Part shown: in pieces, positions 1-64,000 of the stretch
How positions within the stretch are numbered: the first letter of the stretch is position 1
How the letters are laid out: every line of letters begins with the position of its first letter
From: Burkholderiales bacterium
Lineage (GTDB): Bacteria; Pseudomonadota; Gammaproteobacteria; Burkholderiales; SG8-41
Direction: 5' to 3'
DNA: 64,000 nt
Assembly (NCBI GenBank): GCA_019744975.1
Contig: JAIETP010000020.1
Span: 1 to 64,000 of the forward strand
Program-made: the position numbers and the translations under genes
Notes under the pieces: generated by a model
Database searches by the model: none
Told to the model about the DNA's origin: nothing
Seen by the model: only the letters and a program-made list of their open reading frames with translations

Positions 1-996
1 CTGTATCTCGGCAACCTGTGCCACAACTGCGGCTCCTGCCTGTATGCCTGCCAGTTTTCGCCGCCGCATGAATTCCAGGTCAATTTCCCGAAACTGATGG
101 CCAAGGCGCGCGGCGAAACCTACCGTCGTTATGCCTGGCCGGGTTTCCTCGGCAAGCTGTATGAAAACAATGGTGTCGCGGTCAGCCTGATTTCGGCACT
201 GAGTATTGCGCTGCTGTTCTGGTTGGCGGGAGCATTATCAAACCCGGAACGCTTTTTTGCTGCGCACAGCGACGCCCAAGGTTCCTTCTATGCGCTGATG
301 CCGCACAACCTGATGGCGGGCGTGTTCGGCGCCGTGTCGTTGTTCGCAGGGTTTGCGCTGTTGATGGGTTTCCTGCGTTTCTGGCCGTACATGGGCGAGG
401 AGCTGGCGGACTTTTTCAAGGGCGGGCCGCTGGCTGAAGGTGTGCATGACGCATTGACGCTGAAAAATCTCGGTGGTGGCGTTGAAAACGAGGGCTGCAC
501 TTACCCGAACGAGCAGAAGTCCCTGGCGCGCAGAACCTTTCACCATTTCACGTTCTATGGCTTCATGCTGTGTTTTGCCGCGACCAGCGTGGCCACGGTA
601 TATCACTACGTACTCGGCCAGCCGGCGCCGTATCCGGTGACCAGTCTGCCGGTGTTGCTTGGTATCGTCGGTGGGATTGGGTTATTAATCGGGCCTGCCG
701 GATTGCTCTGGATCAAACACCAGCGCGATCCCGAGTTCAAAGTACCGGAGCAGACCGGCATGGATGCCGGCTTTCTGGTGCTGCTGTTCATGATCAGCCT
801 GACCGGTCTCGGCCTCTTGATCTGGCGTGAAAGCGCATCGATGGGGACCTGGCTGGCGATACACCTTGGCTTTGTGTTGGCGCTGTTCCTGACCATGCCC
901 TACGGCAAATTCGTGCATGGCATGTATCGGCTGGCGGCACTGGTGCGTTACCACCTCGAACGGCGGCGGCCGGTGCCGGGCATTGCGCCAGAATAA
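1..996 (+). CDS. tcuB: TcuB/CitB-like tricarballylate utilisation protein, 5' end missing
   Basis: The frame is open from base 1, so the N-terminus lies outside the window; 331 residues are visible. Residues 7-17 carry the cysteine pattern CHNCGSCLYAC, typical of a 4Fe-4S site. About six hydrophobic segments follow, with histidines in RTFHHFTFYGF and in the last helix (KFVHGMYR) that could ligate heme. In the TcuB/CitB family the membrane protein takes electrons from the flavoprotein TcuA, which oxidises tricarballylate to cis-aconitate, and passes them to the quinone pool. TcuA would be expected just upstream. The next gene is an MFS carrier, matching the usual TcuA-TcuB-transporter grouping. 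The substrate is inferred. Confidence 0.85.
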   Translation: MYLGNLCHNCGSCLYACQFSPPHEFQVNFPKLMAKARGETYRRYAWPGFLGKLYENNGVAVSLISALSIALLFWLAGALSNPERFFAAHSDAQGSFYALMPHNLMAGVFGAVSLFAGFALLMGFLRFWPYMGEELADFFKGGPLAEGVHDALTLKNLGGGVENEGCTYPNEQKSLARRTFHHFTFYGFMLCFAATSVATVYHYVLGQPAPYPVTSLPVLLGIVGGIGLLIGPAGLLWIKHQRDPEFKVPEQTGMDAGFLVLLFMISLTGLGLLIWRESASMGTWLAIHLGFVLALFLTMPYGKFVHGMYRLAALVRYHLERRRPVPGIAPE

Positions 997-1003
997 AAAA
1001 TAC

Positions 1004-1024
1004 TTTAAAAACAAATACTTATAA
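1004..1024 (+). repeat. AT-rich intergenic repeat, copy A
   Basis: The core AAAAACAAATACTTATAA lies just after the tcuB stop. A 21-base stretch here is identical to the reverse complement of 25951-25971. Related copies lie near 5092, 9202, 28491, 47412, 49875 and 52401. The TTATAAT-like end could also serve as a -10 element for the MFS gene. Confidence 0.6.
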
Positions 1025-1075
1025 TATTGATGCGCCCCGCGCAGCCTTGATTTTTTTCCGGAAAATATTCTGCTC

Positions 1076-2326
1076 ATGACATTCCTCCGGAAATACGGGG
1101 TGCATCACGCCTGGATCATTCTCGCCGCGGCCTGCGTGCTGGGCGTTGTCAGCCGCGCCGATTCAGCGTCCTTCGCCGTACTCGTCGACCCGCTGGTCGA
1201 AAAATTCGACTGGAAACGCGGCGACATCGGCCTGGCTTATTCACTCGCCTTCCTGTGCAGCATGCCGGCGATGCTGATCTTTGGCTGGCTCGGCGATCGT
1301 TACAGCGCGCGTGCGCTGATGCTCGGCGCGTCGCTGATGATTTCCGCGGGCACGGTGATGCTCGGCATGATCCAGGAGCTGTGGCATCTCCATGTCATTT
1401 ACGGCGTGTTTGTCGGCGCCCTCGGCAACGCGGCTTTCGTGGTGCTGCTGCCGGTCATCATCACCCGCTGGTTCCATAAAAAAATGGGGCTCGCGTTGGG
1501 CATCTACTGGGCCGGGCTGGGTCTGGGCCCGGTGGTGTTTGCGTTGTTGTTCCGCTGGATGATCGAGAACCGCGGCTGGGAGTCGGCATTCCTGGTGTTC
1601 GGCATCGCCTTCGGTGTGGTTCTGCTGTTTTTTTCCTGGTTCATCCGGACCAGTCCGACGGAAATGGGGCTGACCGCCTACGGCGCCGAAGCAGCGGGCA
1701 AAGAGAAACAGACGTCCGGCCCGGCCGTCAACATGCGCTCAATACTTTCCAGCCGGCCGGTGTGGCTGCTGATGGGATGCCACCATCTCGGCTGCGCCGG
1801 TCATGCGGTGATTCTTGCGCATGGCGTGTCGATGGCCACCCACCACGGCATTCCCGGCCTGCAGGCAGCGGGTGTGCTGAGCACCATCGCCGGTGTGTCG
1901 ATTTTCAGCCGCTTCAGTTTTTCGCTGCTCACCGAACGTTTTGGTGGACGCACCATACTTTCCGGGGCGATTTTCGGCCAGAGCCTGTCGATCCTGCTTC
2001 TGCTGTTCGCCACCGAGGTCTGGCACTTCTATGCCTTCGCGGTGTTTTTCGGCATCTGTTACGGTGGCGAGATGGTCGGCTTCCCGATCATCAACCGGCA
2101 GATGTTCGGCGCGAAAGCGCCGCTGAGTTCGATTTTTTCCTTCCAGATGATCGGCGGCAGCACCGGCATGGCCCTGGGCGGCTGGCTTGGTGGTGCGCTG
2201 TTCGACCACTCCGGCAACTACACCGCGGCGATACTCGTTGCCTCCGGGATTGGTTTTCTGGCGATTCCGCTGGCGCTGTGGCTGCCGCGGCACAAACATC
2301 CGGTTGCGGCTCCAGTTGCGGTCTGA
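1076..2326 (+). CDS. MFS transporter, monocarboxylate/OFA-like
   Basis: The 416-residue protein has about twelve hydrophobic helices in two halves, separated by a polar loop near residues 200-220. The MFS loop 2-3 signature appears as GWLGDRYSARALM near residue 75. It would be a proton-coupled carrier in the inner membrane. Its position 79 bases after the TcuB-like gene suggests it imports the same class of di- or tricarboxylate, or exports a product, but sequence alone does not give the substrate. The start follows a weak GGA-containing ribosome site. Sulfate or oxalate-type carriers of the same superfamily remain possible. Confidence 0.8.
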   Translation: MTFLRKYGVHHAWIILAAACVLGVVSRADSASFAVLVDPLVEKFDWKRGDIGLAYSLAFLCSMPAMLIFGWLGDRYSARALMLGASLMISAGTVMLGMIQELWHLHVIYGVFVGALGNAAFVVLLPVIITRWFHKKMGLALGIYWAGLGLGPVVFALLFRWMIENRGWESAFLVFGIAFGVVLLFFSWFIRTSPTEMGLTAYGAEAAGKEKQTSGPAVNMRSILSSRPVWLLMGCHHLGCAGHAVILAHGVSMATHHGIPGLQAAGVLSTIAGVSIFSRFSFSLLTERFGGRTILSGAIFGQSLSILLLLFATEVWHFYAFAVFFGICYGGEMVGFPIINRQMFGAKAPLSSIFSFQMIGGSTGMALGGWLGGALFDHSGNYTAAILVASGIGFLAIPLALWLPRHKHPVAAPVAV

Positions 2327-2377
2327 GATGTAAGCAGAGGTCCGGTCTCGAATTGTCCCGGGACCGGCAATTCATTA

Positions 2378-3226
2378 TCAGCGTTTTGCCTGCGGCAATT
2401 TCCAGTCCAGCCATGTACACAACGCGCGGCCCATGATCCAGTCCTTGTCTTCCCGGGTAAGCCAGGGAATATCCTCTGTAAACAAGGTGACGGCCTGGCG
2501 GTAGCTGCAGGACAGTTTGGTGAGGTCGGTGCCCCAGAACATCCGTTGCGGTCCAAAAGCGTCGTAGACCCGCCGAAAATGCGCATGGATGTTTTTGTAA
2601 GGATAAGGATGGGTGCTGTAGTAAGGCAGGCCGCTGGCCTTGACGGCGATGTTTGGCCGTTTGCTGAGAGTCAGCAGCTTGTCGATTTCTGCGAAGGCCT
2701 CGTCATCTTTCAGTTCCATGGGCATCGCCATGTGATCCATCACCAGCCTGAGCCCGGGGTGTCGCTCTGCCAAGGCATCAATGTGATGCGCAAGTGCATG
2801 GTGTTGGACACGTACCATCACGGGAACCCCGGACTCTTCGGCTGCGGTCCACAGCCATTCGAGCCGGCCTTCAGTCAGCATCGATAACAAATGCGGCGTG
2901 TTGAATGCGAGGCGCAGCCCCAGCATGCCGGGCTGACTGCGCCAGCTCTTCAGCGTATTCAGCGCCGATGGTGCATCCGTATCCATGCGGCCCATGACCG
3001 CAAAACGCTGCGGATGCAGCCGGGCTGCCTCCAGCCCGAGGTCATTGCGTTCTCCCTCCCAGGACGGTGGCACGATGACTGCGGCGTCAACCCCCGCGGC
3101 ATCCATCTCGCGCAACAGATCGCAGCTGGAAAAAGGTTCCGGTCGATGCGGCTTGTGGCGCGCAGGCCATGGGCGCTCGGGGGTGCTGGCTGCCCAGATA
3201 TGAACCTGTGAATCGACAATCAGCAT
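2378..3226 (-). CDS. Amidohydrolase-family (amidohydrolase_2) metal-dependent hydrolase
   Basis: The 282-residue protein begins MLIVDSQVHIW, where the usual HxH strand-1 motif of amidohydrolase_2 proteins is reduced to QVH. Later landmarks are VMDHMAMP near residue 165 and the conserved FWGTDLT near residue 233, the strand-8 aspartate. The fold is a TIM barrel; relatives hydrolyse lactones or decarboxylate or hydrate small acids. A good AAAGGA ribosome site precedes the start. It is convergent with the MFS gene, so it is a separate transcription unit. The true reaction is unknown; a lactonase-type role is as plausible as hydratase or decarboxylase activity. Confidence 0.75.
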   Translation of the reverse strand: MLIVDSQVHIWAASTPERPWPARHKPHRPEPFSSCDLLREMDAAGVDAAVIVPPSWEGERNDLGLEAARLHPQRFAVMGRMDTDAPSALNTLKSWRSQPGMLGLRLAFNTPHLLSMLTEGRLEWLWTAAEESGVPVMVRVQHHALAHHIDALAERHPGLRLVMDHMAMPMELKDDEAFAEIDKLLTLSKRPNIAVKASGLPYYSTHPYPYKNIHAHFRRVYDAFGPQRMFWGTDLTKLSCSYRQAVTLFTEDIPWLTREDKDWIMGRALCTWLDWKLPQAKR

Positions 3227-3471
3227 GCTGTCCTTTAATTACAACCGGGCTGCTACGTCGTAGCGTCGGGTTTGGGTTTGTTTCACGGGGATCACCGCTT
3301 CAATTCTTCGCGATCGACTGGTGATACAGGGGTGGTGTAAATTTTAGAAAGCAAATTCCTGCCTCAGTCGAAAAGTTACAACGACCACAATTATTGTCAA
3401 TAATTGTTCAAAGGTGTCCGCTAAATCCGGGATGCCTCACGCAGACCCATTTATTACGTTTGAGTTGTCAG

Positions 3472-4239
3472 TCACCGAAGCTGCAGAGGGGGGATCAAGA
3501 ATTTTGTTCCCACACTAGAGTTGAACATGCTGGCATTTTGAAAGCTGTTGATAGATTGGAGGGTTATTTCATTTATTCTTGGGTGCGGTTGCACGTGCGC
3601 ATGAAAGTGCCCGGAGCCCACGCTGCATTGACTGCACGGAGAGTGTTCGTAGGTATACACATGCACCGGGATGCCTGACGGGAGACCTGAAATGCTCTGT
3701 GCTTCATGCCCTGAAAGAATAACTTTCTCAAGTTGTACTCCCGGAGACAGCGCAAGCCCCCAGTTCGTTTTTTTATAAGCGCTGAGGGCCAAGATCAGGT
3801 GCCGTCTTTTTTCGTTGATTTGTACCGTAGCTTCGCCATTGACGGCTTCAAAAATACCAATCGCGTGAACAATGGGTGCGTTTGGGTTCTCCGCTAACGT
3901 GGGGCTGACTGGCGCGATTACCTTATCTTTCGAGGGCATCAGAGTAATTTCACTTTTTGCAAGCGCTTCCGGAGCTCTTGGTCTCTTTGCCATCACCGCA
4001 AAATCCTCCTTGGTCATGCACAATCGCATCGAGGTACGATCAGGAAAAAAGATTTTCGTGGTCTCCACTTTTTCCACATGGGCATACTTCGGATCATCGC
4101 AATCAAAGCTGTCTGCTTGCCCGACGAATCTTATTGAATCGCCTTCCCCAAGATCCATGATCATGTCATGTGCGCATCCCGATAGTGCCAATATGGCGAT
4201 AACGATCAAGAGGTGACGCGGTTTTTGGTGGAGTGTCAT
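3472..4239 (-). CDS. Putative lipoprotein of unknown function
   Basis: The 255-residue product starts with basic residues and a hydrophobic stretch ending in the lipobox LSGC at about residues 19-22, so it is probably lipidated and anchored in an envelope membrane. A middle region rich in polar residues leads to a C-terminal domain with LILALSAYKKTNW and GLPSGIPVHVYTYEHS, a pattern I associate with uncharacterised exported proteins that have an SAYxxxxW strand. No function can be named. Base composition is visibly lower in GC than the flanking metabolic genes, and it sits beside a toxin-antitoxin pair and a tRNA fragment, so horizontal origin is likely. Confidence 0.6.
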   Translation of the reverse strand: MTLHQKPRHLLIVIAILALSGCAHDMIMDLGEGDSIRFVGQADSFDCDDPKYAHVEKVETTKIFFPDRTSMRLCMTKEDFAVMAKRPRAPEALAKSEITLMPSKDKVIAPVSPTLAENPNAPIVHAIGIFEAVNGEATVQINEKRRHLILALSAYKKTNWGLALSPGVQLEKVILSGHEAQSISGLPSGIPVHVYTYEHSPCSQCSVGSGHFHAHVQPHPRINEITLQSINSFQNASMFNSSVGTKFLIPPLQLR

Positions 4240-4307
4240 GGGTTGATACTATCGTGGGTTGTGCAAAGCTTATCGTGCCCACGCGAGCATGATCTTTGAA
4301 TCAGCTC

Positions 4308-4625
4308 TCATGCGGTCTTTTGCGGCACCAGCTTGACCTGCAGTTCACAGCCAACTGCGCGCGCATAACGCTTGAGTGTTGCCAGCGAGGGCGCATGTTT
4401 GCCTGCAGATTCCAGTCTGGAGATCGCGCTCTTGGTAGTTCCCATTTTTTCGGCGACGGCATCCTGGGTAAGGCCGGCGCGTGAGCGTGCCTTGAGCATC
4501 TGGTCCGCGACCTGATATTCGAGTTCGAGCGCTTTGTAGGCTTCGGCAAACCCCTTGCGGGCACCGGCCTTGGCCAGAAAGGCCTTGTGGTTGTGGGGTA
4601 CGGGTTTGTATTTCAGTTCAGCCAT
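4308..4625 (-). CDS. XRE-family helix-turn-helix antitoxin (HigA-like)
   Basis: The 105-residue protein has an N-terminal arm and a Cro/C1-type HTH at about residues 40-95, with recognition region GLTQDAVAEKMGTTKSAISR. It starts inside the 3' end of the upstream toxin gene (8-base overlap), the usual toxin-first HigBA order. By family knowledge it would neutralise the toxin and repress its own promoter. The HTH is near the C-terminus, as in many Gp49-partner antitoxins. Confidence 0.8.
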   Translation of the reverse strand: MAELKYKPVPHNHKAFLAKAGARKGFAEAYKALELEYQVADQMLKARSRAGLTQDAVAEKMGTTKSAISRLESAGKHAPSLATLKRYARAVGCELQVKLVPQKTA

Positions 4626-4944
4626 TTTTAATCTCCTTCAGGCGTTTGCGCGCCAATTTCAATTCATGGTCCGGTGTCTGCTGGGATTTCTTGATGAATG
4701 CATGCAGCACAACAATGCGTCTGCCGATGACAAAACAGTAAAACGCCCGGCCTGTACCGGACCGGCCGCGGGGCCGTAATTCGAACAAGCCTTCGCCAAA
4801 GGCACGCGAGTGTGGCAGTCGCAGGCTGGGGCCGTGTTCAGTCAGCAGTTCGACCAGCCGCGCATAGTCGGCGACGACATCAACGGGCCATGATTCGATC
4901 TCCGCCAGTACGCGGGCATGAAAGTATTCGATCTCGAATGTCAT
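4618..4944 (-). CDS. Phage Gp49-like/HigB-type toxin
   Basis: I chose the internal ATG giving MTFEIEYFHARV because Gp49-like toxins begin this way; a longer reading to 4971 is open but adds unlikely residues. The 108-residue protein shows the RelE-superfamily strands GLFELRPRG and RAFYCFVIGRRIVVLHAFIKK, then the basic ELKLARKRLKEI tail typical of PF05973 proteins. Such toxins cleave mRNA on or near ribosomes. The next gene on the same strand is the XRE antitoxin, overlapping by 8 bases, so the two are translationally coupled. Confidence 0.82.
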   Translation of the reverse strand: MTFEIEYFHARVLAEIESWPVDVVADYARLVELLTEHGPSLRLPHSRAFGEGLFELRPRGRSGTGRAFYCFVIGRRIVVLHAFIKKSQQTPDHELKLARKRLKEIKNG

Positions 4945-4996
4945 GAGGGATGTTAGCAAATACGAGAACATTGCGCAAACCGGCCATGGCTAGGCT

Positions 4997-5072
4997 TGGC
5001 GTCCCCAAGGGGATTCGAACCCGGGTTACCGCCGTGAAAGGGCGGTGGCCAGTGCTACCAGAAGGATGTTTC
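4997..5072 (-). pseudogene. Decayed tRNA-Glu (TTC) 3' fragment, possible attachment-site scar
   Basis: On the minus strand about 50 bases match the 3' half of a tRNA-Glu. They include a perfect anticodon stem-loop CCGCC-CTTTCAC-GGCGG with anticodon TTC, a TTCGAATCCCC T-loop side and an encoded terminal CCA. The 5' half does not complete the molecule. The bases that should pair with the acceptor strand TGGGGAC read GAAACAT, the D-arm is not recognisable, and two T-stem pairs are mismatched. It is therefore a remnant rather than a working tRNA. tRNA 3' ends are common integration sites, and it borders the low-GC islet carrying the toxin-antitoxin genes. Confidence 0.6.
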
Positions 5073-5091
5073 CAGGAAAGAGGGGGGCTAT

Positions 5092-5110
5092 ATAAATATT
5101 TGATTTTATT
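5092..5110 (-). repeat. AT-rich intergenic repeat, copy G
   Basis: The 19 bases ATAAATATTTGATTTTATT are identical to 52401-52419. Both lie just beyond the stop codon of a minus-strand gene and in the same orientation relative to it. Confidence 0.6.
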
Positions 5111-5120
5111 GGTATTTTAT

Positions 5121-6317
5121 TTAACTGCTGGTGGTGATGCCGTCAGCCTTCAGCTTCGCAATCTCTGCCTCGCCATAGCCATATTCCTTCAGAATTTCAT
5201 CCGTCTCCGCCCCCCGATCCGGCGCCGGATTGCGCACCGCGAACGGTGTTTTGGAAAAATTGATGCCGTTCCTGACCACCTTGATGTCTCCCAGCTGGTA
5301 ATGCTTCGCCGGTGCGGCGAGTCCCAGGTGCTGCACCTGCGGATCGGCAAACACTTCGTTCATTTTGTAAATCGGGCCGCAGGGCACGCCGGCCTTGTTC
5401 AGCAATTCGATCCATTCCGCCGAAGTTTTGGTCTCGATCTGCGCAGCGATGATTTTGTTCAGTGCGTCGCGGTTTTTTGAGCGGATTTTTGATGACGAAT
5501 AATCCGGGTTCTTCGGGATATCAGGCAGACCCACCGCCTTGCACAGGCGCTCGAACAGATTGCCGCTGCCGGCGATGTTGATGTGGCCGTCGGCGGTTTT
5601 GTAGGTGCCGGTGGGAATGGCGGTGGGGTGGTTGTTGCCGGCTTGTCCTGCGACTTCACCGGCAACGGTCCAGCGCGCGGCCTGGAAGTCGGTCATCGCA
5701 ATCAGTGCCTGCAGCAATGAGGTGTGCACCCATTGCCCGACCCCCGTGTGTTCGCGGTCGAGCAGCGCAGTGACGATACCGAAGGCGAGGAACATGCCGG
5801 CGCTGGAGTCGCCGATGGCGATGCCGGCGCGCACCGGGCCTTGACCCGGCAGACCGGTGATGGACATCAGGCCGCTCATGCCCTGCGCGACCTGGTCGAG
5901 TCCGGGGCGGTCGGCGTAGGGGCCGTCCTGGCCGAAGCCGCTGATGCTGCCGTAGACAATGCGCGGGTTGATCTTGCGCATGGTTTCGTAATCAATGCCG
6001 AGGCGGTCTTTTACTTTGGGCCGGTAGTTTTCGACGATGACGTCCGCGGTGGCCGCCATTTTTTTGAATACCGCCACACCTTCGGGTGACTTTAAATTCA
6101 GCGTCATGCTGCGCTTGTTGCGATGCAGGTTCTGGAAATCCGGGCCGTGGCGTTTGTCGAAGGGGCTGCCGTCGCCGTCCTGTTCGCCGAGTTCTTCGAT
6201 CTTGATAACTTTGGCACCCCAGTCGGCGAGCTGGCGCACGGCGGTGGGGCCGGAGCGTGCCCTCGTTAAGTCGAGTACGGTGAATCTTGAGAGGGGGCCG
6301 GTGTTGGAGGAGTTCAC
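5121..6317 (-). CDS. Family III CoA-transferase (CaiB/BaiF)
   Basis: From a GTG start at 6317 the product is 398 residues, normal for the family. Upstream ATG codons would translate a short tandem DNA repeat, giving a low-complexity SSILTPQSSIL leader, so I reject them. The N-terminal VLDLTRARSGPTAVRQLADWGAKV matches the CoA-binding Rossmann half. GIAIGDSSAG holds the Asp that forms the acyl anhydride in this family. GLPxI and PCGPIYKMNEVFADPQV follow in the second half. It moves CoA between carboxylates in the cytoplasm. A Bug receptor follows 3' on the same strand, suggesting uptake and activation of one acid. Substrate unknown. Confidence 0.88.
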   Translation of the reverse strand: MNSSNTGPLSRFTVLDLTRARSGPTAVRQLADWGAKVIKIEELGEQDGDGSPFDKRHGPDFQNLHRNKRSMTLNLKSPEGVAVFKKMAATADVIVENYRPKVKDRLGIDYETMRKINPRIVYGSISGFGQDGPYADRPGLDQVAQGMSGLMSITGLPGQGPVRAGIAIGDSSAGMFLAFGIVTALLDREHTGVGQWVHTSLLQALIAMTDFQAARWTVAGEVAGQAGNNHPTAIPTGTYKTADGHINIAGSGNLFERLCKAVGLPDIPKNPDYSSSKIRSKNRDALNKIIAAQIETKTSAEWIELLNKAGVPCGPIYKMNEVFADPQVQHLGLAAPAKHYQLGDIKVVRNGINFSKTPFAVRNPAPDRGAETDEILKEYGYGEAEIAKLKADGITTSS

Positions 6318-6339
6318 AGTGGTTGTTCCGTCTGAGTTC

Positions 6340-6385
6340 AGGATTGAGGATTGAGGAGTGAGGATTGAGGAGTGAGGATTGAGGG
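6340..6385. repeat. Short tandem repeat (GAGGATTGAGGAGT units)
   Basis: About three head-to-tail copies of GAGGATTGAGGAGT, some shortened to GAGGATT, fill the gap between the CoA-transferase start and the Bug gene stop. On the minus strand the array precedes the GTG start. Confidence 0.7.
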
Positions 6386-6387
6386 GA

Positions 6388-7395
6388 TCAGTTCGGGGTG
6401 ATGCCTGCAGCCTTGATGACCTTGCCCCATTTTTCGATTTGTTTGCGCGCAAAGTCCCACAGTTCTTCCGGCGTGCTGGCGATGGGGATCGCGCCATTCT
6501 GGATCATGCGGTCGCGCATGGCGGGCTGGTTGATCACAGCCACGGCCTCGGCATTGAGACGCTTGATGATCGCGGGTGAGGTGCGTGCTGGCGCCACCAG
6601 TCCCTGCCAGGCCGTGGTTTCAAAACCGGGCAGGCCGGATTCGGACATGGTGGGCAAATCCGGCGTCAGCGGGAAGCGTTTTTCGCTGGTCACTGCGATC
6701 GCGTGCAGGCGGCCGGCACGGATGTGGGCGATGGCGCTCGGCAGGCTGGCAAACGTCAGCGAGATGCGGCCGCCGATCAGGTCGACCAGACCGGCGGCGG
6801 CGCCTTTGTAAGGCACGTGGACCATGTCGGTGCCGGTCATCAGTTCGAACAGTTCACCGGCCAGATGTGGAGAACCCAGATTACCCGAGGAGCCGTAGGT
6901 GAGTTTGCCCGGATTGGCCTTGGCGGCCTTGATCAGATCGGCCACTGATTTGATCGGCAGCGCGGGGCCGACCACCAGCACATTGGGCGCGCTGGCGACC
7001 AGCGTGATCGGCGTGAGATCGCGCAACTGGTCGTAGGGCAGCTTGCGGTTGGCGGCGGGATTGACGCCGAAGGAACTGGGAACGAGCAGGATGGTGTAAC
7101 CGTCGGGCGCGGCACGCACCGCGAGTTCGGTGGCGATGATGCCGCTGGCGCCGGGGCGGTTATCGGGGACGACGTTCTGGCCCAGGCGTTCAGAGAGGCC
7201 TTCCGCCAGTGCGCGGGCGATGATGTCGGCATTGCCGCCCGCAGCCTGGGCGATCAACAGGCGGATCGGGCGTTCGGGATAGGCGCCGCGGATGGCCTCT
7301 GCGGCGTGCACAGTGCTGGCGAAGGAGATGAGTCCGGCGCAAAACAAGGCGGCAGACAAACGACGGGGCGGCACAAAATACGGGCTAAGGCGCAT
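6388..7395 (-). CDS. Bug-family (TctC) periplasmic receptor
   Basis: The ATG at 7395 follows GGAG with good spacing and opens a signal peptide ending near VHAAEA. The 335-residue product has the Bug landmarks: YPERPIRLLIAQAAGGNAD, DNRPGASG, APDGYT, MVHVPYKGAAAG and a C-terminal WQGLVAP. Bug proteins bind di- and tricarboxylates, amino acids or aromatic acids in the periplasm and deliver them to TctAB-type permeases or act as sensors. No permease gene is near, so this is an orphan receptor. It lies upstream of the CoA-transferase on the same strand, probably co-transcribed. The IAQAAGG strand differs from the commoner FPPGG. Confidence 0.88.
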   Translation of the reverse strand: MRLSPYFVPPRRLSAALFCAGLISFASTVHAAEAIRGAYPERPIRLLIAQAAGGNADIIARALAEGLSERLGQNVVPDNRPGASGIIATELAVRAAPDGYTILLVPSSFGVNPAANRKLPYDQLRDLTPITLVASAPNVLVVGPALPIKSVADLIKAAKANPGKLTYGSSGNLGSPHLAGELFELMTGTDMVHVPYKGAAAGLVDLIGGRISLTFASLPSAIAHIRAGRLHAIAVTSEKRFPLTPDLPTMSESGLPGFETTAWQGLVAPARTSPAIIKRLNAEAVAVINQPAMRDRMIQNGAIPIASTPEELWDFARKQIEKWGKVIKAAGITPN

Positions 7396-7570
7396 GATGG
7401 ATTTACTCCGGTCCGGCACATTGTTGATGTTTTTGTTGCTCAACCCGTTGCAGCGGCAGCGCGCTCGGTGAAACAATGTTACTGCAAAAACCCCGGACGT
7501 CAGGCGCGGCCCACATGTTGGCCGTCGAGCCCTGAACGCGGGATCAAAACACAACAGGAGGGGATCCCCC

Positions 7571-8365
7571 ATGCTGAATCGCATTGTTTTATTGTTGCAG
7601 TCCTGCCTGCTTGTTGCGTTGCTGTCGGTTGCCGGCGTTCACGCTGCCAGCCCGACGATCAAGCAGCCGCAGGTCGATACGCCCAAACGCGTGTTGTTCG
7701 TCGGCAACAGTTACCTCTATTACGGCGACAGCCTGCACAACCATGTGAGCCGCCTGGTGACGGCGGGGGATCCGTCGGTGAAGGGGCTGCAGTACAAATC
7801 GGCGACCATCGGCGGCGCGCCGCTGTGGCATCACAACATCGAACACCTGACTACGCCGGGCAATATCGGCATCAAGGAGCCTTTCGAACTGGTGATCCTG
7901 CAGGGCAACAGCACGACGACGAGTTCAGAGCCGGCAATCAAGCGTTTTCATGAAGACGTCAAACGCTTCAGCGCTGAAATCGCCAAACACGGCGGCAAGA
8001 CCGCGCTCTACATGACCCATGCCCACGTCAAGCCGAGCAAGTTCGCCAGCCCGGACATGATCCGCAAGGTCGAGGCGCTGTATGTGGAGGCGGGCAACGC
8101 AGTCGGCGCGCTGGTGATCCCGGTCGGCCTTGCGTTCGAGGAGGCCTACCGCCAGCGGCCCGACATCAAGCTGCACAAGGACTTTGACGGCAGCCACCCC
8201 GATCTGATCGGCACCTATCTTGCCGCGTGCACGGTGTATGCGAGCGTCTACGGCAAATCACCGGTGGGTAATTCGTATGACTACTACGGCAAGATCGACA
8301 AGGAGACTGCTGCCTTCCTGCAGAAGGTGGCAGACGAGACGGTGAAGAAGTTTTACGGCCGGTAA
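7571..8365 (+). CDS. Exported SGNH/DUF4886-like hydrolase
   Basis: The 264-residue protein starts after a strong AGGAGGGG ribosome site and has a signal peptide ending near VHAASP. VLFVGNSYLYYGDSLHNHV at about residue 41 resembles the block I GxSx strand of SGNH hydrolases, with the Ser in GNSY as nucleophile. DGSHPDLIGTYLAAC near residue 200 resembles the DxxH block with the Asp and His of the triad. LVILQGNSTTTS in the middle fits the Gly/Asn blocks. It is probably a periplasmic esterase or acylhydrolase of unknown substrate. It is divergent from the Bug gene and followed closely by a cupin gene. Confidence 0.65.
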   Translation: MLNRIVLLLQSCLLVALLSVAGVHAASPTIKQPQVDTPKRVLFVGNSYLYYGDSLHNHVSRLVTAGDPSVKGLQYKSATIGGAPLWHHNIEHLTTPGNIGIKEPFELVILQGNSTTTSSEPAIKRFHEDVKRFSAEIAKHGGKTALYMTHAHVKPSKFASPDMIRKVEALYVEAGNAVGALVIPVGLAFEEAYRQRPDIKLHKDFDGSHPDLIGTYLAACTVYASVYGKSPVGNSYDYYGKIDKETAAFLQKVADETVKKFYGR

Positions 8366-8377
8366 CAGGTTTTTTAC

Positions 8378-8743
8378 ATGCAAGCGCCGATCCTCCGCGC
8401 CTATCCCGCGGCCGAAGTCCTCACCGACGAGCGCTGCCATATCCTCGAGCTGTCCAACTCACCGGATGATCCGCAGATGTCGATCGCGCGGGCGCGGGTG
8501 GAGCCTGGCGTCACCACTCGCTGGCATCGCGTGGCCGATACGCTGGAGCGTTATGTGATCCTCGATGGCGTGGGGCGCATGGAGATTGGTGATTACCCGC
8601 CGCAAGAGGTGCAGGCCGGGGACGTGGTGATGATCCCGCCGTCGGTGCGCCAGCGTATCGCCAATGTCGGCGCGGGCGACCTGGTATTCCTCGCCATCTG
8701 CACGCCGCGCTTCAAACCCGAGGCTTATGAGGACGCTGAGTAA
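8378..8743 (+). CDS. Small single-domain cupin protein
   Basis: The 121-residue protein is one cupin barrel. Motif 1 is ARVEPGVTTRWHRVADTLERYVILDGVG, with the single H and the E of the usual metal set. Motif 2 is VQAGDVVMIPPSVRQRIANVG. It begins 12 bases after the SGNH gene, and its last codons overlap the next gene by 17 bases, so the three form one unit. Cupins of this kind may be small dioxygenases, isomerases or sensors; the single-domain size and partly lost histidine set do not allow a choice. Confidence 0.8.
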   Translation: MQAPILRAYPAAEVLTDERCHILELSNSPDDPQMSIARARVEPGVTTRWHRVADTLERYVILDGVGRMEIGDYPPQEVQAGDVVMIPPSVRQRIANVGAGDLVFLAICTPRFKPEAYEDAE

Positions 8744-9203
8744 AACATTGCTTGCGATGGTGGCTTTGCTGCCGCTGTTGGCAGCGGCTTCCGGCATGGG
8801 CGTTGAGGATTCGCTGCTGCGGCCAAGTGAAATAAAAATGCTGCAGCGGATTGCCGCAGTAGATCCGGCATTCCAGTACGGCGACCGTGTCAAACGTTAT
8901 TTCCGCATACACCCGACGACAAAAAATCGCATACCACTGCGGGTGGAGATGGTGTTGCCGGAGGAGCGCGGTTTGTATTTCGGCGTGTTCACCCGTTATG
9001 TGATGACCATCAACGAGCCGTCGGGAATGGTCGCTTATGAATATGATGCCGGCACGGCCCGGCGCGGCCGCGGCACGATCCTGGTGACGCCGAAGGATGT
9101 GGTGAAAACCGAATACGCTTGCGGGGCGGCGTCATGCGCCACGCGCATCGAGCGAAATGGCCGTGTGATGTCAGGTCATGCGAATAACAAAAATATTAAT
9201 TAA
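8727..9203 (+). CDS. Small exported protein of unknown function
   Basis: The start at 8727 (MRTLSKTLLAMVALLPLLAAASG) gives a clear signal peptide cleaved around residues 19-21; earlier in-frame ATG codons lie deep in the cupin gene. The mature region of about 137 residues has no motif that I recognise. It contains two cysteines (YACGAASCATRI) that could form a disulfide and is rich in beta-prone segments such as LPEERGLYFGVFTRYVM. It overlaps the cupin gene by 17 bases, so it is translationally coupled. An AT-rich repeat copy covers its stop region. Confidence 0.65.
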   Translation: MRTLSKTLLAMVALLPLLAAASGMGVEDSLLRPSEIKMLQRIAAVDPAFQYGDRVKRYFRIHPTTKNRIPLRVEMVLPEERGLYFGVFTRYVMTINEPSGMVAYEYDAGTARRGRGTILVTPKDVVKTEYACGAASCATRIERNGRVMSGHANNKNIN

Positions 9204-9220
9204 ATCAAATACTTATATTA
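9202..9220 (+). repeat. AT-rich intergenic repeat, copy B
   Basis: AAATCAAATACTTATATTA overlaps the stop of the preceding gene and is a variant of the copy at 1004. It is followed by TAGAAT 12 bases on, so it may double as promoter DNA for the YeaQ-like gene. Confidence 0.5.
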
Positions 9221-9280
9221 TTCGCATAGAATGGCCCATTGCCGGTTTCACGGCGTGCTGGATTCAATGAGGAGAAGGGC

Positions 9281-9526
9281 ATGGATTTCGTCTGGCTGGT
9301 ATTGGTGGGTTTGATCGCGGGCTGGTTGGCGGGGGTGCTGGTCAAGGGCGGTGGCTTCGGTGTGCTGGGCGACATCGTCGTTGGCATCCTCGGCGCGCTG
9401 GTCGGCGGATTCCTGTTCCGCTTTTTCGGGCTCTCGGCCGGCGGCGGATTCCTCGGCAGCATTTTTGTCGCGACGGTCGGTGCGATTGTGCTGATCGTGC
9501 TGCTGCGGATCATCAAAAAGGCCTGA
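9281..9526 (+). CDS. GlsB/YeaQ/YmgE-family stress-response membrane protein
   Basis: The ATG at 9281 follows AGGAGAAGGGC. The 81-residue product is almost wholly hydrophobic and glycine-rich: three helices with GLIAGWLAGVLVKGGGFGVLGD, then VGILGALVGGFLFRFFG, then a last helix ending RIIKKA. This is the standard layout of the transglycosylase-associated (PF04226) family, which is linked to stress responses without a known activity. It stands alone, convergent with the LigJ-like gene. Confidence 0.88.
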   Translation: MDFVWLVLVGLIAGWLAGVLVKGGGFGVLGDIVVGILGALVGGFLFRFFGLSAGGGFLGSIFVATVGAIVLIVLLRIIKKA

Positions 9527-9552
9527 GCGGCCGGCCTACTTCAGGGGATGAG

Positions 9553-10569
9553 TCAGGCGAGGAGTGCCTTGATGCGCGGATAGACCTTGCGCACGTTGCC
9601 GCTGAAAATTTTTGCCTTGTCTGCCGCGCTCAGCGATTCGACCTTGTCGATGTAACGCTTGGTGTCATCGTAATAATGACCCGTCTCCGGGTCGATGCCG
9701 CGCACTGCACCGACGATTTCCGAAGCAAACAGGATGTTGTCGGCGGGAATGACCCTGGTCAGCAGGTCGATGCCGGCCTGGTGATAGACGCAGGTGTCGA
9801 AATACACGTTATTCAGCAGAAAGTCTTTCAGCGGCGGCTTGCCCATGTCCTGTGCCAGGCCGCGGTAACGGCCCCAGTGGTATGGCACTGCGCCGCCGCC
9901 GTGCGGAATCACAAATCTGAGCGTCGGAAAATCCTTGAACAGGTCCGCAGTGATGAACTGCATGAAAGCGGTGGTGTCGCCGTTGATGTAATGCGCGCCG
10001 GTGAAATGGAAGGCCGGGTTGCAGGACGCGCTGACATGCACCATCGCCGGCACGTCGAGCTCGACCAGTTTTTCATACAGCGGATACCAGTGGCGGTCGG
10101 TCAGCGGCGGATCAGTCCAGTAACCACCGGCGGGATCCGGGTTCAGGTTGCAGCCGATGAAGCCGTATTCATTGACGCAGCGTTCGAGTTCGGGAATGCA
10201 GTTGGCGGGTGCCACACCGGGGCTTTGCGGCAACTGGCAGACGCCGACAAAGTTTTTCGGGAACAGGGTGCAGGCGCGGTGGATCAGTTCGTTGCAGATG
10301 CCGGACCACAGAGCGCTGGTGACGGCATTGCCGATGTGGTGGCCCATGCCGCCGGCGCGCGGTGAAAAAATCGTCAGATCGGTGCCGCGTTCGCGCTGGA
10401 TGCGCAGTTGCGCGCCTTCGATGCTGTCACGGATTTCGTCATCACCGATGACCAGCGAATCCTTAGCCGGTGCGAGCCGCGCGTCCTTCAGGCCGTCAAT
10501 CTGGCGCTGGCGGAAGGCTTCGAGTGATTTGGGGGCGGTGGTGTAGTGTCCGTGACAGTCGATGATCAT
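9553..10569 (-). CDS. ligJ: LigJ-like 4-oxalomesaconate hydratase (amidohydrolase family)
   Basis: From the ATG at 10569 (GGAG site upstream) the product is 338 residues, the length I know for LigJ. It shows MIIDCHGHYTTAPKSLEAF (metal-binding HxH), DLTIFSPRAGGMGHHIG, INGDTTAFMQF, RFVIPHGGGAVPYHWGR and ILFASEIVGAVRGIDP, all close to LigJ of Sphingobium. That Zn enzyme hydrates 4-oxalomesaconate to 4-carboxy-4-hydroxy-2-oxoadipate in protocatechuate 4,5-cleavage and gallate degradation. The ring-cleavage genes and the LigK-type aldolase are not nearby, so the enzyme may instead act on a related unsaturated tricarboxylate supplied by the adjoining PdxA and PrpD-family enzymes. Confidence 0.85.
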   Translation of the reverse strand: MIIDCHGHYTTAPKSLEAFRQRQIDGLKDARLAPAKDSLVIGDDEIRDSIEGAQLRIQRERGTDLTIFSPRAGGMGHHIGNAVTSALWSGICNELIHRACTLFPKNFVGVCQLPQSPGVAPANCIPELERCVNEYGFIGCNLNPDPAGGYWTDPPLTDRHWYPLYEKLVELDVPAMVHVSASCNPAFHFTGAHYINGDTTAFMQFITADLFKDFPTLRFVIPHGGGAVPYHWGRYRGLAQDMGKPPLKDFLLNNVYFDTCVYHQAGIDLLTRVIPADNILFASEIVGAVRGIDPETGHYYDDTKRYIDKVESLSAADKAKIFSGNVRKVYPRIKALLA

Positions 10570-10583
10570 GCGTGGATACTCCG

Positions 10584-10729
10584 GGGAATCTCTGAAGAAC
10601 CGTAGCGAGCGACGCGAGTGCAAGGAGCACGGCGCGCAGGAGCCGAGACATATCAAACTGGATAGGCGAGGCTCCGAGCACCGCGCGACGCAGCAATCGC
10701 GTCGCGCAGTAGGTTATTCAGAGATTCCC
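10584..10729. mobile_element. MITE-like element with 18-base terminal inverted repeats
   Basis: The ends GGGAATCTCTGAAGAACC (10584-10601) and the reverse complement of 10712-10729 match at 17 of 18 positions. The interior of about 110 bases is itself largely self-complementary, with GGAGCACGGCGCGC pairing roughly with GAGCACCGCGCGACG. It carries no gene. The end sequence resembles ends I associate with IS5-type elements in betaproteobacteria, but I see no transposase and no clear target duplication. Its right edge coincides with the stop codon of the Bug gene, and its left edge lies 14 bases before the LigJ start, so it may affect ligJ expression. Confidence 0.65.
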
Positions 10730-11697
10730 TAATTGGCCTCGATTTTAGCCCTCCTGATCACCGGCACCCAGCGTTTCTGTTCTTCGCTGATGAACTTCGT
10801 GTAATCGCTGCCGCTCGACGGCGCGGAGTCGATGCCGCGGTCCTTCAGCTGTTTGACCACGTCGGCTGCGTTCAGCGCGGCAGCGAAGTCCTTGTTCAGG
10901 CGGGCGCTGACAGCCGGCGGTGTTTTTGGCGGAGCCGACAGGCCGTACCAGTTGATCGCGAGGTAACCCTTGACGCCGGCTTCGGCGATGGTCGGCACAT
11001 CGGGCAGCGCTTCGGCGCGTTTTGCGCCGGTGACGCCCAGCGCGCGGGCCTTGCCCGACTGCACATGCGGCACGGCCGTGGAAATCACCGCCATGAACGA
11101 AGGCACATGGCCGGCGATCAGGTCGGTGATGGCGGGGCCGCCGCCTTTGTATGGCACGTGGTTCAGGCTGACACCGGTCATGCCTTCGAGCAGTTCCACG
11201 GCGAGGTGGCCGGGGCTGCCGATGCCGGAAGTGGCGTAGTTGACCTTGCCGGGCTGGGCTTTGGCATTGGCGATGAATTCACCGAGGTTTTTCGCCGGTA
11301 CCGAAGGATGGGTGATCAGGATGTTCTGCAGCGTGACCAGCATGCCGAGGTGGGTGAAATCCTTCATCGGGTCGTAAGGCACTTTCTGAATGGCGGGGCT
11401 GACCACCATCGAACCGATGTGCGACATGCCGACCGTATGGCCATCCGGTTCTGCACGCGACAGGATCTGCATTGCAATCACGCCGTTGGCGCCGGGACGG
11501 TTGTCAACGATGACCTGATTGCCGAAGCTGGCGGCGAGTTTGGGTTGCAGGATACGGGCGACCAGGTCGGTGGCGCCACCGGGCGGGAAGCCGACGATGA
11601 AACGTACCGGTTTGGTTGGCGCCCAGTCGGCGGCGAACGCGGGGACCGTGATGCCTGCCGCGGCGATGATGGTGGCAATGCGGAGCAGCGTTTTCAT
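10729..11697 (-). CDS. Bug-family (TctC) periplasmic receptor
   Basis: Start at 11697 (AGGAATTCTTCTC upstream). The 322-residue product has a signal peptide ending PAFAADW and the family strands PVRFIVGFPPGGATDLVAR, DNRPGANG, LNHVPYKGGGPAITDL, and PTIAEAGVKGYLAINWYG with the typical WYGL. It is a secreted solute-binding protein for a carboxylate-type ligand. It lies between the LigJ gene and another Bug gene in the same orientation but is cut off from the latter by a strong terminator at 11744-11778. Its TAG stop lies at the edge of the MITE-like element. Confidence 0.9.
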   Translation of the reverse strand: MKTLLRIATIIAAAGITVPAFAADWAPTKPVRFIVGFPPGGATDLVARILQPKLAASFGNQVIVDNRPGANGVIAMQILSRAEPDGHTVGMSHIGSMVVSPAIQKVPYDPMKDFTHLGMLVTLQNILITHPSVPAKNLGEFIANAKAQPGKVNYATSGIGSPGHLAVELLEGMTGVSLNHVPYKGGGPAITDLIAGHVPSFMAVISTAVPHVQSGKARALGVTGAKRAEALPDVPTIAEAGVKGYLAINWYGLSAPPKTPPAVSARLNKDFAAALNAADVVKQLKDRGIDSAPSSGSDYTKFISEEQKRWVPVIRRAKIEAN

Positions 11698-11743
11698 GAG
11701 AAGAATTCCTGATGGGTGAATGTGTGTGTCGCAACATTGTGAC

Positions 11744-11778
11744 AAAAAAAAGCCTGCGGGGCTATTGCCCCGCAGGCT
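11744..11778 (-). terminator. Rho-independent terminator
   Basis: A perfect 12-base stem AGCCTGCGGGGC with a four-base loop is followed on the minus strand by eight T. It sits just 3' of the Bug gene ending at 11836 and would end the PrpD-PdxA-Bug transcript. Confidence 0.9.
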
Positions 11779-11835
11779 CATATATCTAAAGAAACAGTTT
11801 AGTTTTGTTCTGCAGTTGCCGGCTTGGTCCGTATC

Positions 11836-12810
11836 TTAGTTGGTGTGATACAGCCCGGCGGCCTTGATCACTTTTTCCCACTGCGCTTTTTCCGACTTGA
11901 TGTAGGCACCGAAGGCTTCCGGCGTGCTCGGTGCAACGTCAAGGCCCTGCTTGAACAGCAGATCCTTGACGTCGGGCATGTTGAGCACGGCAATCGCTTC
12001 CTTGTTCAGGCGGGCGATGACGGCCGGCGGGGTTTTGGCGGGAGCGAGCAGACCATACCAGTTGTTCGCCTCGAAACCTTTCAGCCCGGCTTCGGAAACC
12101 GTCGGCAGTTCAGGCAGCAGGCCCGAACGTTTGGCGGTGGATACGGCCAATGCGCGGATCTTGCCGGCCTTGATGTGGCCGACGGCGCTCGCGGCGGTCG
12201 CGAAAATCAGGTTGATCTGGCCACCCAGCAGGTCGGCCATGGCCGGGCCGCCGCCTTTGTAGGCGATGTGAACGATTTTGGTGCCGGCCTGCAGGTTAAA
12301 CAGTTCCAGCGCGAGGTGACCGGCGCCGCCGACACCCGAGGAGCCGCCGTTCAGCGGTTTGCTCTTGGCCAGTGCGACCAGTTCCATGACGTTTTTCGCC
12401 GGCACCGAGGGATGCACAACCAGCGCGTTGGTGGAATCAACCGCGCGCGTGATCGGGGTCACGCTCTTCAGCGGGTCGAAAGGCAGTTTTTTGTACAGCG
12501 ATGGATTAATCGCCAGCGCGGCAATGGTGCCCATCAAAATGGTGTAACCATCAGGCGTTGCGTTGGAGGTGATTTCAGTGGCGATGTTGCCGGCGGCGCC
12601 AGGGCGGTTATCGATGATGATCTGCTGACCCAGCCGCTCGGCAAGTTTGCCGCCCATGGCGCGGGCCGTGGCATCGGTGCCGCCGCCGGGCGCGAAGCCC
12701 ACCAGCATGCGGATCGGTTTGGTCGGTTGCCATTCAGCGGCGATGCCTTGCGCGGCAAAGGCCGCGAGCACCGCTCCTGCGAGCAGCTGCGAAATCAGGG
12801 GTTTGGTCAT
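11836..12810 (-). CDS. Bug-family (TctC) periplasmic receptor
   Basis: The start at 12810 follows GGAGG. The 324-residue product has signal peptide AAFAAQGIAAEW, then KPIRMLVGFAPGGGTDATAR, DNRPGAAGN, KIVHIAYKGGGPAMADLLGG and FEANNWYGLLAP. It is 54 bases from the PdxA-family gene and on the same strand, so this receptor probably reports or binds the substrate of the PdxA/PrpD-type enzymes. No TctAB permease is encoded nearby. Confidence 0.9.
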   Translation of the reverse strand: MTKPLISQLLAGAVLAAFAAQGIAAEWQPTKPIRMLVGFAPGGGTDATARAMGGKLAERLGQQIIIDNRPGAAGNIATEITSNATPDGYTILMGTIAALAINPSLYKKLPFDPLKSVTPITRAVDSTNALVVHPSVPAKNVMELVALAKSKPLNGGSSGVGGAGHLALELFNLQAGTKIVHIAYKGGGPAMADLLGGQINLIFATAASAVGHIKAGKIRALAVSTAKRSGLLPELPTVSEAGLKGFEANNWYGLLAPAKTPPAVIARLNKEAIAVLNMPDVKDLLFKQGLDVAPSTPEAFGAYIKSEKAQWEKVIKAAGLYHTN

Positions 12811-12864
12811 GGGTTTCCTCCGGTTTATGGTTGGTTTTGGCTGCAAGGTACTTGGTGTCCGGGT

Positions 12865-13893
12865 TCAAGCCGCTGCGTCAGCGGCTTTTGCTGCTTTTCG
12901 TCCGGCAGCCAGTTTTGTGGCCAGCGTGAAAGCGTGTTCCATCGCGCCGGGATCGGCCTTGCCCTGGCCGGTGATGTCGTAGGCCGTGCCGTGGGCGGGC
13001 GTGGTGAAAACGGTTTTGAGGCCGGCGGTTACGGTGACGCCCTTGTTGAAGCCGAGCAGCTTGGTCGCGATCTGGCCCTGGTCGTGGTACATCATCACCA
13101 CGCCGTCGAAGTCGCCTTTCAGCGCTTTCAGGAAAATCACGTCGGATGAAATCGGGCCTTCGCAGTTGACGCCGGCGGCGCGGAGTTTGTCGACGGTTGG
13201 GCGGATGACGCGGATTTCTTCGTCACCGAACAGGCCGTTTTCGCCGTTGTGCGGGTTCAGCGCGGCGACACCGATGCGCGGGCTGGTTTTGCCTGCCGCG
13301 CGCAATGAATCGTTGGCGAGGTGAATGGCGGAAGTGATGCGCTCCGGGGTCACCATGTTGACGGCTTCGCGCAGCGCGACATGCGAAGTCACGCGGAAAG
13401 TGCTGAACTGGTCGATGACGTTCATTTCACCGAAAAAGCCGCTGTGGTCGGTGAGTTTGGCGAACATCTGGTGCTCGTCATTGAATTTCCAGCCGCCGCG
13501 GTTCATTGCGCCCTTGTTCAGCGGTGCGAAGCAGATGCCGTCGAGTTTGCCGGCCATGGCGAGGTCGATCATGAATTTCAGCGTGTCGCCGGCGAGTTTA
13601 CCGGCTTCGTCCGAAGAAACACCCTGCGGGAATTTAGCCGGGTCGGTATTGCCGAGTTCGAGCAGCGGCAGATCCTGGCGCGGCCAGGTCACTTCATCAA
13701 TGCTGCGATAGACGGTGTGCGGAATTTTGACGCCGGCGTTGCGCATGCCGAGTTCGAGTACGCGTTTATCGCCAATGATGACTACGTTCGCGAGCTGCGC
13801 GGGTTTGCCGGAGGCCAGCAGTTTGGCCGCGATTTCGGGGCCGATGCCGGTGACATCACCGAGCATCAAGCCGATGCGGGGAAGAGTATTCAT
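12865..13893 (-). CDS. PdxA-family NAD-dependent dehydrogenase (PdxA2/TphB-like)
   Basis: The 342-residue protein has the PdxA landmarks PRIGLMLGDVTGIGPEIAAK at the N-terminus, TDHSGFFGE in place of the usual GHTE metal-ligand strand, VVMMYHDQGQIATKLLG, and HGTAYDITGQGKADP. The family oxidises a secondary alcohol beside a carboxylate or phosphate and decarboxylates the product. Members serve vitamin B6 synthesis, 4-phosphothreonate/erythronate catabolism, or terephthalate dihydrodiol oxidation (TphB). The catabolic neighbours and the altered GHTE motif argue against B6 synthesis. It lies 30 bases from the PrpD-family gene, so the pair is probably co-transcribed. Confidence 0.85.
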   Translation of the reverse strand: MNTLPRIGLMLGDVTGIGPEIAAKLLASGKPAQLANVVIIGDKRVLELGMRNAGVKIPHTVYRSIDEVTWPRQDLPLLELGNTDPAKFPQGVSSDEAGKLAGDTLKFMIDLAMAGKLDGICFAPLNKGAMNRGGWKFNDEHQMFAKLTDHSGFFGEMNVIDQFSTFRVTSHVALREAVNMVTPERITSAIHLANDSLRAAGKTSPRIGVAALNPHNGENGLFGDEEIRVIRPTVDKLRAAGVNCEGPISSDVIFLKALKGDFDGVVMMYHDQGQIATKLLGFNKGVTVTAGLKTVFTTPAHGTAYDITGQGKADPGAMEHAFTLATKLAAGRKAAKAADAAA

Positions 13894-13923
13894 GAGTGCT
13901 CCAATCAGGGCACTGATTTTAGT

Positions 13924-15360
13924 CTATTTTTTCGCTTTTGCCGGCTTTTTGCGGGCGGGGCTGATGGCCAGCAACCGGGTCAGTTCGCGGGTGCTGCGGA
14001 GTTTTTCAAGCTCGTACACCATATTGATGATTTTCCCGGCGCTCGTTTCCGACAGCCCGCCCCAGGTGGCGCATTCCATGAACTTGGCGGCGACCTCATC
14101 ATCACTCATCGGATTGGCCGGGCTGCCTTTGCCGAAGTCGGCACTGCCGCTGATGGTGCGGCCATCCTTCAATTCGATGTCGATGAGGGTGGTCATTTTT
14201 TCGTAGCCGGCGGCTTCAGCCTTGGGATGCACGCCGAAATCGATGAGTCCGATGGTGCGCTGCACATCGGCGCGATTGACCATGGCGTCGGTGAACTCGG
14301 CGAGTCCGGCGCGGCGTTCCAGCAGCAGAATGGCGATGCAGAACTCCATGCTGAACTTGGCTTGCAGTTCATTTTTCGGACGGCGATGAATCAGCGTGTT
14401 CGGCATGTGGCGGTTGGTGCCGACCCGGACTTTTGCAACTTGCGAAGGTTTGATGTCGTGTTTAAGCACAAGTTCAAGCATCACGCCCATGCCGGGATGA
14501 GTCAGTGAACCGCTGGGGTGGGGCTTGATCGACACGCCGGGCATGGCGAATGTCCACGGTTTGCCGAGTTTGCCGTGAATGGCCTGCGCTTCATAACCGC
14601 CACCCGCGGCTTTGAAAAATCCGCGATTGGCTTCGAGACCGTTGCCGGCGGCGGTCCAGCCGAGTTTGACCAGTTCGGCGGCGAGCACGCCGGATTCTGC
14701 GGCGCGACCGGGATGGAAGGGTTTGGTCATGGTGCCGAAGTTTTCGCGCAAACCGGCGGCCTGGCTGGCGCCGAGGCTCAATACTTGCGCGGTTTGCGCG
14801 ACATCGAGACCGAGCAGACGCGCAGCACCGGCGGCGGCGCCGATGGCGCCCATGGTCGCGGTGGAATGAAAACCATCAGCGTAGTGCCGCGGGTTGATGG
14901 CTTCGGCGATTTTGGTTTCGACTTCAACCGCGATCTGGAAAGCGGTCAGCAGGTCGAGCCCGGAACGGTTGTCGCGTTCGGCGAGGGCGAGCACGGGAGG
15001 CAGTGCCGGTGCGGTGGGGTGGGTCAGCAGGCCGTAGACGCGGTCTTTGGCGACGGCGAGCTGGGTATCGTCGTAATCGTCGGCATGGATGGCGATGCCG
15101 TTGGCGAACGCGGCGAAACGCGGCGGCACTTTCAGCGCAGTGCCGATCACGGTCGCGCCCTTGTCCAGCGGCACACCCAGGGTTTTCAGATAGTTGCGCA
15201 CAATGTGGCCGGACTCGGCGGCATTGCCGGCAAATGCGAGACCCAGACCGTCAAGCAGGGAGCGTTTGCCGAGGTGCATCACCTCGCGCGGGATTTGTGC
15301 GGGCCTGGTGCGGGTGATGAAGGCGGCGATTTCGGCGGTCAGCGAATAAGGCTGGGTCAT
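13924..15360 (-). CDS. MmgE/PrpD-family protein
   Basis: The 478-residue protein has the all-helical PrpD N-terminal domain with KRSLLDGLGLAFAG near residue 30 and GTALKVPPRFAAFANGIAIHADDYDDT near residue 90, then TMGAIGAAAGAARLLGLD and KPFHPGRAAESGVLAAEL. All match the family signature. PrpD dehydrates 2-methylcitrate and close relatives decarboxylate cis-aconitate, so a branched carboxylate is the likely substrate. It is the first gene of the minus-strand run that continues into PdxA, Bug and possibly LigJ, and it is divergent from the HpaI-type aldolase across 124 bases. A lysine-rich KKPAKAKK tail ends the protein. Confidence 0.87.
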   Translation of the reverse strand: MTQPYSLTAEIAAFITRTRPAQIPREVMHLGKRSLLDGLGLAFAGNAAESGHIVRNYLKTLGVPLDKGATVIGTALKVPPRFAAFANGIAIHADDYDDTQLAVAKDRVYGLLTHPTAPALPPVLALAERDNRSGLDLLTAFQIAVEVETKIAEAINPRHYADGFHSTATMGAIGAAAGAARLLGLDVAQTAQVLSLGASQAAGLRENFGTMTKPFHPGRAAESGVLAAELVKLGWTAAGNGLEANRGFFKAAGGGYEAQAIHGKLGKPWTFAMPGVSIKPHPSGSLTHPGMGVMLELVLKHDIKPSQVAKVRVGTNRHMPNTLIHRRPKNELQAKFSMEFCIAILLLERRAGLAEFTDAMVNRADVQRTIGLIDFGVHPKAEAAGYEKMTTLIDIELKDGRTISGSADFGKGSPANPMSDDEVAAKFMECATWGGLSETSAGKIINMVYELEKLRSTRELTRLLAISPARKKPAKAKK

Positions 15361-15484
15361 GGCAAATGTTCCGGAGAAAAGCGAGGCGCTTTATTACCAT
15401 ATTCCGCATGCTGTCGCCATGCGGCTTGCCCTCAGCGAATGCGCGGAGTAATCTCGGCGCTCCATTTCCCGCAGCAGAATCTCC

Positions 15485-16252
15485 ATGAAAAATCCGATTC
15501 GTGCCGCGCTGCAGCGTGGCGAAACCGTCACTGGCCTGATCCTCTTTACCGGCAGTCCGATCATCACCGAACTGGCCGCCGCTGCCGGCATCGATTTTGT
15601 CATTATCGACATGGAGCACAGCGCGCTCGACCTCGACCGCTGTGCGCACATCATCCGTGCCGCCGATGCCGCCGGCATCACGCCGTTTGTGCGGGTGCCG
15701 GAATCCGATCCCAACCTGATTCTAAAATTGCTGAACATGGGTGCTGCCGGCATCGCGCTGTCGCATGCAACACGTGAGAACTGCGCGAAAGCCCTTGAGG
15801 CCGCGCGTTATGCGCCGGAGGGCAGCCGCGGTGCCTGTGCCATCGTGCGTTCCGCCGGTTATGCGCCGGGTGACTGGGATGCGCATGTACGCCAGGCCAA
15901 TGACGAGATGATGGTGATCCCGTTGATCGAAGACACGCCCACGCTGGAAGACTTTGAAGCGATGGCGGCGATGCCCGGGCTGGAAGTGTTTTTCATCGGG
16001 CCGACCGACCTGTCGATCGCACTGGGTGTGCCGCATGCCACCTTTGATGAGCCGAAAATGAGTGCTGCATTGGAAAAAGTGGTCGCTGCAGCACGCAAGC
16101 ACGGCAAATACGTGATGACCACCATCGGCAACAAACCCGACCCGGTGTACGGCAAATCGGTGCGCAAGCGCGGTGTGCAAGCCATCGTGCTCGGCACCGA
16201 TGGACATTTATTTTTGGATGTATGCCGACGGCTGAACGCCGTTAAAACCTGA
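15485..16252 (+). CDS. HpcH/HpaI-family class II aldolase
   Basis: The 255-residue protein carries IDFVIIDMEHSALDLD near residue 37, with the metal-site Glu/Asp strand, PFVRVPESDPNLILKLLNMGAAGI with the catalytic Arg, and VFFIGPTDLSIALG near residue 170 with the second metal Asp. The family cleaves 4-hydroxy-2-oxo acids to pyruvate and an aldehyde, or 4-carboxy-type substrates to pyruvate plus oxaloacetate. Set against the LigJ/PdxA/PrpD run, it is the obvious candidate for the final carbon-carbon cleavage, an inference from position. It is followed by a palindromic repeat and a BKACE gene. Confidence 0.88.
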   Translation: MKNPIRAALQRGETVTGLILFTGSPIITELAAAAGIDFVIIDMEHSALDLDRCAHIIRAADAAGITPFVRVPESDPNLILKLLNMGAAGIALSHATRENCAKALEAARYAPEGSRGACAIVRSAGYAPGDWDAHVRQANDEMMVIPLIEDTPTLEDFEAMAAMPGLEVFFIGPTDLSIALGVPHATFDEPKMSAALEKVVAAARKHGKYVMTTIGNKPDPVYGKSVRKRGVQAIVLGTDGHLFLDVCRRLNAVKT

Positions 16253-16259
16253 AAACCTT

Positions 16260-16419
16260 GCCACAGAGGTCACAGAGAATTTCAAAAACAATTTACAAGA
16301 TGAACAGGATGATCAGGATAAGAAAAACAGAAAAGGCCGCGGATCAAGGGGTTTTATCCTGGAAATCCTGTCCATCCTGTTAGTTTGTTTTTCTCTGTGT
16401 GCTCTGTGACCTCTGTGGC
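16260..16419. repeat. Long inverted-repeat element (CACAGAGG type)
   Basis: The outer arms GCCACAGAGGTCACAGAG and its exact complement at 16402-16419 flank inner, imperfectly matched arms AACAGGATG / CATCCTGTT. The whole 160 bases can fold into one long hairpin. It lies between two co-directional genes and holds no ORF. This sequence type is, as far as I recall, a dispersed palindrome found in several proteobacteria. Confidence 0.75.
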
Positions 16420-16448
16420 TAAATGATTTTGACCTTGATTTTTAAACC

Positions 16449-17333
16449 ATGAATAAAAAACTCATTATCACCGTGCGCGTCAACGAATACATGTCGCGCG
16501 ACATCAACAAAAACGTGCCGTTCACGCCGGACGAAATCGCCGAGACCGCCGCCGAATGCCGTGCTGCCGGCGCGTCGATCATTCATTTCCATGCGCGCAA
16601 TCCCGATGGCGGCAAATGCCATACGCCGGAGGTCTATGCCGAGATTGTCGCCAAGATCCGCGAGAAGTGCGACATCCTGATCGACTCCACGCTGGGGCAG
16701 ATCACCGTCAATGAAGATGAAAACCGTCTGGCGCATATCAAGCTGATGGGCCAGCACAGCAAAACCCGCCCGGATTTTGCCGCGGTGGACACCGGCAGCA
16801 GCAACATCGATGCCTACGATCCGGTGGCGAAAAAATTTCTCACCACCAACAAGATCTACAAAAACAGCACCGAAACCTGCCTGTTCCTCGCCAAGGGCAT
16901 GACCGACGCCGGTGTGAAGCCGCATCTGTCGGTATGGGCGGTGCCATTCGTACGCATGGTCGAGGCTTTTCTCGACATGGGCGCGGTGAAGGAGCCGGCT
17001 TATGTGCAGTGCGTGCTGGCTGAGGGCGGCATTGTCGGCGCGCATCCCTGCACGACACGCGGACTGGAAGCGCTGATCGATTTCATGCCATCCCATCGCC
17101 GCATCGAATGGACGGTGGCCTGCAAAGAAGGCAATTTGTTCAACGTCGCGACCACTGCGCTGGAGCGCAATGGGCATTTGGCGCCAGGCATTGGTGATTA
17201 TCCCTATCCGGAAATCGGCTGCCCGAGCAATGCCGAACTGGTGCGACGTTTCGCCGAACTGGGGCGTGCGGTGGGGCGTGAGCCGGCGACGACCGATGAG
17301 GCACGGGCGATGCTGGGGATTGCGGCGCGCTGA
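16449..17333 (+). CDS. BKACE-family beta-keto acid cleavage enzyme
   Basis: The 294-residue protein has IIHFHAR with the metal-binding His46 and His48, LIDSTLGQ, the VKPHLSVW and VGAHPCTTRG strands, and a C-terminal NAELVRRFAELGRAVG helix. The DUF849/BKACE family uses Zn and acetyl-CoA to convert a beta-keto acid into acetoacetate and a new acyl-CoA. The opening ITVRVNEYMSRDINKNVPFTP departs from the usual ITCAxTG start, suggesting an unusual subfamily. It sits in the same direction as the HpaI aldolase and GlcG-like genes; the CoA-transferases elsewhere could handle its products. Confidence 0.85.
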   Translation: MNKKLIITVRVNEYMSRDINKNVPFTPDEIAETAAECRAAGASIIHFHARNPDGGKCHTPEVYAEIVAKIREKCDILIDSTLGQITVNEDENRLAHIKLMGQHSKTRPDFAAVDTGSSNIDAYDPVAKKFLTTNKIYKNSTETCLFLAKGMTDAGVKPHLSVWAVPFVRMVEAFLDMGAVKEPAYVQCVLAEGGIVGAHPCTTRGLEALIDFMPSHRRIEWTVACKEGNLFNVATTALERNGHLAPGIGDYPYPEIGCPSNAELVRRFAELGRAVGREPATTDEARAMLGIAAR

Positions 17334-17338
17334 GGCGG

Positions 17339-17350
17339 ATAATCGAGCCT
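17339..17350 (+). repeat. ATAATCGAGCCT repeat, left copy
   Basis: ATAATCGAGCCT recurs at 17923-17934 on the other side of the GlcG-like gene, and an inverted partner lies at 17883-17894. Confidence 0.45.
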
Positions 17351-17392
17351 GAGCTCATTGATTGCGGACCAACCGGGAGGAAAGAGATTGCC

Positions 17393-17815
17393 ATGAGCGA
17401 TTATGTAGCCAGTTTCAAATTGACACATGCCGGCGCCTTGAAAATGCTCAACGCCGGAATCGCCAAAGCACTGGAGATGAAGCAGCCCCAGTGCATCACC
17501 ATTACCGATGACGGCGGGCACCTGATGGCTTTTGTCAGGATGGATGGCGCGAAAGTCCTGAGTATCGATTCGTCGAGGAAAAAAGCGATGAGCGCGGCGT
17601 CCGCCCGCGCGCCATCGGGGCAGGCCCATGCCGCCGTCGAAATCAAACTGGCGCTCGCGACGGATGGAAAACTCACAAACCTGCTTGGTGGCCTGCCGGT
17701 GATCGTCGATGGTCATGTCATCGGCGCCGTCGGCGTCGGATCGGGCACCGGGGAGCAGGATCTTGAGGTCGCGAAGGCGGCAATCGCGGCCATACCTGGC
17801 GCAAAACAGCACTGA
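17393..17815 (+). CDS. GlcG/HbpS-family small protein
   Basis: The 140-residue protein begins SDYVASFKLTHAGALKMLNAGIAKALE and shows ITITDDGGHLMAFVRMDGA, then KKAMSAASARAP and GGLPVIVDGHVIGAVGVGSGTGEQDLEVAKA. This is the standard GlcG/HbpS pattern, a small alpha-beta fold that binds heme in HbpS and is often beside glycolate or hydroxyacid oxidation genes. The GGLP...GAVGVSG loop is well conserved. It may accompany the FMN hydroxyacid dehydrogenases found elsewhere here. The ATG follows GGGAGGAAAGAGATTGCC. Short direct repeats flank the gene. Confidence 0.85.
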   Translation: MSDYVASFKLTHAGALKMLNAGIAKALEMKQPQCITITDDGGHLMAFVRMDGAKVLSIDSSRKKAMSAASARAPSGQAHAAVEIKLALATDGKLTNLLGGLPVIVDGHVIGAVGVGSGTGEQDLEVAKAAIAAIPGAKQH

Positions 17816-18349
17816 AATCCGGGTTTAATGAGGAGGTAAACGTAACGGCAAGTCTGGCGACACGTACTAAATTAAAGGGACCAGGCTCGATATTCTTGGA
17901 GTGAGTGGTGAAAAATAATCGAATAATCGAGCCTATGCGACCCCTCAAAAAGTTGGCCGCACAGCTGAAATGACTGTTTTCCCAACTGCCAAAGGTAATT
18001 ACCTTATACCTATGGTTACGAAACGCTCTAATTACCAAATATAATGAATATATTGCGGTCGGGCATGGTCCACATGCTCACACACATTTGAAAAAAATCT
18101 CGATCATTGCCTGGTCCGGCCAGACATATCCTCTTTTCTGTATCACATGACCGGGTTGCGAAACATCCCGATGTAATTGAAATCGTTCCGGCGGACTTCA
18201 AAGAGGCTTGCGGATTTTTTCCCGCGCAGCGGGTGTGACGGCCGGAGATATGGTCGGCGGTTGCCGATCCGATTATAGTCGGACCAACCGCTGTGCCCGA
18301 AGCTGTCCGGGCGCCTGTTTATCCACCCCCATTACTGGAGATGATCGGC
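17816..18349. other. 534-base non-coding stretch with repeat debris
   Basis: I see no convincing gene. Near 17860-17936 the phrase AGGGACCAGGCTCGATATT and its inverted partner AATAATCGAGCCT resemble the kind of leader I associate with REP-associated (Y1) transposase genes, but no transposase frame survives. Composition is lower in GC around 17990-18160. Bases 18262-18280 contain TTATAG, a possible -10 element for the Bug gene that starts at 18350. Confidence 0.4.
17883..17934. repeat. Inverted repeat AGGCTCGATATT / AATAATCGAGCCT
   Basis: The arms 17883-17894 and 17923-17934 pair with one mismatch or gap across a 28-base loop. The right arm also repeats directly at 17339-17350. Confidence 0.5.
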
Positions 18350-19339
18350 ATGCATATTCTGTCCCTGGCGAAATTCCGTCCGGCATCGGCCTTCCTGATT
18401 GTGCTCGCTTCACTTGCAGCGGATCCTGCGCCCGCTGCTGAACCGTTTCCGGCGCGGCCCATGCGCATGCTGGTTGGTTATCCGCCCGGCGGACCCACCG
18501 ATATCGTGGCGCGGATCACTGCCGAACAGATCACCGAAGCGATGGGACAGCAAATGATTGTGGACAACCGGCCGGGCGCAGGCGGCACCATCTCGGCCAC
18601 GATCCTTTCGCAGGCGGCTGCCGACGGTTACACCCTGGGGCTGGGCGCCAACGGCGAGATGGCGATAGCGCCAAACCTGCGCAAGAACATGCCGTATTCA
18701 CCGCTGCAGGATTTTGCGCCGATCAGCCGCGTCGGAGCCGGGCATCTGGCGCTTGTGGTGCCTGCAGGGCTGCCGGCGAAATCCGTGGGTGAGCTGATTG
18801 CAGCGGCCAAAGCCAAGCCGGGCGCGCTGAACTTTGCCTCATCGGGCGCGGGCTCGACGGCGCATCTGGCCGGCGAGCTGTTCAAGGCAATGGCGAAAAT
18901 CGACATCGTGCATGTGCCGTACAAGGGCGCTGCGCCGGCCCTGTCGGACGTCATCGGCGGACAGGTGCAAATGCTGATCACCGGTTATTCCGGCGTGGTG
19001 CCGCATGCCAAGGCGGGCAGATTGCGCGTGTTGGCAGTGACCGGGGACAAGCGCCTGAAGGCGGCGCCGGAGCTGCCGACGATGGCGGAAACCGTGCCAG
19101 GCTATGACGTGACGTCGTGGTACGGGATATTCGCGCCCAGAGGCACACCGCGGGCGATCATCGACCGCTACCAGCGCGTGATTGCCGCAATGGTCGAGAT
19201 GCCGGCAGTTCACGCGCGCATGGTGGCCCTGGGCATAGAACCGGAGGGCAGCAGCTCACAGGCGCTTGCTGACGGGATGAAGCAGGAAATCGCGAAATGG
19301 GGCAAGGTGGTCGCGCTGGCGGGGTTGCAGAAGCAATAA
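18350..19339 (+). CDS. Bug-family (TctC) periplasmic receptor
   Basis: I chose the ATG at 18350 because GGAG lies nine bases before it; two earlier in-frame ATG codons lack a spaced ribosome site. The 329-residue product has a signal peptide ending APAAEPF, followed by RMLVGYPPGGPTDIVAR, DNRPGAGGT, DIVHVPYKGAAPALSDVIGG and VTSWYGIFAP. It is an orphan receptor flanked by a non-coding stretch upstream and a convergent amine-oxidase-type gene downstream, so it is probably monocistronic. Confidence 0.9.
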   Translation: MHILSLAKFRPASAFLIVLASLAADPAPAAEPFPARPMRMLVGYPPGGPTDIVARITAEQITEAMGQQMIVDNRPGAGGTISATILSQAAADGYTLGLGANGEMAIAPNLRKNMPYSPLQDFAPISRVGAGHLALVVPAGLPAKSVGELIAAAKAKPGALNFASSGAGSTAHLAGELFKAMAKIDIVHVPYKGAAPALSDVIGGQVQMLITGYSGVVPHAKAGRLRVLAVTGDKRLKAAPELPTMAETVPGYDVTSWYGIFAPRGTPRAIIDRYQRVIAAMVEMPAVHARMVALGIEPEGSSSQALADGMKQEIAKWGKVVALAGLQKQ

Positions 19340-19359
19340 CACCCGGGCCGCGGCATCCC

Positions 19360-20715
19360 TCATCCGCTGAGATCCCGCCACCGGTACCAGTAATAGAGAG
19401 CGCGTTGTCCGTGGCGGCGCAAGGCGGCCAGCGGAAATCGCGGCAGTGGCGTCATCACCGGATGCGCCGCGTGCACCGGTCCGTCGCCGGCGATGCGCTG
19501 CGCCAGCAGTTTTCCCGCGTAAAGGGCATAGGACACCCCGCTGCCCTGGTAACCCAGCGCATAGTGCACTGATGGATCATCTGCCGCGCAACCGACATGC
19601 GGCAGGAAATCCGCCGTCAGGCAGACCCAGCCCCACCAGTCATAATCCACCGTGATGTCCCGCAGCGCAGGCAGCTTGGCTTGCAGTTCCGCCAGCAGGA
19701 AATCGCGTTGTTGCGCACGGCCTTCCAAGGTGTCGGTGACCAGGCCGCGGCCGCCGAACAGGATGCGGTCATCGGGAAGGCGTCGCCAGTAATAGAGCAG
19801 GTTGCGCGTATCGGTCAGCACATGCCCGGTCCGGAACCCGCTGCCGTTCTTCTCCGCCGCGCTCATCGGTCGAGTCACGATGATGTGGGACAGCACGGGC
19901 AGGGTGGTGCCGCGCACGCAGCTGTGCAGGTGTTCCGGTGTGTAGCCGTTGGTGGCCATGACCACGGTACGCGCGCGCACCGTGCCGCCGGGCGTGGTGA
20001 GCACGTGCGTCGAGCCGGACTTGGTGCAGGCGGTGACGGCGCTGGCACTGTGCACGGTGGCGCCGCTGGCACGGGCGAGAGCAAGCATGCCATGGGCCAG
20101 TTTCAACGGATGCACCGCGACGGCATCCGGAAAACGCAGGGCGCCATGGGACTGGGTGCCGCCGATATGAGTCTGTTGAAGCTCTGCCGCATCCAGAAAT
20201 TCGGCCGGATAATCGAAATCGCGCTGCAACAGCTCCGCTTCCCGAAGCAGCGCCGGCGCCCGGCCGGGACGGTGGGCAATTTTCAGGTGCCCCGTTTCCA
20301 GCGCATTGCAATCGATGCCGCCGTCCCGCACCAGGTCGCGCACATTCTGCAGCGCGGCCAGGCTTTCGCGGAATATCTTGCGCGCGGTGTCGCGGCCCCA
20401 CAGCTCGATCATTTTTGCGTAACTGTGCCGCCCGATGGCGGCACGTGCGAATCCGCCATTGCGTCCGCTGCAGCCCCAGCCCGCCTGGTTCGCTTCGAGC
20501 ACCATGGCATGAATACCGTAGTCGCGCGCGAGGTGATAGGCGCATGACAGCCCCGTATACCCGCCGCCAATGATGGCGACATCGGCATCCGCTGCGGCCG
20601 GCACGGCACCGTCATCGGGTGGGGCGGCGCCCGCAGTCGCCGTCCAGTAGGAAGGCGGGTGCGGTTCGCCGCTTCCCGGTGTCAGCGCGTTCAGCGGGTC
20701 GTAGAGAGCGGGCAT
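19360..20715 (-). CDS. FAD-dependent oxidoreductase, DadA/PuuB type
   Basis: The 451-residue protein has a Rossmann FAD motif VAIIGGGYTGLSCAYHLA at about residues 46-63, then VLEANQAGWGCSGRNGGFA, the strand pattern of the DAO superfamily that includes gamma-glutamylputrescine oxidase PuuB and OrdL. VVMATNGYTPE closes the FAD domain and LGYQGSGVSYALYAGKLLA near the C-terminus contacts the flavin. Members oxidise secondary amines or D-amino acids. No polyamine genes are nearby, so the substrate is open. It is divergent from the LeuC-like gene and convergent with the Bug gene. Confidence 0.85.
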   Translation of the reverse strand: MPALYDPLNALTPGSGEPHPPSYWTATAGAAPPDDGAVPAAADADVAIIGGGYTGLSCAYHLARDYGIHAMVLEANQAGWGCSGRNGGFARAAIGRHSYAKMIELWGRDTARKIFRESLAALQNVRDLVRDGGIDCNALETGHLKIAHRPGRAPALLREAELLQRDFDYPAEFLDAAELQQTHIGGTQSHGALRFPDAVAVHPLKLAHGMLALARASGATVHSASAVTACTKSGSTHVLTTPGGTVRARTVVMATNGYTPEHLHSCVRGTTLPVLSHIIVTRPMSAAEKNGSGFRTGHVLTDTRNLLYYWRRLPDDRILFGGRGLVTDTLEGRAQQRDFLLAELQAKLPALRDITVDYDWWGWVCLTADFLPHVGCAADDPSVHYALGYQGSGVSYALYAGKLLAQRIAGDGPVHAAHPVMTPLPRFPLAALRRHGQRALYYWYRWRDLSG

Positions 20716-20878
20716 GAAATCCGTTGTGGATGGGTTCAGGCAGGGCTGCCCGGGATTTTACTCATATCGTGAACCACTGCCAGCCTATGCCCGGTCACTG
20801 GGGTAGAATTTAAGGCTTCGCCGCGCCAGTCGCTTTGCTGGTTTGCGTTGCGGCGATTTCCTTCAGGAGGACACCCCA

Positions 20879-22162
20879 ATGGGGCATACCATCGCCGAGA
20901 AGATTCTCGGCCATCACGCAGGCGGTAAACCGGCAAAAGCCGGCGAAATCGTCGTTGCGGACGTTGACTTTGCGATGATCCATGATGCGCGTGCCGGCAA
21001 CGCGCTGAAAATGATCGAAAAGCTGGGTGCAAAGTCTTTACCCCATGTCAAACGCACTGCATTGGTGCTTGATCATTATTCGCCACCGCCGAACATGGAG
21101 GCGGCCAATACCCATGTCGCGATGCGCGAGTTCGCCGAAAAACACGGTTCGCCGATTTACGACGTCGGTGACGGCATTTGCCACCAGGTGTTGCCCGAGG
21201 GCGGCCACCTGACCTGTGGTGATCTGGTGGTCGGCACGGATACCCATTCGACGACTTACGGCGCGTTCAACGCCTTCGGCACCGGTGTCGAAGGCACGGA
21301 CGTATCCGCAGTGATGATGACCGGCAAGTTGTGGTTCCGTGTGCCGGATACCATCCATATCGATCTGCAGGGTGCCCTGCAGCCGGGGGTATGGGCCAAG
21401 GACGTGACGCTGCACATGTTGTCGCAGCTCGGCGCGGAAGGCGCGAATTACCAGGCGCTGGAATATGTCGGCTCGGGCGTATCGGCGATGGCCATCGACG
21501 ACCGCATGACCCTGTCGAACCATGCGGCGGAGCTGGGCGCGAAGGCGGCCTTGCTCGAAGCCGATGAAAAAAACCTTGCCTGGCTGAAAGCGCATCACGC
21601 CGCGACGCCGAAGCCGGTGAAAGCCGATGCCGATGCCATATACACGCGGCGCATCGTGATCGACACCGCTAAGCTGCCGCCGCAAGTCGCGCGCCAGCAC
21701 CATATCGACGACGTGGTTGGTGTGCCGGAGGTGTCCGGCCAGAAAATCCAGGTGGCGCTGATCGGCACCTGCACCAACGGACGGCTCGATGATATCCGCC
21801 AGGCTGCGGCGATCCTCAAGGGGCGCAAGCTGGCCAAAGGTGTGCGCATGATCGTCACGCCGGCATCGCGCGCGATTTATCTCGCGGCGATGCGCGAAGG
21901 CCTGTTTGACATCCTCACCTCGGCCGGCGCCTCCGTTGAAGCGGCGGGTTGCGGCACCTGCGTCAACATCACCGGCCACTACATCGCCGGCGACAAGCAG
22001 GTGGTGATTTCCAGTGCCAACCGCAATTTCAAGGGCCGGCTGGGTAATCCCAGTTCGGAAATCTGGATCGGTTCGGCGGCCACGGTCGCGGCTTCTGCTT
22101 TGACCGGATTTGTCACTGATGCACGCACCGTCGCCGGCGGCGACTGGCGGGCGGCGGCTTAA
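20879..22162 (+). CDS. LeuC-like aconitase-superfamily hydro-lyase, large subunit
   Basis: The ATG at 20879 follows AGGAGG; an in-frame ATG at 20843 is less likely. The 427-residue product shows TDTHSTTYGAFNAFGTGVEGTD, IGTCTNGRLDDIRQAA with the first cluster Cys, GCGTCVN with the other two, and SANRNFKGRLGNPSSEIWIGS. The 4Fe-4S ligands are thus intact. It matches the LeuC/HacA/DmdA class that hydrates or isomerises alkylmalates, such as isopropylmalate, homocitrate or dimethylmaleate. It pairs with the LeuD-like gene. Catabolic neighbours argue against leucine synthesis. Confidence 0.87.
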   Translation: MGHTIAEKILGHHAGGKPAKAGEIVVADVDFAMIHDARAGNALKMIEKLGAKSLPHVKRTALVLDHYSPPPNMEAANTHVAMREFAEKHGSPIYDVGDGICHQVLPEGGHLTCGDLVVGTDTHSTTYGAFNAFGTGVEGTDVSAVMMTGKLWFRVPDTIHIDLQGALQPGVWAKDVTLHMLSQLGAEGANYQALEYVGSGVSAMAIDDRMTLSNHAAELGAKAALLEADEKNLAWLKAHHAATPKPVKADADAIYTRRIVIDTAKLPPQVARQHHIDDVVGVPEVSGQKIQVALIGTCTNGRLDDIRQAAAILKGRKLAKGVRMIVTPASRAIYLAAMREGLFDILTSAGASVEAAGCGTCVNITGHYIAGDKQVVISSANRNFKGRLGNPSSEIWIGSAATVAASALTGFVTDARTVAGGDWRAAA

Positions 22163-22179
22163 ATTTTTAAAAGCGTTTC

Positions 22180-22271
22180 ACCGCCAAGACGCCAAGGACG
22201 CCAAGAAAAGCAAAAACCAGAATCGTTTTTAGTTTTCGGTTTTACCTTGGCGCTCTTGGCGTCTTGGCGGT
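22180..22271. repeat. Inverted-repeat element (CCGCCAAGACGCCAAG type)
   Basis: Arms ACCGCCAAGACGCCAAG at 22180 and its complement ending at 22271 form a stem of about 30 bases around a 30-base A/T-rich loop. It sits between the large- and small-subunit genes of one hydro-lyase, where a transcript hairpin could change the ratio of the two subunits. This palindrome type is, as I recall, dispersed in many proteobacterial genomes. Confidence 0.75.
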
Positions 22272-22287
22272 AAAAAAGGATTTACAC

Positions 22288-22788
22288 ATGAACATCATCA
22301 AAGGCAGCGCCCGCGTGCTGGGCGACGAGGTCAGCACCGACATTCATTGCTCCAGCAAATACCTGCCGGGCAAGGACACCGCTTACATCGCGACAGTGGC
22401 TTTCGAGCAGGTGGCACCGGGGTTCGCCAAAGCTTTTAAAAAAGGCGATGTGCTGGTCGCCGGCAAAAACTTCGGCATCAATTCATCGCGTGAACAGGCG
22501 GTACACATCATGCATCAAATGGGTGTCGCGGCGATTGTCGCGCCGTCTTTTGGCCGGCAGTTTTTCCGCAACGCGATCAACAACGGGCTGGCGGTGATCG
22601 AATGCGACACCGGCGGGATCAGCGCCGGTGACGTGATTGAAATTGATCCGTCATCGGGGCGTGTGACTGTGGCCGCGCGCAACATCACCCGTGCCGCTCC
22701 GCCGCTGCCGGCGGCGGTGCAGGCTTTGCTGAAGGCGGGCGGTTTGATCCCCTTCCTGCAAAAACATCCTGACTGGAACCTGAGCTAA
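22288..22788 (+). CDS. LeuD-like aconitase-superfamily hydro-lyase, small subunit
   Basis: I start at 22288 (MNIIKGSARVLGDEVSTD) because the earlier ATG lies inside the palindrome. The 166-residue protein has DEVSTDIHCSSKYLPGKD, VLVAGKNFGINSSREQAVH, the substrate-recognition region GINSSREQA, and PSFGRQFFRNAINNGLAVIE. These are the hallmarks of the swivelling small subunit of LeuCD-type and HacAB-type enzymes. It completes the active site of the LeuC-like subunit. YLPGK replaces the YLK strand often used to distinguish substrates, so the enzyme is not simply LeuD. Confidence 0.88.
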   Translation: MNIIKGSARVLGDEVSTDIHCSSKYLPGKDTAYIATVAFEQVAPGFAKAFKKGDVLVAGKNFGINSSREQAVHIMHQMGVAAIVAPSFGRQFFRNAINNGLAVIECDTGGISAGDVIEIDPSSGRVTVAARNITRAAPPLPAAVQALLKAGGLIPFLQKHPDWNLS

Positions 22789-22845
22789 AAATTGATGTAA
22801 CGAGGGGATGCTCCCCTCATGCTCACCAAGATTAGAGGCCACAAG

Positions 22846-24000
22846 ATGTTATGGCCTGAAAGGCAGAACGTGAATCTGAAAATTGAGCGTGTTGAAGTAT
22901 TCGGCGTGGCCATGCCGCTGGTGATGGAATTCAAGAACGCCTACCTGTCGAAATCGGTGGTGAAAAGCGTCATCGTGCGCATCACCGCCACCGGTGGCGC
23001 CGTGGGGTACGGCAATATCGATCCGACACCGGGTTATTCCAAGGAAAGCATCGAGGACAGCCTGGCGATGATCGAGTCTAGGCTGGCGCCGGCGGTGTTG
23101 GGCATGGATCCGACCAACATCCATCGCATCACAGCGAAAATGGATGCCACGGTGCAGGAGTTCTACGATGCCAAGGCGACGATCGACATGGCCTGCACGG
23201 ATCTCGCGGCGCGGGTGGCGGGTGTGGCGGTGCATACCTGGCTCGGTGGCGCGGTTAAAGACCGCTTGCATTTCAACGCCTGGATCAGTATCCAGTCGCC
23301 GGAAAACGCGGCCAGGGAAACGAAGGCCTGGCAGGATCAGGGTTTCCGCTCCTGCAAGATCAAGGTGGGCGCCGATATTCATGCCGACCGCGACCGCATC
23401 AAGGCAGTACGTGAGGCCTGTGGACCGGATTTCAACATCCGCATTGATGCCAATGCAGGTTATGACGCCGATACATCGATCAAACTCGCTGAACTGATCG
23501 CGCCGTACAAGCTGCAGTTGTTCGAGCAACCGGTGCCGGCCCATGACATCGCCGGCATGGCACGGGTGCGCAAGGCCGCCAATGCGGTCGGTGTGCCGAT
23601 CATGGCCGACGAGTCGGTGATTGATCATGCCAGCCTGATCAACATCATCCGTGCCGATGCCGCCGATATCGTCAAGGTCAAGGTCATGAAGCAGGGCGGT
23701 TTCCTCAATACCCGGCGCATGATCGCCACCGCGGAAGCCGCAGGCATCCGCTGTGTGGTCGGCCACGGTTTCGGTCTTGGGGTGAATACGATGGCGGAAA
23801 TCATGCTGGCCGCGACGTCCAACAACGTCATCGATGGGCTCGAGTGCGTGGGCCCGCTGAAAACCAAGGACGACATCGTCACCGAAAAACTCGACTTGTC
23901 CAAAGGCAGCATTGCCTTGCCGCAGGGACCGGGGCTGGGTGTCACGCTGGATGATGCCAAGCTGGTGAAATACAGGTTTGAAATCAAGAAGGCCGCATAA
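22846..24000 (+). CDS. Muconate-lactonizing-type enolase superfamily enzyme
   Basis: The start is uncertain. ATG 22846 has AGAGG seven bases upstream; ATG 22819 and GTG 22870 are also open. The 384-residue protein carries FRSCKIKVG (the KxK pair on strand 2), IRIDANAGYD, LQLFEQPVP and IMADESVID, three carboxylate metal ligands, and VKVKVMKQGGF with the opposite lysine. This is the MLE subgroup pattern: dual-lysine chemistry on a carboxylate, as in cycloisomerase, racemase or epimerase. It lies 57 bases after the LeuD-like gene. It may racemise or lactonise the branched hydroxyacid handled by the LeuCD-like enzyme; this is inference. Confidence 0.85.
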   Translation: MLWPERQNVNLKIERVEVFGVAMPLVMEFKNAYLSKSVVKSVIVRITATGGAVGYGNIDPTPGYSKESIEDSLAMIESRLAPAVLGMDPTNIHRITAKMDATVQEFYDAKATIDMACTDLAARVAGVAVHTWLGGAVKDRLHFNAWISIQSPENAARETKAWQDQGFRSCKIKVGADIHADRDRIKAVREACGPDFNIRIDANAGYDADTSIKLAELIAPYKLQLFEQPVPAHDIAGMARVRKAANAVGVPIMADESVIDHASLINIIRADAADIVKVKVMKQGGFLNTRRMIATAEAAGIRCVVGHGFGLGVNTMAEIMLAATSNNVIDGLECVGPLKTKDDIVTEKLDLSKGSIALPQGPGLGVTLDDAKLVKYRFEIKKAA

Positions 24001-24024
24001 CGCGGCTGCAGACGGAGAATGAAA

Positions 24025-24981
24025 ATGAAAATAAAACAATTAATTGCGTCATTGGTGCTGGCGGGTGTTGCCGGCATGGCCACAGCGCAGACCTGGCCGA
24101 CGCGCACGATCACCATCCTGTGCTGGTCTGCTGCCGGTTCGCCGGTGGATATTTATGCGCGTACGCTGGCCAAGCTGCTGACCCCCGAGCTGGGGCAGAA
24201 CGTGGTGGTGGAGAACCGCACCGGCGGCTCCGGCATTGTCATGGTCAATATGCTGGTGCGTGGCGCGACCGATGGCTACACCATCGCGGCGAATACGCTG
24301 TCGCTGGCGACCTTGTTCAGCGAAAAAACGGCGCAGTTCAAGTCCGAGGACCTGCAGATGGTGGCACGGTCGCAGATCGATCCCTACGGCCTGATCGTGC
24401 ATACCTCGACGCCGTTCAAGAGCATTGAGCAATTCGTTGCATTTGCCCGCAAAAAACCGGAATACCTGAACATCGGCGGCCCGTTTTCGATCAGCTCGCA
24501 CCGTGTGGCCTGGGAAGTGTTTGCGGATGTGGCCAAGTTCAAGACGACCTGGGTGCCTTACCCCGGCGGCGGTCCGGCGCTGACAGCGATCGCCGGCGGG
24601 CATATCGATGCGGCAGCGACCAATCCCGGCAACGTCAAGCCGATGATCGATGCCGGCAAGGTGCGCGTTCTGGCGGTGTCTTCGGACAAGCGGCTGGAGG
24701 ATTTCAAGGACGTGCCGACGTACAAGGAAAAAGGCTGGGATGTCGTGCGTTACCAGTGGCGCGGCATCATGGTGAAGACCGGTACGCCGAAGCCGATTGT
24801 TGACCGGCTGGCGTCGGCGATCCAGAAGGCGCAGCAGACCCAGGAGTGGAAGACGTACCTGGCGCGGGTATCGCAGCTCGACGGTTTCCAGGGGCCCGAT
24901 GCCTTCCGTGCGCAGCTGATGCAGGACGTCAAGGAAACGGACGCGGTGAAGAAAAAACTCGGACTAGTGGATACCCAGTAG
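24025..24981 (+). CDS. Bug-family (TctC) receptor, divergent type
   Basis: ATG 24025 has GGAG seven bases upstream. The 318-residue product has a signal peptide ending GMATAQTW. Its first ligand loop reads RTITILCWSAAGSPVDIYAR, where most Bug proteins have FPPGGxxD. It keeps GDxxGxxG-like ENRTGGSGIVM, TTWVPYPGGGPALTAIAGG and RYQWRGIMV. It is 24 bases after the enolase-superfamily gene and 59 before the lyase, so it sits inside the operon and probably binds its substrate. The altered loop suggests a different ligand from the other eight receptors. Confidence 0.87.
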   Translation: MKIKQLIASLVLAGVAGMATAQTWPTRTITILCWSAAGSPVDIYARTLAKLLTPELGQNVVVENRTGGSGIVMVNMLVRGATDGYTIAANTLSLATLFSEKTAQFKSEDLQMVARSQIDPYGLIVHTSTPFKSIEQFVAFARKKPEYLNIGGPFSISSHRVAWEVFADVAKFKTTWVPYPGGGPALTAIAGGHIDAAATNPGNVKPMIDAGKVRVLAVSSDKRLEDFKDVPTYKEKGWDVVRYQWRGIMVKTGTPKPIVDRLASAIQKAQQTQEWKTYLARVSQLDGFQGPDAFRAQLMQDVKETDAVKKKLGLVDTQ

Positions 24982-25040
24982 CCCATCACCGCTAACCGCG
25001 GAAACCACGAATCAAATCAGCAGGAACAACAGTAACGGAA

Positions 25041-25937
25041 ATGACGATGGCGAAACTCACGGTACGGCAGCAGTTGCGCAAACGTTTGACCGAGGGCGGC
25101 ATGATCGTGGCGCCGGGCATTTATGACGCCTATGGTGCGCGGCTGGTGCAAAAAGCTGGATATGAAGCGGTATACATGACCGGCAACGGCGTGTCGGCCA
25201 GCCTGCTCGGGCAACCCGATGTCGGCATGGTCGATCTGACCTTGTTTGCGGCGCATGCACACCGCTCGGCAGCCTGCGTCGACATTCCGCTGATCTGCGA
25301 TGCCGATACCGGTTATGGCAATGCGGTGAATGTGAGGCATACCGTGCGCGAGTTCGAGGCCGCCGGCGTGGCCGCCATCCACATCGAAGACCAGGTTGCG
25401 CCGAAACGCTGCGGCCATCTGCCGGGTTCGCGGCCCGTGGTTTCGCTGCAGGAACATGCCGGCAAGATCGAAGCAGCCGTGGCGGCGCGGCGCGATCCGG
25501 ATTTCATCATCATCGCCCGCACGGATGCGGCGACCGGACTGGGCCTGGATGAGGCCATCCGCCGCGGCCAGGCCTACCGCAAGGCGGGTGCCGATGTGGT
25601 GTTTGTCGAGCTCAAGAACAGTCCGACCATTCTCGAAGACCTGAAACGTGTCACGGATGAATCCGGCGCGCCCTGCCTGGTCAACATCGACGGCGGCGGC
25701 AAACTCGGTGAGCTGACGGTGCCGGAAATCGAGAGGCTCGGTTTTCGCATTGCGATTTTTCCGGGACTGGCACGTAATGCCGCGGGTTTTGCCATCAGCG
25801 AAGCACTGGGTACCCTCAAGCGTGACGGCAATACCAAGGCCGTGCGTGACCGCATGCTGTCGATGCAGGAATACAACGAAGTGTTGGACCTGGGCGCTGT
25901 CGAGCAATGGGAGAAGCGTTATATGCAGGACCGGTGA
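25041..25937 (+). CDS. Isocitrate lyase/PEP mutase-family C-C lyase (methylisocitrate or dimethylmalate lyase-like)
   Basis: The 298-residue protein has GIYDAYGARLVQKAGYEAVYMTGNGVSAS, the metal strand LICDADTGYGN, AAIHIEDQVAPKRCGH with the catalytic-loop Cys, and IIIARTDA. PKRCGH is the KxCGH signature of true lyases (PrpB, isocitrate lyase, 2,3-dimethylmalate lyase) and is absent from PEP mutases. The reaction would be retro-Claisen cleavage of a 2-hydroxy-branched dicarboxylate to pyruvate (or glyoxylate) and a monoacid. Its neighbours, the LeuCD-like pair, recall dimethylmaleate hydratase plus dimethylmalate lyase of nicotinate fermentation. ATG 25047 is an equally possible start. Confidence 0.87.
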   Translation: MTMAKLTVRQQLRKRLTEGGMIVAPGIYDAYGARLVQKAGYEAVYMTGNGVSASLLGQPDVGMVDLTLFAAHAHRSAACVDIPLICDADTGYGNAVNVRHTVREFEAAGVAAIHIEDQVAPKRCGHLPGSRPVVSLQEHAGKIEAAVAARRDPDFIIIARTDAATGLGLDEAIRRGQAYRKAGADVVFVELKNSPTILEDLKRVTDESGAPCLVNIDGGGKLGELTVPEIERLGFRIAIFPGLARNAAGFAISEALGTLKRDGNTKAVRDRMLSMQEYNEVLDLGAVEQWEKRYMQDR

Positions 25938-25950
25938 TTTTTGCATATCG

Positions 25951-25971
25951 TTATAAGTATTTGTTTTTAAA
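25951..25971 (-). repeat. AT-rich intergenic repeat, copy C
   Basis: The 21 bases are the exact reverse complement of copy A at 1004-1024. The element lies 14 bases after a plus-strand gene stop, and its orientation is opposite to most other copies. Confidence 0.6.
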
Positions 25972-26026
25972 AATAAATTTATGAGTTTCCGATTGGCGCC
26001 TGCCATCCGGACCATGGAGCCCTGAA

Positions 26027-27265
26027 ATGGCCGTTGCCCGCAAGAAAAAAACCGTCGCCCGAAAATCCGCGGTGCGCAAACCCGTAGCTGCAAAAAAAAT
26101 GTTCAGTGTCAAAACCGTAAAAAAATCTTCAAATCCGCTGGGCCTTGAGAAAAAAGCGCCGGGCCAGTTCGACACGCTGCAGGAAATCGCCCTTGCCGCG
26201 CATCGCAAGCTGCCGGCTCCTGTATGGGATCACCTGATGGGTGGCGCCGATTCGGAAATGACCTTGCGGCGCAACCGCGCCAGTCTTGATGCACTGGCTT
26301 TGCGCCAGCGCGTGCTGGTCGATGTGCGCAAGATCGATCTCGGCACCACGCTGCTGGGTCAGTCGCTGGCCTTCCCGGTATTCCCGGCGCCGGTCGGCGG
26401 TTTCCTGAGCAAGGTGCATGAGGAAGGTGGTCCGGCCGTGGCGCGCGCCGCGGTGTCGCGTGGCACCACGGCATTCATCGCGACGGCGGCGAAACCCAGC
26501 CTGGAGGCGGCGCAGGCCGCCGTGGATCGCAAACTAATATTCCAGCTTTATGTACGCGGTGACCGGACCTGGATTGAAGGCATTCTCGACCGCGTCAAGG
26601 CGGCCGGTTACGCCGCACTGTGTGTGACCGTGGATCGCAACTATTACGGCCGCCGCGAGCGAGACATTGTCAGCGGCCTGCCGGTCAAGGAAGGTTTCGG
26701 CGACCAAACGTACCAGGCCAGCCTGAATTGGAAGGATCTGGTTTGGATGAAGGAGCGTGTCGGCCTGCCGCTGATCGCCAAGGGCATTGCCACCGCGGAA
26801 GACGCCGAACTGGCTGTTGAGCACGGTGCCGATGTGGTCTATGTGTCGAACCATGGCGGCCGCCAGCTCGATCATGCGCAGGGCAGCATCGAAGTGCTGG
26901 CCGAAGTGGTCAAGGCGGTGGGCGGCCGCGCTGAAGTGCTGGCCGACGGCGGCGTGCAGCGCGGCACCGACGTAGTCAAGATGCTGTGCCTCGGAGCCCG
27001 TGCAGTGGGCGTCGGCAAACTGCTGGGCCTGGCACTGAGCGCAGGCGGTGAGGCCGGTGTTGCACGCATGCTCGAGTTGATGGAGCTCGAAGTGCGCACC
27101 GCGCTGGGCCTGATGGGCGTGACTTCCATCAAACAGCTGGGGCCGCAGTGGCTGCGCGAGGTGCCGGTACTCGGTACGCCGAGTTCGGTCAGCGCTTACC
27201 CCTTGCTCGAAGAAGCCGTACGTCGCAGCGCCCTCCAAGAGGACTTGCTTCGCAGCCCCCGCTGA
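26027..27265 (+). CDS. FMN-dependent alpha-hydroxyacid dehydrogenase/oxidase with a lysine-rich N-terminal tail
   Basis: The 412-residue protein begins with about 40 residues rich in Lys, Arg, Ala and Val (RKKKTVARKSAVRKPVAAKK), like a bacterial histone H1-type tail. The LldD-type TIM barrel follows. FPVFPAPVGG binds FMN, FQLYVRGDR has the active-site Tyr, TVDRNYYGRRERD follows, LIAKGI has the flavin Lys, and VSNHGGRQLDH has the catalytic His and Arg. It would oxidise an (S)-2-hydroxyacid, consistent with the preceding hydro-lyase and lyase genes. The start is well placed, so the tail appears genuine; its role is unknown. Confidence 0.88.
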   Translation: MAVARKKKTVARKSAVRKPVAAKKMFSVKTVKKSSNPLGLEKKAPGQFDTLQEIALAAHRKLPAPVWDHLMGGADSEMTLRRNRASLDALALRQRVLVDVRKIDLGTTLLGQSLAFPVFPAPVGGFLSKVHEEGGPAVARAAVSRGTTAFIATAAKPSLEAAQAAVDRKLIFQLYVRGDRTWIEGILDRVKAAGYAALCVTVDRNYYGRRERDIVSGLPVKEGFGDQTYQASLNWKDLVWMKERVGLPLIAKGIATAEDAELAVEHGADVVYVSNHGGRQLDHAQGSIEVLAEVVKAVGGRAEVLADGGVQRGTDVVKMLCLGARAVGVGKLLGLALSAGGEAGVARMLELMELEVRTALGLMGVTSIKQLGPQWLREVPVLGTPSSVSAYPLLEEAVRRSALQEDLLRSPR

Positions 27266-27395
27266 ACGTCGAACGTCTTGTCGCAACTCGACGACAGTTG
27301 CACACATTGTTGGACATGGTTAAAACCGATGGTCTGCCCGGATATAAACAGGCCTGTCGGCATCACAGAATAAAGAAATGAAGGAGGAGCGGTCA

Positions 27396-28451
27396 GTGTA
27401 CAAACTGGGAATACTCGAAGGCGACGACATCGGTCTGGAGGTGGTGCCCGAATGTGTGAAGGTGATGAAAGCAGCCGCGGCGAAAGCCGGCGTGCAGATT
27501 GAATGGCTGCCGCTGCCGATCGGACGCAAGGGCCATGAGTCGCACGGGCACACGATGCCGCAGGTGACGGTGGACACGCTGAAAACGGTCGATGGCTGGG
27601 TGCAGGGCCCCATCGGCCACAATGCCTATCCGCGTACCGACAACACCTGGATCAATCCGCCGCTGCGCAAAAAATTTGAATTGTTCGCGAATGTGAAACC
27701 GGTGAAGTCCTACCCCAACCTGCCTTCGCTGCACAAGGACGTGGACATCGTGTTCCTGCGCGAAACCACCGAAGGCATGCAGTCGGGCAGTGTGGTGTTT
27801 GCCGGCTCCGGCGAATTCCAGCCCAATGACGACATCGCCGTTGGCATGCGCGTGGTGACACGCAAGGGGGCGAGCCGCGTCGCACGCGAGGCTTTCGAGA
27901 TCGCACGGACGCGCAAACGCAAGAAAGTCACGGCCCTGCACAAGGAGCCGGTGTACCGGCTGGTCTGCGGCATGTTTGCGCAGGAATGCCGCAAGATGGC
28001 GAAGAATTACCCTGATGTCGAATTCGATGAAGTGCTGATCGACGGTTTTGCAATGAAGGCGGTGATGAAGCCGCAGCAGTACGATGTGGTGGTCACCACC
28101 AACCAGTTCGGCGACATCGTCACCGACCTCGGTGCCGGACTCGTCGGCGGCCTCGGCCTCGCACCGGGATTGGTGGTCGGTGAAAAACAGGCGATGGCGC
28201 AGGCCACGCACGGCTCGGCACCGGACATCGCCGGCAAGAACATCGCCAATCCCTACGCCATGATCATGTCGGGCAAGATGTTGTTCGAATGGCTGGGCCG
28301 CACCCGTAATGACCCCAAAGCCACTGCGGCCGCAGCGCTGATCGATGCGGCGGTTGACAAAGTGATTGCCGAAGCAAAATCCCTGACCGGCGACCTTGGC
28401 GGCAAGGTGGGCACCACGCAGATGGGTGATGCCATCGTGGCAGCGCTTTGA
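27396..28451 (+). CDS. LeuB/isocitrate dehydrogenase-family beta-decarboxylating dehydrogenase
   Basis: The GTG at 27396 follows GGAGGAG at correct spacing; an ATG at 27378 overlaps that site. The 351-residue protein has LGILEGDDIGLEVVPE, VFLRETTEGMQSG, HKEPVYRLVCGMF with the conserved Lys, NQFGDIVTDLGAGLVGGLGLAPG with metal Asps, and ATHGSAPDIAGKNIANP. The family oxidises and decarboxylates 3-substituted malates. In the TEGxYxG motif the catalytic Tyr is replaced by Gln (TEGMQSG), a change that may redirect substrate use. With the LeuC/LeuD-like genes it completes a LeuBCD-like set. Confidence 0.87.
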   Translation: MYKLGILEGDDIGLEVVPECVKVMKAAAAKAGVQIEWLPLPIGRKGHESHGHTMPQVTVDTLKTVDGWVQGPIGHNAYPRTDNTWINPPLRKKFELFANVKPVKSYPNLPSLHKDVDIVFLRETTEGMQSGSVVFAGSGEFQPNDDIAVGMRVVTRKGASRVAREAFEIARTRKRKKVTALHKEPVYRLVCGMFAQECRKMAKNYPDVEFDEVLIDGFAMKAVMKPQQYDVVVTTNQFGDIVTDLGAGLVGGLGLAPGLVVGEKQAMAQATHGSAPDIAGKNIANPYAMIMSGKMLFEWLGRTRNDPKATAAAALIDAAVDKVIAEAKSLTGDLGGKVGTTQMGDAIVAAL

Positions 28452-28476
28452 GCGGCGCATGCATGGTTTGGCAGTC

Positions 28477-29187
28477 ATGATAAAAATATCAATAAAAACA
28501 ATAACTTATTTGTTTTTATCGATGATGATTGTGGTGCCTGCCGGCGCCCAGCCAACGCAGTCCAGGACTGCGCAAAAAACGCCGCACAAAACGCCGCACA
28601 AGATGCAACACAAGCCGCAGGCCATGCAAAAAAAGCAGGTCAGGCCGATGCGCGGCAAACTGGAAAAACTGGAGTGCAAACTCGGCACCGAAGACCGCCA
28701 TGCACGCATTGCCGTCGAGCTGATCGGCGGGCGCGTCAAAAGCCTGGCCTATTATTCGAAGTGGAAACCGCGCACCTGCTCGGTGCATATCGTCCGGGAT
28801 GATGCGTACAGCAAGTGGGAGGATCCGGGCAGCGTGACGGTGGTTACACTCAACGAGGAGAAGGGCGCATTCCTGATCGATTACAGCCGATCTTCGGTGA
28901 AATTCCTGTTTCGCGACATCGACCGCGAACGGTTTTGCGGCATGTCCGGTAAAATTACCGGAAGCCTGACGGTGACCCGCGGCCGGGCCCATTGCGAACT
29001 CGAAGGAGTGATGGACGAGAATTTTGAGCTGCCGGTCGCGGCAAACCAAAACCCCGCAATTCCGGCCACAGCAGGCCTCGCAGTGGCTCCGGACATGACG
29101 CCGGTGCCGGCTCCGACGGCGGTACCAGCATCAGCACCAGCACCAGTACCAGCGGCTCCGACACCAGCACCGGCTGAAAAACCATGA
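28477..29187 (+). CDS. Exported protein with H/K-rich repeats and a Pro/Ala tail
   Basis: The ATG at 28477 gives a signal peptide (TITYLFLSMMIVVPAGAQ). The mature N-terminus has repeats of KTPHK/MQHKPQ. Next is a domain of about 120 residues with four cysteines (LECKLG, RTCSVH, RFCGMS, AHCELE) likely to form two disulfides. A tail of about 45 residues is low-complexity Pro/Ala (PVPAPTAVPASAPAP...). The domain is unknown to me. The tail could be a periplasmic linker or wall-spanning spacer. An AT-rich repeat copy at 28491-28516 lies inside the signal-peptide codons. No ribosome site is clear. Confidence 0.6.
   Translation: MIKISIKTITYLFLSMMIVVPAGAQPTQSRTAQKTPHKTPHKMQHKPQAMQKKQVRPMRGKLEKLECKLGTEDRHARIAVELIGGRVKSLAYYSKWKPRTCSVHIVRDDAYSKWEDPGSVTVVTLNEEKGAFLIDYSRSSVKFLFRDIDRERFCGMSGKITGSLTVTRGRAHCELEGVMDENFELPVAANQNPAIPATAGLAVAPDMTPVPAPTAVPASAPAPVPAAPTPAPAEKP
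28491..28516. repeat. AT-rich repeat, copy D (imperfect palindrome)
   Basis: AAAAACAATAACTTATTTGT reads as a near-palindromic variant of the family and is embedded in the start of the exported-protein gene, which suggests either a chance overlap or recruitment of the repeat as coding DNA. Confidence 0.4.
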
Positions 29188-29241
29188 AACCAATACCGGC
29201 GTAAGCAGAAACCCGACCGCATTTCAGGAAAGGATGATTCC

Positions 29242-29859
29242 ATGCTGAAACTCTTTTACGCTCTGAACACCTGCGCGCTGGCGTCGCATATCGCGCTGGA
29301 GGAGGCGAATGCGCAGTACGAGGCGGTGCGCCTCGATTTTCGCGCCAACGACCAGAGCAAGCCGGAATACCTGGCGATCAATCCGAAAGCACGGGTGCCG
29401 GCGTTGATTACCGAGCAGGGCATCCTGACCGAGACGCCGGCAATCCTTGCCTATATTGCACAGACGTTTCCTGAGGCGCGGCTCGCGCCGCTGGCCGACC
29501 CTTACGCCTTTGCCCGCATCCAGGCGTTCAACAGCTACCTGTGTTCCACCGTGCATGTCGCCCATGCCCACGGCCGGCGCGGCTATCGCTGGGCGGACGA
29601 TCCGGTGGCGATCAAGGACATGCAGCGCAAGGTGCCGGAGACGGTCGGCGCCTGTTTCGAGCTGATCGAAAGGGAAATGTTTACGGGGCCGTGGGTGACG
29701 GGTGGGGACTACAGCATCTGCGACCCGTATTTGTTCACGATCAGCGGATGGCTGAAGGGTGACAGCGTGGACATTGCCCGTTTCCCCAGGGTGCACGATC
29801 ACTACACGCGCATGTCCGCGCGGGCCGCGGTGAAAAAAGTCCTTGCCGTGCAGTCCTGA
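29242..29859 (+). CDS. Glutathione S-transferase, beta-like
   Basis: The 205-residue protein has the thioredoxin-like half with LFYALNTCALASHIALEEA, where Cys11 fits the beta-class catalytic residue, INPKARVPALI with the cis-Pro, and LTETPAILAYIA. The helical half has GGDYSICDPYLFTI, the N-capping Asp motif. A good AGGAAAGGATG site precedes the start. It is a cytosolic enzyme that conjugates or isomerises electrophiles. It is convergent with the SugE-like gene. The substrate is unknown. Confidence 0.88.
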   Translation: MLKLFYALNTCALASHIALEEANAQYEAVRLDFRANDQSKPEYLAINPKARVPALITEQGILTETPAILAYIAQTFPEARLAPLADPYAFARIQAFNSYLCSTVHVAHAHGRRGYRWADDPVAIKDMQRKVPETVGACFELIEREMFTGPWVTGGDYSICDPYLFTISGWLKGDSVDIARFPRVHDHYTRMSARAAVKKVLAVQS

Positions 29860-29866
29860 CCTGCGC

Positions 29867-30196
29867 TCAGGCGCCGTTGGAAAAGAATTTCAGGCCGAGA
29901 ATGCCGGCCACGATCAGCCCGATGCAGGCCAGCCGCGCGACAGTGGCGGCTTCATTGAACAGCACGATGCCGAGGATGGCCGTGCCGACGGCGCCGATGC
30001 CCGTCCATACCGCGTAGCCGGTGCCGACGGGGATGCCCTTCAATGCCAGCGCAAGCAGCCAGATGCTGGCGATCATCGCGGTGATGGTGATCACGCTGGG
30101 CGCCAGTTTGCTGAATCCATCGGTGTATTTGAGGCCGATGGCCCAGATCACTTCGAGCAGTCCGGCAACCAGCAGCAATATCCAGGAAGTCGTCAT
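29867..30196 (-). CDS. sugE: SMR-family guanidinium exporter Gdx (SugE)
   Basis: The 109-residue protein has four helices. [25 protein letters not shown] carries the proton-coupling Glu, followed by [46 protein letters not shown]. The GLKYTxGF and [13 protein letters not shown] stretches are Gdx/SugE rather than EmrE type, so it should export guanidinium as a homodimer in the inner membrane. I looked for a guanidine riboswitch and saw none. It lies 65 bases from the CoA-transferase on the same strand. A second, longer reading frame upstream is not supported. Confidence 0.9.
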
Positions 30197-30260
30197 TATT
30201 GATCTCGCCATTGTTTTTGCTGCCGGGGAGTGGACATGATGGGCTTCGCGATTTTTCCGC

Positions 30261-31475
30261 TCAGGCCGTCTTGCCGCGGTATTTGTCGTACAACACACCT
30301 TCGGCAAACAGTGCGGCAATGTCGGCATCCCGGTAGTCGAGTCCGCGCACGGTTTCCTCGGTGTGCTGGCCGAGCCAGGGGGCGGGTTTGCGGATGGCGG
30401 CCAACTCTCCGCTGGATTTGACGGGGATGCCGAGGGATTTCATGCGGCCGATTTTCGGGTGGTCGATTTCGACAACCATGTTGCGCGCCTTGATGTGCGG
30501 ATCATCAAGGATCTGTGCATAGGTATAGACCGGTCCGCCGGGCACCTGGGCGGCGTCCAGTTTTTCGACCCAGTATGCGGTTGGCTGGGTGGCGAAGACT
30601 TTTTCGATTTCCACTTCCAGCTCTTCGATGTTTTTCAGCCGAGACGGCAGGTCCTTGAAGCGCGGGTCGGTCAGCCATTCCGGCTTGTTGCAGGTGATGT
30701 TGCAGAAGTTGGTCCACAGCTTGTTGTTGTTGGCGCCGACCGTGACATAACCATCGCGGGTTTTGTAGGCCTGGTACGGCGTCGAGCGGCGGTGCCGGGT
30801 GCCGGTGGCCGCAGGTTCCTCACCGCCGCCGAAATAGGCGCCGGATTCCCAGTGCGACCAGGCGAGGCCGGCCTCGAGCAGCGAGGTTTCGACGTACTGG
30901 CCGCGGCCAGAACGCAGTTTGCCGATGTAGGCGCCGAGGATGGCGTAGAGCGCGGTGACGCCGCTGGAAATATCGTTCATTGCGATGCCGACCTTTGCCG
31001 GACGTCCGCCGGGGTAACCGGTCATCATCATGATGCCCGACATGCCCTGGGCGACGATGTCGAAGCCGCCCTTGTGGCCGTAGGGTCCCGTCTGACCGAA
31101 ACCCGACATCGAGGCGTAGATCACGCCGGGGTTGAAGGTCTTGATGGTGTCGTAGTCGATGCCGAGTTTTTTGACCACGCCGGGGCGGAAATTTTCGGTG
31201 ATGATGTCAGCCTTCGCCGCCAGTTTCATGAAGACTTCCTTGCCGCGCGGATCCTTCATGTTGATGCCGACGCTCTTTTTGTTGCGGTTCAGCACCGCGA
31301 AACAATACGACTCATCATTGATTTTCGGCTCGAAGCGGCGCGAACCGTCGCCTTCGGGGAAATTTTCGATCTTGATGATTTCAGCACCCATGTCGCCGAG
31401 TACCATGGTGCAATACGGTCCGGCCATGACCGTGGTGAGATCCAGTACTGTGACGCCTTCTAGTGGTAATGCCAT
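30261..31475 (-). CDS. Family III CoA-transferase (CaiB/BaiF)
   Basis: The 404-residue protein has [66 protein letters not shown], and [10 protein letters not shown] with the catalytic Asp. The C-terminal half has [15 protein letters not shown] and [22 protein letters not shown]. It forms interlocked dimers and moves CoA between acids. It is divergent from the tandem Bug cluster, which could supply its acid. The closest functional type cannot be decided; formyl-, succinyl- and itaconyl-transferases share these motifs. Confidence 0.9.
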
Positions 31476-31656
31476 GCGGGGATATTCCGGGATTTGTGCG
31501 CTGCCGCATCGGCTTGGGCGCAGTCATGGAAAAGTGCGGTGTAAAAAAGCATTTTATCCTGCGAGCGGAAGCACGGGAAATCGCGGTTGATCAGGACCTT
31601 TTTGTCACACATAATGGAATCGGCTGCAAGTCCATAAATATAAAAGGAGGAGTGTA

Positions 31657-32625
31657 ATGAAATCAGCAAAGTATTTTGTACTCGCCACGCTGGCAGGATT
31701 GCTGGTACTGCCGCTGCCGGCGGCTGCACAGAAGTATCCGGACAAGGCGGTGCGTGTGGTTATTGTTTTCCCGCCCGGCGGATCCAACGACGTCGTGGGC
31801 CGCATCGTATTTCAGAAGGTGTCGGAAATCACGGGACAACAGTTTGTCATCGACAATCGCGGCGGCGCCGCGGGTCAGATCGGTTCCGAGATCGTCGCCA
31901 AAAGTCCCGCGGACGGTTATACGGTCATGGTGCAATCCACCACGCACGTTGCCAATGCGCATCTCTACAAGAAGCTCAATTATGACGTGCTCAAGGATTT
32001 TGCCGGCGTGACCACGCTGGCGCGTCAGGTGGGCATGCTGGTGGTGCATCCGTCGCTGCCGGTGAAAAACGGCCAGGAACTGCTTGCCTTGGCGAAAAAA
32101 CGTCCCGGCGAGATCGTTTATGCATCCGCCGGCAATGGCAGTTATGTCCACCTGTCGATGGCGCTGATGGCGGAGATGGCGGGCCTTAAGATGATCCACG
32201 TGCCGTACAAGGGTGGTGGTCCCGCCGGAACCGCACTGGTTGCCGGTGAAACGCAGGCCATGCTGGCCACGATCGGTTCACTGTTCGGGCATATCAAGTC
32301 AGGCCGCGTACGGCCGATCGGTGTGGCAACCGACAAACGCGTGAGCCAGTTCCCGGATGTTCCGGCGATTGCGGAGTTCGTGCCGGGCTACGAGTTCACC
32401 GCCTGGGTCGGTTGTTTCGTCCCTGCAGGTACGCCGAAAGCCATCATTGACACCCTGAACGCCGCGCTGGCCAAGGCACTGGCGGATCCTGGCGTGGCAT
32501 CAAAACTGAGTGCGCAGACCCTGGATCCGATGCACATGACGCCCGAGCAGTTCACCGCGCGCATCAAATCCGACTACGACAAGTACGAAAAAGTGGTCAA
32601 GGTCAGCGGCGCACGCGTCGACTGA
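31657..32625 (+). CDS. Bug-family receptor, first of three tandem paralogues
   Basis: The start follows AAAGGAGGAGTGTA. The 322-residue product has signal peptide LPLPAAAQKY, VRVVIVFPPGGSNDVVGR, DNRGGAAGQ, VVHPSLPVKNGQEL, MIHVPYKGGGPAGTAL and FTAWVGCFVP. It is clearly related to the next two genes (shared SNDVVGR, QTLDPMHMTPEQF and DKYEKVVK-type ends), so the three arose by tandem duplication. It ends at its own terminator at 32655. Confidence 0.9.
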   Translation: MKSAKYFVLATLAGLLVLPLPAAAQKYPDKAVRVVIVFPPGGSNDVVGRIVFQKVSEITGQQFVIDNRGGAAGQIGSEIVAKSPADGYTVMVQSTTHVANAHLYKKLNYDVLKDFAGVTTLARQVGMLVVHPSLPVKNGQELLALAKKRPGEIVYASAGNGSYVHLSMALMAEMAGLKMIHVPYKGGGPAGTALVAGETQAMLATIGSLFGHIKSGRVRPIGVATDKRVSQFPDVPAIAEFVPGYEFTAWVGCFVPAGTPKAIIDTLNAALAKALADPGVASKLSAQTLDPMHMTPEQFTARIKSDYDKYEKVVKVSGARVD

Positions 32626-32654
32626 CCGCAAGGCAGTTCCGGCGCTCAGGCGAA

Positions 32655-32685
32655 AAGCCGAGGTCCTGATCGGCCCCGGCTTTTT
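32655..32685 (+). terminator. Rho-independent terminator
   Basis: AGCCGAGG and CCCCGGCT pair with one mismatch around a ten-base loop, followed by TTTTT. It separates the first and second tandem Bug genes. Confidence 0.75.
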
Positions 32686-32710
32686 GCCGTGCAGCGTCCT
32701 TCGCACCGGA

Positions 32711-32739
32711 TTGGAATGGCGGCTGTTTTCGCGGATAAT
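32711..32739 (+). promoter_or_regulatory. Putative sigma-70 promoter
   Basis: TTGGAA, a 17-base spacer, and GATAAT lie between the terminator and the second Bug gene. The spacing is optimal. A matching element precedes the third copy. Confidence 0.5.
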
Positions 32740-32791
32740 CCGCCGTCTGCAAAGGATTCAGCGCAGATCGTCAATTCTGGAGGATTCAACA

Positions 32792-33760
32792 ATGAAACTG
32801 GTCTTGCAAGCCGCTGCAGCGGCTTTGGCTGTCATGTCGTTTGCGCCGCTTGCCGCGACGGCGCAGGTTTATCCGGCCAAACCGGTGAGGGTCATCATTG
32901 CCTGGCCGCCGGGCGGGGCCAACGACATCGCCGGGCGCATCGTCGCGCAGAAACTCACCGAAAACACCGGCCAGCAGTTCGTCGTCGACAACCGCGGCGG
33001 CGCCTCCGGAATCGTCGGCTCCGACGTGGTGGCGAAAAGCCCGGCCGATGGTTACACCATCCTGGTTCATTCCGCGACCCACATCTCGAATCCGCATCTC
33101 TACAGCAAGGTGCCGTACGACACGCTGAAGGATTTTACCGGCATTTCCCCGCTGGGCCGGCAAGTCGGCATGTTGGTGGTGCATCCCTCGCTGCCGGTGA
33201 AAACCATCAAGGAATTCGTCGAGCTTGGCCGCAAGCGCCCGAATGACATCACCTATGCGTCGTCGGGCAACGGCAGCTTCGTCCATCTTGCCATGGCGCT
33301 GATCAATTCAATGACCGGCACCCGGATGGTTCATGTGCCGTACAAGGGCGGCGGTCCGGCCGCGGTTGCGATTTCCTCGGGTGAAGTGCAGGCGATGACG
33401 GCCACGGTTGGTTCCGTCATTCCGCACGTCAACTCGAAGCGCCTGCGCCCGATTGCAGTGACCTCCGATGCGCGCATCTCGCAGTACCCGGATGTGCCGG
33501 CGATCGCCGAAACCGTCAAGGGCTACGAGTTCACCGCCTGGGTCGGCACTTTTGCTCCCGCTAACACGCCGAAACCCATCGTTGACCGCCTGAATGCGGA
33601 AATCCAGAAGGCGATGAAGGACAAGGGTGTTGCCGAAAAGCTGGGCGCGCAGACGCTCGACCCGATGTTCATGACGCCTGAGCAGTTCGCAGAGCGGCTC
33701 AAATCCGATTACGAAAAATACGGCCGGCTGATCAAGGAAACCGGCGCGAAGGCAGGCTGA
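32792..33760 (+). CDS. Bug-family receptor, second of three tandem paralogues
   Basis: The start at 32792 follows CTGGAGGATTCAACA. The 322-residue product has signal peptide LAATAQVY, VRVIIAWPPGGANDIAGR, DNRGGASG, VVHPSLPVKTIKEFVEL, MVHVPYKGGGPAAVAI and FTAWVGTFAP, with QTLDPMFMTPEQF near the end as in the first copy. It has its own promoter-like and terminator elements, so the paralogues are probably separately controlled. The ligand is unknown. Confidence 0.9.
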   Translation: MKLVLQAAAAALAVMSFAPLAATAQVYPAKPVRVIIAWPPGGANDIAGRIVAQKLTENTGQQFVVDNRGGASGIVGSDVVAKSPADGYTILVHSATHISNPHLYSKVPYDTLKDFTGISPLGRQVGMLVVHPSLPVKTIKEFVELGRKRPNDITYASSGNGSFVHLAMALINSMTGTRMVHVPYKGGGPAAVAISSGEVQAMTATVGSVIPHVNSKRLRPIAVTSDARISQYPDVPAIAETVKGYEFTAWVGTFAPANTPKPIVDRLNAEIQKAMKDKGVAEKLGAQTLDPMFMTPEQFAERLKSDYEKYGRLIKETGAKAG

Positions 33761-33784
33761 ACGCTTCTACGACCACATCGTGCA

Positions 33785-33813
33785 AAGCCGGTGCCCGTCA
33801 CCGGCTTTTTTTT
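33785..33813 (+). terminator. Rho-independent terminator
   Basis: AAGCCGGTG and CACCGGCTT form a nine-base stem with a five-base loop and eight T. It ends the second tandem Bug transcript. Confidence 0.88.
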
Positions 33814-33823
33814 GCCCTGAACA

Positions 33824-33852
33824 TTGTAGGGCGGAAGTGTTTTTCGGATAAT
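33824..33852 (+). promoter_or_regulatory. Putative sigma-70 promoter
   Basis: TTGTAG, 17 bases, GATAAT. It has the same layout and the same GGATAATCC context as the promoter before the second Bug copy. Confidence 0.45.
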
Positions 33853-33902
33853 CCTTCACATCCCGCGCGATGTACGCGGGTGAACACCGGAGGAAAACAT
33901 TC

Positions 33903-34877
33903 ATGAAGCAGGCATTAAGCATGGCCGGCATTGCGCTGGCCACGGTATTCGGCGCGCCGCCCGAGGCGCAGGCACAGAACTATCCTTCCAGGGTGGTGCG
34001 CGTGGTCATACCCTGGCCGGCCGGCGGCTCGAACGATGTGGTGGGCCGCATGGTGATGCAGAAACTGTCGGAAACCCTGGGCCAGCAGTTCGTGGTCGAT
34101 AACCGGGGCGGCGCCTCGGGCTCGATCGGCGCCGACGTCGTGGCCAAGGCAGCTCCCGATGGTTACACCATCATGGTGCATTCGACGACACATGTCGGCA
34201 ATGCGCATATCTACGGCAAGAAGCTGGCCTACGACACCATGAAAGACTTTACCGGTGTCGGCATGCTGTCGGCGCAGCCGGGTGTGCTGACGGTGCATCC
34301 GTCGTTGCCGGTGAAAACCACCAGGGAGTTCATCGCGCTGGCCAAATCCCGGCCGGGCCAGATCAACTATTCGTCATCGGGCAACGGCAGCGCGCCGCAT
34401 CTGCAGATGGCGCTGCTGATCTCGATGAGCGGCATCAACATCGTGCATGTGCCGTACAAGGGCGGTGCACCGCAGGTGACCGCGCTGATGGCCGGGGAGA
34501 CCCAGGCTTCGTTTGCCACGGTCGGCACGGTGATCCATCACATCCGCAACGGCAAGTTGCGTCCCCTCGGCCTCGGCTCGACCAAACCAAGCAAGGCGCT
34601 GCCGGGCGTGCCGACGATTGCAGCCTCCGGGGTGCCGGGTTATGACATGAGCCCGTGGATCGGGGTATTCGCGCCTGCGGGCACGCCGAAACCGGTCATT
34701 GACAAACTCAACAGTGAAATCAACAAGGCGCTGGCGCTGCCGGATGTGGTCAAAAACCTGGAAAACCAGGCGCTGGATCCGTCGCCGAGCACGGTGGATC
34801 AATTCAACGCCACGCTGAAGGCCGACTACGAGAAATATGGCAAGCTGATCAAGCTGACTGGCGCGAAAGTCGAATAA
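33903..34877 (+). CDS. Bug-family receptor, third of three tandem paralogues
   Basis: The start follows CCGGAGGAAAACATTC. The 324-residue protein has signal peptide PPEAQAQNY, VRVVIPWPAGGSNDVVGR, DNRGGASGS, VHPSLPVKTTREFIAL, NIVHVPYKGGAPQVTAL and DMSPWIGVFAP. It matches the previous two in layout but differs in the ligand loop (WPAGG, not FPPGG) and in the last third (LDPSPSTVDQF), so it may bind a different acid. A terminator follows, then an SDR gene. Confidence 0.9.
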   Translation: MKQALSMAGIALATVFGAPPEAQAQNYPSRVVRVVIPWPAGGSNDVVGRMVMQKLSETLGQQFVVDNRGGASGSIGADVVAKAAPDGYTIMVHSTTHVGNAHIYGKKLAYDTMKDFTGVGMLSAQPGVLTVHPSLPVKTTREFIALAKSRPGQINYSSSGNGSAPHLQMALLISMSGINIVHVPYKGGAPQVTALMAGETQASFATVGTVIHHIRNGKLRPLGLGSTKPSKALPGVPTIAASGVPGYDMSPWIGVFAPAGTPKPVIDKLNSEINKALALPDVVKNLENQALDPSPSTVDQFNATLKADYEKYGKLIKLTGAKVE

Positions 34878-34900
34878 CCACGGCAGCCTTGGCGGTCGCC

Positions 34901-34936
34901 ACGCGCAGACGCGGAATTCCGCGTCTGCGTTTTTGT
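34901..34936 (+). terminator. Rho-independent terminator
   Basis: ACGCAGACGCGG-type arms form a near-perfect hairpin (CGCAGACGCGGAATTCCGCGTCTGCG), followed by TTTTT. It ends the third tandem Bug gene. Confidence 0.88.
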
Positions 34937-34958
34937 TTCAGAAAACAGGAGTGTACTG

Positions 34959-35750
34959 ATGGATCTCGGCATCAAGGGCGAAACGGCGCTGGTTGTCGGC
35001 GCCAGCGAAGGCATCGGTTACGAAAGTGCGAAGGCGCTGCTCGAAGAGGGTGCGGATCTGATCATCTGTTCGCGAAATCCGGAAAAACTGAAACAGGCTG
35101 CGGCAAACCTGGAGCAGGCCGTTGGCCGCCCGGTGCGCTGGTGCGCCGCCGATGTGACCAAGGCGGCTGATGTGGCGGCGCTGCAGCAGTGGCTGGAGCG
35201 GCAAACAGTAAAACTCGACATCCTGGTGTCGGCCGTGGGCGGCAGCCAGCGCGCCTTGTTCGGTGAACTCGACGATGCGGCCTGGTATGCCAATTACGAA
35301 TTCAACGTGATGGGTACGGTGCGCGTGATTCGCGCCACGCTGGAATTGCTGAAAAAATCCGGCGCCGGGCGCATTGTCATCCTCGGTGCCGCCGGGCCGC
35401 GCATGCCTTACCCGCATCAGCTGGTATCCAATGTGCACAAGGCGGGTCTGATTGCGCTGGTAAAAACATTGGGCGCCGAATTCCAGCCCTTCAACATCCG
35501 TGTCAATTCAGTGTCGCCGGGCCGCACCATGACCAGCCTCTGGACCAATCGCATAACTAAGCTGGCGCAGGAGCGCGGTGTGCCGCCGGCGGCCATCGTC
35601 GATGAGTTCGCGCATGAAATTCCGCTGGGCCGTTTTGGTCAGCCCGAGGAGATTGCGCCGATGGTGGTGTTTCTCGCCTCGCATAAAACCAGCTACGTGA
35701 CCTGCCAGTCGATCCTGGTTGATGGTGGTATTGCGCGGGGGTTGGTGTAA
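34959..35750 (+). CDS. SDR-family oxidoreductase with atypical active site
   Basis: The 263-residue protein has the Rossmann motif ALVVGASEGIGYESAKALLEEG, then WCAADVTKAADV and LVSAVGGSQ in place of NNAG. The C-terminal half has NSVSPGRTMT and GRFGQPEEIAPMVVFLAS, typical of classical SDRs. At the YxxxK site the sequence is VSNVHKAGLIAL, so the catalytic Tyr is Ser. NAD(P) binding is likely, but classical ketoreductase chemistry is doubtful. The start follows AGGAGTGTACTG. It comes after the tandem Bug genes. Confidence 0.8.
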   Translation: MDLGIKGETALVVGASEGIGYESAKALLEEGADLIICSRNPEKLKQAAANLEQAVGRPVRWCAADVTKAADVAALQQWLERQTVKLDILVSAVGGSQRALFGELDDAAWYANYEFNVMGTVRVIRATLELLKKSGAGRIVILGAAGPRMPYPHQLVSNVHKAGLIALVKTLGAEFQPFNIRVNSVSPGRTMTSLWTNRITKLAQERGVPPAAIVDEFAHEIPLGRFGQPEEIAPMVVFLASHKTSYVTCQSILVDGGIARGLV

Positions 35751-36044
35751 TACCACCCCCCGATTGTTGATGGCCGCTAATGAAGCGGCCATGGAAGAAG
35801 AACGGGTGGCATTGCGCGTGGCCTGATCTGAGCGGGATCGGCCGAAGGCGTCCGTATCGTGGGTTGGCGGTCTGTGGCGGTTGCCGCTGCTTCCGGTTTT
35901 GGGCATCATCAGCGGGCGCACTGCAGCACAAGCTAAATACAATACAGCTGCGTGCACCGGAGAACCGCAGGAATTCTGATTCGGCGTGCTGCCGGCATTG
36001 ATCCGCAGTAATGAAGCTCCATTCCCAAGGAAAGGAAGCAACAC
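35751..36044. other. 294-base gap without a gene
   Basis: A small hairpin (TGGCCGCT-AATGA-AGCGGCCA at about 35772-35792) lies after the SDR stop and is not followed by T residues. The rest shows no ORF, repeat or clear promoter. AAGGAAAGGAAG near the right end is the ribosome site of the acyl-CoA dehydrogenase gene. Confidence 0.5.
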
Positions 36045-37283
36045 ATGGTTGACTTGCAATTGACGCCAGAGCAGATCGAGTTCCGTGACGCCGTCCGCGA
36101 TTTTGTCAATCGCGAAGTGAAACCCGCGGCCACCGACCCGGCGCGGCTGGAGCCTTTTGAAAAGCCCTTGCTGACGGATCTGCTCGAGCAGGCCTCGCAG
36201 ATGGGTTTGCGCGGGCTGGGTTTGCCCGAGGATGCGGGCGGTGCCGGCGCCGATACGCTGACCATCTGCATGCTGCTCGAGGAACTGGCGGCCGGGGATG
36301 TTGATCTTGCCGTGGTGCTTGGCGAAACGGCGCTGCTGGCCCGCGAAGTGCTGGGCGGGGCGATGAACGATGCCCAGCGCAAACGCTGGCTGCCGCTGTT
36401 CCAGGGGGAAGACCGTTTCCATATCGCACTGATTGCGCGTGATGCCGACGCCGGGCGCGGCTGGAGTTACCACCAGACCCTGCCGCTGGATGCGGAGCCG
36501 GCGGCTGCAGCGGAAATGATCGCGGTGCGCGACGGCAAGGACTGGATCATCAGCGGCAGCGCGCCTTTTGTCGCGAATGCGCCGGTGGCCGGATTGTTTG
36601 TGGTGCAGGCCAAGGTCAGCGGCGGTGATGGCACGGTTACCGTGTTGTTGCCGCAGGCTGCACAGGGACTGAGTGTCGGCGAATTCCTGCAGCCGTTTGG
36701 CGGGCAGGGCGAACGCGTGCGCTGGCAGCATGGCGCCGTTGCGCCAGTGACATTGCAGAACTGCCGGGTGGCCGAAGCGGATGTGCTGGCGGCGGACGCT
36801 GCACAACGCATGCTGCATGCGGGTATTGCCGGGCGCCACCTGGTGCAGATGGCGGCGATCAACATCGGTGTTGCCCGCGCAGCTTACGAGGCGGCGATCG
36901 ACTACGCCAAAATGCGCTGGCAGGGCGGGCGCCACATTGTTGAGCATCAGGCCATCGGCATGAAACTCGCTGACGTCGCGATCCAGATCGAGGCGGCGCG
37001 CAGCCTGACCCTGAAAGCCGCCTGGGTCACCGACCATCCCGAAGCCGTCGCCGACCGCAGTGTCAATGACCTGCCGTGGCCGGTGGTGGCGCGCACCTTC
37101 ACAGCGGAAGCGCTGCATCGCGCGACGCTGGAGGCCGCGGAATGTTTCGGCGCGATGGCGGTGATGCGCGACATGCCGCTGCAGAAGTACGTGCACGACA
37201 CGCTGGTGCTGCGCCACTCGGCGGACTGTGACCTGGCGTCGCCGCTGGTGGTGGCCGAGACTGTCGCCGGATTCTCGCGCTGA
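36045..37283 (+). CDS. Acyl-CoA dehydrogenase-family protein, atypical (first of a pair)
   Basis: The 412-residue protein has the ACAD layout: N-terminal helices (LTPEQIEFRDAVRDFVNREVKP), LGLPEDAGGAGADTLTICMLLEEL, a beta-barrel middle, and the C-terminal helical bundle (HLVQMAAINIGVARAAYEAAIDYAK). The end reads LQKYVHDTLVLRHSADCDLASP and lacks the IYEGT strand that carries the Glu base in many ACADs. The FAD-contact stretch in the middle is also weakly conserved. It may be a catalytically impaired partner of the next ACAD, as in alpha2-beta2 ACADs. It is separated from it by 53 bases. Confidence 0.8.
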   Translation: MVDLQLTPEQIEFRDAVRDFVNREVKPAATDPARLEPFEKPLLTDLLEQASQMGLRGLGLPEDAGGAGADTLTICMLLEELAAGDVDLAVVLGETALLAREVLGGAMNDAQRKRWLPLFQGEDRFHIALIARDADAGRGWSYHQTLPLDAEPAAAAEMIAVRDGKDWIISGSAPFVANAPVAGLFVVQAKVSGGDGTVTVLLPQAAQGLSVGEFLQPFGGQGERVRWQHGAVAPVTLQNCRVAEADVLAADAAQRMLHAGIAGRHLVQMAAINIGVARAAYEAAIDYAKMRWQGGRHIVEHQAIGMKLADVAIQIEAARSLTLKAAWVTDHPEAVADRSVNDLPWPVVARTFTAEALHRATLEAAECFGAMAVMRDMPLQKYVHDTLVLRHSADCDLASPLVVAETVAGFSR

Positions 37284-37336
37284 ACGCACTCGACCAACAC
37301 TATCGAATCAATCCGTATCAAACACGGGGAGCAGAA

Positions 37337-38530
37337 ATGGATTTTGCACTGAACGAAGAGCAGCGCGGCTGGCAAATGGAGGCGCGGAAATTCGCCGAAG
37401 AGGAAATCCGGCCGTTATCGCTGGCCCGCGACCAGATTGCCAATCCCAAGGACACCTTCGACTGGGAGATCATCAAAAAGGGGTCGCAGCTGGGTTTTCG
37501 CACGCTGGCGGTGCCGCGGGCCTGGGGCGGGCACGAGGCGGATTTTGTCACCCAGGCGCTGGTGATGGCGGAGCTCGCGCGCGGCGACAGCTCGGTATCC
37601 AAGACCTTCAGCCAGTGCTGGAAATGGAGCCACCTGATCGCGGCGTCCTGCACCGATGACCAGAAGGAGCGATTCCTCAAACCCTTCCTCGCCGATGACA
37701 GCTTTGTGCTGGGCAAGGGCGGCACCGAGGCCAATGCCGGTTCCGACAACCGCATGCCGCCGGAAAACGATCCCAAGGCCGGCTGGAAACTGCGTGCCGA
37801 ACGCAAGGGTGACGAGTGGATACTCAACGGCACCAAGATGTTCATCGCCAACGGCAGCGTGGCCAAGCTGTTTTTTGTCGATGCCCGCACCAATCCCGAG
37901 GTCGGCATTCGCGAAGGCAGCACGATGTTTCTGATCCCGCGCGACACGCCGGGATTCCGCATCGGCAAGGTGTTCAACAAGCGCGGCTGGCGGTTTTACC
38001 AGAACGGTGAACTGATATTCGAAAACGCGCGGATCCCGCATGCCAACGTGGTCGGTGAGGTCAACGGCGGCGTCAAGGCGCGCGCCACCGACAAATCCGA
38101 ATTCGGCGACATCGAGCTGGCGGCCAATGCGCTGGGCATTTGCGACGACGCCGTCGGCATGGCGATGCATTTTGCGCGCAACCACAAACGTGCCGGCAAG
38201 CTGGTCATCGACCACCAGTTGATACAGCTGAGGCTGAATGAAATGTACATGCTGACCGAAGCGCTGCGCTCATTCGTGCTGCGCGCCGCCTGGGAACGCG
38301 ACCGCAAGCTGCCGGATTACGGCAACAACGTGCTGGTGATGAATTATTCGCAGGAAGTGGTGCAGCGCGTGACACGGGCCAATATGGACATCCACGGCCC
38401 CGAAGGCTGCATGATGCACGCCCGTGTCGACAAGCTGGTGCGTGACGCAATGATCTGGACCCACCTTGCGGGTGACACCGTGCAGCGGGTCAAGGTGGTC
38501 AAGCGCCTGCCGCTGACGCTGCCGACCTGA
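37337..38530 (+). CDS. Acyl-CoA dehydrogenase, second of a pair
   Basis: The 397-residue protein has FALNEEQRGWQMEARKFAEEEIRPL, VPRAWGGHEADFVTQALVMAEL, the flavin/substrate strand LGKGGTEANAGSDNRMP, WILNGTKMFIANGSVAKLFFV and IHGPEGCMMHARVDKLVRDAMIWTHLAGDTVQR. The GTEANAGSD strand matches usual ACAD flavin contacts better than the preceding gene. The end has HLAGDT where many ACADs have IYEGT, so the base Glu may sit elsewhere, as in isovaleryl-CoA dehydrogenase. It probably forms a complex with the adjacent ACAD to oxidise a CoA thioester, passing electrons to ETF. Confidence 0.85.
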   Translation: MDFALNEEQRGWQMEARKFAEEEIRPLSLARDQIANPKDTFDWEIIKKGSQLGFRTLAVPRAWGGHEADFVTQALVMAELARGDSSVSKTFSQCWKWSHLIAASCTDDQKERFLKPFLADDSFVLGKGGTEANAGSDNRMPPENDPKAGWKLRAERKGDEWILNGTKMFIANGSVAKLFFVDARTNPEVGIREGSTMFLIPRDTPGFRIGKVFNKRGWRFYQNGELIFENARIPHANVVGEVNGGVKARATDKSEFGDIELAANALGICDDAVGMAMHFARNHKRAGKLVIDHQLIQLRLNEMYMLTEALRSFVLRAAWERDRKLPDYGNNVLVMNYSQEVVQRVTRANMDIHGPEGCMMHARVDKLVRDAMIWTHLAGDTVQRVKVVKRLPLTLPT

Positions 38531-38567
38531 TTTGCCTGAGCCGCAGCCGGCTCAGCGCCACTGCCCG

Positions 38568-38607
38568 ACCCCCTCAGCCACCGCGTTGAGGGGGTTTGTT
38601 GTTATTG
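38568..38607 (+). terminator. Rho-independent terminator
   Basis: ACCCCCTCA and TTGAGGGGGT form a nine-base stem with a nine-base loop, followed by TTTGTTGTTATTGTTTT. It ends the paired ACAD transcript. Confidence 0.75.
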
Positions 38608-38653
38608 TTTTCAGGGTTCTGGTTTGTGGAAGCTGCAGAAAAGGAATGAGTCG

Positions 38654-39454
38654 ATGAAAACGGCAGCAGACGGCGGCGACCTCGTTCTTGTGCGCATTGA
38701 TGATCGGGGAGATGCCGGGCACGTGGCCCATGTCACGATCAATAATCCGGCAAAACGCAATGCGCTGGGAATGGCGGGAAAACGGGCCATCGCCAGCGCA
38801 TTTTCCCGCTTGTCCCAGGACGGGAAACTGCGCGCGGTCGTGCTGACCGGAGCGGGCGGCAGGTCTTTTATCGCAGGGGCTGACCTGGCGGAAATGAAAG
38901 ACCTGAGCGTTGAAGAGGCCGAAGAGGAGCACACACTGACCCATTACGCCTGTGACTCGATACGCCGCTGTCCTGTTCCCGTCATTGCGCGTGTGAATGG
39001 TTATTGTTTTGGTGCAGGGATGGAGCTGGCGGCTTCATGTGACATGCGGGCTTCCGCGGATCATGCGAAATTCGGCATGCCGGAGGTGCGTGTTGGCCTG
39101 CCTTCCGGCATGGAGGCGGCACTTCTGCCGTCGTTATTGGGCTGGGGGCGCGCGGCTGAACTGGTCCTGACGGGCGACATATTCGATGCCAAGGACATGT
39201 ACCAGTTTGGATTTGTGCAGAAACTTGTCCCTGCAGCTGAATTGGATGCTGCGGTGGACAAGTGGATCCAGTCGATATTGATCAGTGGTGCACGAGCAGT
39301 TCGATTGCAGAAGTCGTTATTGCGGGATTGGGAGCGTATGTCATTGACCGACAGCATTCGACGTGGCATCGAGATGTGTGTGGAGGCCCGTCGCACCGAT
39401 GAGCCTTCAAAACTCATGGCTGCATTCCTGGCGCGCAAGAAGAGCCAAGGATGA
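38654..39454 (+). CDS. Enoyl-CoA hydratase/isomerase (crotonase family)
   Basis: The start at 38654 (AAAGGAATGAGTCG upstream) gives 266 residues. VAHVTINNPAKRNALGM, LTGAGGRSFIAGADLAEM with the oxyanion hole, and FGAGMELAASCDMRASADHAKFGMPEVRVGLP with candidate Glu residues in GMEL and MPEV fit a hydratase. Codon use is less GC-rich than the acyl-CoA dehydrogenases just upstream. The CoA-transferase follows after 13 bases. The pair would activate and hydrate an acyl group. It could instead be an isomerase or hydrolase of the same fold. Confidence 0.87.
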   Translation: MKTAADGGDLVLVRIDDRGDAGHVAHVTINNPAKRNALGMAGKRAIASAFSRLSQDGKLRAVVLTGAGGRSFIAGADLAEMKDLSVEEAEEEHTLTHYACDSIRRCPVPVIARVNGYCFGAGMELAASCDMRASADHAKFGMPEVRVGLPSGMEAALLPSLLGWGRAAELVLTGDIFDAKDMYQFGFVQKLVPAAELDAAVDKWIQSILISGARAVRLQKSLLRDWERMSLTDSIRRGIEMCVEARRTDEPSKLMAAFLARKKSQG

Positions 39455-39467
39455 AGGGAGATCAGCA

Positions 39468-40682
39468 GTGACTAATCAGCGCAATCCCCTGCAAGGCATT
39501 ACGGTGCTTGATCTGGGGCAGATCTATAACGGTCCTTATGCGACATTTCTGATGGGAATGGCCGGGGCTCGCGTCATAAAAATAGAGCCGCTTGAAGGTG
39601 AATCAATGCGTCAGCGGACCCTTATCGGAGGAGCGGCGCTGCCGTTCGCCATGCTGAATTCAAACAAGCAGGCGGTCACCTTGAATCTCAAGACCAGGCG
39701 GGGGCGTGAGATTCTGCTGGATATGGCCCGTCGAGCGGATGTGCTGCTCGAGAATTTCCTGCCTGGAAAGCTGGACAAGCTGGGCATCGGTTATGAAGTT
39801 CTTCGCGAGGCCAATCCCAGGCTGATCATGGCCTCGGGCTCCGGGTATGGCAGCACCGGGCCTTACCGGGAATACCCGGCCATGGATATTTCGATTCAGG
39901 CCATGTCAGGGGCGATGAGTGTTACGGGGTTTCCGGACGGGCCACCGACAAAAATCGGCCCGGCGCTGTGCGACTTTTCCGCTGGTGTCCATCTCTACGG
40001 GGCAGTGGTGACTGCGCTGTACGAGCGGGAAAAAACCGGACATGGCCAGCGGGTTGAAGTGGCGATGCTGGATGCCATCTATTTTTCCCTCGCATCCAGT
40101 CTCGGACTGTATTTCGCCTCCGGAAATTATGGCGGTGCGGTCAACTTTGAGCAGAGAACGGGGAACACGCATAGCGGAAGGGCGTCGGCACCGTACAGTG
40201 TTTATCAGGTAAAAGACGGATACATTGCCATCCTTTGTACCAACAACAAGCACTGGGTCTCCCTGGCGAAAGTGATGGGCAGGGAGGATCTGGCGGCGGA
40301 TCCGAGATTTGATAGCGCCAAGAAACGCGCCACGCTCAGTGAAGAAGTCGACAGAATTGTCGGCGAATATGCGGCGCAGTACAAGCGGGATGAGCTGTTT
40401 GCCATTCTTTCACCCCATCATATTCCCTGTGCTCCCGTGCGCGATCTGGCGGAGATTACCAACGATAGGCATCTGCATGAACGGGGGATGCTGGAGTGGA
40501 TGGAGCACCCCCAATATGGCCGGATAGCGGCGGCACGCAGCCCGCTTCGCTTCGAAAACCAGGAGCTTGCAAAACTCAAACCCAGTGCGGAATTGGGTGA
40601 GAATAACGACGAAGTCTATGGTGAGTGGCTGGGGATTTCGAAGGAAGAGCTGGCGGCCTTGAAGGCGGATAATGTGATTTAA
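39468..40682 (+). CDS. Family III CoA-transferase (CaiB/BaiF)
   Basis: The GTG start at 39468 follows GAAGGGAGATCAGCA. The 404-residue product has ITVLDLGQIYNGPYATFLMGMAGARVIKIE, MLNSNKQAVTLNLKTRRG, ENFLPGKLDKLGIGYE, GPALCDFSAG with the catalytic Asp, and HSGRASAPYSVYQVKDGYIAILC. It is closely linked to the preceding crotonase. Composition is slightly lower in GC, like its partner, so the two may have moved together. The acid is unknown. Confidence 0.9.
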   Translation: MTNQRNPLQGITVLDLGQIYNGPYATFLMGMAGARVIKIEPLEGESMRQRTLIGGAALPFAMLNSNKQAVTLNLKTRRGREILLDMARRADVLLENFLPGKLDKLGIGYEVLREANPRLIMASGSGYGSTGPYREYPAMDISIQAMSGAMSVTGFPDGPPTKIGPALCDFSAGVHLYGAVVTALYEREKTGHGQRVEVAMLDAIYFSLASSLGLYFASGNYGGAVNFEQRTGNTHSGRASAPYSVYQVKDGYIAILCTNNKHWVSLAKVMGREDLAADPRFDSAKKRATLSEEVDRIVGEYAAQYKRDELFAILSPHHIPCAPVRDLAEITNDRHLHERGMLEWMEHPQYGRIAAARSPLRFENQELAKLKPSAELGENNDEVYGEWLGISKEELAALKADNVI

Positions 40683-40735
40683 GCGCGTGATTTAAGCGGC
40701 TCCTGTTGCAGTCCGGCGCCTGATCTTTGTGCTGC

Positions 40736-41434
40736 TTATATGACAGATACCCGCTGTTGTTTGCGCGCCTGTTCGTGGCTGACTGTCGGGGCCACGAGTT
40801 TGTAGAGTGCGCGTCTTGTATTGCTGAACAGCGAACGCATTTTTTCGGTCCACGGCGTTTTGCGTGCCAGTTGCGCCGCCGGACTTTCCCATACGTCCGG
40901 ACCGGCGAGTTCGTACGCGGTCAGGTAACGCGGGTTCAGATTGCTGCCTCCGGCAATGCCCGTCGACATGTAGCGCCGCGCCCGCAGCACGCCGGGGATG
41001 CCGGCGCAGCGAGGCAGGTGTTCCTTGTCATACCAGGCGTTGTATTCGTCGATGATGTGGTCGGGGATATCGGTGTGTACGATGTACATCCACGGTGCAT
41101 CGACGGGAGTGCCGCCGACCTCGCACATCAGCTTGAAATTCATGCGTTCGCGCTGCTCGCCGTAGAGTTTGCGCATGCGCAGCGACCATGGCGTGGGGTT
41201 GGCGACGATGTGCTGGAAGTCCTTTGCCGCTTCGACGGTTTCGTCCGTGGTTTCATACCAGGCGAGGTAGCGGATATCCGATTTCTCACTGAAGTAGCGG
41301 CGGGTGCGGACAAAGCCCGGCATGGCCGTCAGCTGCGGCACATGTTCCAGCTGGTACCAGTCGTTGAATTCCGCCTCGTGTGCAGCGGCGACGTCGAGCC
41401 GGACCGTGATCAGTCCACCGGCCTGCGTGGTCAT
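40736..41434 (-). CDS. Duplicated EthD/dimeric alpha-beta barrel protein
   Basis: The 232-residue protein contains two copies of a ferredoxin-like ABM unit. EFNDWYQLEHVPQLTAMPGF near residue 23 and EYNAWYDKEHLPRCAGIPGV near residue 130 share the pattern NxWYxxEHxP, each followed by VRTRRY or LRARRY. Such units occur in EthD and in small monooxygenases and isomerases. No function is known for the double form. Its start overlaps the DUF4387 stop by four bases (ATGA), so it is coupled to the AtuA/DUF4387 genes. Confidence 0.65.
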   Translation of the reverse strand: MTTQAGGLITVRLDVAAAHEAEFNDWYQLEHVPQLTAMPGFVRTRRYFSEKSDIRYLAWYETTDETVEAAKDFQHIVANPTPWSLRMRKLYGEQRERMNFKLMCEVGGTPVDAPWMYIVHTDIPDHIIDEYNAWYDKEHLPRCAGIPGVLRARRYMSTGIAGGSNLNPRYLTAYELAGPDVWESPAAQLARKTPWTEKMRSLFSNTRRALYKLVAPTVSHEQARKQQRVSVI

Positions 41435-41742
41435 GCAGGTACTTCGATATCCACCAGCGGCCCGTACTGCTGGCCGCCGAATACATCGCCGTCATCGACG
41501 TCGCCGGAAATCACCGGGCGCGGGATGGTGATCTTGATGGCGTTCGCGGCGTCGTAATTGATGATCGTTACCAGTTCGGGTTTCATGCGGTAGGTCTTGC
41601 CGAACCAGGCGGCGTTGATCAGTCCGACATCGCGGACTTTTTCGTAGACCGATCGTTCCTTGAAAATGACGTCGAAGGTGAGTTCGAAGGGTCCGGAATT
41701 TTTGCTGCGGATCAGTTTGGTGACCTGCCAGAGTTTGGCCAT
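41431..41742 (-). CDS. DUF4387 protein
   Basis: The 103-residue protein matches the DUF4387 family layout: KLWQVTKLIRSKNSGPFELTFDVIFKER and a central DVGLINAAWFGKTYRM, with conserved VTIINYDAANAIKITIPRP. DUF4387 proteins are usually encoded right after an AtuA/DUF1446 protein, as here (2-base gap), and may act as its small partner. The reaction is unknown. The next gene overlaps by ATGA. Confidence 0.85.
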   Translation of the reverse strand: MAKLWQVTKLIRSKNSGPFELTFDVIFKERSVYEKVRDVGLINAAWFGKTYRMKPELVTIINYDAANAIKITIPRPVISGDVDDGDVFGGQQYGPLVDIEVPA

Positions 41743-41744
41743 GT

Positions 41745-43112
41745 TTACACCTGCTCGTAATTGATGCGGAACATTTCCAGCGGGCTGTCCGGTTCGACGA
41801 CATGGTTCATGTTGAAACGGTAGCTGGCGCCCTTATCGATTTCGGCGGGCGAATAGGGGAAGGCGACCGAGGTGATCAGTCCCGTCCATTCCGGCACCGG
41901 ATAGTGCACGGCGATGTGGCTCAGTGATTTCGCCAATGAGTTGGCCAGCTTCTGGTCGGGTGCGGTGATCTGGAACAGCAGGCCGACTTCATGGCCGATG
42001 CTCATATCGGGCTCCAGCACACCCATCGCGGCGTTGCGGCCGAACTGGCGCACGTCGAGCCGGTAGCGGCTGTCGATGCCGTCGCCCATCACGGCGCGGA
42101 TGCGGTCGCGCGCAGCCTTGATCAGGTTTTCCAGCCAGTGGTCGAACTGGCGCAGGATGATCGGGTCGCGCACCGAGCCGAGGACTATGCTCTGGTAACC
42201 GGCGAGTTCAGCCCCCTCCAACTTGATCGTGTATCGGTCTGCTTTTTTGAAGGTGCTGCCCGACACTTTGACCGCACGATCCGAAATGGCCTCATAGCGG
42301 GCATTGACGGTGTTGAGCACACCCGAGGGTTCGATCAGCTCGTACGGCGTCGAATTTTCGTAAAGGTTATGCGAGGCGACGCTGGTCGGATCGCAGCGGT
42401 AGTCCGGATTCGGCGGCTCGATGATGAAATGCTCATCGGTGACGATGGCGAAATTGCAGTCCGGATATTTGCGCAGCACCACGCTGGCCGCGCCGCATTC
42501 CATGATCTTGGCCATGTGCCAGACGGTGGCCGGGTTGAAACCCTTCATCACCGGCAACGCCGCGAAAATCGAGGTGTCGCTGGAGCGGCCGGCGATGACC
42601 ACGTCGGCACCGTTCTGCAGCGCTTCGATATAAGGCTCGGCGCCGCACATGCCGACGATGTGGCTGCTGCGGTCGATCACCGCTTCATCGAACACCGGGG
42701 CGTTGGCCAGCGGCTTGATGCGGCCTTGCTTCAGGCGTTTTTTCAGGTAACCCTTGTCCTGTTCAGAGCAGATGGTCGCCAGCTTGAAGTTGAGTTTTTC
42801 TTCGCGCGCGATTTCACGGGCAATGCCGGCGAGGCGTGCAACTTGGGCGTCGGTCCCGGCGGTCATGGCTGAACCGACCAGCACCGGAATTTTTGCCGCG
42901 CGCGCGGCCAGGATCATCAACCGCAGGTCACGTTTGCAGGCGGCATCGGAAAACTGCGGTTCACCGGAGCCGAGGTGGTGCGGGCCGGGGTCGGTGGAGC
43001 CGGCGTCTGAGCCGATGAAGTCGGGCTTCAGTGTCATTGCCCGTTTCATGGTTTCTTCGCGGAAGCCGGAACCGAGGATGCCGGTTGCGGACAGGATGCG
43101 GATTTCTTTCAT
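41745..43112 (-). CDS. AtuA/DUF1446-family acyclic terpene utilisation protein
   Basis: The 455-residue protein starts KEIRILSATGILGSGFREETM and shows PDFIGSDAGSTDPGP, IPVLVGSAMTAG, ADVVIAGRSSDTSIFAAL and MECGAASVVLRKYPDCNFAIV, all conserved in DUF1446. AtuA is needed for citronellol and geraniol degradation in Pseudomonas, but its activity is not settled. Here there are no AtuC-F carboxylase genes. A separate AtuA/DUF4387/EthD module is more likely, acting on a different, perhaps CoA-linked, compound. Confidence 0.85.
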   Translation of the reverse strand: MKEIRILSATGILGSGFREETMKRAMTLKPDFIGSDAGSTDPGPHHLGSGEPQFSDAACKRDLRLMILAARAAKIPVLVGSAMTAGTDAQVARLAGIAREIAREEKLNFKLATICSEQDKGYLKKRLKQGRIKPLANAPVFDEAVIDRSSHIVGMCGAEPYIEALQNGADVVIAGRSSDTSIFAALPVMKGFNPATVWHMAKIMECGAASVVLRKYPDCNFAIVTDEHFIIEPPNPDYRCDPTSVASHNLYENSTPYELIEPSGVLNTVNARYEAISDRAVKVSGSTFKKADRYTIKLEGAELAGYQSIVLGSVRDPIILRQFDHWLENLIKAARDRIRAVMGDGIDSRYRLDVRQFGRNAAMGVLEPDMSIGHEVGLLFQITAPDQKLANSLAKSLSHIAVHYPVPEWTGLITSVAFPYSPAEIDKGASYRFNMNHVVEPDSPLEMFRINYEQV

Positions 43113-43177
43113 GGCGGGTGGATTCCTCGGTGGAGCGATCGCGTTGTCAGCGTCTTGTTTTTACGTCCTGAAAACGC

Positions 43178-43200
43178 AACGGCGGCACAAGGCCGCCGTT
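43178..43200 (-). terminator. Probable terminator hairpin
   Basis: AACGGCGGC and GCCGCCGTT pair with a five-base loop. On the minus strand the stem is followed by TGCGTTTTC. It lies 3' of the dioxygenase gene, so it would insulate the AtuA genes from it. The U tract is weak. Confidence 0.5.
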
Positions 43201-43226
43201 ACTGCAGACTGTTCGCGGAAAGTGTA

Positions 43227-44123
43227 TCAAACCGCGACGCTGCCCCGCACGGTAGTCCGATACATGAGACGACGCAGCGGCAGGTCGTAATCAAAGTTGG
43301 CCTTGTGCAGTGCGGAGCAGTTGTCCCACAGCAGCAGGTCGCCTGCTTGCCAGCTGTGGCGATACTGGAATTCGGGTTTGATCGTGTGCCGGCAGATTTC
43401 ATCGCGCAGAGCGTCGCCTTCGGCCCGGGGCAGACCGACAATGGCCGAAGTGTGGGCTTCGTTGATGAACAGGCTCTTGCGTTTGGTCACGGGATGGGTG
43501 CGGACGATCGGCGCCTCCACATCGGGAACGCTGTTCAGCTGCTCTTCGGTGAGCACATGTTCCTGAACGGTGCGTACGCCACGGGCCTGTTCTTCCTTCT
43601 GGGCACGAATGTTTTTTTCGCGGTAGTAGCGATAGCTGTGCACGTTTTTCAGGCCCTGCAGGCGCTGTTTCATGGCTTCGGGCAGCGCATCGTAGGCCGC
43701 AGTGGTGCTGGTGAAATTGGTATCGCCCAGGACCTTGCCGTCTTTGACCGGGACTTCGACGGCATACAGCGCCGACAGCAGGCTCGGTTCTTTTTTGTAC
43801 GACAGGTCGCTGTGCCAGAAACGCCCGGCATCCTGGGCGCCGATGGCCTTGCCCTGTTCATTGAGCAGGTTGGAGACGACGAGGATTTCCGGGTGGCCAG
43901 GCAGGCGGCTTTCCTTGCGCACATGCTGTTCGAGGATGCCGAAACGTTTGGTGAAGTTGACCTGCTGCTCCGGGGTGATTTTCTGGTTGCGGAAAAAAAC
44001 CACCTCATTGTCGAAAAAAGCCTTGGCGATCTGCTCGAAGGTTTCGTCTGACAGCGGCTGGGTCAGATCCACCCCCTTGATTTCTGCGCCGATGTGTTTG
44101 CCGATGCGGTTGACGGTGATCAT
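43227..44123 (-). CDS. TauD/TfdA-family Fe(II)/2-oxoglutarate dioxygenase
   Basis: The start at 44123 follows AAGGAGCACAC. The 298-residue protein has HIGAEIKGVDLTQPLSDETF, VVFFRNQKITPEQQVNF, FWHSDLSYKKEP with the His and Asp iron ligands, and LLLWDNCSALHKANFDYDLPLRRLMYRTTVRG with the distal His and the Arg that binds 2-oxoglutarate. It would hydroxylate a sulfonate, phenoxyacid or related compound and cleave it. It is divergent from a CysB-like LysR regulator, which suits a sulfonate. Other TauD-fold substrates are possible. Confidence 0.88.
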   Translation of the reverse strand: MITVNRIGKHIGAEIKGVDLTQPLSDETFEQIAKAFFDNEVVFFRNQKITPEQQVNFTKRFGILEQHVRKESRLPGHPEILVVSNLLNEQGKAIGAQDAGRFWHSDLSYKKEPSLLSALYAVEVPVKDGKVLGDTNFTSTTAAYDALPEAMKQRLQGLKNVHSYRYYREKNIRAQKEEQARGVRTVQEHVLTEEQLNSVPDVEAPIVRTHPVTKRKSLFINEAHTSAIVGLPRAEGDALRDEICRHTIKPEFQYRHSWQAGDLLLWDNCSALHKANFDYDLPLRRLMYRTTVRGSVAV

Positions 44124-44272
44124 GTGTGCTCCTTGGGCTTTGACGGTCCGGGCGCTGCGGCCCAGCGGGGTATGAATAACCGCCATCCTAACAATTCTTT
44201 GTCATGCGATAAAACAATTATTATGCATATCATCATGTTATTTCTGTATGACGAGGGGTATACTCGACGGCA
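44124..44272. promoter_or_regulatory. Divergent promoter/operator region of the dioxygenase and LysR genes
   Basis: The 149 bases between divergent starts are AT-rich at 44190-44262, unlike the surroundings, with TTATTATGCATATCATCATG and nearby ATGCAT palindromes. LysR proteins normally bind such intergenic DNA to regulate the divergent gene and their own. I see no decisive T-N11-A match that I would swear to. GAGGGGTATACTC (44254-44266) is the closest -10-like element for the LysR gene. Confidence 0.45.
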
Positions 44273-45199
44273 ATGACACTCAAACAACTGCGCTTCCTGC
44301 GCGAAATTGCGCGCCAGTCCTTCAATATTTCGGCGGCTGCAGTTGCGCTGCATACCTCGCAGCCGGGCGTGAGCCGGCAGATCCAGTTGCTGGAGCAGGA
44401 GCTGGGCATGGATCTGCTGGTGCGGCGGACGAACCGCATCCTGGATTTCACCGAAACCGGGCGAAACATCCTGCTGGCGGCGGAACGCCTGCTGAGCGAG
44501 ATGGAAAACATTGCGCTGATTGCCGCCGACGCGCGTAATGAAGGCGGCGGGCGGTTGGTGCTGGCCACCAGCCATCTGCACGCCCGTTACACGCTGCCGG
44601 TTCCCGTGCGGGAGTTTTCCCGGCGTTACCCCGATGTGCAGTTGCATCTGCTGCAGGCCGATCCGGATGACATCACAAAGCTGGTTGAATCACGCGAGGC
44701 TGATATCGGCGTCAGCACCGAACTGACACAGGGTCATCCGGAGCTGGTGCAATTGCCGGCATATCCGCTGCGGCGCAGCGTGATCATGCCCAAGGGGCAT
44801 CCGCTGAGCCGTAAAAAACGCATTGTTCTGGCTGACTTTGCTGATTATCCTTTCGTCAGTTACCACCCGCGGTCGCGCGGCGGACAGATCATCGGCAAGG
44901 CTTTCCGCGACGCCGGCATCTCGGCGCGCCACGTGGTCAGTGCCAGCGATTCCGACGTCATCAAGGCCTACGTCAACGAGGGCCTGGGCATTGCCGTGGT
45001 GCCGGCGATTGCGCTGGATCCGCGCGCGGATGCCGGTCTGCATGCCGTGGATGTGACACGGCTGTTCCCGGAAAGTTTGATGACGGTCAGCCTGCGCCGG
45101 GGCACCCATCTGCGCCGCTACCTGACCGATTTCATCGCCATGGTGGTGCCGCAGCTGGGGCGGGCGGCGGTGGAGCGCGCGATGCGCGTGCCGGGGTGA
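44273..45199 (+). CDS. LysR-family regulator, CysB-like
   Basis: The 308-residue protein has the winged HTH LKQLRFLREIARQSFNISAAAVALHTSQPGVSRQI at the N-terminus, as in CysB/Cbl. The effector domain starts at about residue 90, with LATSHLHARYTLP, READIGVSTE and the PFVSYHPRSRGGQII stretch typical of CysB-type regulators. CysB and Cbl control sulfonate and taurine use. It is divergent from a TauD-type dioxygenase, so it probably controls that gene. Inducer is inferred to be a sulfur or organosulfonate signal. Confidence 0.87.
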   Translation: MTLKQLRFLREIARQSFNISAAAVALHTSQPGVSRQIQLLEQELGMDLLVRRTNRILDFTETGRNILLAAERLLSEMENIALIAADARNEGGGRLVLATSHLHARYTLPVPVREFSRRYPDVQLHLLQADPDDITKLVESREADIGVSTELTQGHPELVQLPAYPLRRSVIMPKGHPLSRKKRIVLADFADYPFVSYHPRSRGGQIIGKAFRDAGISARHVVSASDSDVIKAYVNEGLGIAVVPAIALDPRADAGLHAVDVTRLFPESLMTVSLRRGTHLRRYLTDFIAMVVPQLGRAAVERAMRVPG

Positions 45200-45251
45200 C
45201 GTTCCGTTAGAATACGGCTTTTCCGGCAACACTAATCATCAGGAGTTTTTC

Positions 45252-45875
45252 ATGAAGCTGTACGGCTCTCTTACCTCACCTTATGTGCGCAAGGCGCGTG
45301 TGCTGATCCACGAAAAGAACATGCCGGTCGAGTTCATCGTTGAGGATCCCTGGGTTGAGGACAGCCCGATCATTATCAAGAACCCGCTGTCCAAGGTGCC
45401 GGCGCTGGAAATCGGCACCGACAGTTATATGTTCGAATCCGTGCTGGTGGTGCATTACCTCGACCATGCCGACGGCAAATCCTTCACGCCGCGCGACCCG
45501 GCCGGATACTGGCAGTCGCAATGGTGGCAGGCGCTGGGGCAGGGCATCATCGACGCCGGTATTGCCCGCGTGTTCGAGACCCGCCGCCCGGAAGAGAAGC
45601 AGATGCCGGAAAAAATGGCGCGCGAAGAGCAGCGTATCGCCCGCGCCATCGATCTCGCGGAAAAAACGATGAAGGAAGGCAGTGAATTTCTGCTCGGCAA
45701 CCGTTTCGGCCTCGCCGACATCGTGATGGGCGTGGCGATGCAGTACACGGATTTTCGTTATGCCCACGACTGGCGCAACCGCGCGCCGAAACTGGCGAAA
45801 TGGCTGGCCGGTGTGGCTGCACGGCCGTCGTTCGTCGAAACCCTGCCGCCGGGTTTTGTGCAGCCTGCAGCCTGA
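45252..45875 (+). CDS. Glutathione S-transferase
   Basis: The start follows ATCAGGAGTTTTTC. The 207-residue protein has MKLYGSLTSPYVRKARVLIHEKN, where SPYVRKA is the GSH-binding loop, NPLSKVPALE with the cis-Pro, and DSYMFESVLVVHYLD. The helical domain has FLLGNRFGLADIVMGVAMQYTDFR with the conserved Asp. It belongs to the YibF/YfcG-like class. It is followed by a shared terminator with the convergent aldehyde dehydrogenase. The substrate is unknown. Confidence 0.88.
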   Translation: MKLYGSLTSPYVRKARVLIHEKNMPVEFIVEDPWVEDSPIIIKNPLSKVPALEIGTDSYMFESVLVVHYLDHADGKSFTPRDPAGYWQSQWWQALGQGIIDAGIARVFETRRPEEKQMPEKMAREEQRIARAIDLAEKTMKEGSEFLLGNRFGLADIVMGVAMQYTDFRYAHDWRNRAPKLAKWLAGVAARPSFVETLPPGFVQPAA

Positions 45876-45888
45876 ATGTTTGAAGCGT

Positions 45889-45915
45889 AAAAAAGGGCGC
45901 TGCGGCGCCCTTTTT
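45889..45915. terminator. Bidirectional rho-independent terminator
   Basis: GGGCGC and GCGCCC with TGCG loop, flanked by A tract on the left and T tract on the right. It serves both the GST gene and the convergent aldehyde dehydrogenase gene. Confidence 0.85.
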
Positions 45916-45920
45916 CATGA

Positions 45921-47414
45921 TCAGCGCATCACAAACGGGTTCGGTACTTCAGTCGCGGTGGAAATCCACACGCTTTTGGTCTGCAGGTATTCGTAGATCA
46001 TCTCCTGGCCGCTTTCGCGGCCGATGCCGGAGCGTTTGTAACCGCCGAACGGCGACAGGTAGGACACCGCACGGTAGGTATTGACCCATACCGTTCCGGC
46101 CTGGAGTTTTTCCGCCATGGTGAAGGCGCGGCGCATGTTTTGTGTCCATACGCCGGCTGCCAGGCCGAACACCACATCATTGCCGATGTTGATGGCTTCT
46201 TCTTCATCCCTGAACGGAATCACCGACAGCACCGGACCAAAGACTTCCTCCTGCGCGATGCGCATGCTGTTCTTGACCCCGGTGAAGATCGTCGGCTCGA
46301 CGAACCAGCCGCTGCCGCATTCGGGGCGTGTCGCGCGCGTCCCGCCGAGCACGGCCCTGGCACCTTCGCCCTTGGCGATGTCGATGTAGCCGAGGATTTT
46401 TTCGAACTGCGGCGGATTGGTGACCGGGCCGACCTGGGTGTCCATGCTCATCGGATTGCCCATTTTTGCGGTTTTCGCCAGGGCCAGCAGTTTGTCAACG
46501 AACTGGTCGTGGATCGACTGCTGCACCAGCAACCTTGATCCGGCGATACAGGTTTGGCCGGTGGCGGCGAAAATGCCGGAGATCACACCTTTCACCGCAT
46601 TGTCGAGCTGCGCATCGTCGAACACGATGTTCGGCGATTTGCCGCCGAGTTCCATGCTGACGCGTTTGAGGCCTTTGGCTGCGGCTTCGTAAATGCGCTG
46701 GCCGGTGGCGTCGGAGCCGGTGAATGCGACCTTGGCGACTTTGGGATGTTCGACCAGCGGTGTGCCGACCTCGGCGCCGAAACCGGTGACGACATTGACC
46801 ACGCCCGGCGGGAAACCGGCTTGTTCGATCAGCTTCATGAATTCCAGCGCCGAAGCCGAGGTGTATTCCGAAGGTTTGATCACCACGGTGTTGCCGGCGG
46901 CGAGGGCGGGCGCCAGTTTCCACGCCAGCAGCAGCAAAGGTGAATTCCACGGAATGATCATCGCCACCACGCCCAGCGGCTCATGGCGCGTGAAGTTGAA
47001 GGTGTCGGGTTTGTCGATCGGGATCACCGCGCCTTCGATCTTGTCGGCGAGGCCACCGAAATAGTAGTACCACTGTGCCATGTACGCGGTCTGCGCGCTC
47101 ATCTCGGCATAGAGCTTGCCGTTGTCGCGCACTTCGGTTTCGGCGAGTGCCTTTGAATGTTCGCTGATCAAGTCGCCGAGTTTGCGCAACAGTGCGCCGC
47201 GTTTGCTGGCGTTGAGTTTCGGCCATTCGCCGGAGGTAAAGGCGCGATGTGCGGCTTCAACGGCGCGCGCCGCATCGGCGGTTTTGCCACGCGGAATCAG
47301 CGCCCAGGGTTGGCCGGTGTACGGGTTGTCGCTGGGGAAATATTCGCCGCCGGAGGCTTCGACCCATTCGCCGCCGATGAACATCTGGTAGCGTGCAAGA
47401 GCGGAATCAATCAT
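45921..47414 (-). CDS. Aldehyde dehydrogenase (NAD(P)-dependent)
   Basis: The 497-residue protein has a full ALDH core: NAD-binding VVAMIIPWNSPLLLLAWKLAPALAAGNTVVIKPSEYT, VAFTGSDATGQRI, the catalytic Glu strand SMELGGKSPNIVF, and GQTCIAGSRLLVQ with the nucleophile Cys, then EEVFGPVLSVIPF. It matches the betaine/gamma-aminobutyraldehyde-type subgroup. It lies 23 bases 5' of the split ThDP decarboxylase on the same strand, so it may oxidise the aldehyde made by that decarboxylase. An AT-rich repeat copy lies at its start. Confidence 0.9.
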   Translation of the reverse strand: MIDSALARYQMFIGGEWVEASGGEYFPSDNPYTGQPWALIPRGKTADAARAVEAAHRAFTSGEWPKLNASKRGALLRKLGDLISEHSKALAETEVRDNGKLYAEMSAQTAYMAQWYYYFGGLADKIEGAVIPIDKPDTFNFTRHEPLGVVAMIIPWNSPLLLLAWKLAPALAAGNTVVIKPSEYTSASALEFMKLIEQAGFPPGVVNVVTGFGAEVGTPLVEHPKVAKVAFTGSDATGQRIYEAAAKGLKRVSMELGGKSPNIVFDDAQLDNAVKGVISGIFAATGQTCIAGSRLLVQQSIHDQFVDKLLALAKTAKMGNPMSMDTQVGPVTNPPQFEKILGYIDIAKGEGARAVLGGTRATRPECGSGWFVEPTIFTGVKNSMRIAQEEVFGPVLSVIPFRDEEEAINIGNDVVFGLAAGVWTQNMRRAFTMAEKLQAGTVWVNTYRAVSYLSPFGGYKRSGIGRESGQEMIYEYLQTKSVWISTATEVPNPFVMR

Positions 47415-47446
47415 AAATATATGATTTAATTGATATTTTAATCAAA
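47412..47446. repeat. AT-rich intergenic repeat, copy H
   Basis: ATAAATATATGATTTAATTG followed by ATATTTTAATC lies between the aldehyde dehydrogenase start and the decarboxylase subunit stop. It is a looser variant of the ATAAATATTTGATTTTATT copies. Confidence 0.45.
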
Positions 47447-48049
47447 AGCCGCATTGCCCAGCAGTGCTGTCCGAAAGCGATGCTTGATCGCGGTGCCGTC
47501 GCGCATCGGCAGGCGCATCGGCGCCGGCACGGCGGCGACCTTGATGTCGGCGAATACCGGGCCGGATTTGTGATGCCAGGTTTTCAGCCAGGCCTTGAGC
47601 GCGTTCATGCTGCGCAGGGTGGTTGAGGATTTGATGCCGGCCGCTTTGGCCATGCCGGTGATGTCGACACCGAGGCCGGTGTGCGCGCGCTGCATGCCGG
47701 TCTCGCCGTAATGGCCGTTGTCGATGACGGCGATGGCGAGATTCTTCGGCGCGGCCACCGCGATGGTGGCGAGCGAGCCGATGCCCATCAGCATTTCACC
47801 GTCGCCGGTGATCACCAATACGCGGCGTTTCGGCTGCGCCAGCGCAAGCCCGAGTCCGGCCATCGCGGCGCCGCCCATGCCGCCCCACAGGTAGAAGTTG
47901 AGGTCGTGGTCGCCGACGGCGAAGGTGTCATAGGTTGACGAGCCGAGACCTGTCACCACCAGCGCATCGCCGCGGTCCTTGACCAGCGCAGCGACGACTG
48001 CGCGGCGGTCCATGCCTTTTGCGGAAGTTTTTTTCGCGGCCATGGTCAT
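47438..48049 (-). CDS. ThDP-dependent decarboxylase, beta (C-terminal) subunit, ComE-like
   Basis: The 203-residue product starts in an ATGA overlap with the partner gene; ATG 48043 is also possible. It has VITGDGEMLMGIGSLATIAVAAP, the GDG...N ThDP-binding motif ending in IDNGHYGETG, and YLWGGMGGAAMAGLGLALAQPKR. Such split enzymes include sulfopyruvate decarboxylase ComDE and phosphonopyruvate decarboxylases. This protein matches the ComE/C-terminal half. With the aldehyde dehydrogenase it would take a 2-oxoacid to an aldehyde and then an acid. The sulfur-type regulator nearby fits sulfopyruvate but does not prove it. Confidence 0.82.
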   Translation of the reverse strand: MTMAAKKTSAKGMDRRAVVAALVKDRGDALVVTGLGSSTYDTFAVGDHDLNFYLWGGMGGAAMAGLGLALAQPKRRVLVITGDGEMLMGIGSLATIAVAAPKNLAIAVIDNGHYGETGMQRAHTGLGVDITGMAKAAGIKSSTTLRSMNALKAWLKTWHHKSGPVFADIKVAAVPAPMRLPMRDGTAIKHRFRTALLGNAAFD

Positions 48050-48582
48050 TTGCTCCAATTTTTAAAACCGATCACACGTTGCTGGATCAGCACGGCGACG
48101 GGGCGATGGGTATTGAAGGCCAGCCTGGCGCAGGCGTGTAAGGTTTCCTTGATTTCTTCCGCGTGTTCCACTGAATGCACGATGACGCCGGCGTTTTCCA
48201 GCGCCTTCGCCGTGCTGCCGCCCATCGGCACCTGCCAGGGATTGAATTCGCCCCACACGCCGCGCATGGTCACCAGCATCAGGATCGGCAACCGGCATTC
48301 CTGGAACATCGACAGCATGTTGATGCAGTTGCCGACGCCGCTGGACTGCATCAGCAGCACACCTTTCGCGCCGCCCATGAAACTGCCGGCCATCATCGCC
48401 ACGCCTTCCTCTTCCGTCGTCAGCACGACGGTCTTCATCGTTTTTTCAGCGTGGCATCGGTTGATGAGTTTGCTGTGACCGGCGTCGGGCACGTAGGCCA
48501 CCTGGGTCACGCCGTTTTCCTTCAATACCTCGAAGATATCGTCAGGCCACACTGTGGCGCGGGTCTGCTGGTCGGTCTGCAC
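48046..48582 (-). CDS. ThDP-dependent decarboxylase, alpha (N-terminal) subunit, ComD-like
   Basis: The GTG at 48582 follows AGGAGGCTCC; a much longer frame upstream lacks such a site. The 178-residue protein has ENGVTQVAYVPDAGHSKLINRC, LTTEEEGVAMMAGSFMGGAKG with the catalytic Glu region, and LMQSSGVGNCINMLSMFQECRLP, the pyrimidine-binding half of ThDP enzymes. It pairs with the next gene, whose ATG overlaps its TGA. Length and motifs match ComD rather than the full single-chain decarboxylases. Confidence 0.82.
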   Translation of the reverse strand: MQTDQQTRATVWPDDIFEVLKENGVTQVAYVPDAGHSKLINRCHAEKTMKTVVLTTEEEGVAMMAGSFMGGAKGVLLMQSSGVGNCINMLSMFQECRLPILMLVTMRGVWGEFNPWQVPMGGSTAKALENAGVIVHSVEHAEEIKETLHACARLAFNTHRPVAVLIQQRVIGFKNWSK

Positions 48583-48701
48583 GGAGCCTCCTGTTTGCGG
48601 GAACCCGAGTGTAGAACGTTTATCCGCGGACTCCAATTGCCGGGCGCACTGGGGAGGGCATCGTATAATCCGGACTCGTTTCCTATCCGAGATGTGATCC
48701 G

Positions 48702-49868
48702 ATGCTCTCCATCCCCCAAACCACCGACCATGACGACCTGCGCGACGGCGTGCGCGCCGTGTGCAGCCAGTTCGACAATGCCTACTGGCAGAAAATCGAC
48801 GAAGCACGCGGTTACCCCGAAGCCTTTGTCCAGGCGCTGACCGAAGCCGGCTGGCTATCGGCGCTGATCCCCGAGGAATATGGCGGCTCGGGCCTCAGCC
48901 TGACCGAAGCCTCGATCATCATGGAAGAGATCAACCGCAGCGGCGGCAATTCCGGCGCCTGCCATGGCCAGATGTACAACATGGGCACGCTGCTGCGCCA
49001 CGGCTCTGATGCGCAGAAGAAAAAATACCTGCCGAAAATCGCCACTGGCGAGCTGCGCCTGCAGTCGATGGGTGTGACCGAGCCCACCGCCGGCACCGAC
49101 ACCACCAAGATCAAGACTGTCGCCGTGAAGAAAGGCGACAAGTACGTCGTCAACGGCCAGAAGGTGTGGATCTCGCGCATCCAGCACTCCGAACTGATGA
49201 TCCTGCTGGCGCGCACCACGCCGCTCGACCAGGTCAAGAAAAAATCCGAAGGCATGTCGATATTCATCGTCGACCTGCGCGAGGCCATCGGCAAGGGCCT
49301 GGAAGTGAAGCCGATCCGCAACATGGTGAACCACGAAACCAACCAGTTGTTCATCGACAACCTCGAAGTGCCGGCCGAGAACCTGATCGGCGAAGAGGGC
49401 AGGGGTTTCAAATACATCCTCGACGGCCTCAACGCCGAGCGCATCCTGATCGCCGCCGAATGCATCGGCGACGGCTACTGGTTCATCGACCGCGCCACCA
49501 AGTACGCGAAGGAACGCGTGGTCTTCGACCGCCCCATCGGCCAGAACCAGGGTGTGCAGTTCCCGATTGCCAGGTCCTACGTCAACATCGAGGCCGCCAA
49601 CCTGATGCGTTACAAGGCCGCTGCGTTGTTCGATGCCAAACAACCCTGCGGTGCCGAAGCCAACATGGCCAAGCTGCTGGCGGCCGATGCGTCCTGGGAG
49701 GCGGCCAATGCCTGCCTGCAGACCCACGGCGGTTTCGGTTTTGCCGCGGAATACGACGTCGAGCGCAAGTTCCGCGAAACGCGGCTGTATCAGGTGGCGC
49801 CGATTTCGACCAACCTGATCCTGTCTTACGTCGGCGAGCATATTCTGGGTATGCCGCGATCGTTCTAA
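48702..49868 (+). CDS. Acyl-CoA dehydrogenase
   Basis: The 388-residue protein has LIPEEYGGSGLSLTEASIIMEEI, LQSMGVTEPTAGTDTTKIKT (flavin strand), YVVNGQKVWISRIQHSELMILLART, and QTHGGFGFAAEYDVERKFRETRLYQVAPISTNLI. Position of the base Glu is uncertain because YQVAPIS replaces IYEGT. TATAAT at 48664-48669 in CGTATAATCC is a likely -10 element. It is divergent from the split decarboxylase. The AT-rich repeat (copy E) follows the stop. Chain-length specificity is unknown. Confidence 0.87.
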   Translation: MLSIPQTTDHDDLRDGVRAVCSQFDNAYWQKIDEARGYPEAFVQALTEAGWLSALIPEEYGGSGLSLTEASIIMEEINRSGGNSGACHGQMYNMGTLLRHGSDAQKKKYLPKIATGELRLQSMGVTEPTAGTDTTKIKTVAVKKGDKYVVNGQKVWISRIQHSELMILLARTTPLDQVKKKSEGMSIFIVDLREAIGKGLEVKPIRNMVNHETNQLFIDNLEVPAENLIGEEGRGFKYILDGLNAERILIAAECIGDGYWFIDRATKYAKERVVFDRPIGQNQGVQFPIARSYVNIEAANLMRYKAAALFDAKQPCGAEANMAKLLAADASWEAANACLQTHGGFGFAAEYDVERKFRETRLYQVAPISTNLILSYVGEHILGMPRSF

Positions 49869-49874
49869 ATAACT

Positions 49875-49896
49875 AATAAAAACAATTACTTATAAT
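49875..49896 (+). repeat. AT-rich intergenic repeat, copy E
   Basis: AATAAAAACAATTACTTATA differs from copy A in a few places and lies seven bases after the acyl-CoA dehydrogenase stop. Confidence 0.5.
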
Positions 49897-49930
49897 CAAC
49901 TCACTATCCCCGAGTGATTGCCGATCTTGT

Positions 49931-49972
49931 TTTACTCAATGTATTGAGTAAAAATACTCAACGTAATGAGTA
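49931..49972 (+). promoter_or_regulatory. Double palindrome TACTCA-N6-TGAGTA at the ATPase start
   Basis: Two 22-base units, TTTACTCAATGTATTGAGTAAA-type and AATACTCAACGTAATGAGTA-type, follow each other, each with TACTCA and TGAGTA arms six bases apart. They are spaced by two helical turns, as expected for a dimer-binding operator. The second overlaps the ATG of the ATPase gene, so bound protein would block translation start or promoter clearance. The motif could also be a target of the ATPase's own DNA-binding part. Confidence 0.8.
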
Positions 49973-51168
49973 AATCGACAATCTCTTATCGCCGTCCCCA
50001 AGCCGATCTGCTGGCCAGCCGCCTCGCCGAGTCGCGGCGTTTCCTGCAGGTTGTGGCCGGCCCGCGCCAGGTCGGCAAGTCCACTTTGGTCGAGCAGGTG
50101 ACCGGTGCACTTGATCTGCCGGTGCGCTATGTCAGCGCCGACGAGCCGACATTGCGCGGGGGCGACTGGATCGCGCAGCAGTGGGAGGTGGCGCGGCTGG
50201 AAGCGGGCAAGAGTGCTGCGGTGCTGGTGCTCGATGAAATCCAGAAAATTCCCGACTGGTCCGAAACCGTCAAACGGCTGTGGGACGAGGACACGCGCGC
50301 CAAACGCCCGCTGAAGGTGGTGCTGCTCGGTTCGGCGCCGCTGCTGCTGGCGCAGGGCCTGACCGAGAGCCTCGCCGGGCGCTTTGAGCTGCTGCATGTG
50401 CCGCACTGGTCGCTGTCCGAGATGCGCAAGGCCTTTGGCTGGTCGCTGGAGGACTATCTGTACTTCGGCGGTTATCCCGGGGCGGCGCCGCTCGTTTCCG
50501 AACCGGCACGCTGGACGCGTTATGTGGCAGACAGCCTGATCGAGACCTCGATCGCGCGTGATGTGCTGCTGCTCTCACGCGTGGACAAGCCGGCGCTGCT
50601 ACGGCGGCTGTTCGAACTCGGCTGCCGTTATTCCGGGCAGGTGCTGTCCTATACCAAGATGGTTGGACAGTTGCAGGATGCCGGCAACACCACCACGCTG
50701 GCGCATTACCTGGAACTGCTGGCCGGCGCGGGCATGCTTTGCGGGCTGCAGAAGTACGCCGGTGATGCGGCGCGCAGCAGGGGTTCCAGTCCCAAGTTAC
50801 AGGTGCTCAACACGGCGCTGATGAGCGCGCTTTCAGGTCTGACCCCGGAAGAGGCGCGCGCCGACCGCGAGTTTTGCGGCCGGCTGGTCGAGTCCGCAGT
50901 CGGGGCGCATCTGGCGAACGCGGCGGCGGGCGGCGTGTGCAAGCTTTATTACTGGCGCGACAAGAATCAGGAAGTGGATTTTGTGGTCGAGGCGGGGCGC
51001 CGGCTGATCGCCATCGAAGTCAAAAGCGGGCGGGCGCCGCAGGCGCATCCGGGTTCGGCTGCATTCGTCAAGGCGTTCAAGGTGCATCGTTCGCTGCTGG
51101 TGGGTGGCGACGGCATTTCAGTAGAGGTGTTTCTGGAGAAGCCAGTGTCGGAGTGGATTGCGGCTTGA
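49966..51168 (+). CDS. AAA+/DUF4143 ATPase
   Basis: The 400-residue protein has Walker A GPRQVGKST near residue 32, Walker B VLVLDEIQK near residue 88, and a sensor-like stretch KVVLLGSAPLLLAQGLTESLAGRFE. A winged-helix-like part follows (SYTKMVGQLQDAGNTTTLAHYLELL). The C-terminal DUF4143 domain has FCGRLVESAVGAHLANA and YWRDKNQEVDFVVEAGRRLIAIEVKSG, a PD-(D/E)XK-like nuclease strand. The role of these proteins is unknown; they are common in mobile DNA. Expression is probably controlled through the double palindrome at its start. Confidence 0.88.
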   Translation: MSKSTISYRRPQADLLASRLAESRRFLQVVAGPRQVGKSTLVEQVTGALDLPVRYVSADEPTLRGGDWIAQQWEVARLEAGKSAAVLVLDEIQKIPDWSETVKRLWDEDTRAKRPLKVVLLGSAPLLLAQGLTESLAGRFELLHVPHWSLSEMRKAFGWSLEDYLYFGGYPGAAPLVSEPARWTRYVADSLIETSIARDVLLLSRVDKPALLRRLFELGCRYSGQVLSYTKMVGQLQDAGNTTTLAHYLELLAGAGMLCGLQKYAGDAARSRGSSPKLQVLNTALMSALSGLTPEEARADREFCGRLVESAVGAHLANAAAGGVCKLYYWRDKNQEVDFVVEAGRRLIAIEVKSGRAPQAHPGSAAFVKAFKVHRSLLVGGDGISVEVFLEKPVSEWIAA

Positions 51169-51196
51169 ATCTCACAATTTTTCCGGTTTAGAACGC

Positions 51197-52378
51197 ATGT
51201 CAAAACTTCCCTTGTCAGGCATCACCGTCATTGCCCTCGAACAAGCCGTCGCCGCGCCGTTCTGCTCGCGCCAGCTCGCCGACCTCGGCGCCCGCGTCAT
51301 TAAGATCGAACGGCCGAAAGTCGGCGACTTCGCGCGCGATTATGATCAGACGGTCAAAGGCCAGTCGGCCTATTTCGTCTGGCTCAATCGTTCCAAGGAA
51401 AGCCTGACGCTGGACGTCAAACATCCCGAAGCGAAGAACATTCTCGCCAAACTCATCGCTGGCGCCGATGTGTTCATTCAGAATCTTGCTCCGGGTGCAG
51501 CACAGCGTTTGGGCCTTGGTGCAAAGGATCTGCGCGCAAAACACCCGCATCTGATTGTCTGCGATGTATCGGGTTACGGCACGACCGGCCCGTACTCGAA
51601 GAAAAAAGCCTACGACCTTCTGGTGCAGGGCGAAGCCGGTGTGTTGTCGCTGACCGGCACACCGGAGTCACCGGCCAAAGTGGGTATTTCAATCACCGAC
51701 ATCGGTACCGGCTTGCATGCCTATTCCGCGATCCTCGCTGCGCTTTACACGCGCGAGCGCACGGGCGAGGGCACACATATCGACCTGACCATGTTCGAGA
51801 CCATGGCGGAGTGGATGGGGCATCCGCTGTATTACACGCATTTTTCCGGCAAGGCGCCGCGGCGCAGCGGGCCGGACCACGCGACTATCGTGCCTTACGG
51901 CCGTTTTCGCAGCAAAGACGGTGATGTGCTGTTCGGCATCCAGAACGAACGCGAGTGGGCGAATTTCTGCGACAAGGTGCTGGGCCGGCCTGAACTGGCG
52001 AAAGATCCGCGTTACGACAACAACAGCAAACGCACCGCGGCACGCGTTGAAGTCGTCACGCTGATTGAAAACACTTTTGCGTTGTGGACCAGTGAAGAGG
52101 TGGTGGCGAAGCTGGATGCCGCCGACATCGCCAATTCGCGACTCAATACACCGGACCAAGTCTGGGATCATCCGCAGCTGCAGGCACGCAAGCGCTGGCG
52201 TGAGGTGGAGACCCCCGCAGGACCGATACCGGCGCTGCTGCCGGCGGCAACCTTCGAAGGTTTTGAGGCGCGTATGGATCCGGTGCCGGCGGTGGGGGCG
52301 CACACGGATGCGATTCTCAGAGAACTGGGTTACTCGGCGGTGCAGATTGCCGAATTGAAAACTGCCGGGGCAGTTTGA
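51197..52378 (+). CDS. Family III CoA-transferase (CaiB/BaiF)
   Basis: The ATG at 51197 gives 393 residues. ITVIALEQAVAAPFCSRQLADLGARVIKIE, WLNRSKESLTLDVKHPEA, VFIQNLAPGAAQRLGLGAK and GISITDIGTG with the catalytic Asp are clear. The C-terminal half has IPYGRFRSKDGDVLFGIQNEREW. It is 28 bases after the ATPase, probably its own unit. A GC-rich inverted repeat, ACTGCCGGG / CCCGGCAGT, overlaps the stop and may terminate it. The acid is unknown; relatives include formyl-, succinyl- and benzylsuccinate-type transferases. Confidence 0.9.
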   Translation: MSKLPLSGITVIALEQAVAAPFCSRQLADLGARVIKIERPKVGDFARDYDQTVKGQSAYFVWLNRSKESLTLDVKHPEAKNILAKLIAGADVFIQNLAPGAAQRLGLGAKDLRAKHPHLIVCDVSGYGTTGPYSKKKAYDLLVQGEAGVLSLTGTPESPAKVGISITDIGTGLHAYSAILAALYTRERTGEGTHIDLTMFETMAEWMGHPLYYTHFSGKAPRRSGPDHATIVPYGRFRSKDGDVLFGIQNEREWANFCDKVLGRPELAKDPRYDNNSKRTAARVEVVTLIENTFALWTSEEVVAKLDAADIANSRLNTPDQVWDHPQLQARKRWREVETPAGPIPALLPAATFEGFEARMDPVPAVGAHTDAILRELGYSAVQIAELKTAGAV

Positions 52379-52400
52379 CTGCTGCCCGGCAGTAACATCA

Positions 52401-52419
52401 ATAAATATTTGATTTTATT
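52401..52419 (-). repeat. AT-rich intergenic repeat, copy F
   Basis: Identical to 5092-5110 over 19 bases, and placed in the same way, just 3' of a minus-strand gene. Confidence 0.6.
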
Positions 52420-52421
52420 TA

Positions 52422-53651
52422 TTATTTTTTGACGCCTGCCGCCTGCCAGTTATAAGAGCGCAGGTCGAGCAGCAGCTCCGGCTTCATTTCCTTCGGCGAG
52501 TTCACGCCGATCAGCGCCATGTCCGTCATCAGTTCGCTGCGCAGCAGGTTGATGACATGCTGCGCGCCGTGTTCGGCACCGATGGAGATCGCATAAAGGA
52601 AGGGCCGCCCGATGAAGACAAAGTCGGCGCCCAGTGCCAGCGCTTTCAGCACGTCGGTGCCGCGGCGGATGCCGCTGTCCATCATCACCGCCATGTTGCC
52701 GGCATTGGCTTTGACGCCGGGCAGCATGCGCAGCGGGCTCACCGCGCCGTCGAGCTGGCGGCCACCGTGGTTGGAAACCATCACGCCGTCGACACCGGCA
52801 TCACGCGCACGCGCGGCGTCCTGCGGGTCGAGGATGCCCTTCAATACGAACTTGCCTTTCCACAGCCGGCGGATCAACTCGACGTGAGGCCAGGACAGCC
52901 GATCGCGGCGACCGGCCTGGCGGTTCAGCGCGGAGATCATCGGCACGCGCGGTCCCATGTTCTCGAAATGCGGCATGCCGTATTTCAGCGTGTGTTGCAG
53001 CATCGAGAGGCACCAGCGCGGACGGATGCCCATGTCCCAGGCCAGCCGCAGCGAAGGCCGCAGCGGCGTGCTGAAGCCGGTGCGCACGTTGTTTTCGCGA
53101 TTGGCGAGTACCTGGACATCGACGGTCATTACCAGCGTGTCGTAGCCGGCTTTTTCGACGCGTTCCAGGAGCTGCTTGATCACGTCATCTTCGCCCGGCA
53201 AGTAGGCCTGGAACCAGGCGGTTTTGCCTTCCTGTTTGACGCGTTCGAGCGAGGTCAGCGCCGCGCCGCTGACCACCATCGGGATGTTGTTGCGGGCCGC
53301 AGCGTGCGCGAGTGCCACGTCGCCGTCGGCGCAGGCCATCGCGGTGCCACCCATCGGCGGGATGCCGAAGGGCAGGTCGTATTGTTTGCCCATCAGCGTC
53401 GTGGCCGGCGAGCGGCCACCGGTATCGACGAGGGTGCGCGGGATGAACTGCAGTTCGTCCCACACCGCGCGGTTGTCGCGCAGAGAGGCGTTGGTTTCGG
53501 CGCCGCCGTTGATGTAGCCGAAGATCGGGCGCGGGATGCCGCGCCGGGCTGCGTCCTCGAAGTCGTCGAGGGCGAGCATGGATTGGAGAATGCGCGGGGC
53601 GGATGAGGACAGGGCCGCGGTGGCGGCGTTTTCGTAGCTGACGCTGGTCAT
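52422..53651 (-). CDS. FMN-dependent alpha-hydroxyacid dehydrogenase (LldD-like)
   Basis: The start at 53651 (MTSVSYENAATAAL) excludes an unsupported 47-residue upstream reading. The 409-residue protein has MLALDDFEDAARRGIPRPIFGYINGGAET, DLPFGIPPMGG, AWFQAYLPGE, TVDVQVLANRENNVRTGFSTP, KFVLKGILDPQDAARARDAGVDGVMVSNHGGRQLDGA with the catalytic His and Arg, and MDSGIRRGTDVLKALALGADFVFIGRP. The family oxidises lactate, mandelate, glycolate or related hydroxyacids and reduces quinone or cytochrome. It has neighbours of unrelated function. Confidence 0.9.
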   Translation of the reverse strand: MTSVSYENAATAALSSSAPRILQSMLALDDFEDAARRGIPRPIFGYINGGAETNASLRDNRAVWDELQFIPRTLVDTGGRSPATTLMGKQYDLPFGIPPMGGTAMACADGDVALAHAAARNNIPMVVSGAALTSLERVKQEGKTAWFQAYLPGEDDVIKQLLERVEKAGYDTLVMTVDVQVLANRENNVRTGFSTPLRPSLRLAWDMGIRPRWCLSMLQHTLKYGMPHFENMGPRVPMISALNRQAGRRDRLSWPHVELIRRLWKGKFVLKGILDPQDAARARDAGVDGVMVSNHGGRQLDGAVSPLRMLPGVKANAGNMAVMMDSGIRRGTDVLKALALGADFVFIGRPFLYAISIGAEHGAQHVINLLRSELMTDMALIGVNSPKEMKPELLLDLRSYNWQAAGVKK

Positions 53652-53721
53652 GGTGTATCGGCAGATGGTTGCAATAAAGGCGTGATGATACCGGTATATC
53701 GCCCCGTTCCTGTGCCGCCGG

Positions 53722-54360
53722 TCAATCGGCGTCCCGGATTCCCTGCCTGCCCTGTTCGGTGACCAGGGAAAAACGCACCAGTTCCGCGACATTCCGTGCC
53801 TTCAGTTTCGCCATGATGCGGGTCTTGTGTACTTCAACGGTGCGCGGGCTGATGTCGAGGGCGCGGGCGATTTCCTTGGCGTGCAGGCCCCTGGCCACAT
53901 GGTGCAGCACTTCGCGCTCGCGTCCAGTCAATGTTTCGAGCTTGTGTTGGTCGGCATCGTGGCTGCGGATGCGGTCAAGCCGGCGCTCCTGTTCTGTGAA
54001 GGCGGTTTCAATGGCCGCCAGCAGTTCTGCATGGTCGAACGGTTTTTCAAGAAAATCGATGGCCTGTGCCTGAAAAGCGGTGCGCGCGGTCTGGACGTCG
54101 CCGTGCGCGGTGATGACTATGAAATGCAGCATGCTGTTCCTGGCGCGCAACTCGGCCTGGAGTTCGATGCCCGTGCGTCCCGGCAAACGCAAATCAGCGA
54201 CCACACAGCCGAGCCATCCGGGTTGGTACGCAGCGAGGAACGACTCGGCATCGGAGAATGGCGCCACCCTGTAGCCGGAGAGGCCGAGCATCAACGACAG
54301 GGAATCCCTGATCGCGGGATCGTCGTCGACGATGAATACAGTCAGGTTTTCTGGTCGCAT
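53722..54360 (-). CDS. FixJ/NarL-type response regulator
   Basis: The 212-residue protein has a receiver domain with acidic Asp12-Asp14 and the phosphoacceptor Asp56 in CVVADLRLPG, Lys106 in FLEKPF, and a LuxR-type HTH at about residues 140-200 (LTGREREVLHHVARGLHAKEIARAL). The gene overlaps the kinase gene by 19 bases, so the two are translationally coupled. It resembles FixJ, TodT/StyR-type regulators of catabolic operons. Target promoters are unknown, but the divergent antiporter is a candidate. Confidence 0.9.
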   Translation of the reverse strand: MRPENLTVFIVDDDPAIRDSLSLMLGLSGYRVAPFSDAESFLAAYQPGWLGCVVADLRLPGRTGIELQAELRARNSMLHFIVITAHGDVQTARTAFQAQAIDFLEKPFDHAELLAAIETAFTEQERRLDRIRSHDADQHKLETLTGREREVLHHVARGLHAKEIARALDISPRTVEVHKTRIMAKLKARNVAELVRFSLVTEQGRQGIRDAD

Positions 54361-55907
54361 GGGAGAATGACATGGAATTCACCATGTCCGGAGGCGCCGA
54401 CCCTGATTGTGCCGCCGTGGGCTTCGACGATGGCCTGGCTGACCGTGAGGCCCATGCCCATGCCGCTGGGTTTTCCGGAGGCGAACGGTTTGAACAGTTC
54501 ATGGCGCTGTTTTTCCGGGATTCCCGGTCCGCTGTCTTTCACGACAAGGCAGATCTGCTGCGGGCCATGGGCTTCCGCGGAAATGTCGATGCGGCCGTTG
54601 TTTTCACCGGACATGCTGATCGACTCCACGGCATTGCTCAGCAGGTTGCGCAACACCACTTCGATCTGCAGCCGGTCTATGAGCAGTGGCGGCAATCGTT
54701 CCGGACTTTCCGCGCGGACCGTGACGGGCAGCTCACCGATCAATTGCCCGCTGATGCGCCGGGCTGTTGCAAACAACTCGTCAATCCCGACTTTTTCCAG
54801 CTTGGTTGTTCCCGCCCGGAAAAAATCACGCAGCCGTTTCACGGTATCAGCCGCGCGTTCGGCTTCGCGCAGCATTTTTTCCAGGATGCCCGGGAGCCGT
54901 GATTCGGCATCTCCGCCCTGGGTAATCAATATCGTCGCCGAGCGCCCATAGTTGATCAGTGCGGTCAGGGGCTGGTTGATTTCGTGGGCAATGGCGCCGG
55001 CCATTTCGCCTGCGGCGGCAAGGCGGAGGCTGTGACGCAGGTTTTCCTCGGCACGGCCGCGTTCATCCACCATCATGCCGAGGAACAGGCCTGTCAAGGT
55101 CAGCGTTGCCACCAGCGCCTGCAATTCAATCAGCGGCAGGCTGGAAACGGCATCATCGTGGATGATCAGTACTGCGCCGAGCTGCACAATGGCGGTCGCT
55201 GCAATGGCGCCGTTCATGCCCGAGCGGATTGCAATCCAGATCAGCGGCAGGAACAGCAGGTAGAAATGTGTTGCGGGATCGCCGTCCAGTCCCTTGAAAA
55301 CCAGCCACAGGGTGCCGCACAGGGCAATAAGCTGCAAGAAGGCCTCGGGTCGGCGGGCAAATGCCGCGAAACCGGATCTTCGTTGTGGGTCAGCGGCGGC
55401 CAGCAACAGCGGGGCCGTGACCAGAATGCCGACTGCGTCCCCGGTCCAGAAGCGGGTCCACGCTGCCATGAAGGGAGTGTCGCCGATCATCCCCGAAATC
55501 TGCAGCAGGCCGATGAAGGCGGCCGACAGGACGGCGGTGCCGGCAAAGATGATGGCGACAAAAGACGTCAACTGAGGGATGGTGCGCAAAACGCCGTCCT
55601 GAAGCACTTTGCGCAAAGCCCACGCAATCAGGGCATATCCTCCCCCGAGTATCAGCCCCATCATCAGCGTGACCCCATAACCGCCGGGAGCGTTTCTGAC
55701 CAGTATCTCGGAGACCACGATGGAGATCGTCACGGCGACGATATTGCCGAGGCCGCCGAGCATCAGCCAGACGATGGCCAGACCGGGCTGCGGGTTCCAT
55801 GGCGTGATGTTGAACAGACCGATCGGATCAATGTAACTGGCCCAGTCCAGGGCGATGTAGCACGGGGCAAATATCAGTGCATCGCGGAGGTATCGGGTGA
55901 CTGGCAT
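54342..55907 (-). CDS. MASE1-domain sensor histidine kinase
   Basis: The 521-residue protein has an N-terminal half of about eight membrane helices in the MASE1 style (residues 1-280), then the H-box GEMAGAIAHEINQPLTALI with His308. The N-box LRNLLSNAVESI and G-boxes VKDSGPGIP and GKPSGMGMGLTVSQAIVEAHGG give an HATPase domain. It would sense a membrane or solute signal and phosphorylate the overlapping FixJ-like regulator. The region immediately 5' faces the antiporter gene, suggesting it senses ions or pH; that is inference. Confidence 0.9.
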   Translation of the reverse strand: MPVTRYLRDALIFAPCYIALDWASYIDPIGLFNITPWNPQPGLAIVWLMLGGLGNIVAVTISIVVSEILVRNAPGGYGVTLMMGLILGGGYALIAWALRKVLQDGVLRTIPQLTSFVAIIFAGTAVLSAAFIGLLQISGMIGDTPFMAAWTRFWTGDAVGILVTAPLLLAAADPQRRSGFAAFARRPEAFLQLIALCGTLWLVFKGLDGDPATHFYLLFLPLIWIAIRSGMNGAIAATAIVQLGAVLIIHDDAVSSLPLIELQALVATLTLTGLFLGMMVDERGRAEENLRHSLRLAAAGEMAGAIAHEINQPLTALINYGRSATILITQGGDAESRLPGILEKMLREAERAADTVKRLRDFFRAGTTKLEKVGIDELFATARRISGQLIGELPVTVRAESPERLPPLLIDRLQIEVVLRNLLSNAVESISMSGENNGRIDISAEAHGPQQICLVVKDSGPGIPEKQRHELFKPFASGKPSGMGMGLTVSQAIVEAHGGTIRVGASGHGEFHVILPCDQKT

Positions 55908-56008
55908 GGCGGGATGCTTACTATGTGAGCGGATATGGCGCGGGTAAATAAGTGAAACTACTTACGCGATCACGCGGATGGCGGAGCGGTTTTCCGGACA
56001 TTATCGTG

Positions 56009-57442
56009 ATGGCCATGATTACCGCCAATCCTTACGCAATACAATTCATCGGCGCCGCATTGTTTGGTCTCGCCGTCCTGCACACCTTCTCCACGCGATA
56101 TTTCGAGCATCTCGCACATACTAACCCGGCTCATTCCGGGCTTTGGCATCTGCTCGGCGAAGTCGAGGCCGTGTTCGGTTTCTGGGCGATGGTTTTGCTG
56201 GTTTTCATGGCATTTGCCGGCGGCTGGGAGACGACTGCCGCCTATCTCGATGATCAGCGTTTCATAGAACCGATGTTTGTATTCGTGATCATGGTCATCG
56301 CGGCAAGCCGGCCGATCATGCAATGCACCACCGATCTGGTTGGCAGGGTCGCGCAGGCGATGCCGCTGCGGCGCAACATCGCGCTGGTTTTTCTGAGCCT
56401 TTCCATGGTCCCGCTGCTGGGGTCTTTCATTACCGAGCCTGCGGCGATGACCATTGCCGCGCTGATGCTGCGTGACGGCCTGTTTTCGCAGAAGATCTCG
56501 GCAAAGCTCAAATACGCTGCAATCGGGGTGTTGTTCGTGAATGTATCCATCGGTGGTGCGCTGACCAATTTCGCCGCCCCTCCGGTGCTGATGGTTGCCG
56601 CCAAGTGGGATTGGAGCAGCGCCCACATGTTTTCGACCATGGGCTGGAAAGCCGCACTTGCGGTGTTGATCAATGCCACCCTGGTCACTTTTTTGTTCCG
56701 TCGCGAACTGGCTGGAATCGCCGACAGGGTTCCGGATGCCCGGAGCAGGGTGCCGGGCATGTTTGTTGCCGTCAATCTCGCATTGCTGGCCGGAGTCGTG
56801 TTTGCCAATCACGACCCGGAAGTATTCATGGGCCTGTTCCTGCTATTCCTGGGCCTCGCTGAAGCCTACCGGCGTTACCACGATGCGTTAATGCTGCGTG
56901 AAGGACTGATGGTGGCTTTTTTCCTTGCCGGACTGGTAGTGCTGGGCGGGCAGCAGCAATGGTGGCTGCAGGATACCCTGAGCAATCTCGATGGATCGAC
57001 GCTGTTTTTTGGCGCGGCTGCGCTGACGGCGATCACCGACAATGCCGCGCTGACTTACCTGGGGTCGTTGGTGGAGGGCGTCAGCGACGAATTCAAGTAT
57101 GCACTGGTGGCGGGTGCGCTGTCCGGCGGCGGGCTGACCGTCATCGCCAATGCGCCGAATCCGGCGGGTTTCGCGATACTCAAGGACCGGTTCGAGGACA
57201 AAACCATCAATCTGTTCTGGCTGTTTGTCGCCGCACTGCTGCCGACGATTGTGGCCATCGGCTGTCTGTGGGGCCTGCGCGGCACCGTCGACCAGATTTT
57301 TGACGGACAGCGGTGGATGGCCTGGTTTGACAGTATCGACCGCTCATTTTTATTCCTGTTGCTGCTGCCGTTCGTGGTGGCAGTGGTCGGGTTATGGGCC
57401 GAGTCGGACCGGCAGCGGCGATCCGACAGAACTGAAGTCTGA
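56009..57442 (+). CDS. Putative Na+/H+ antiporter (PF07399-type)
   Basis: The ATG at 56009 is preferred over a GTG at 55952 because of its leading hydrophobic helix (MAMITANPYAIQFIGAALFG). The 477-residue protein has about eleven to twelve helices. Conserved parts are GEVEAVFGFWAMVLL, SFITEPAAMTIAALMLRD, ALTNFAAPPVLMVAAKWDW, and FFGAAALTAITDNAALTYLGSLV plus SGGGLTVIANAPNPAG, where the TDN and NAPNPAG stretches resemble ion-binding regions of antiporters of this fold. It is divergent from the kinase/regulator pair. The ion is not certain. Confidence 0.82.
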   Translation: MAMITANPYAIQFIGAALFGLAVLHTFSTRYFEHLAHTNPAHSGLWHLLGEVEAVFGFWAMVLLVFMAFAGGWETTAAYLDDQRFIEPMFVFVIMVIAASRPIMQCTTDLVGRVAQAMPLRRNIALVFLSLSMVPLLGSFITEPAAMTIAALMLRDGLFSQKISAKLKYAAIGVLFVNVSIGGALTNFAAPPVLMVAAKWDWSSAHMFSTMGWKAALAVLINATLVTFLFRRELAGIADRVPDARSRVPGMFVAVNLALLAGVVFANHDPEVFMGLFLLFLGLAEAYRRYHDALMLREGLMVAFFLAGLVVLGGQQQWWLQDTLSNLDGSTLFFGAAALTAITDNAALTYLGSLVEGVSDEFKYALVAGALSGGGLTVIANAPNPAGFAILKDRFEDKTINLFWLFVAALLPTIVAIGCLWGLRGTVDQIFDGQRWMAWFDSIDRSFLFLLLLPFVVAVVGLWAESDRQRRSDRTEV

Positions 57443-57589
57443 AAGTCCGAATGTTCCTTTGGCTTGCCCTTGAGAGGGCGGTCGTCCAATGCTGCTGCAC
57501 CCCGTTCGGCTTCCCGTTGGCGATGAACTGCTGCGGGCGCTGTTCGGCGTTGTTCACAGTCCGTATAATCAGCCGCTTTTTAACATCCC

Positions 57590-58492
57590 ATGTGGCTGAA
57601 AAACCTTGTCTTGTACCGCCTGCCGGCGGAATGGTCCGTCGACGCGGATGCACTCGAACAAAAACTCGCAGAACAACCGCTGCAGCCCTGCGGCGGTTTC
57701 CAGATGGAAAGCTCGGGCTGGGTCTGTCCCCGCGACGACGGTCGTTTTCTCTACCAGCAGCAGCGCCAGTGGCTGCTGGCCCTGGCCATGGAGCAGAAAC
57801 TGTTGCCGGCCTCGGTCATCCGCCAGGAGGCGCAGGATCGGTCAGTAGCAATTGCCGCCCAGCAGGGGCGCCCGGTCGGTCGCAAGCAGATGCGCGACCT
57901 CAAGATGCAGGTGATGAACGAACTGATGCCGCGTGCACTGTCGCGTCGACGCACGACCCATGCCTGGATCGATGCTGCGCATCACTGGCTGGCGGTGGAT
58001 GCGGCAGGAGACGCCAAGGCGGAGCAGTTCATGGAAGCGCTGCGTCGGGCTGACGACGATGTGCATGCCCTGCGGCTGGAAACGCAGCGTTCACCGGCGG
58101 CAGCGATGGCGGAATGGCTGGTAAAGGGCAATGCGCCTGGCGTGTTTACCATCGATCAGGATCTGGAGTTGCGTGCGGCGGATGCCAGCAAGGCCACCGT
58201 GCGCTATGCACGGCACAATCTCGAAGGCAAGGAAATCCGCGACCATATCGCCGGCGGCAAAACCGTGGTGCGTCTGGGTCTGACCTGGAATGACCGCATT
58301 TCTTTTGTATTAACCGAGCAGTTGCAGGTCAAACGGCTGACTTTCCTGGAAATCCTCAAACGAGAGGCGGATACCGAAGTCGAGGGCGAGGGTGAACAGT
58401 TCGAAATCGACTTTGCGCTGATGACCGGCGAGTTGTCGCTGCTGCTTGCCGATCTGGTCAAGGCGCTGGGTGGGGAGAAAGAAAAAGCCTGA
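57590..58492 (+). CDS. rdgC: Recombination-associated protein RdgC
   Basis: The 300-residue protein begins MWLKNLVLYRL and has GWVCPRDDGRFL, LLPASVIRQEAQDRSVAIAAQQGRPVGRKQMRDLKMQVMNELMPRAL, AEWLVKGNAPGVFTIDQDLELR and FVLTEQLQVKRLTFLEIL, all classic RdgC blocks. RdgC forms a ring around duplex DNA and limits RecA-dependent recombination. Length is as expected. TATAAT at 57564-57569 in CGTATAATC is a likely -10. It ends at a bidirectional terminator. Confidence 0.94.
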   Translation: MWLKNLVLYRLPAEWSVDADALEQKLAEQPLQPCGGFQMESSGWVCPRDDGRFLYQQQRQWLLALAMEQKLLPASVIRQEAQDRSVAIAAQQGRPVGRKQMRDLKMQVMNELMPRALSRRRTTHAWIDAAHHWLAVDAAGDAKAEQFMEALRRADDDVHALRLETQRSPAAAMAEWLVKGNAPGVFTIDQDLELRAADASKATVRYARHNLEGKEIRDHIAGGKTVVRLGLTWNDRISFVLTEQLQVKRLTFLEILKREADTEVEGEGEQFEIDFALMTGELSLLLADLVKALGGEKEKA

Positions 58493-58513
58493 AGACAGGT
58501 CTCCAGGCTTTTT
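58481..58513. terminator. Bidirectional rho-independent terminator
   Basis: AGCCTG-A-AGAC-AG-GTCT-C-CAGGCT forms a stem with one mismatch, flanked by A on the left and T on the right. It sits between convergent rdgC and the FMN dehydrogenase gene. Confidence 0.85.
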
Positions 58514-58547
58514 TCGCAGCTGCTGTATCGGCAGCCTGGTGATGCGC

Positions 58548-59780
58548 TCAGGATTCTGCGGCTTTCGCCTCGGTCACAATACGCAGTGCCGGACGTTCCT
58601 TGGGTGCGCGCAGTTCGTGTTTGTCGGCGAACAGCAGGTGTTGCGGGCCGATTTCGTCGATGGTGTTGCAGCCGAGCAGGGCCATGTTGCGGTGGATTTC
58701 GTCGCGGTAGATCTGCAGTGCGCGGGCTGCACCGGCTTCACCACCGGCGGCTACGCCGTACAGCGTCGAACGACCCACCATCACCGCATTGGCGCCCAGC
58801 GCCAGCGCCTTCACGACGTCGCTGCCGCGGCGGATGCCGCTGTCCATGAAAATGGTCGCGCGTTTGCCCACCGCATCAACGATCTCCGGCAATACTTCGA
58901 TCGGCGAAACAATACCGTCGAGGTTGCGTCCGCCGTGGTTGGAGACGTCGATGCCATCAGCGCCGTGGTCCGCCGCACTGATCGCATCCTGAGGATCGAG
59001 AATGCCCTTGACGATCAGTTTGTGCGGCCAGATTTTGCGCAGCGCGTCGAGGTCATCCCAGCTGATCGAGTCGGTGCGCAGGCTGGAGCGTCCGGGCGGG
59101 CCCTTGGTCATTTTCGCTTTGGCGGCTGCCGGGTAGTTGGCATACATCGGCATGCCGGTGGTGAGCAGGTAACGTCCCATCACGCCCATCAGCCAGCGCG
59201 GGTGCGTCATCATGTCCCAAGTGTTGCGCGCGTTGAGACTGAAAGGCAATGTGAAACCGTTGCGCAGGTTGTATTCGCGGTTGCCCGAGGACACGCCGTC
59301 GACGGTGACCACGAGGGTTTTGTAGCCCGCAGCCTTGGCGCGGTTGACCAGTTCGTGCGACATCGAGCGGTCCGGCCACAAATAGAGCTGGAACCAGAGA
59401 TCGCCGCCGGCTTCGTCGGCAACACGTTCCATCGCGGTGATCGAACCGGTGGCGAGTGTGAAGGGGATGCCGGCGGCGCGTGCAGCTTTCGCCAGCTTGA
59501 TTTCGCCTTCGTGCCACAGCAGTCCGGCAACACCGGTGGGTGCGATCACCAGCGGCATCTTGTGTTTGACGCCAAACAGGGTGGTGTCCTGGTTGCGTTT
59601 GGAGACATCAACGAAGGTGCGGGTGCGGAAGCGGATGCGGTCGAAGACTTCGCGGTTGTTGCGCAGCGCGACTTCGTCTTCAGTGCCGCGGTCGACGAAT
59701 TCGAAAAAGCCCTTGGGCACCCGTTTGAGTGCGATCTCGCGCAGATCAAAAATGTTGTAGGCCTTGAGGTCGTTGCTCAT
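58548..59780 (-). CDS. FMN-dependent alpha-hydroxyacid dehydrogenase (LldD/mandelate dehydrogenase-like)
   Basis: The 410-residue protein has YNIFDLREIALKRVPKGFFEFVDRGTEDE, MPLVIAPTGVAGLLWHEGE, LWFQLYLWPDRS, LVVTVDGVSSGNREYNLRNGFTLPF and KLIVKGILDPQDAISAADHGADGIDVSNHGGRNLDG with the catalytic His and Arg. GRRATIFMDSGIRRGSDV binds the FMN phosphate. It is the third such enzyme in the window, and SNHGGRNLD differs at one site from the usual GGRQLD. A CAGGGAGTCCAT site precedes the start. It is divergent from the amidase gene. Substrate unknown. Confidence 0.9.
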   Translation of the reverse strand: MSNDLKAYNIFDLREIALKRVPKGFFEFVDRGTEDEVALRNNREVFDRIRFRTRTFVDVSKRNQDTTLFGVKHKMPLVIAPTGVAGLLWHEGEIKLAKAARAAGIPFTLATGSITAMERVADEAGGDLWFQLYLWPDRSMSHELVNRAKAAGYKTLVVTVDGVSSGNREYNLRNGFTLPFSLNARNTWDMMTHPRWLMGVMGRYLLTTGMPMYANYPAAAKAKMTKGPPGRSSLRTDSISWDDLDALRKIWPHKLIVKGILDPQDAISAADHGADGIDVSNHGGRNLDGIVSPIEVLPEIVDAVGKRATIFMDSGIRRGSDVVKALALGANAVMVGRSTLYGVAAGGEAGAARALQIYRDEIHRNMALLGCNTIDEIGPQHLLFADKHELRAPKERPALRIVTEAKAAES

Positions 59781-59957
59781 ATGGACTCCCTGACTGGAAC
59801 AATGGCTGAATCAGGCTGCGAGTATCGTCAGCCGTGGCGGGCCTGTCAAACTGGCACACATATTGCGAGAAAGACCACATATTGTTGCTGGAGTTTGCTC
59901 CGCGACGCTTGATCGCCGACACTCGCAACTGACCAATCTTTATTCCGTGCAAAACTT

Positions 59958-61412
59958 TTGATGAATCCGAATTCTGCCGATCTGACCTATATGAGTGCCG
60001 CCGAACAGGGGCGGTTGATTCGTGACCGTAAACTGTCGCCGGTGGAGCTGATGCAGTCCTGCCTTGCACGCATCGAACGCTGGAACCCGGTACTGCGCGC
60101 CTACATCACGGTTTGTGCGGATTCTGCGCTGGCCGAGGCGCGTGCGGCGGAACGGGACATCATCGCCGGCCGCTGGCGCGGACCCTTGCACGGCCTGCCC
60201 TTTGGTGTGAAAGACCAGCTCAACACCAAAGGCATCAAGACCACGCTGGGTTCACGCATGCTGGGCGACAATGTTCCTGACCATGACGCGGCAGTCATCG
60301 AAAAACTGAGGGCGGCCGGCGCCATCCTGATCGGCAAGGAAAACCTGCACGAGTTCGGCAAGGGCGGCACCATCGATTTTGCGTATGGCCAGCCGCGCAA
60401 TCCCTGGAATATCGAGCACAACCCGGCGAGTTCATCGAGCGGTTCGGGCATTGCACCGGCAGCGGGATTTACTTCAGGGTCCCTGGGTGAGGACACCGGT
60501 GGTTCGATCCGCAGCCCGGCGGCGGCCAACGGCATCGTCGGCCTGCGTCCCACTTTTGGCCGGGTCAGCCGCTGGGGCGGCGTGATGTACGGCTGGACCG
60601 CCGACACCATCGGGCCGCTGACGCGTACCGTTGAAGACAATGCACTTTTTTTGCAGGCAATTGCCGGGCATGATCCGCGTGATCCGCTGACCAGCACGTG
60701 GCCGGTGCCGGACTATGCGAAGGCACTGACCGGCAACATCAGCGGACTGAAAATCGGCGTGGTGCGCGAACTGTGCTGGCCCGACGGGGCGCATCCTGAA
60801 GTCACGGCAGCGATGCGCGCGGCGACTGCGGTCATGACCGGTCTCGGCGCGACCATCCGGGAAATATCGCTGCCCAAGGCAAAATACGCGGTGCCGCTGC
60901 AGTTGCTGACCTCGGACTCCGATATCGCGGCGATGATGCTCAAACACTGGCTGCGCACACACTGGCATGACATGGACACGGGCACACGCACGCGCCTTGC
61001 CGCCGGTGCACTGATTCCGGCCGCTGTGTATCACCGCGCGATGCGGGCGCGGGTGCTGGTGCGGCGCGAAGTGCTGGCTGCCCTGCAGGACTGCGATGTG
61101 CTGGTTTGCCCGAGCAGCCTCAGTCCGCCGGGGCGCATCGATGCCACCCGGGAAACCGTCGATTCGCCCGAGGCGATGCAGAAAAAAGTGTTGCTGCGAC
61201 GGATATCGACTTACCCCTTCAGCATGGCCAACGTGCCGGCGCTGGCGCTGCCGATGGGATTCAGCAAGGCCGGTCTGCCCCTGTCACTGCAGGTGGCCGG
61301 AAAACCCTTCGCGGAAGAAACCGTTTTCCGCGTCGGGCATGCCTACGAACAGGCAACACCCTGGCATGCCCGGCACCCGGACCTTGCAAAAATCGCCGTC
61401 ACGCCAGGCTGA
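59958..61412 (+). CDS. Amidase-signature-family amidase (AtzE/GatA-like)
   Basis: The 484-residue protein has the Ser-Ser-Lys triad: Lys84 in FGVKDQLNTKG, the middle Ser in PASSSSGSGI near 159-160, and Ser182 in GEDTGGSIRSPAA. Other family blocks are AILIGKENLHEF and VGLRPTFGRVSRWGGV. These enzymes hydrolyse amides with ammonia release. A gene for an AtzG-like small subunit follows after 11 bases, as in AtzE/AtzG of cyanurate catabolism, so a heteromeric amidase is likely. The nearby Bug and asparaginase-like genes suggest an imported amide. Cyanurate itself is not proved. Confidence 0.9.
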   Translation: MMNPNSADLTYMSAAEQGRLIRDRKLSPVELMQSCLARIERWNPVLRAYITVCADSALAEARAAERDIIAGRWRGPLHGLPFGVKDQLNTKGIKTTLGSRMLGDNVPDHDAAVIEKLRAAGAILIGKENLHEFGKGGTIDFAYGQPRNPWNIEHNPASSSSGSGIAPAAGFTSGSLGEDTGGSIRSPAAANGIVGLRPTFGRVSRWGGVMYGWTADTIGPLTRTVEDNALFLQAIAGHDPRDPLTSTWPVPDYAKALTGNISGLKIGVVRELCWPDGAHPEVTAAMRAATAVMTGLGATIREISLPKAKYAVPLQLLTSDSDIAAMMLKHWLRTHWHDMDTGTRTRLAAGALIPAAVYHRAMRARVLVRREVLAALQDCDVLVCPSSLSPPGRIDATRETVDSPEAMQKKVLLRRISTYPFSMANVPALALPMGFSKAGLPLSLQVAGKPFAEETVFRVGHAYEQATPWHARHPDLAKIAVTPG

Positions 61413-61423
61413 GGAGAAAGACG

Positions 61424-61627
61424 ATGCTGACACGGGAACAAACCCAGGCGCTGGCGCTGATCGCCGGCCTCGACATCCCCGAGCAGGACCTCGACAACGT
61501 GACGCTGCGGCTGTCCGCGCTGCTCGATTCGATGGCCGAGATTGAAGCCGAACTGGGTGCGGAAATGGATGGCGTGGAGCCCTTGCCGCCGGTATTTCCC
61601 CGGAAAGATTTTGACTGGAGGTTTTGA
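61424..61627 (+). CDS. AtzG/GatC-like small subunit
   Basis: The ATG at 61424 follows GAGGAGAAAGACG. The 67-residue protein is LTREQTQALALIAGLDIPEQDLDNVTLRLSALLDSM followed by ELGAEMDGVEPLPPVFPRKDFDWRF, with the EPLPPVFP end found in DUF4089/AtzG proteins. It would bind along the amidase, as GatC binds GatA, and stabilise it. It is too short for most automatic calls. It begins 11 bases after the amidase stop. Confidence 0.8.
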   Translation: MLTREQTQALALIAGLDIPEQDLDNVTLRLSALLDSMAEIEAELGAEMDGVEPLPPVFPRKDFDWRF

Positions 61628-61769
61628 TTGAGTACGGTCTACCTGCGCTGTCAGACCGCCTTCAGTCTCCGCTGTTAGTCTCATATGGCAGGGAAATTGC
61701 TTTGACAGCGGTGGGAAGATGCACATGCCGGAATCACCGGCCGTAACGTTATATGGAGACTGGAACATC

Positions 61770-62750
61770 ATGATTACGCATAAATACCTCAGCGGCGTGT
61801 TTTTGGCGGGACTGTGTGCTGTGGCATCGGCACAGCCTGCGGCAAAGGGTGATACTGACTATCCCAACCGGCCGATCCGGCTGGTGGTCTCTGCCGCACC
61901 GGGCGGCAGCAGCGACGGTGCGGCGCGGGTCATCGCACAGCGCCTGAACGAATTATGGAAACAGCAGATCGTCGTCGACAACCGCGGCGGGGCGGGTGGC
62001 GTCATCGGCGCCGGCCTGGTGGCGAAATCCGAAGCTGACGGCTACACCATCGGCATCGTCTCGTTGCGCTTCTCTGTAAACCCCAGCCTGCTGCCGATGC
62101 CCTTCGATCCGATCAAGGATTTCGAATTCCTGACCATGAATGGCGCGGTCGGCAACGTGCTGGTGGTCAACGTCAAATCACCGCTGACCTCGGTCAAGGA
62201 TCTGATCGCGCAAGCCAGGGCAAAACCGGGCGAGCTCAGCTTTGCCTCGTCCGGCATCGGCGGCGCGCCGCACCTCACCGGTGAATTCTTTGCACAACAA
62301 ACGGGCGTCAAGCTGACCCACATCGCCTACAAAGGTGGCGGGCCCGCCGTTGCCGACCTGCTCGGCAACAACGTGTCCATGAGTTTTGCATCGCTGACCT
62401 CGGCGCTGCCGCACATCAAAGCAAGCCGCCTGCGACCGCTTGCGGTGGCGGCGAAGGCCAGGGCCAGCCAGTTGCCCGAAGTGCCGACGATGAAGGAGGC
62501 CGGCGCAGGTGATCTTCACGTACTCGACTGGCAGGGCATGCTGACCACGGCCGGCACTCCGAAACCGATTGTGACAAAACTGTCGACGACCATCCGCGGC
62601 ATCCTCAAGGAGCCCGAAACCACACGGCGCTTCGATGCCATGGGGTTGGACGTGATCGCCAGCAGCGGTGAAGAGTTCCGGCGTGATGTCGCCAGCGACA
62701 TCAAACGCTGGGCAAAAGTGGTCAAGGAAGCCAACATCAAGGCAAATTGA
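61770..62750 (+). CDS. Bug-family (TctC) periplasmic receptor
   Basis: The ATG at 61770 has TGGAGACTGGAAC upstream. The 326-residue product has a signal peptide ending AVASAQPA, then RPIRLVVSAAPGGSSDGAARV, DNRGGAGGV, LTHIAYKGGGPAVADLLG, and LDWQGMLTTAG. The first loop SAAPGGSSDG is different from the usual FPPGGxxD. It lies between the amidase pair and the asparaginase-like gene on the same strand and is separated from the latter by 10 bases, so it probably recognises the amide or acid handled there. Confidence 0.9.
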   Translation: MITHKYLSGVFLAGLCAVASAQPAAKGDTDYPNRPIRLVVSAAPGGSSDGAARVIAQRLNELWKQQIVVDNRGGAGGVIGAGLVAKSEADGYTIGIVSLRFSVNPSLLPMPFDPIKDFEFLTMNGAVGNVLVVNVKSPLTSVKDLIAQARAKPGELSFASSGIGGAPHLTGEFFAQQTGVKLTHIAYKGGGPAVADLLGNNVSMSFASLTSALPHIKASRLRPLAVAAKARASQLPEVPTMKEAGAGDLHVLDWQGMLTTAGTPKPIVTKLSTTIRGILKEPETTRRFDAMGLDVIASSGEEFRRDVASDIKRWAKVVKEANIKAN

Positions 62751-62760
62751 GAGCGGAAGA

Positions 62761-63756
62761 ATGAGCAAATCCATCATCTGCGTCGTCGGCACCGGTGGCA
62801 CGATCGCCTCCAAATTTGATGCACGTCTTGGCGGTCATGTGTCGACCGCCTCGGCCCAAGATCTGGTTTCGGCCGTGCCGGAACTGGTGGATATTGCGGA
62901 CATCCGCGTGCTTGAACACTCGAACATCAACAGCGCGCTGATGGACACTGCGACGGCCTTTGGCTTGCGCGACACCCTGCGCAAGGTGCTCAAGGATGAT
63001 GCCGTTGCGGGTGCGGTGGTCACACATGGCACCGCAACGCTGGAAGAAACCGCCTATCTGATGGATTTGACCGTGGGCGGGGACAAGCCGGTGGTTTTCA
63101 CCGGTGCGCAGCGTAATGCCGACGAGAAGGATCCGGACGGCCCGCGCAACCTGCTGTATGCCGCGATGATTGCCGCCCACCCGGGAGCAAAAGGACGCGG
63201 TGTGCTGGTCGCGCTGGGCGGTGAAATCCATGCGGCGCGCGATGTCACCAAGATCAATCCGGAGACCATCACCTGTTTTGGCGCCCGCGATGGCGGCGCC
63301 TTGGGCAGTGTCACCAAGGGCGGCGTCACGTTTTTTTCGATGCCGCAGCGGCGGGTGCATCTGGAAATCAATCAGGTCAGGGAAAACGTGCACATCATCC
63401 GCATGGGACAGGGCGGGAACGACCTGCTGTTTCGCGCCTGTATCCGCGAGCGCGTCGACGGCATCGTGGTCGAGGCCACGGGCGGGGGCAATGTAAATCT
63501 GCCTTTTTACAATGGTGTCTGCGCGGCCATCGATGCCGGCATCCCAGTCGTGGCGGGACTGCGTTTGCCTTCAGGCGCGCCACATCTGGGCAAGGGGTAT
63601 CAGGGTTCCTACCAGAGCCTGATCGCCAAGGGGGCCATCTCTTCGGGTTACCTGAGCGGCCTCAAGGCGCGCATCCTGCTGATGGCGGCGCTGGGTCATA
63701 CCAGTGATCTGAAACAGCTGCGCGAGATATTCGCGCGGGCTGGCGGCGGCGCCTAG
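62761..63756 (+). CDS. Asparaginase/glutaminase-family protein with altered substrate site
   Basis: The 331-residue protein has VVGTGGTIASKFD with the first catalytic Thr (Thr14), SNINSALMD with the substrate Ser, THGTATLEETAYL with the second Thr, and LGGEIHAARDVTKINPE with the Lys. Where asparaginases have HGTDTxEETA, this protein has HGTATLEETA, so the Asp that anchors the alpha-amino group is Ala. It may use a substrate without that group. It starts 10 bases after the Bug gene and forms an amide-catabolism set with the amidase. Location is cytosolic unless a signal was missed; none is seen. Confidence 0.87.
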   Translation: MSKSIICVVGTGGTIASKFDARLGGHVSTASAQDLVSAVPELVDIADIRVLEHSNINSALMDTATAFGLRDTLRKVLKDDAVAGAVVTHGTATLEETAYLMDLTVGGDKPVVFTGAQRNADEKDPDGPRNLLYAAMIAAHPGAKGRGVLVALGGEIHAARDVTKINPETITCFGARDGGALGSVTKGGVTFFSMPQRRVHLEINQVRENVHIIRMGQGGNDLLFRACIRERVDGIVVEATGGGNVNLPFYNGVCAAIDAGIPVVAGLRLPSGAPHLGKGYQGSYQSLIAKGAISSGYLSGLKARILLMAALGHTSDLKQLREIFARAGGGA

Positions 63757-63802
63757 TTTCAGATAACGATTAAAATGCCGGTTCATTTGTCCAGGAGCGG
63801 AA

Positions 63803-64000
63803 ATGACGGCAAAAACCAGTGATGTAAAAACAGTCAGCATCAACGAAGGTGTGGCGGTGGTGACGCTGAACCGGCCGCAGGTGATGAATGCGCTCAATAT
63901 CCGGTTGCGCGAAGAGATCATGCAACTGGCACAGGCCATGGATGCCGATCCGGACGTAAACGTCATCATTTTTACCGGGGCTGGCGACAAGGCGTTTTGC
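63803..64000 (+). CDS. Enoyl-CoA hydratase/isomerase-family protein, 3' end missing
   Basis: The ATG follows CCAGGAGCGGAA. Only 66 residues are visible: VAVVTLNRPQVMNALNIRLREEI and VIIFTGAGDKAFC, the first crotonase strand and the start of the oxyanion-hole loop. It lies 46 bases after the asparaginase-like gene on the same strand. The rest of the fold is off the window, so hydratase, isomerase or hydrolase cannot be told apart. Confidence 0.85.
   Translation, partial: MTAKTSDVKTVSINEGVAVVTLNRPQVMNALNIRLREEIMQLAQAMDADPDVNVIIFTGAGDKAFC

Follow-up and report, generated by a model that had tools for sequence, protein, structure and literature searches.

A conserved Bug-LeuC-LeuD-lyase gene cassette in Burkholderiales and its probable role in the use of branched organic acids

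The window analysed here, a stretch of 64,000 nucleotides from a Burkholderiales genome, contains seven plus-strand open reading frames that fill positions 20879-28451 with intergenic gaps of 125, 30, 18, 59, 89 and 112 bases. They encode, in order, a LeuC-type large subunit of a probable [4Fe-4S] hydro-lyase, hacA/PRK00402 subfamily (20879-22162; Pfam Aconitase, 293 bits); a LeuD/DmdB-type small subunit (22288-22788; Aconitase_C, 50 bits); an enolase-superfamily enzyme of the MLE subgroup (22819-24000; MR_MLE_C, 193.5 bits); a Bug/TctC periplasmic receptor (24019-24981; TctC, 157.9 bits against a cut-off of 27); a C-C lyase of the ICL/PEP-mutase superfamily (25041-25937; PEP_mutase 163.9 bits, ICL 48), 2.9 kb from LeuC; an FMN-dependent 2-hydroxyacid dehydrogenase (26027-27265; FMN_dh, 345.7 bits); and a LeuB/IDH-fold protein (27378-28451; Iso_dh, 270.3 bits). 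The ORFs and Pfam matches confirm the coordinates, families and tight order given in an earlier, sequence-only reading of this DNA. The MLE gene probably starts at the GTG at 22870, its relatives being mostly 372-382 amino acids long against 393 for the longest ORF, and the LeuB gene probably at the GTG at 27396, immediately preceded by GGAGGAG. Between LeuC and LeuD lies a REP-like palindrome (22180-22271, without assigned strand) with 17-base arms at 22180-22196 and 22255-22271; an 18-base pattern derived from one arm has five copies in the genome, and none when read backwards as a control. Terminator-like sites are not in excess (11 against 9.4 +/- 2.9 expected from shuffled sequence), and a search for a plus-strand promoter-like site found none.

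The LeuC and LeuD subunits are not those of leucine synthesis. LeuC scores above the cut-off of TIGR01343 (460 against 385.7) and far below that of the leucine-synthesis model TIGR00170 (198.6 against 560), while LeuD passes the LeuD/DmdB model TIGR02087 (141.6 against 108.95) and falls short of the leucine-synthesis model TIGR02084 (113.6 against 245.85). Four other LeuC proteins of the same genome pass the leuC cut-off, and the copy at C7 stands in canonical leuCDB order, which rules out the possibility, raised in the sequence-only reading, that the window pair is the sole leucine isomerase. Residues C298, C358 and C361 of LeuC are invariant in all eight sequences compared. The nearest solved LeuC structure is the isopropylmalate/citramalate isomerase of M. 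jannaschii, which also ranks third of eight LeuD matches; its recognition loop reads YLVY, whereas cassette LeuD has YLPG, within the clade-specific loop CSSKYLPGKD, and the cassette context appears catabolic. The pattern KY-x-[PSTA]-[GN] together with SSREQ is found in 73 of 73 LeuD rows, 49 of which have KYLPGKD. This loop is also unlike the YLRT of homoaconitase, the arginine of which is absent.

The lyase forms a clade of its own with support of 100/100. It carries the loop K122-R123-C124-G125-H126, and D60, D87, D89, E116, Y45, R160, K122 and C124 do not vary across the 72 rows compared; the first six of these match, by motif rather than by alignment to that chain, the Mg- and pyruvate-binding residues named for P. 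aeruginosa PrpB (PMC11982470). Its AlphaFold model has a pLDDT of 90. In most clade members beyond the window group the loop reads KRCAQ or KRCGQ rather than KRCGH, so an altered reaction is possible. Assignment as the methylisocitrate lyase PrpB was rejected, since the equivalog score is 251 against a cut-off of 354.4 and the two are separate in the tree; the true PrpB of this genome, at C10, scores 422.9. The column of PrpB Arg241 is Arg in both aligned PrpB chains and in none of the readable rows of the lyase clade, in which Arg245 lies one column upstream (71/71). The one solved 2,3-dimethylmalate lyase chain, a single row on a long, unresolved branch of a tree that has no E. barkeri sequence, is not joined to this clade there.

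Conserved synteny had been named beforehand as the test of the proposal that the seven genes act together. Among the callable loci of the best 80 in a genome scan, to which all counts of this kind refer, LeuD adjoins LeuC in 77/78 and the lyase lies no more than 6 kb downstream of LeuC in 68/71, with two of the three remaining loci placing it 6.5 and 7.5 kb away. Synteny is thus conserved, to a graded degree, and the coupling of a LeuCD-type hydratase to this lyase and a Bug receptor is supported. When LeuC is clustered at 90% identity, window included, at least one member of 36 of the 40 clusters has the lyase downstream. Median gaps, approximate because they depend on aligned starts, are 7 bases from LeuC to LeuD (n=79) and 14 from LeuD to the lyase (n=66, of which 24 overlap), and a lyase of at least 71% identity is found in six of 150 genomes, all six also with LeuC. 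This gene order is far from chance. LeuC-LeuD without the lyase occurs in G055, in L068 (none within 10 kb) and in L091, the relatives of which, L088 and L092, carry it. Additional LeuCD-lyase pairs involve other lyase clades, also in the window genome itself.

A Bug gene of some kind lies directly upstream of LeuC in 49/72 loci, although in none of the 13 closest, in which it sits downstream; the window Bug ortholog is present in 18/57. Since Bug genes are very common here, their proximity is weak evidence. The remaining genes did not bear out the view of one widely shared seven-gene pathway: the MLE enzyme (18/56, and unmatched in L050 and L055, which are close relatives), the FMN dehydrogenase (12/55) and LeuB (16/55) are nearly confined to near relatives of the window. 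What is conserved is thus a small cassette of Bug, LeuC, LeuD and lyase genes that often touch or overlap, and the seven-gene form extends it in one lineage. Loci of Achromobacter, Polaromonas, Limnohabitans, Polynucleobacter, Zwartia and Sheuella have these four genes in common and little besides, so these enzymes may suffice. Flanking genes vary so widely from genus to genus that a single common substrate is not proven.

The MLE motifs KIK (KxK), D-N, E, D and K of the enolase superfamily are complete in 19/19 rows, and the score against the muconate cycloisomerase model TIGR02534 is below its cut-off (218 against 334.95); the Lys/Ala-rich N-terminal tail of the FMN dehydrogenase is present in 13/13. 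Beyond the run, a divergent pair that the sequence-only reading did not mention, an MmgE/PrpD-family enzyme (13924-15360, minus strand; MmgE_PrpD_N, 198 bits), with cis-aconitate decarboxylase and IDS-epimerase as nearest solved structures, and a PdxA-family dehydrogenase (12865-13893, minus strand; PdxA, 288 bits), is found at 9/11, 4/4 and 2/38 (MmgE/PrpD, lying upstream) and at 8/10, 2/3 and 2/38 (PdxA) callable loci in bands of falling LeuC identity; the pair thus stays with LeuC at more distant loci than the FMN dehydrogenase does. An HpcH/HpaI-family aldolase (15485-16252, plus strand; Pfam, 83 bits; 11/52 loci) and a BKACE (beta-keto acid cleavage) enzyme (16449-17333, plus strand; Pfam, 212 bits; 11/53) are associated in near relatives.

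We propose, with a probability of about 0.6, that the cassette serves the breakdown of a branched acid taken up by the cell, either of alkylmaleate or of alkylaconitate type; its core contains no gene for CoA activation. The Bug receptor would pass the acid to a tripartite transporter; the LeuC/LeuD heterodimer, to judge from its family and intact cluster cysteines, would hydrate a cis double bond or isomerise a hydroxy acid to give a 2-hydroxy-2-alkyl succinate; and the lyase, with its intact Mg/2-oxoacid site and catalytic Cys, would cleave this to pyruvate and a small carboxylic acid. In the window lineage the MLE enzyme, downstream Bug, FMN dehydrogenase and LeuB-fold protein that enlarge the cassette, and the MmgE/PrpD and PdxA enzymes that flank it, probably broaden the range of substrates or supply the cassette, a weak inference. 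A close parallel is nicotinate fermentation by Eubacterium barkeri, in which dimethylmaleate hydratase (DmdAB) acts with 2,3-dimethylmalate lyase. Both systems pair a LeuCD-type hydratase with an ICL-superfamily lyase that has a catalytic Cys, and the window LeuD belongs to the curated LeuD/DmdB family; the cassette differs in being betaproteobacterial, in its Bug receptor and in its separate lyase clade. The degradation of itaconate and branched short-chain dicarboxylates by Pseudomonas also involves an MmgE/PrpD member and a pyruvate-forming cleavage but proceeds through CoA esters (Ict, Ich, Ccl), unlike the core cassette (PMC9875883). The seven-gene set had been thought undescribed, and our search of open-licence papers found no description of it.

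Other substrates have to be weighed. A C5 route from citraconate through (R)-citramalate to pyruvate and acetate, by hydration and then cleavage by the lyase, is possible though unlikely. It would suit the nearest solved LeuC, and at six loci, those of Zwartia, Sheuella and their kin, genes of the class III CoA-transferase and CitE/RipC-like lyase families, called by scanning proteins of L105 and L090, lie divergent beside the cassette and resemble itaconate/citramalate routes; their scores are far under curated cut-offs (189.7 against 750; 201.5 against 443), however, and most loci lack them. There is room for such a route, because citraconate and (R)-citramalate are reported not to support growth through the Pseudomonas cluster (PMC9875883). 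We give similarly modest odds to a tricarboxylate (2-methylaconitate, an alkylcitrate derivative or aconitate) cleaved to pyruvate, or glyoxylate, and succinate. At all five loci tested for it (Achromobacter, Polaromonas and a Comamonadaceae MAG), a PrpR-family activator that passes the curated cut-off stands divergent from the cassette, and in three of the five genomes it is the only such PrpR; at five loci a second PrpD-family gene comes after the lyase, immediately so in four, a PrpF-named gene lies near a related set in Variovorax, and Arg245 adjoins the PrpB Arg column. That column itself is never Arg in the lyase clade, however, LeuD lacks the homoaconitase arginine, and PrpR, a sensor of 2-methylcitrate, is present at 5/80 loci and may respond to a different effector here.

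The alternative branch of the sequence-only reading, in which LeuCD isomerises a malate that the LeuB-like enzyme then oxidatively decarboxylates, is doubtful. LeuB is in the run at 12/12 of the closest callable loci and 4/7 of the next band but at 0/36 with LeuC below 77%, and its orthologs also occur in genomes without a window-type LeuC. The protein belongs to a GPIGH subfamily in which the TEGxY tyrosine is missing in 37/37 rows and FANVKP replaces FANVRP, although two rows have Tyr one residue further on, and a different residue could take its role; assignment as 3-isopropylmalate dehydrogenase fails on this tyrosine and on score (TIGR00169, 202.8 against 353.2). Replacement of the last methylcitrate-cycle steps (PrpD, AcnD/PrpF, PrpB) is very improbable. 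The dehydrate-rehydrate-cleave chemistry, PrpD-family neighbours and, at some loci, PrpR-type regulator are shared, and four of the five PrpR-linked genomes lack a PrpB over cut-off; the cassette hydratase is of another type, however, and the window genome has its true PrpB. The lyase lies outside PrpB, and a type II citrate/methylcitrate synthase that passes its cut-off is lacking from six of 12 cassette genomes (two of the six being MAGs with possible gaps), so the cassette is probably not the methylcitrate cycle. A spare leucine isomerase among unrelated neighbours, suggested by the joint occurrence of LeuC, LeuD and LeuB folds, is scarcely credible given the LeuC score, the leuCDB set at C7 and the conserved lyase partner.

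The Bug-LeuC-LeuD-lyase heart thus probably lets this betaproteobacterium and many freshwater relatives use a branched organic acid. Identifying its function would give genes to a pair of reactions, alkylmaleate hydration and aldol-type cleavage, for which, to our knowledge, genes are known only from nicotinate fermentation; the Bug receptors of plankton bacteria mostly have no known ligand, and the LeuB-like subfamily that lacks the usual tyrosine poses a second, smaller question. Dimethylmaleate, ethylmethylmaleate and hematinic acid arise from oxidised chlorophyll, haem or flavins, and it is a long shot that the cassette encodes a CoA-free dialkylmaleate route in freshwater and soil betaproteobacteria. 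If so, cleavage would yield pyruvate with propionate, butyrate or glutarate, and tetrapyrrole or flavin debris would be a carbon source for Polynucleobacter and Limnohabitans. Among the carriers of the cassette are named strains without a MAG label, Limnohabitans sp. 15K, Polynucleobacter sinensis and P. rarus, so that a growth test on a few branched acids could reveal a carbon source of plankton bacteria.

The seven plus-strand genes at 20879–28451 in the window, encoding LeuC, LeuD, an MLE-family enzyme, a Bug receptor (Bug1), a C–C lyase of the ICL/PEP-mutase superfamily (25041–25937), an FMN dehydrogenase and a LeuB-like protein, lie where the sequence-only reading placed them, with short gaps between them, and all seven of its family names are upheld by Pfam and NCBIfam. 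The MLE and LeuB-like genes probably start slightly 3' of their longest-ORF starts, at GTG 22870 and GTG 27396 respectively. Scanning the window revealed no plus-strand promoter-like sites, and no terminator-like sites in excess of shuffled sequence. A REP-like palindrome (22180–22271) separates LeuC from LeuD; its arm has five copies in the genome, one of them at position 21150 of contig C23, between the lyase and LeuC of a second LeuCD–lyase set. In 13 of 13 orthologues the FMN dehydrogenase begins with a histone-tail-like extension rich in Lys and Ala, about 30–70 residues long (26027–26170 in the window), and just 3' of the LeuB-like gene, at 28480–29184, is a protein without a Pfam match, whose family occurs in 13 loci including the window.

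Conservation of the run is graded. The sample for synteny was the best 80 of at least 537 confirmed relatives from a genome scan with an alignment of eight LeuCs, nearly all of them betaproteobacteria by title and many from lakes or other fresh water; an Amazon River study links tripartite transporters, Limnohabitans and Polynucleobacter to terrestrial organic matter (PMC7597016). Counting only callable loci in this sample, which leaves out those with a contig that ends too soon (L091 among them), LeuD lies 3' of LeuC in 77/78, the lyase no more than 6 kb downstream of LeuC in 68/71, and a Bug gene directly upstream of LeuC in 49/72; the corresponding counts are 18/56 for MLE, 18/57 for a Bug1 orthologue, 12/55 for the FMN dehydrogenase and 16/55 for the LeuB-like gene. 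Two of the three loci that miss the lyase at 6 kb have it 6.5 and 7.5 kb away (L058 and L123); none was found near LeuC in the third (L068), nor in L091. At the 14 loci with LeuC identity of 85% or more, the lyase, FMN dehydrogenase and LeuB-like genes are each present in 12/12 and MLE in 11/12, with a Bug gene downstream in 13/13 and directly upstream in 0/13; below 77% identity the lyase is found in 50/52, MLE in 2/36, and the FMN dehydrogenase and LeuB-like genes in 0/36 each. A downstream lyase is present in some member of 36 of the 40 LeuC clusters formed at 90% identity (window included) and of six of the eight formed at 80%. By aligned starts, the LeuC–LeuD gap has a median of 7 bases (15/79 overlap) and the LeuD–lyase gap a median of 14 bases (24/66 overlap). 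The graded synteny and the near-touching genes therefore define the conserved unit as Bug–LeuC–LeuD–lyase, and the seven-gene run is an extended form of this cassette in one lineage. The conserved neighbourhood that the sequence-only reading set as its check holds widely for these four genes, and for MLE, the FMN dehydrogenase and the LeuB-like gene almost only among the window's near relatives; one widely shared seven-gene pathway is ruled out. Among 150 genomes of the order (the window's own included), eight have this LeuC at 66% identity or more, and six, all within those eight, have the lyase at 71% or more; none of the 38 records with a LeuC match in the plasmid collection reaches 60% identity. 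A closely similar run (LeuC 94%) is present in a metagenome-assembled genome (MAG) titled Bordetella parapertussis (L045), a label that is probably wrong, given that every other locus above 80% identity has the title of a Burkholderiales or Betaproteobacteria MAG.

Divergent from the run are genes of the PdxA (12865–13893) and MmgE/PrpD (13924–15360) families, followed, on the plus strand, by an HpaI-family aldolase and then a BKACE enzyme. With falling LeuC identity, the MmgE/PrpD gene is present in 9/11, 4/4 and 2/38 callable loci among the best 80 of at least 537, and the FMN dehydrogenase, in the same bands, in 12/12, 0/7 and 0/36. A second member of the MmgE/PrpD family is located 3' of the lyase in five loci, directly so in four; in the described Pseudomonas branched-dicarboxylate cluster, the MmgE/PrpD protein is reported as a presumed isomerase (PMC9875883). 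The stretch from BKACE to LeuC is variable: in the window it contains a gene for an HbpS-like protein, an additional Bug gene and one for an FAD oxidoreductase, where several near relatives carry different genes or none. Two minus-strand genes, one of the amidohydrolase family (9553–10656) and one for a Bug protein (10732–11781), are perhaps another acid-catabolism unit.

The lyases of the cassette form a group of their own. In a 48-row tree, which takes 28 of the 72 plus-strand rows used for residue counts (minus-strand lyases of another clade being left out), the 28 cassette lyases and one further lyase form one clade (support 100/100) to which PrpB, petal death protein and dimethylmalate lyase do not belong; long branches occur in several rows, for which we claim no mutual order. 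The tree is without the lyase of contig C4 of the window's genome, which gave no usable row, and two of its C23 labels are the same protein. The predicted structure (pLDDT 90) matches PrpB, petal death protein and dimethylmalate lyase near-equally, with TM scores by query of 0.84–0.89 among the 50 Foldseek matches listed, and structure therefore does not decide between di- and tricarboxylates. As to the active site, the Mg- and pyruvate-binding residues reported for Pseudomonas aeruginosa PrpB (PMC11982470) have counterparts by motif in the window lyase at D60, D87, D89, E116, Y45 and R160, and the window lyase has T47 where PrpB has Ser. None of the 72 rows departs from these six, nor from K122 and C124 in the catalytic loop; R123 of the loop is Arg in 65 of the 72, and the fifth loop position is occupied by His in the window group and chiefly by Gln in the other rows (H 21, Q 50, Y 1). 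No readable cassette lyase has Arg in the column of PrpB Arg241. The residue directly before that column, Arg245 in the window, is Arg in 71/71 readable rows, and a third carboxylate may or may not be bound.

LeuC retains its three cluster cysteines in 8/8 sequences, and the recognition loop of LeuD is distinctive, reading KY-x-[PSTA]-[GN] in 73/73 rows (KYLPGKD in 49), as against YLRT in homoaconitase and YLVY in citramalate isomerase. The MLE enzyme motifs are present in 19/19. In the GPIGH subfamily to which the LeuB-like protein belongs, none of 37 rows, a set in which the window and one relative are duplicated, has the usual TEGxY, and two rows have a Tyr one residue later; at the FANVRP or YANVRP motif of IDH, the window protein reads FANVKP. 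Genomes of the order have as many as three matches each to this LeuB/IDH-fold subfamily (window 27378–28451; loci L131–L150). The structure model of LeuB was poor (pLDDT 58) and was set aside. The solved receptors nearest to Bug are a mixed set and point to no particular ligand.

The best reading of the cassette, at odds of roughly three in five and judged from the families and their intact sites, is that an acid, presumably imported by Bug, would be hydrated or isomerized by LeuCD, the direction and the substrate being likewise presumptive, and then cleaved by the lyase to pyruvate and a small acid. It would work like the dimethylmaleate hydratase/dimethylmalate lyase pair, a likeness of working rather than an established membership of that system. 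Two substrate classes remain. C5–C7 dicarboxylates, such as citraconate and dialkylmaleates, are favoured by the absence of the PrpB arginine from the lyase and by the kinship of LeuC with citramalate isomerase; the Pseudomonas branched-dicarboxylate cluster is reported to have enabled no growth on citraconate or (R)-citramalate (PMC9875883). Methylaconitate-like tricarboxylates are favoured by Arg245 of the lyase and by a PrpR-family activator that stands divergent from the cassette at five loci, from Achromobacter, Polaromonas and a MAG of the Comamonadaceae. The activator exceeds its curated cut-off in all five (in one with 587.7 against 499.2) and is the only PrpR to do so in three of those five genomes.

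The cassette is probably not the methylcitrate cycle, against which as a main role stand a true PrpB on contig C10 (the window lyase misses the PrpB cut-off), the separate lyase clade, and the absence of a type II citrate/methylcitrate synthase over cut-off from six of 12 cassette genomes, four of the six being titled as strains rather than MAGs; AcnD over cut-off is absent from seven of the 12. Leucine synthesis is ruled out by the score of the window LeuC, below the leuC cut-off, and by a C7 copy in leuCDB order, this being among four other LeuCs in the genome that exceed the cut-off, so that LeuCD is not the sole leucine isomerase, the case the sequence-only reading had named against itself.

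A CoA-transferase and a CitE/RipC-like lyase adjoin the cassette in Zwartia, Sheuella and their kin (six CoA-transferase loci), and in Polynucleobacter rarus and its kin the cassette is flanked on one side by CoA-transferase, enoyl-CoA-hydratase-type and 3-hydroxyacyl-CoA-dehydrogenase-type genes and on the opposite side by genes for a GntR regulator, a further MLE-family protein and an Ldh_2 dehydrogenase. Among LeuCD pairs that are more distantly related, some lie near other ICL-superfamily lyases, including those on C23 and C27 of the window's genome, and others, on plasmids of Haloferax, Halomarina and Peribacillus (L155, L157, L160), adjoin a CoA-transferase and an HMG-CoA-lyase-type gene; six of the plasmid matches listed were examined for context, one of them without annotation. 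Riboflavin-related genes are close to the Peribacillus set. The window's genome has further LeuC/LeuD sets on C23, C27, C39 and C4 (L042, L151, L152, L043), of which two include ICL-superfamily lyases and one combines two LeuCs with a LeuB-like gene, and Variovorax paradoxus VAI-C (L158) has a lyase, LeuC, LeuD, Bug, a PrpF-named gene and a second Bug in one run.

No paper on the gene set of the cassette was found in searches of open-licence papers. The run proposed from sequence as a candidate new pathway is real as a conserved catabolic cassette that is undescribed in the literature searched, but is smaller than proposed, its extra genes being lineage-specific additions. As LeuCD is found beside varied lyases and CoA enzymes, hydration then cleavage of branched acids probably recurs, each time with different partners.
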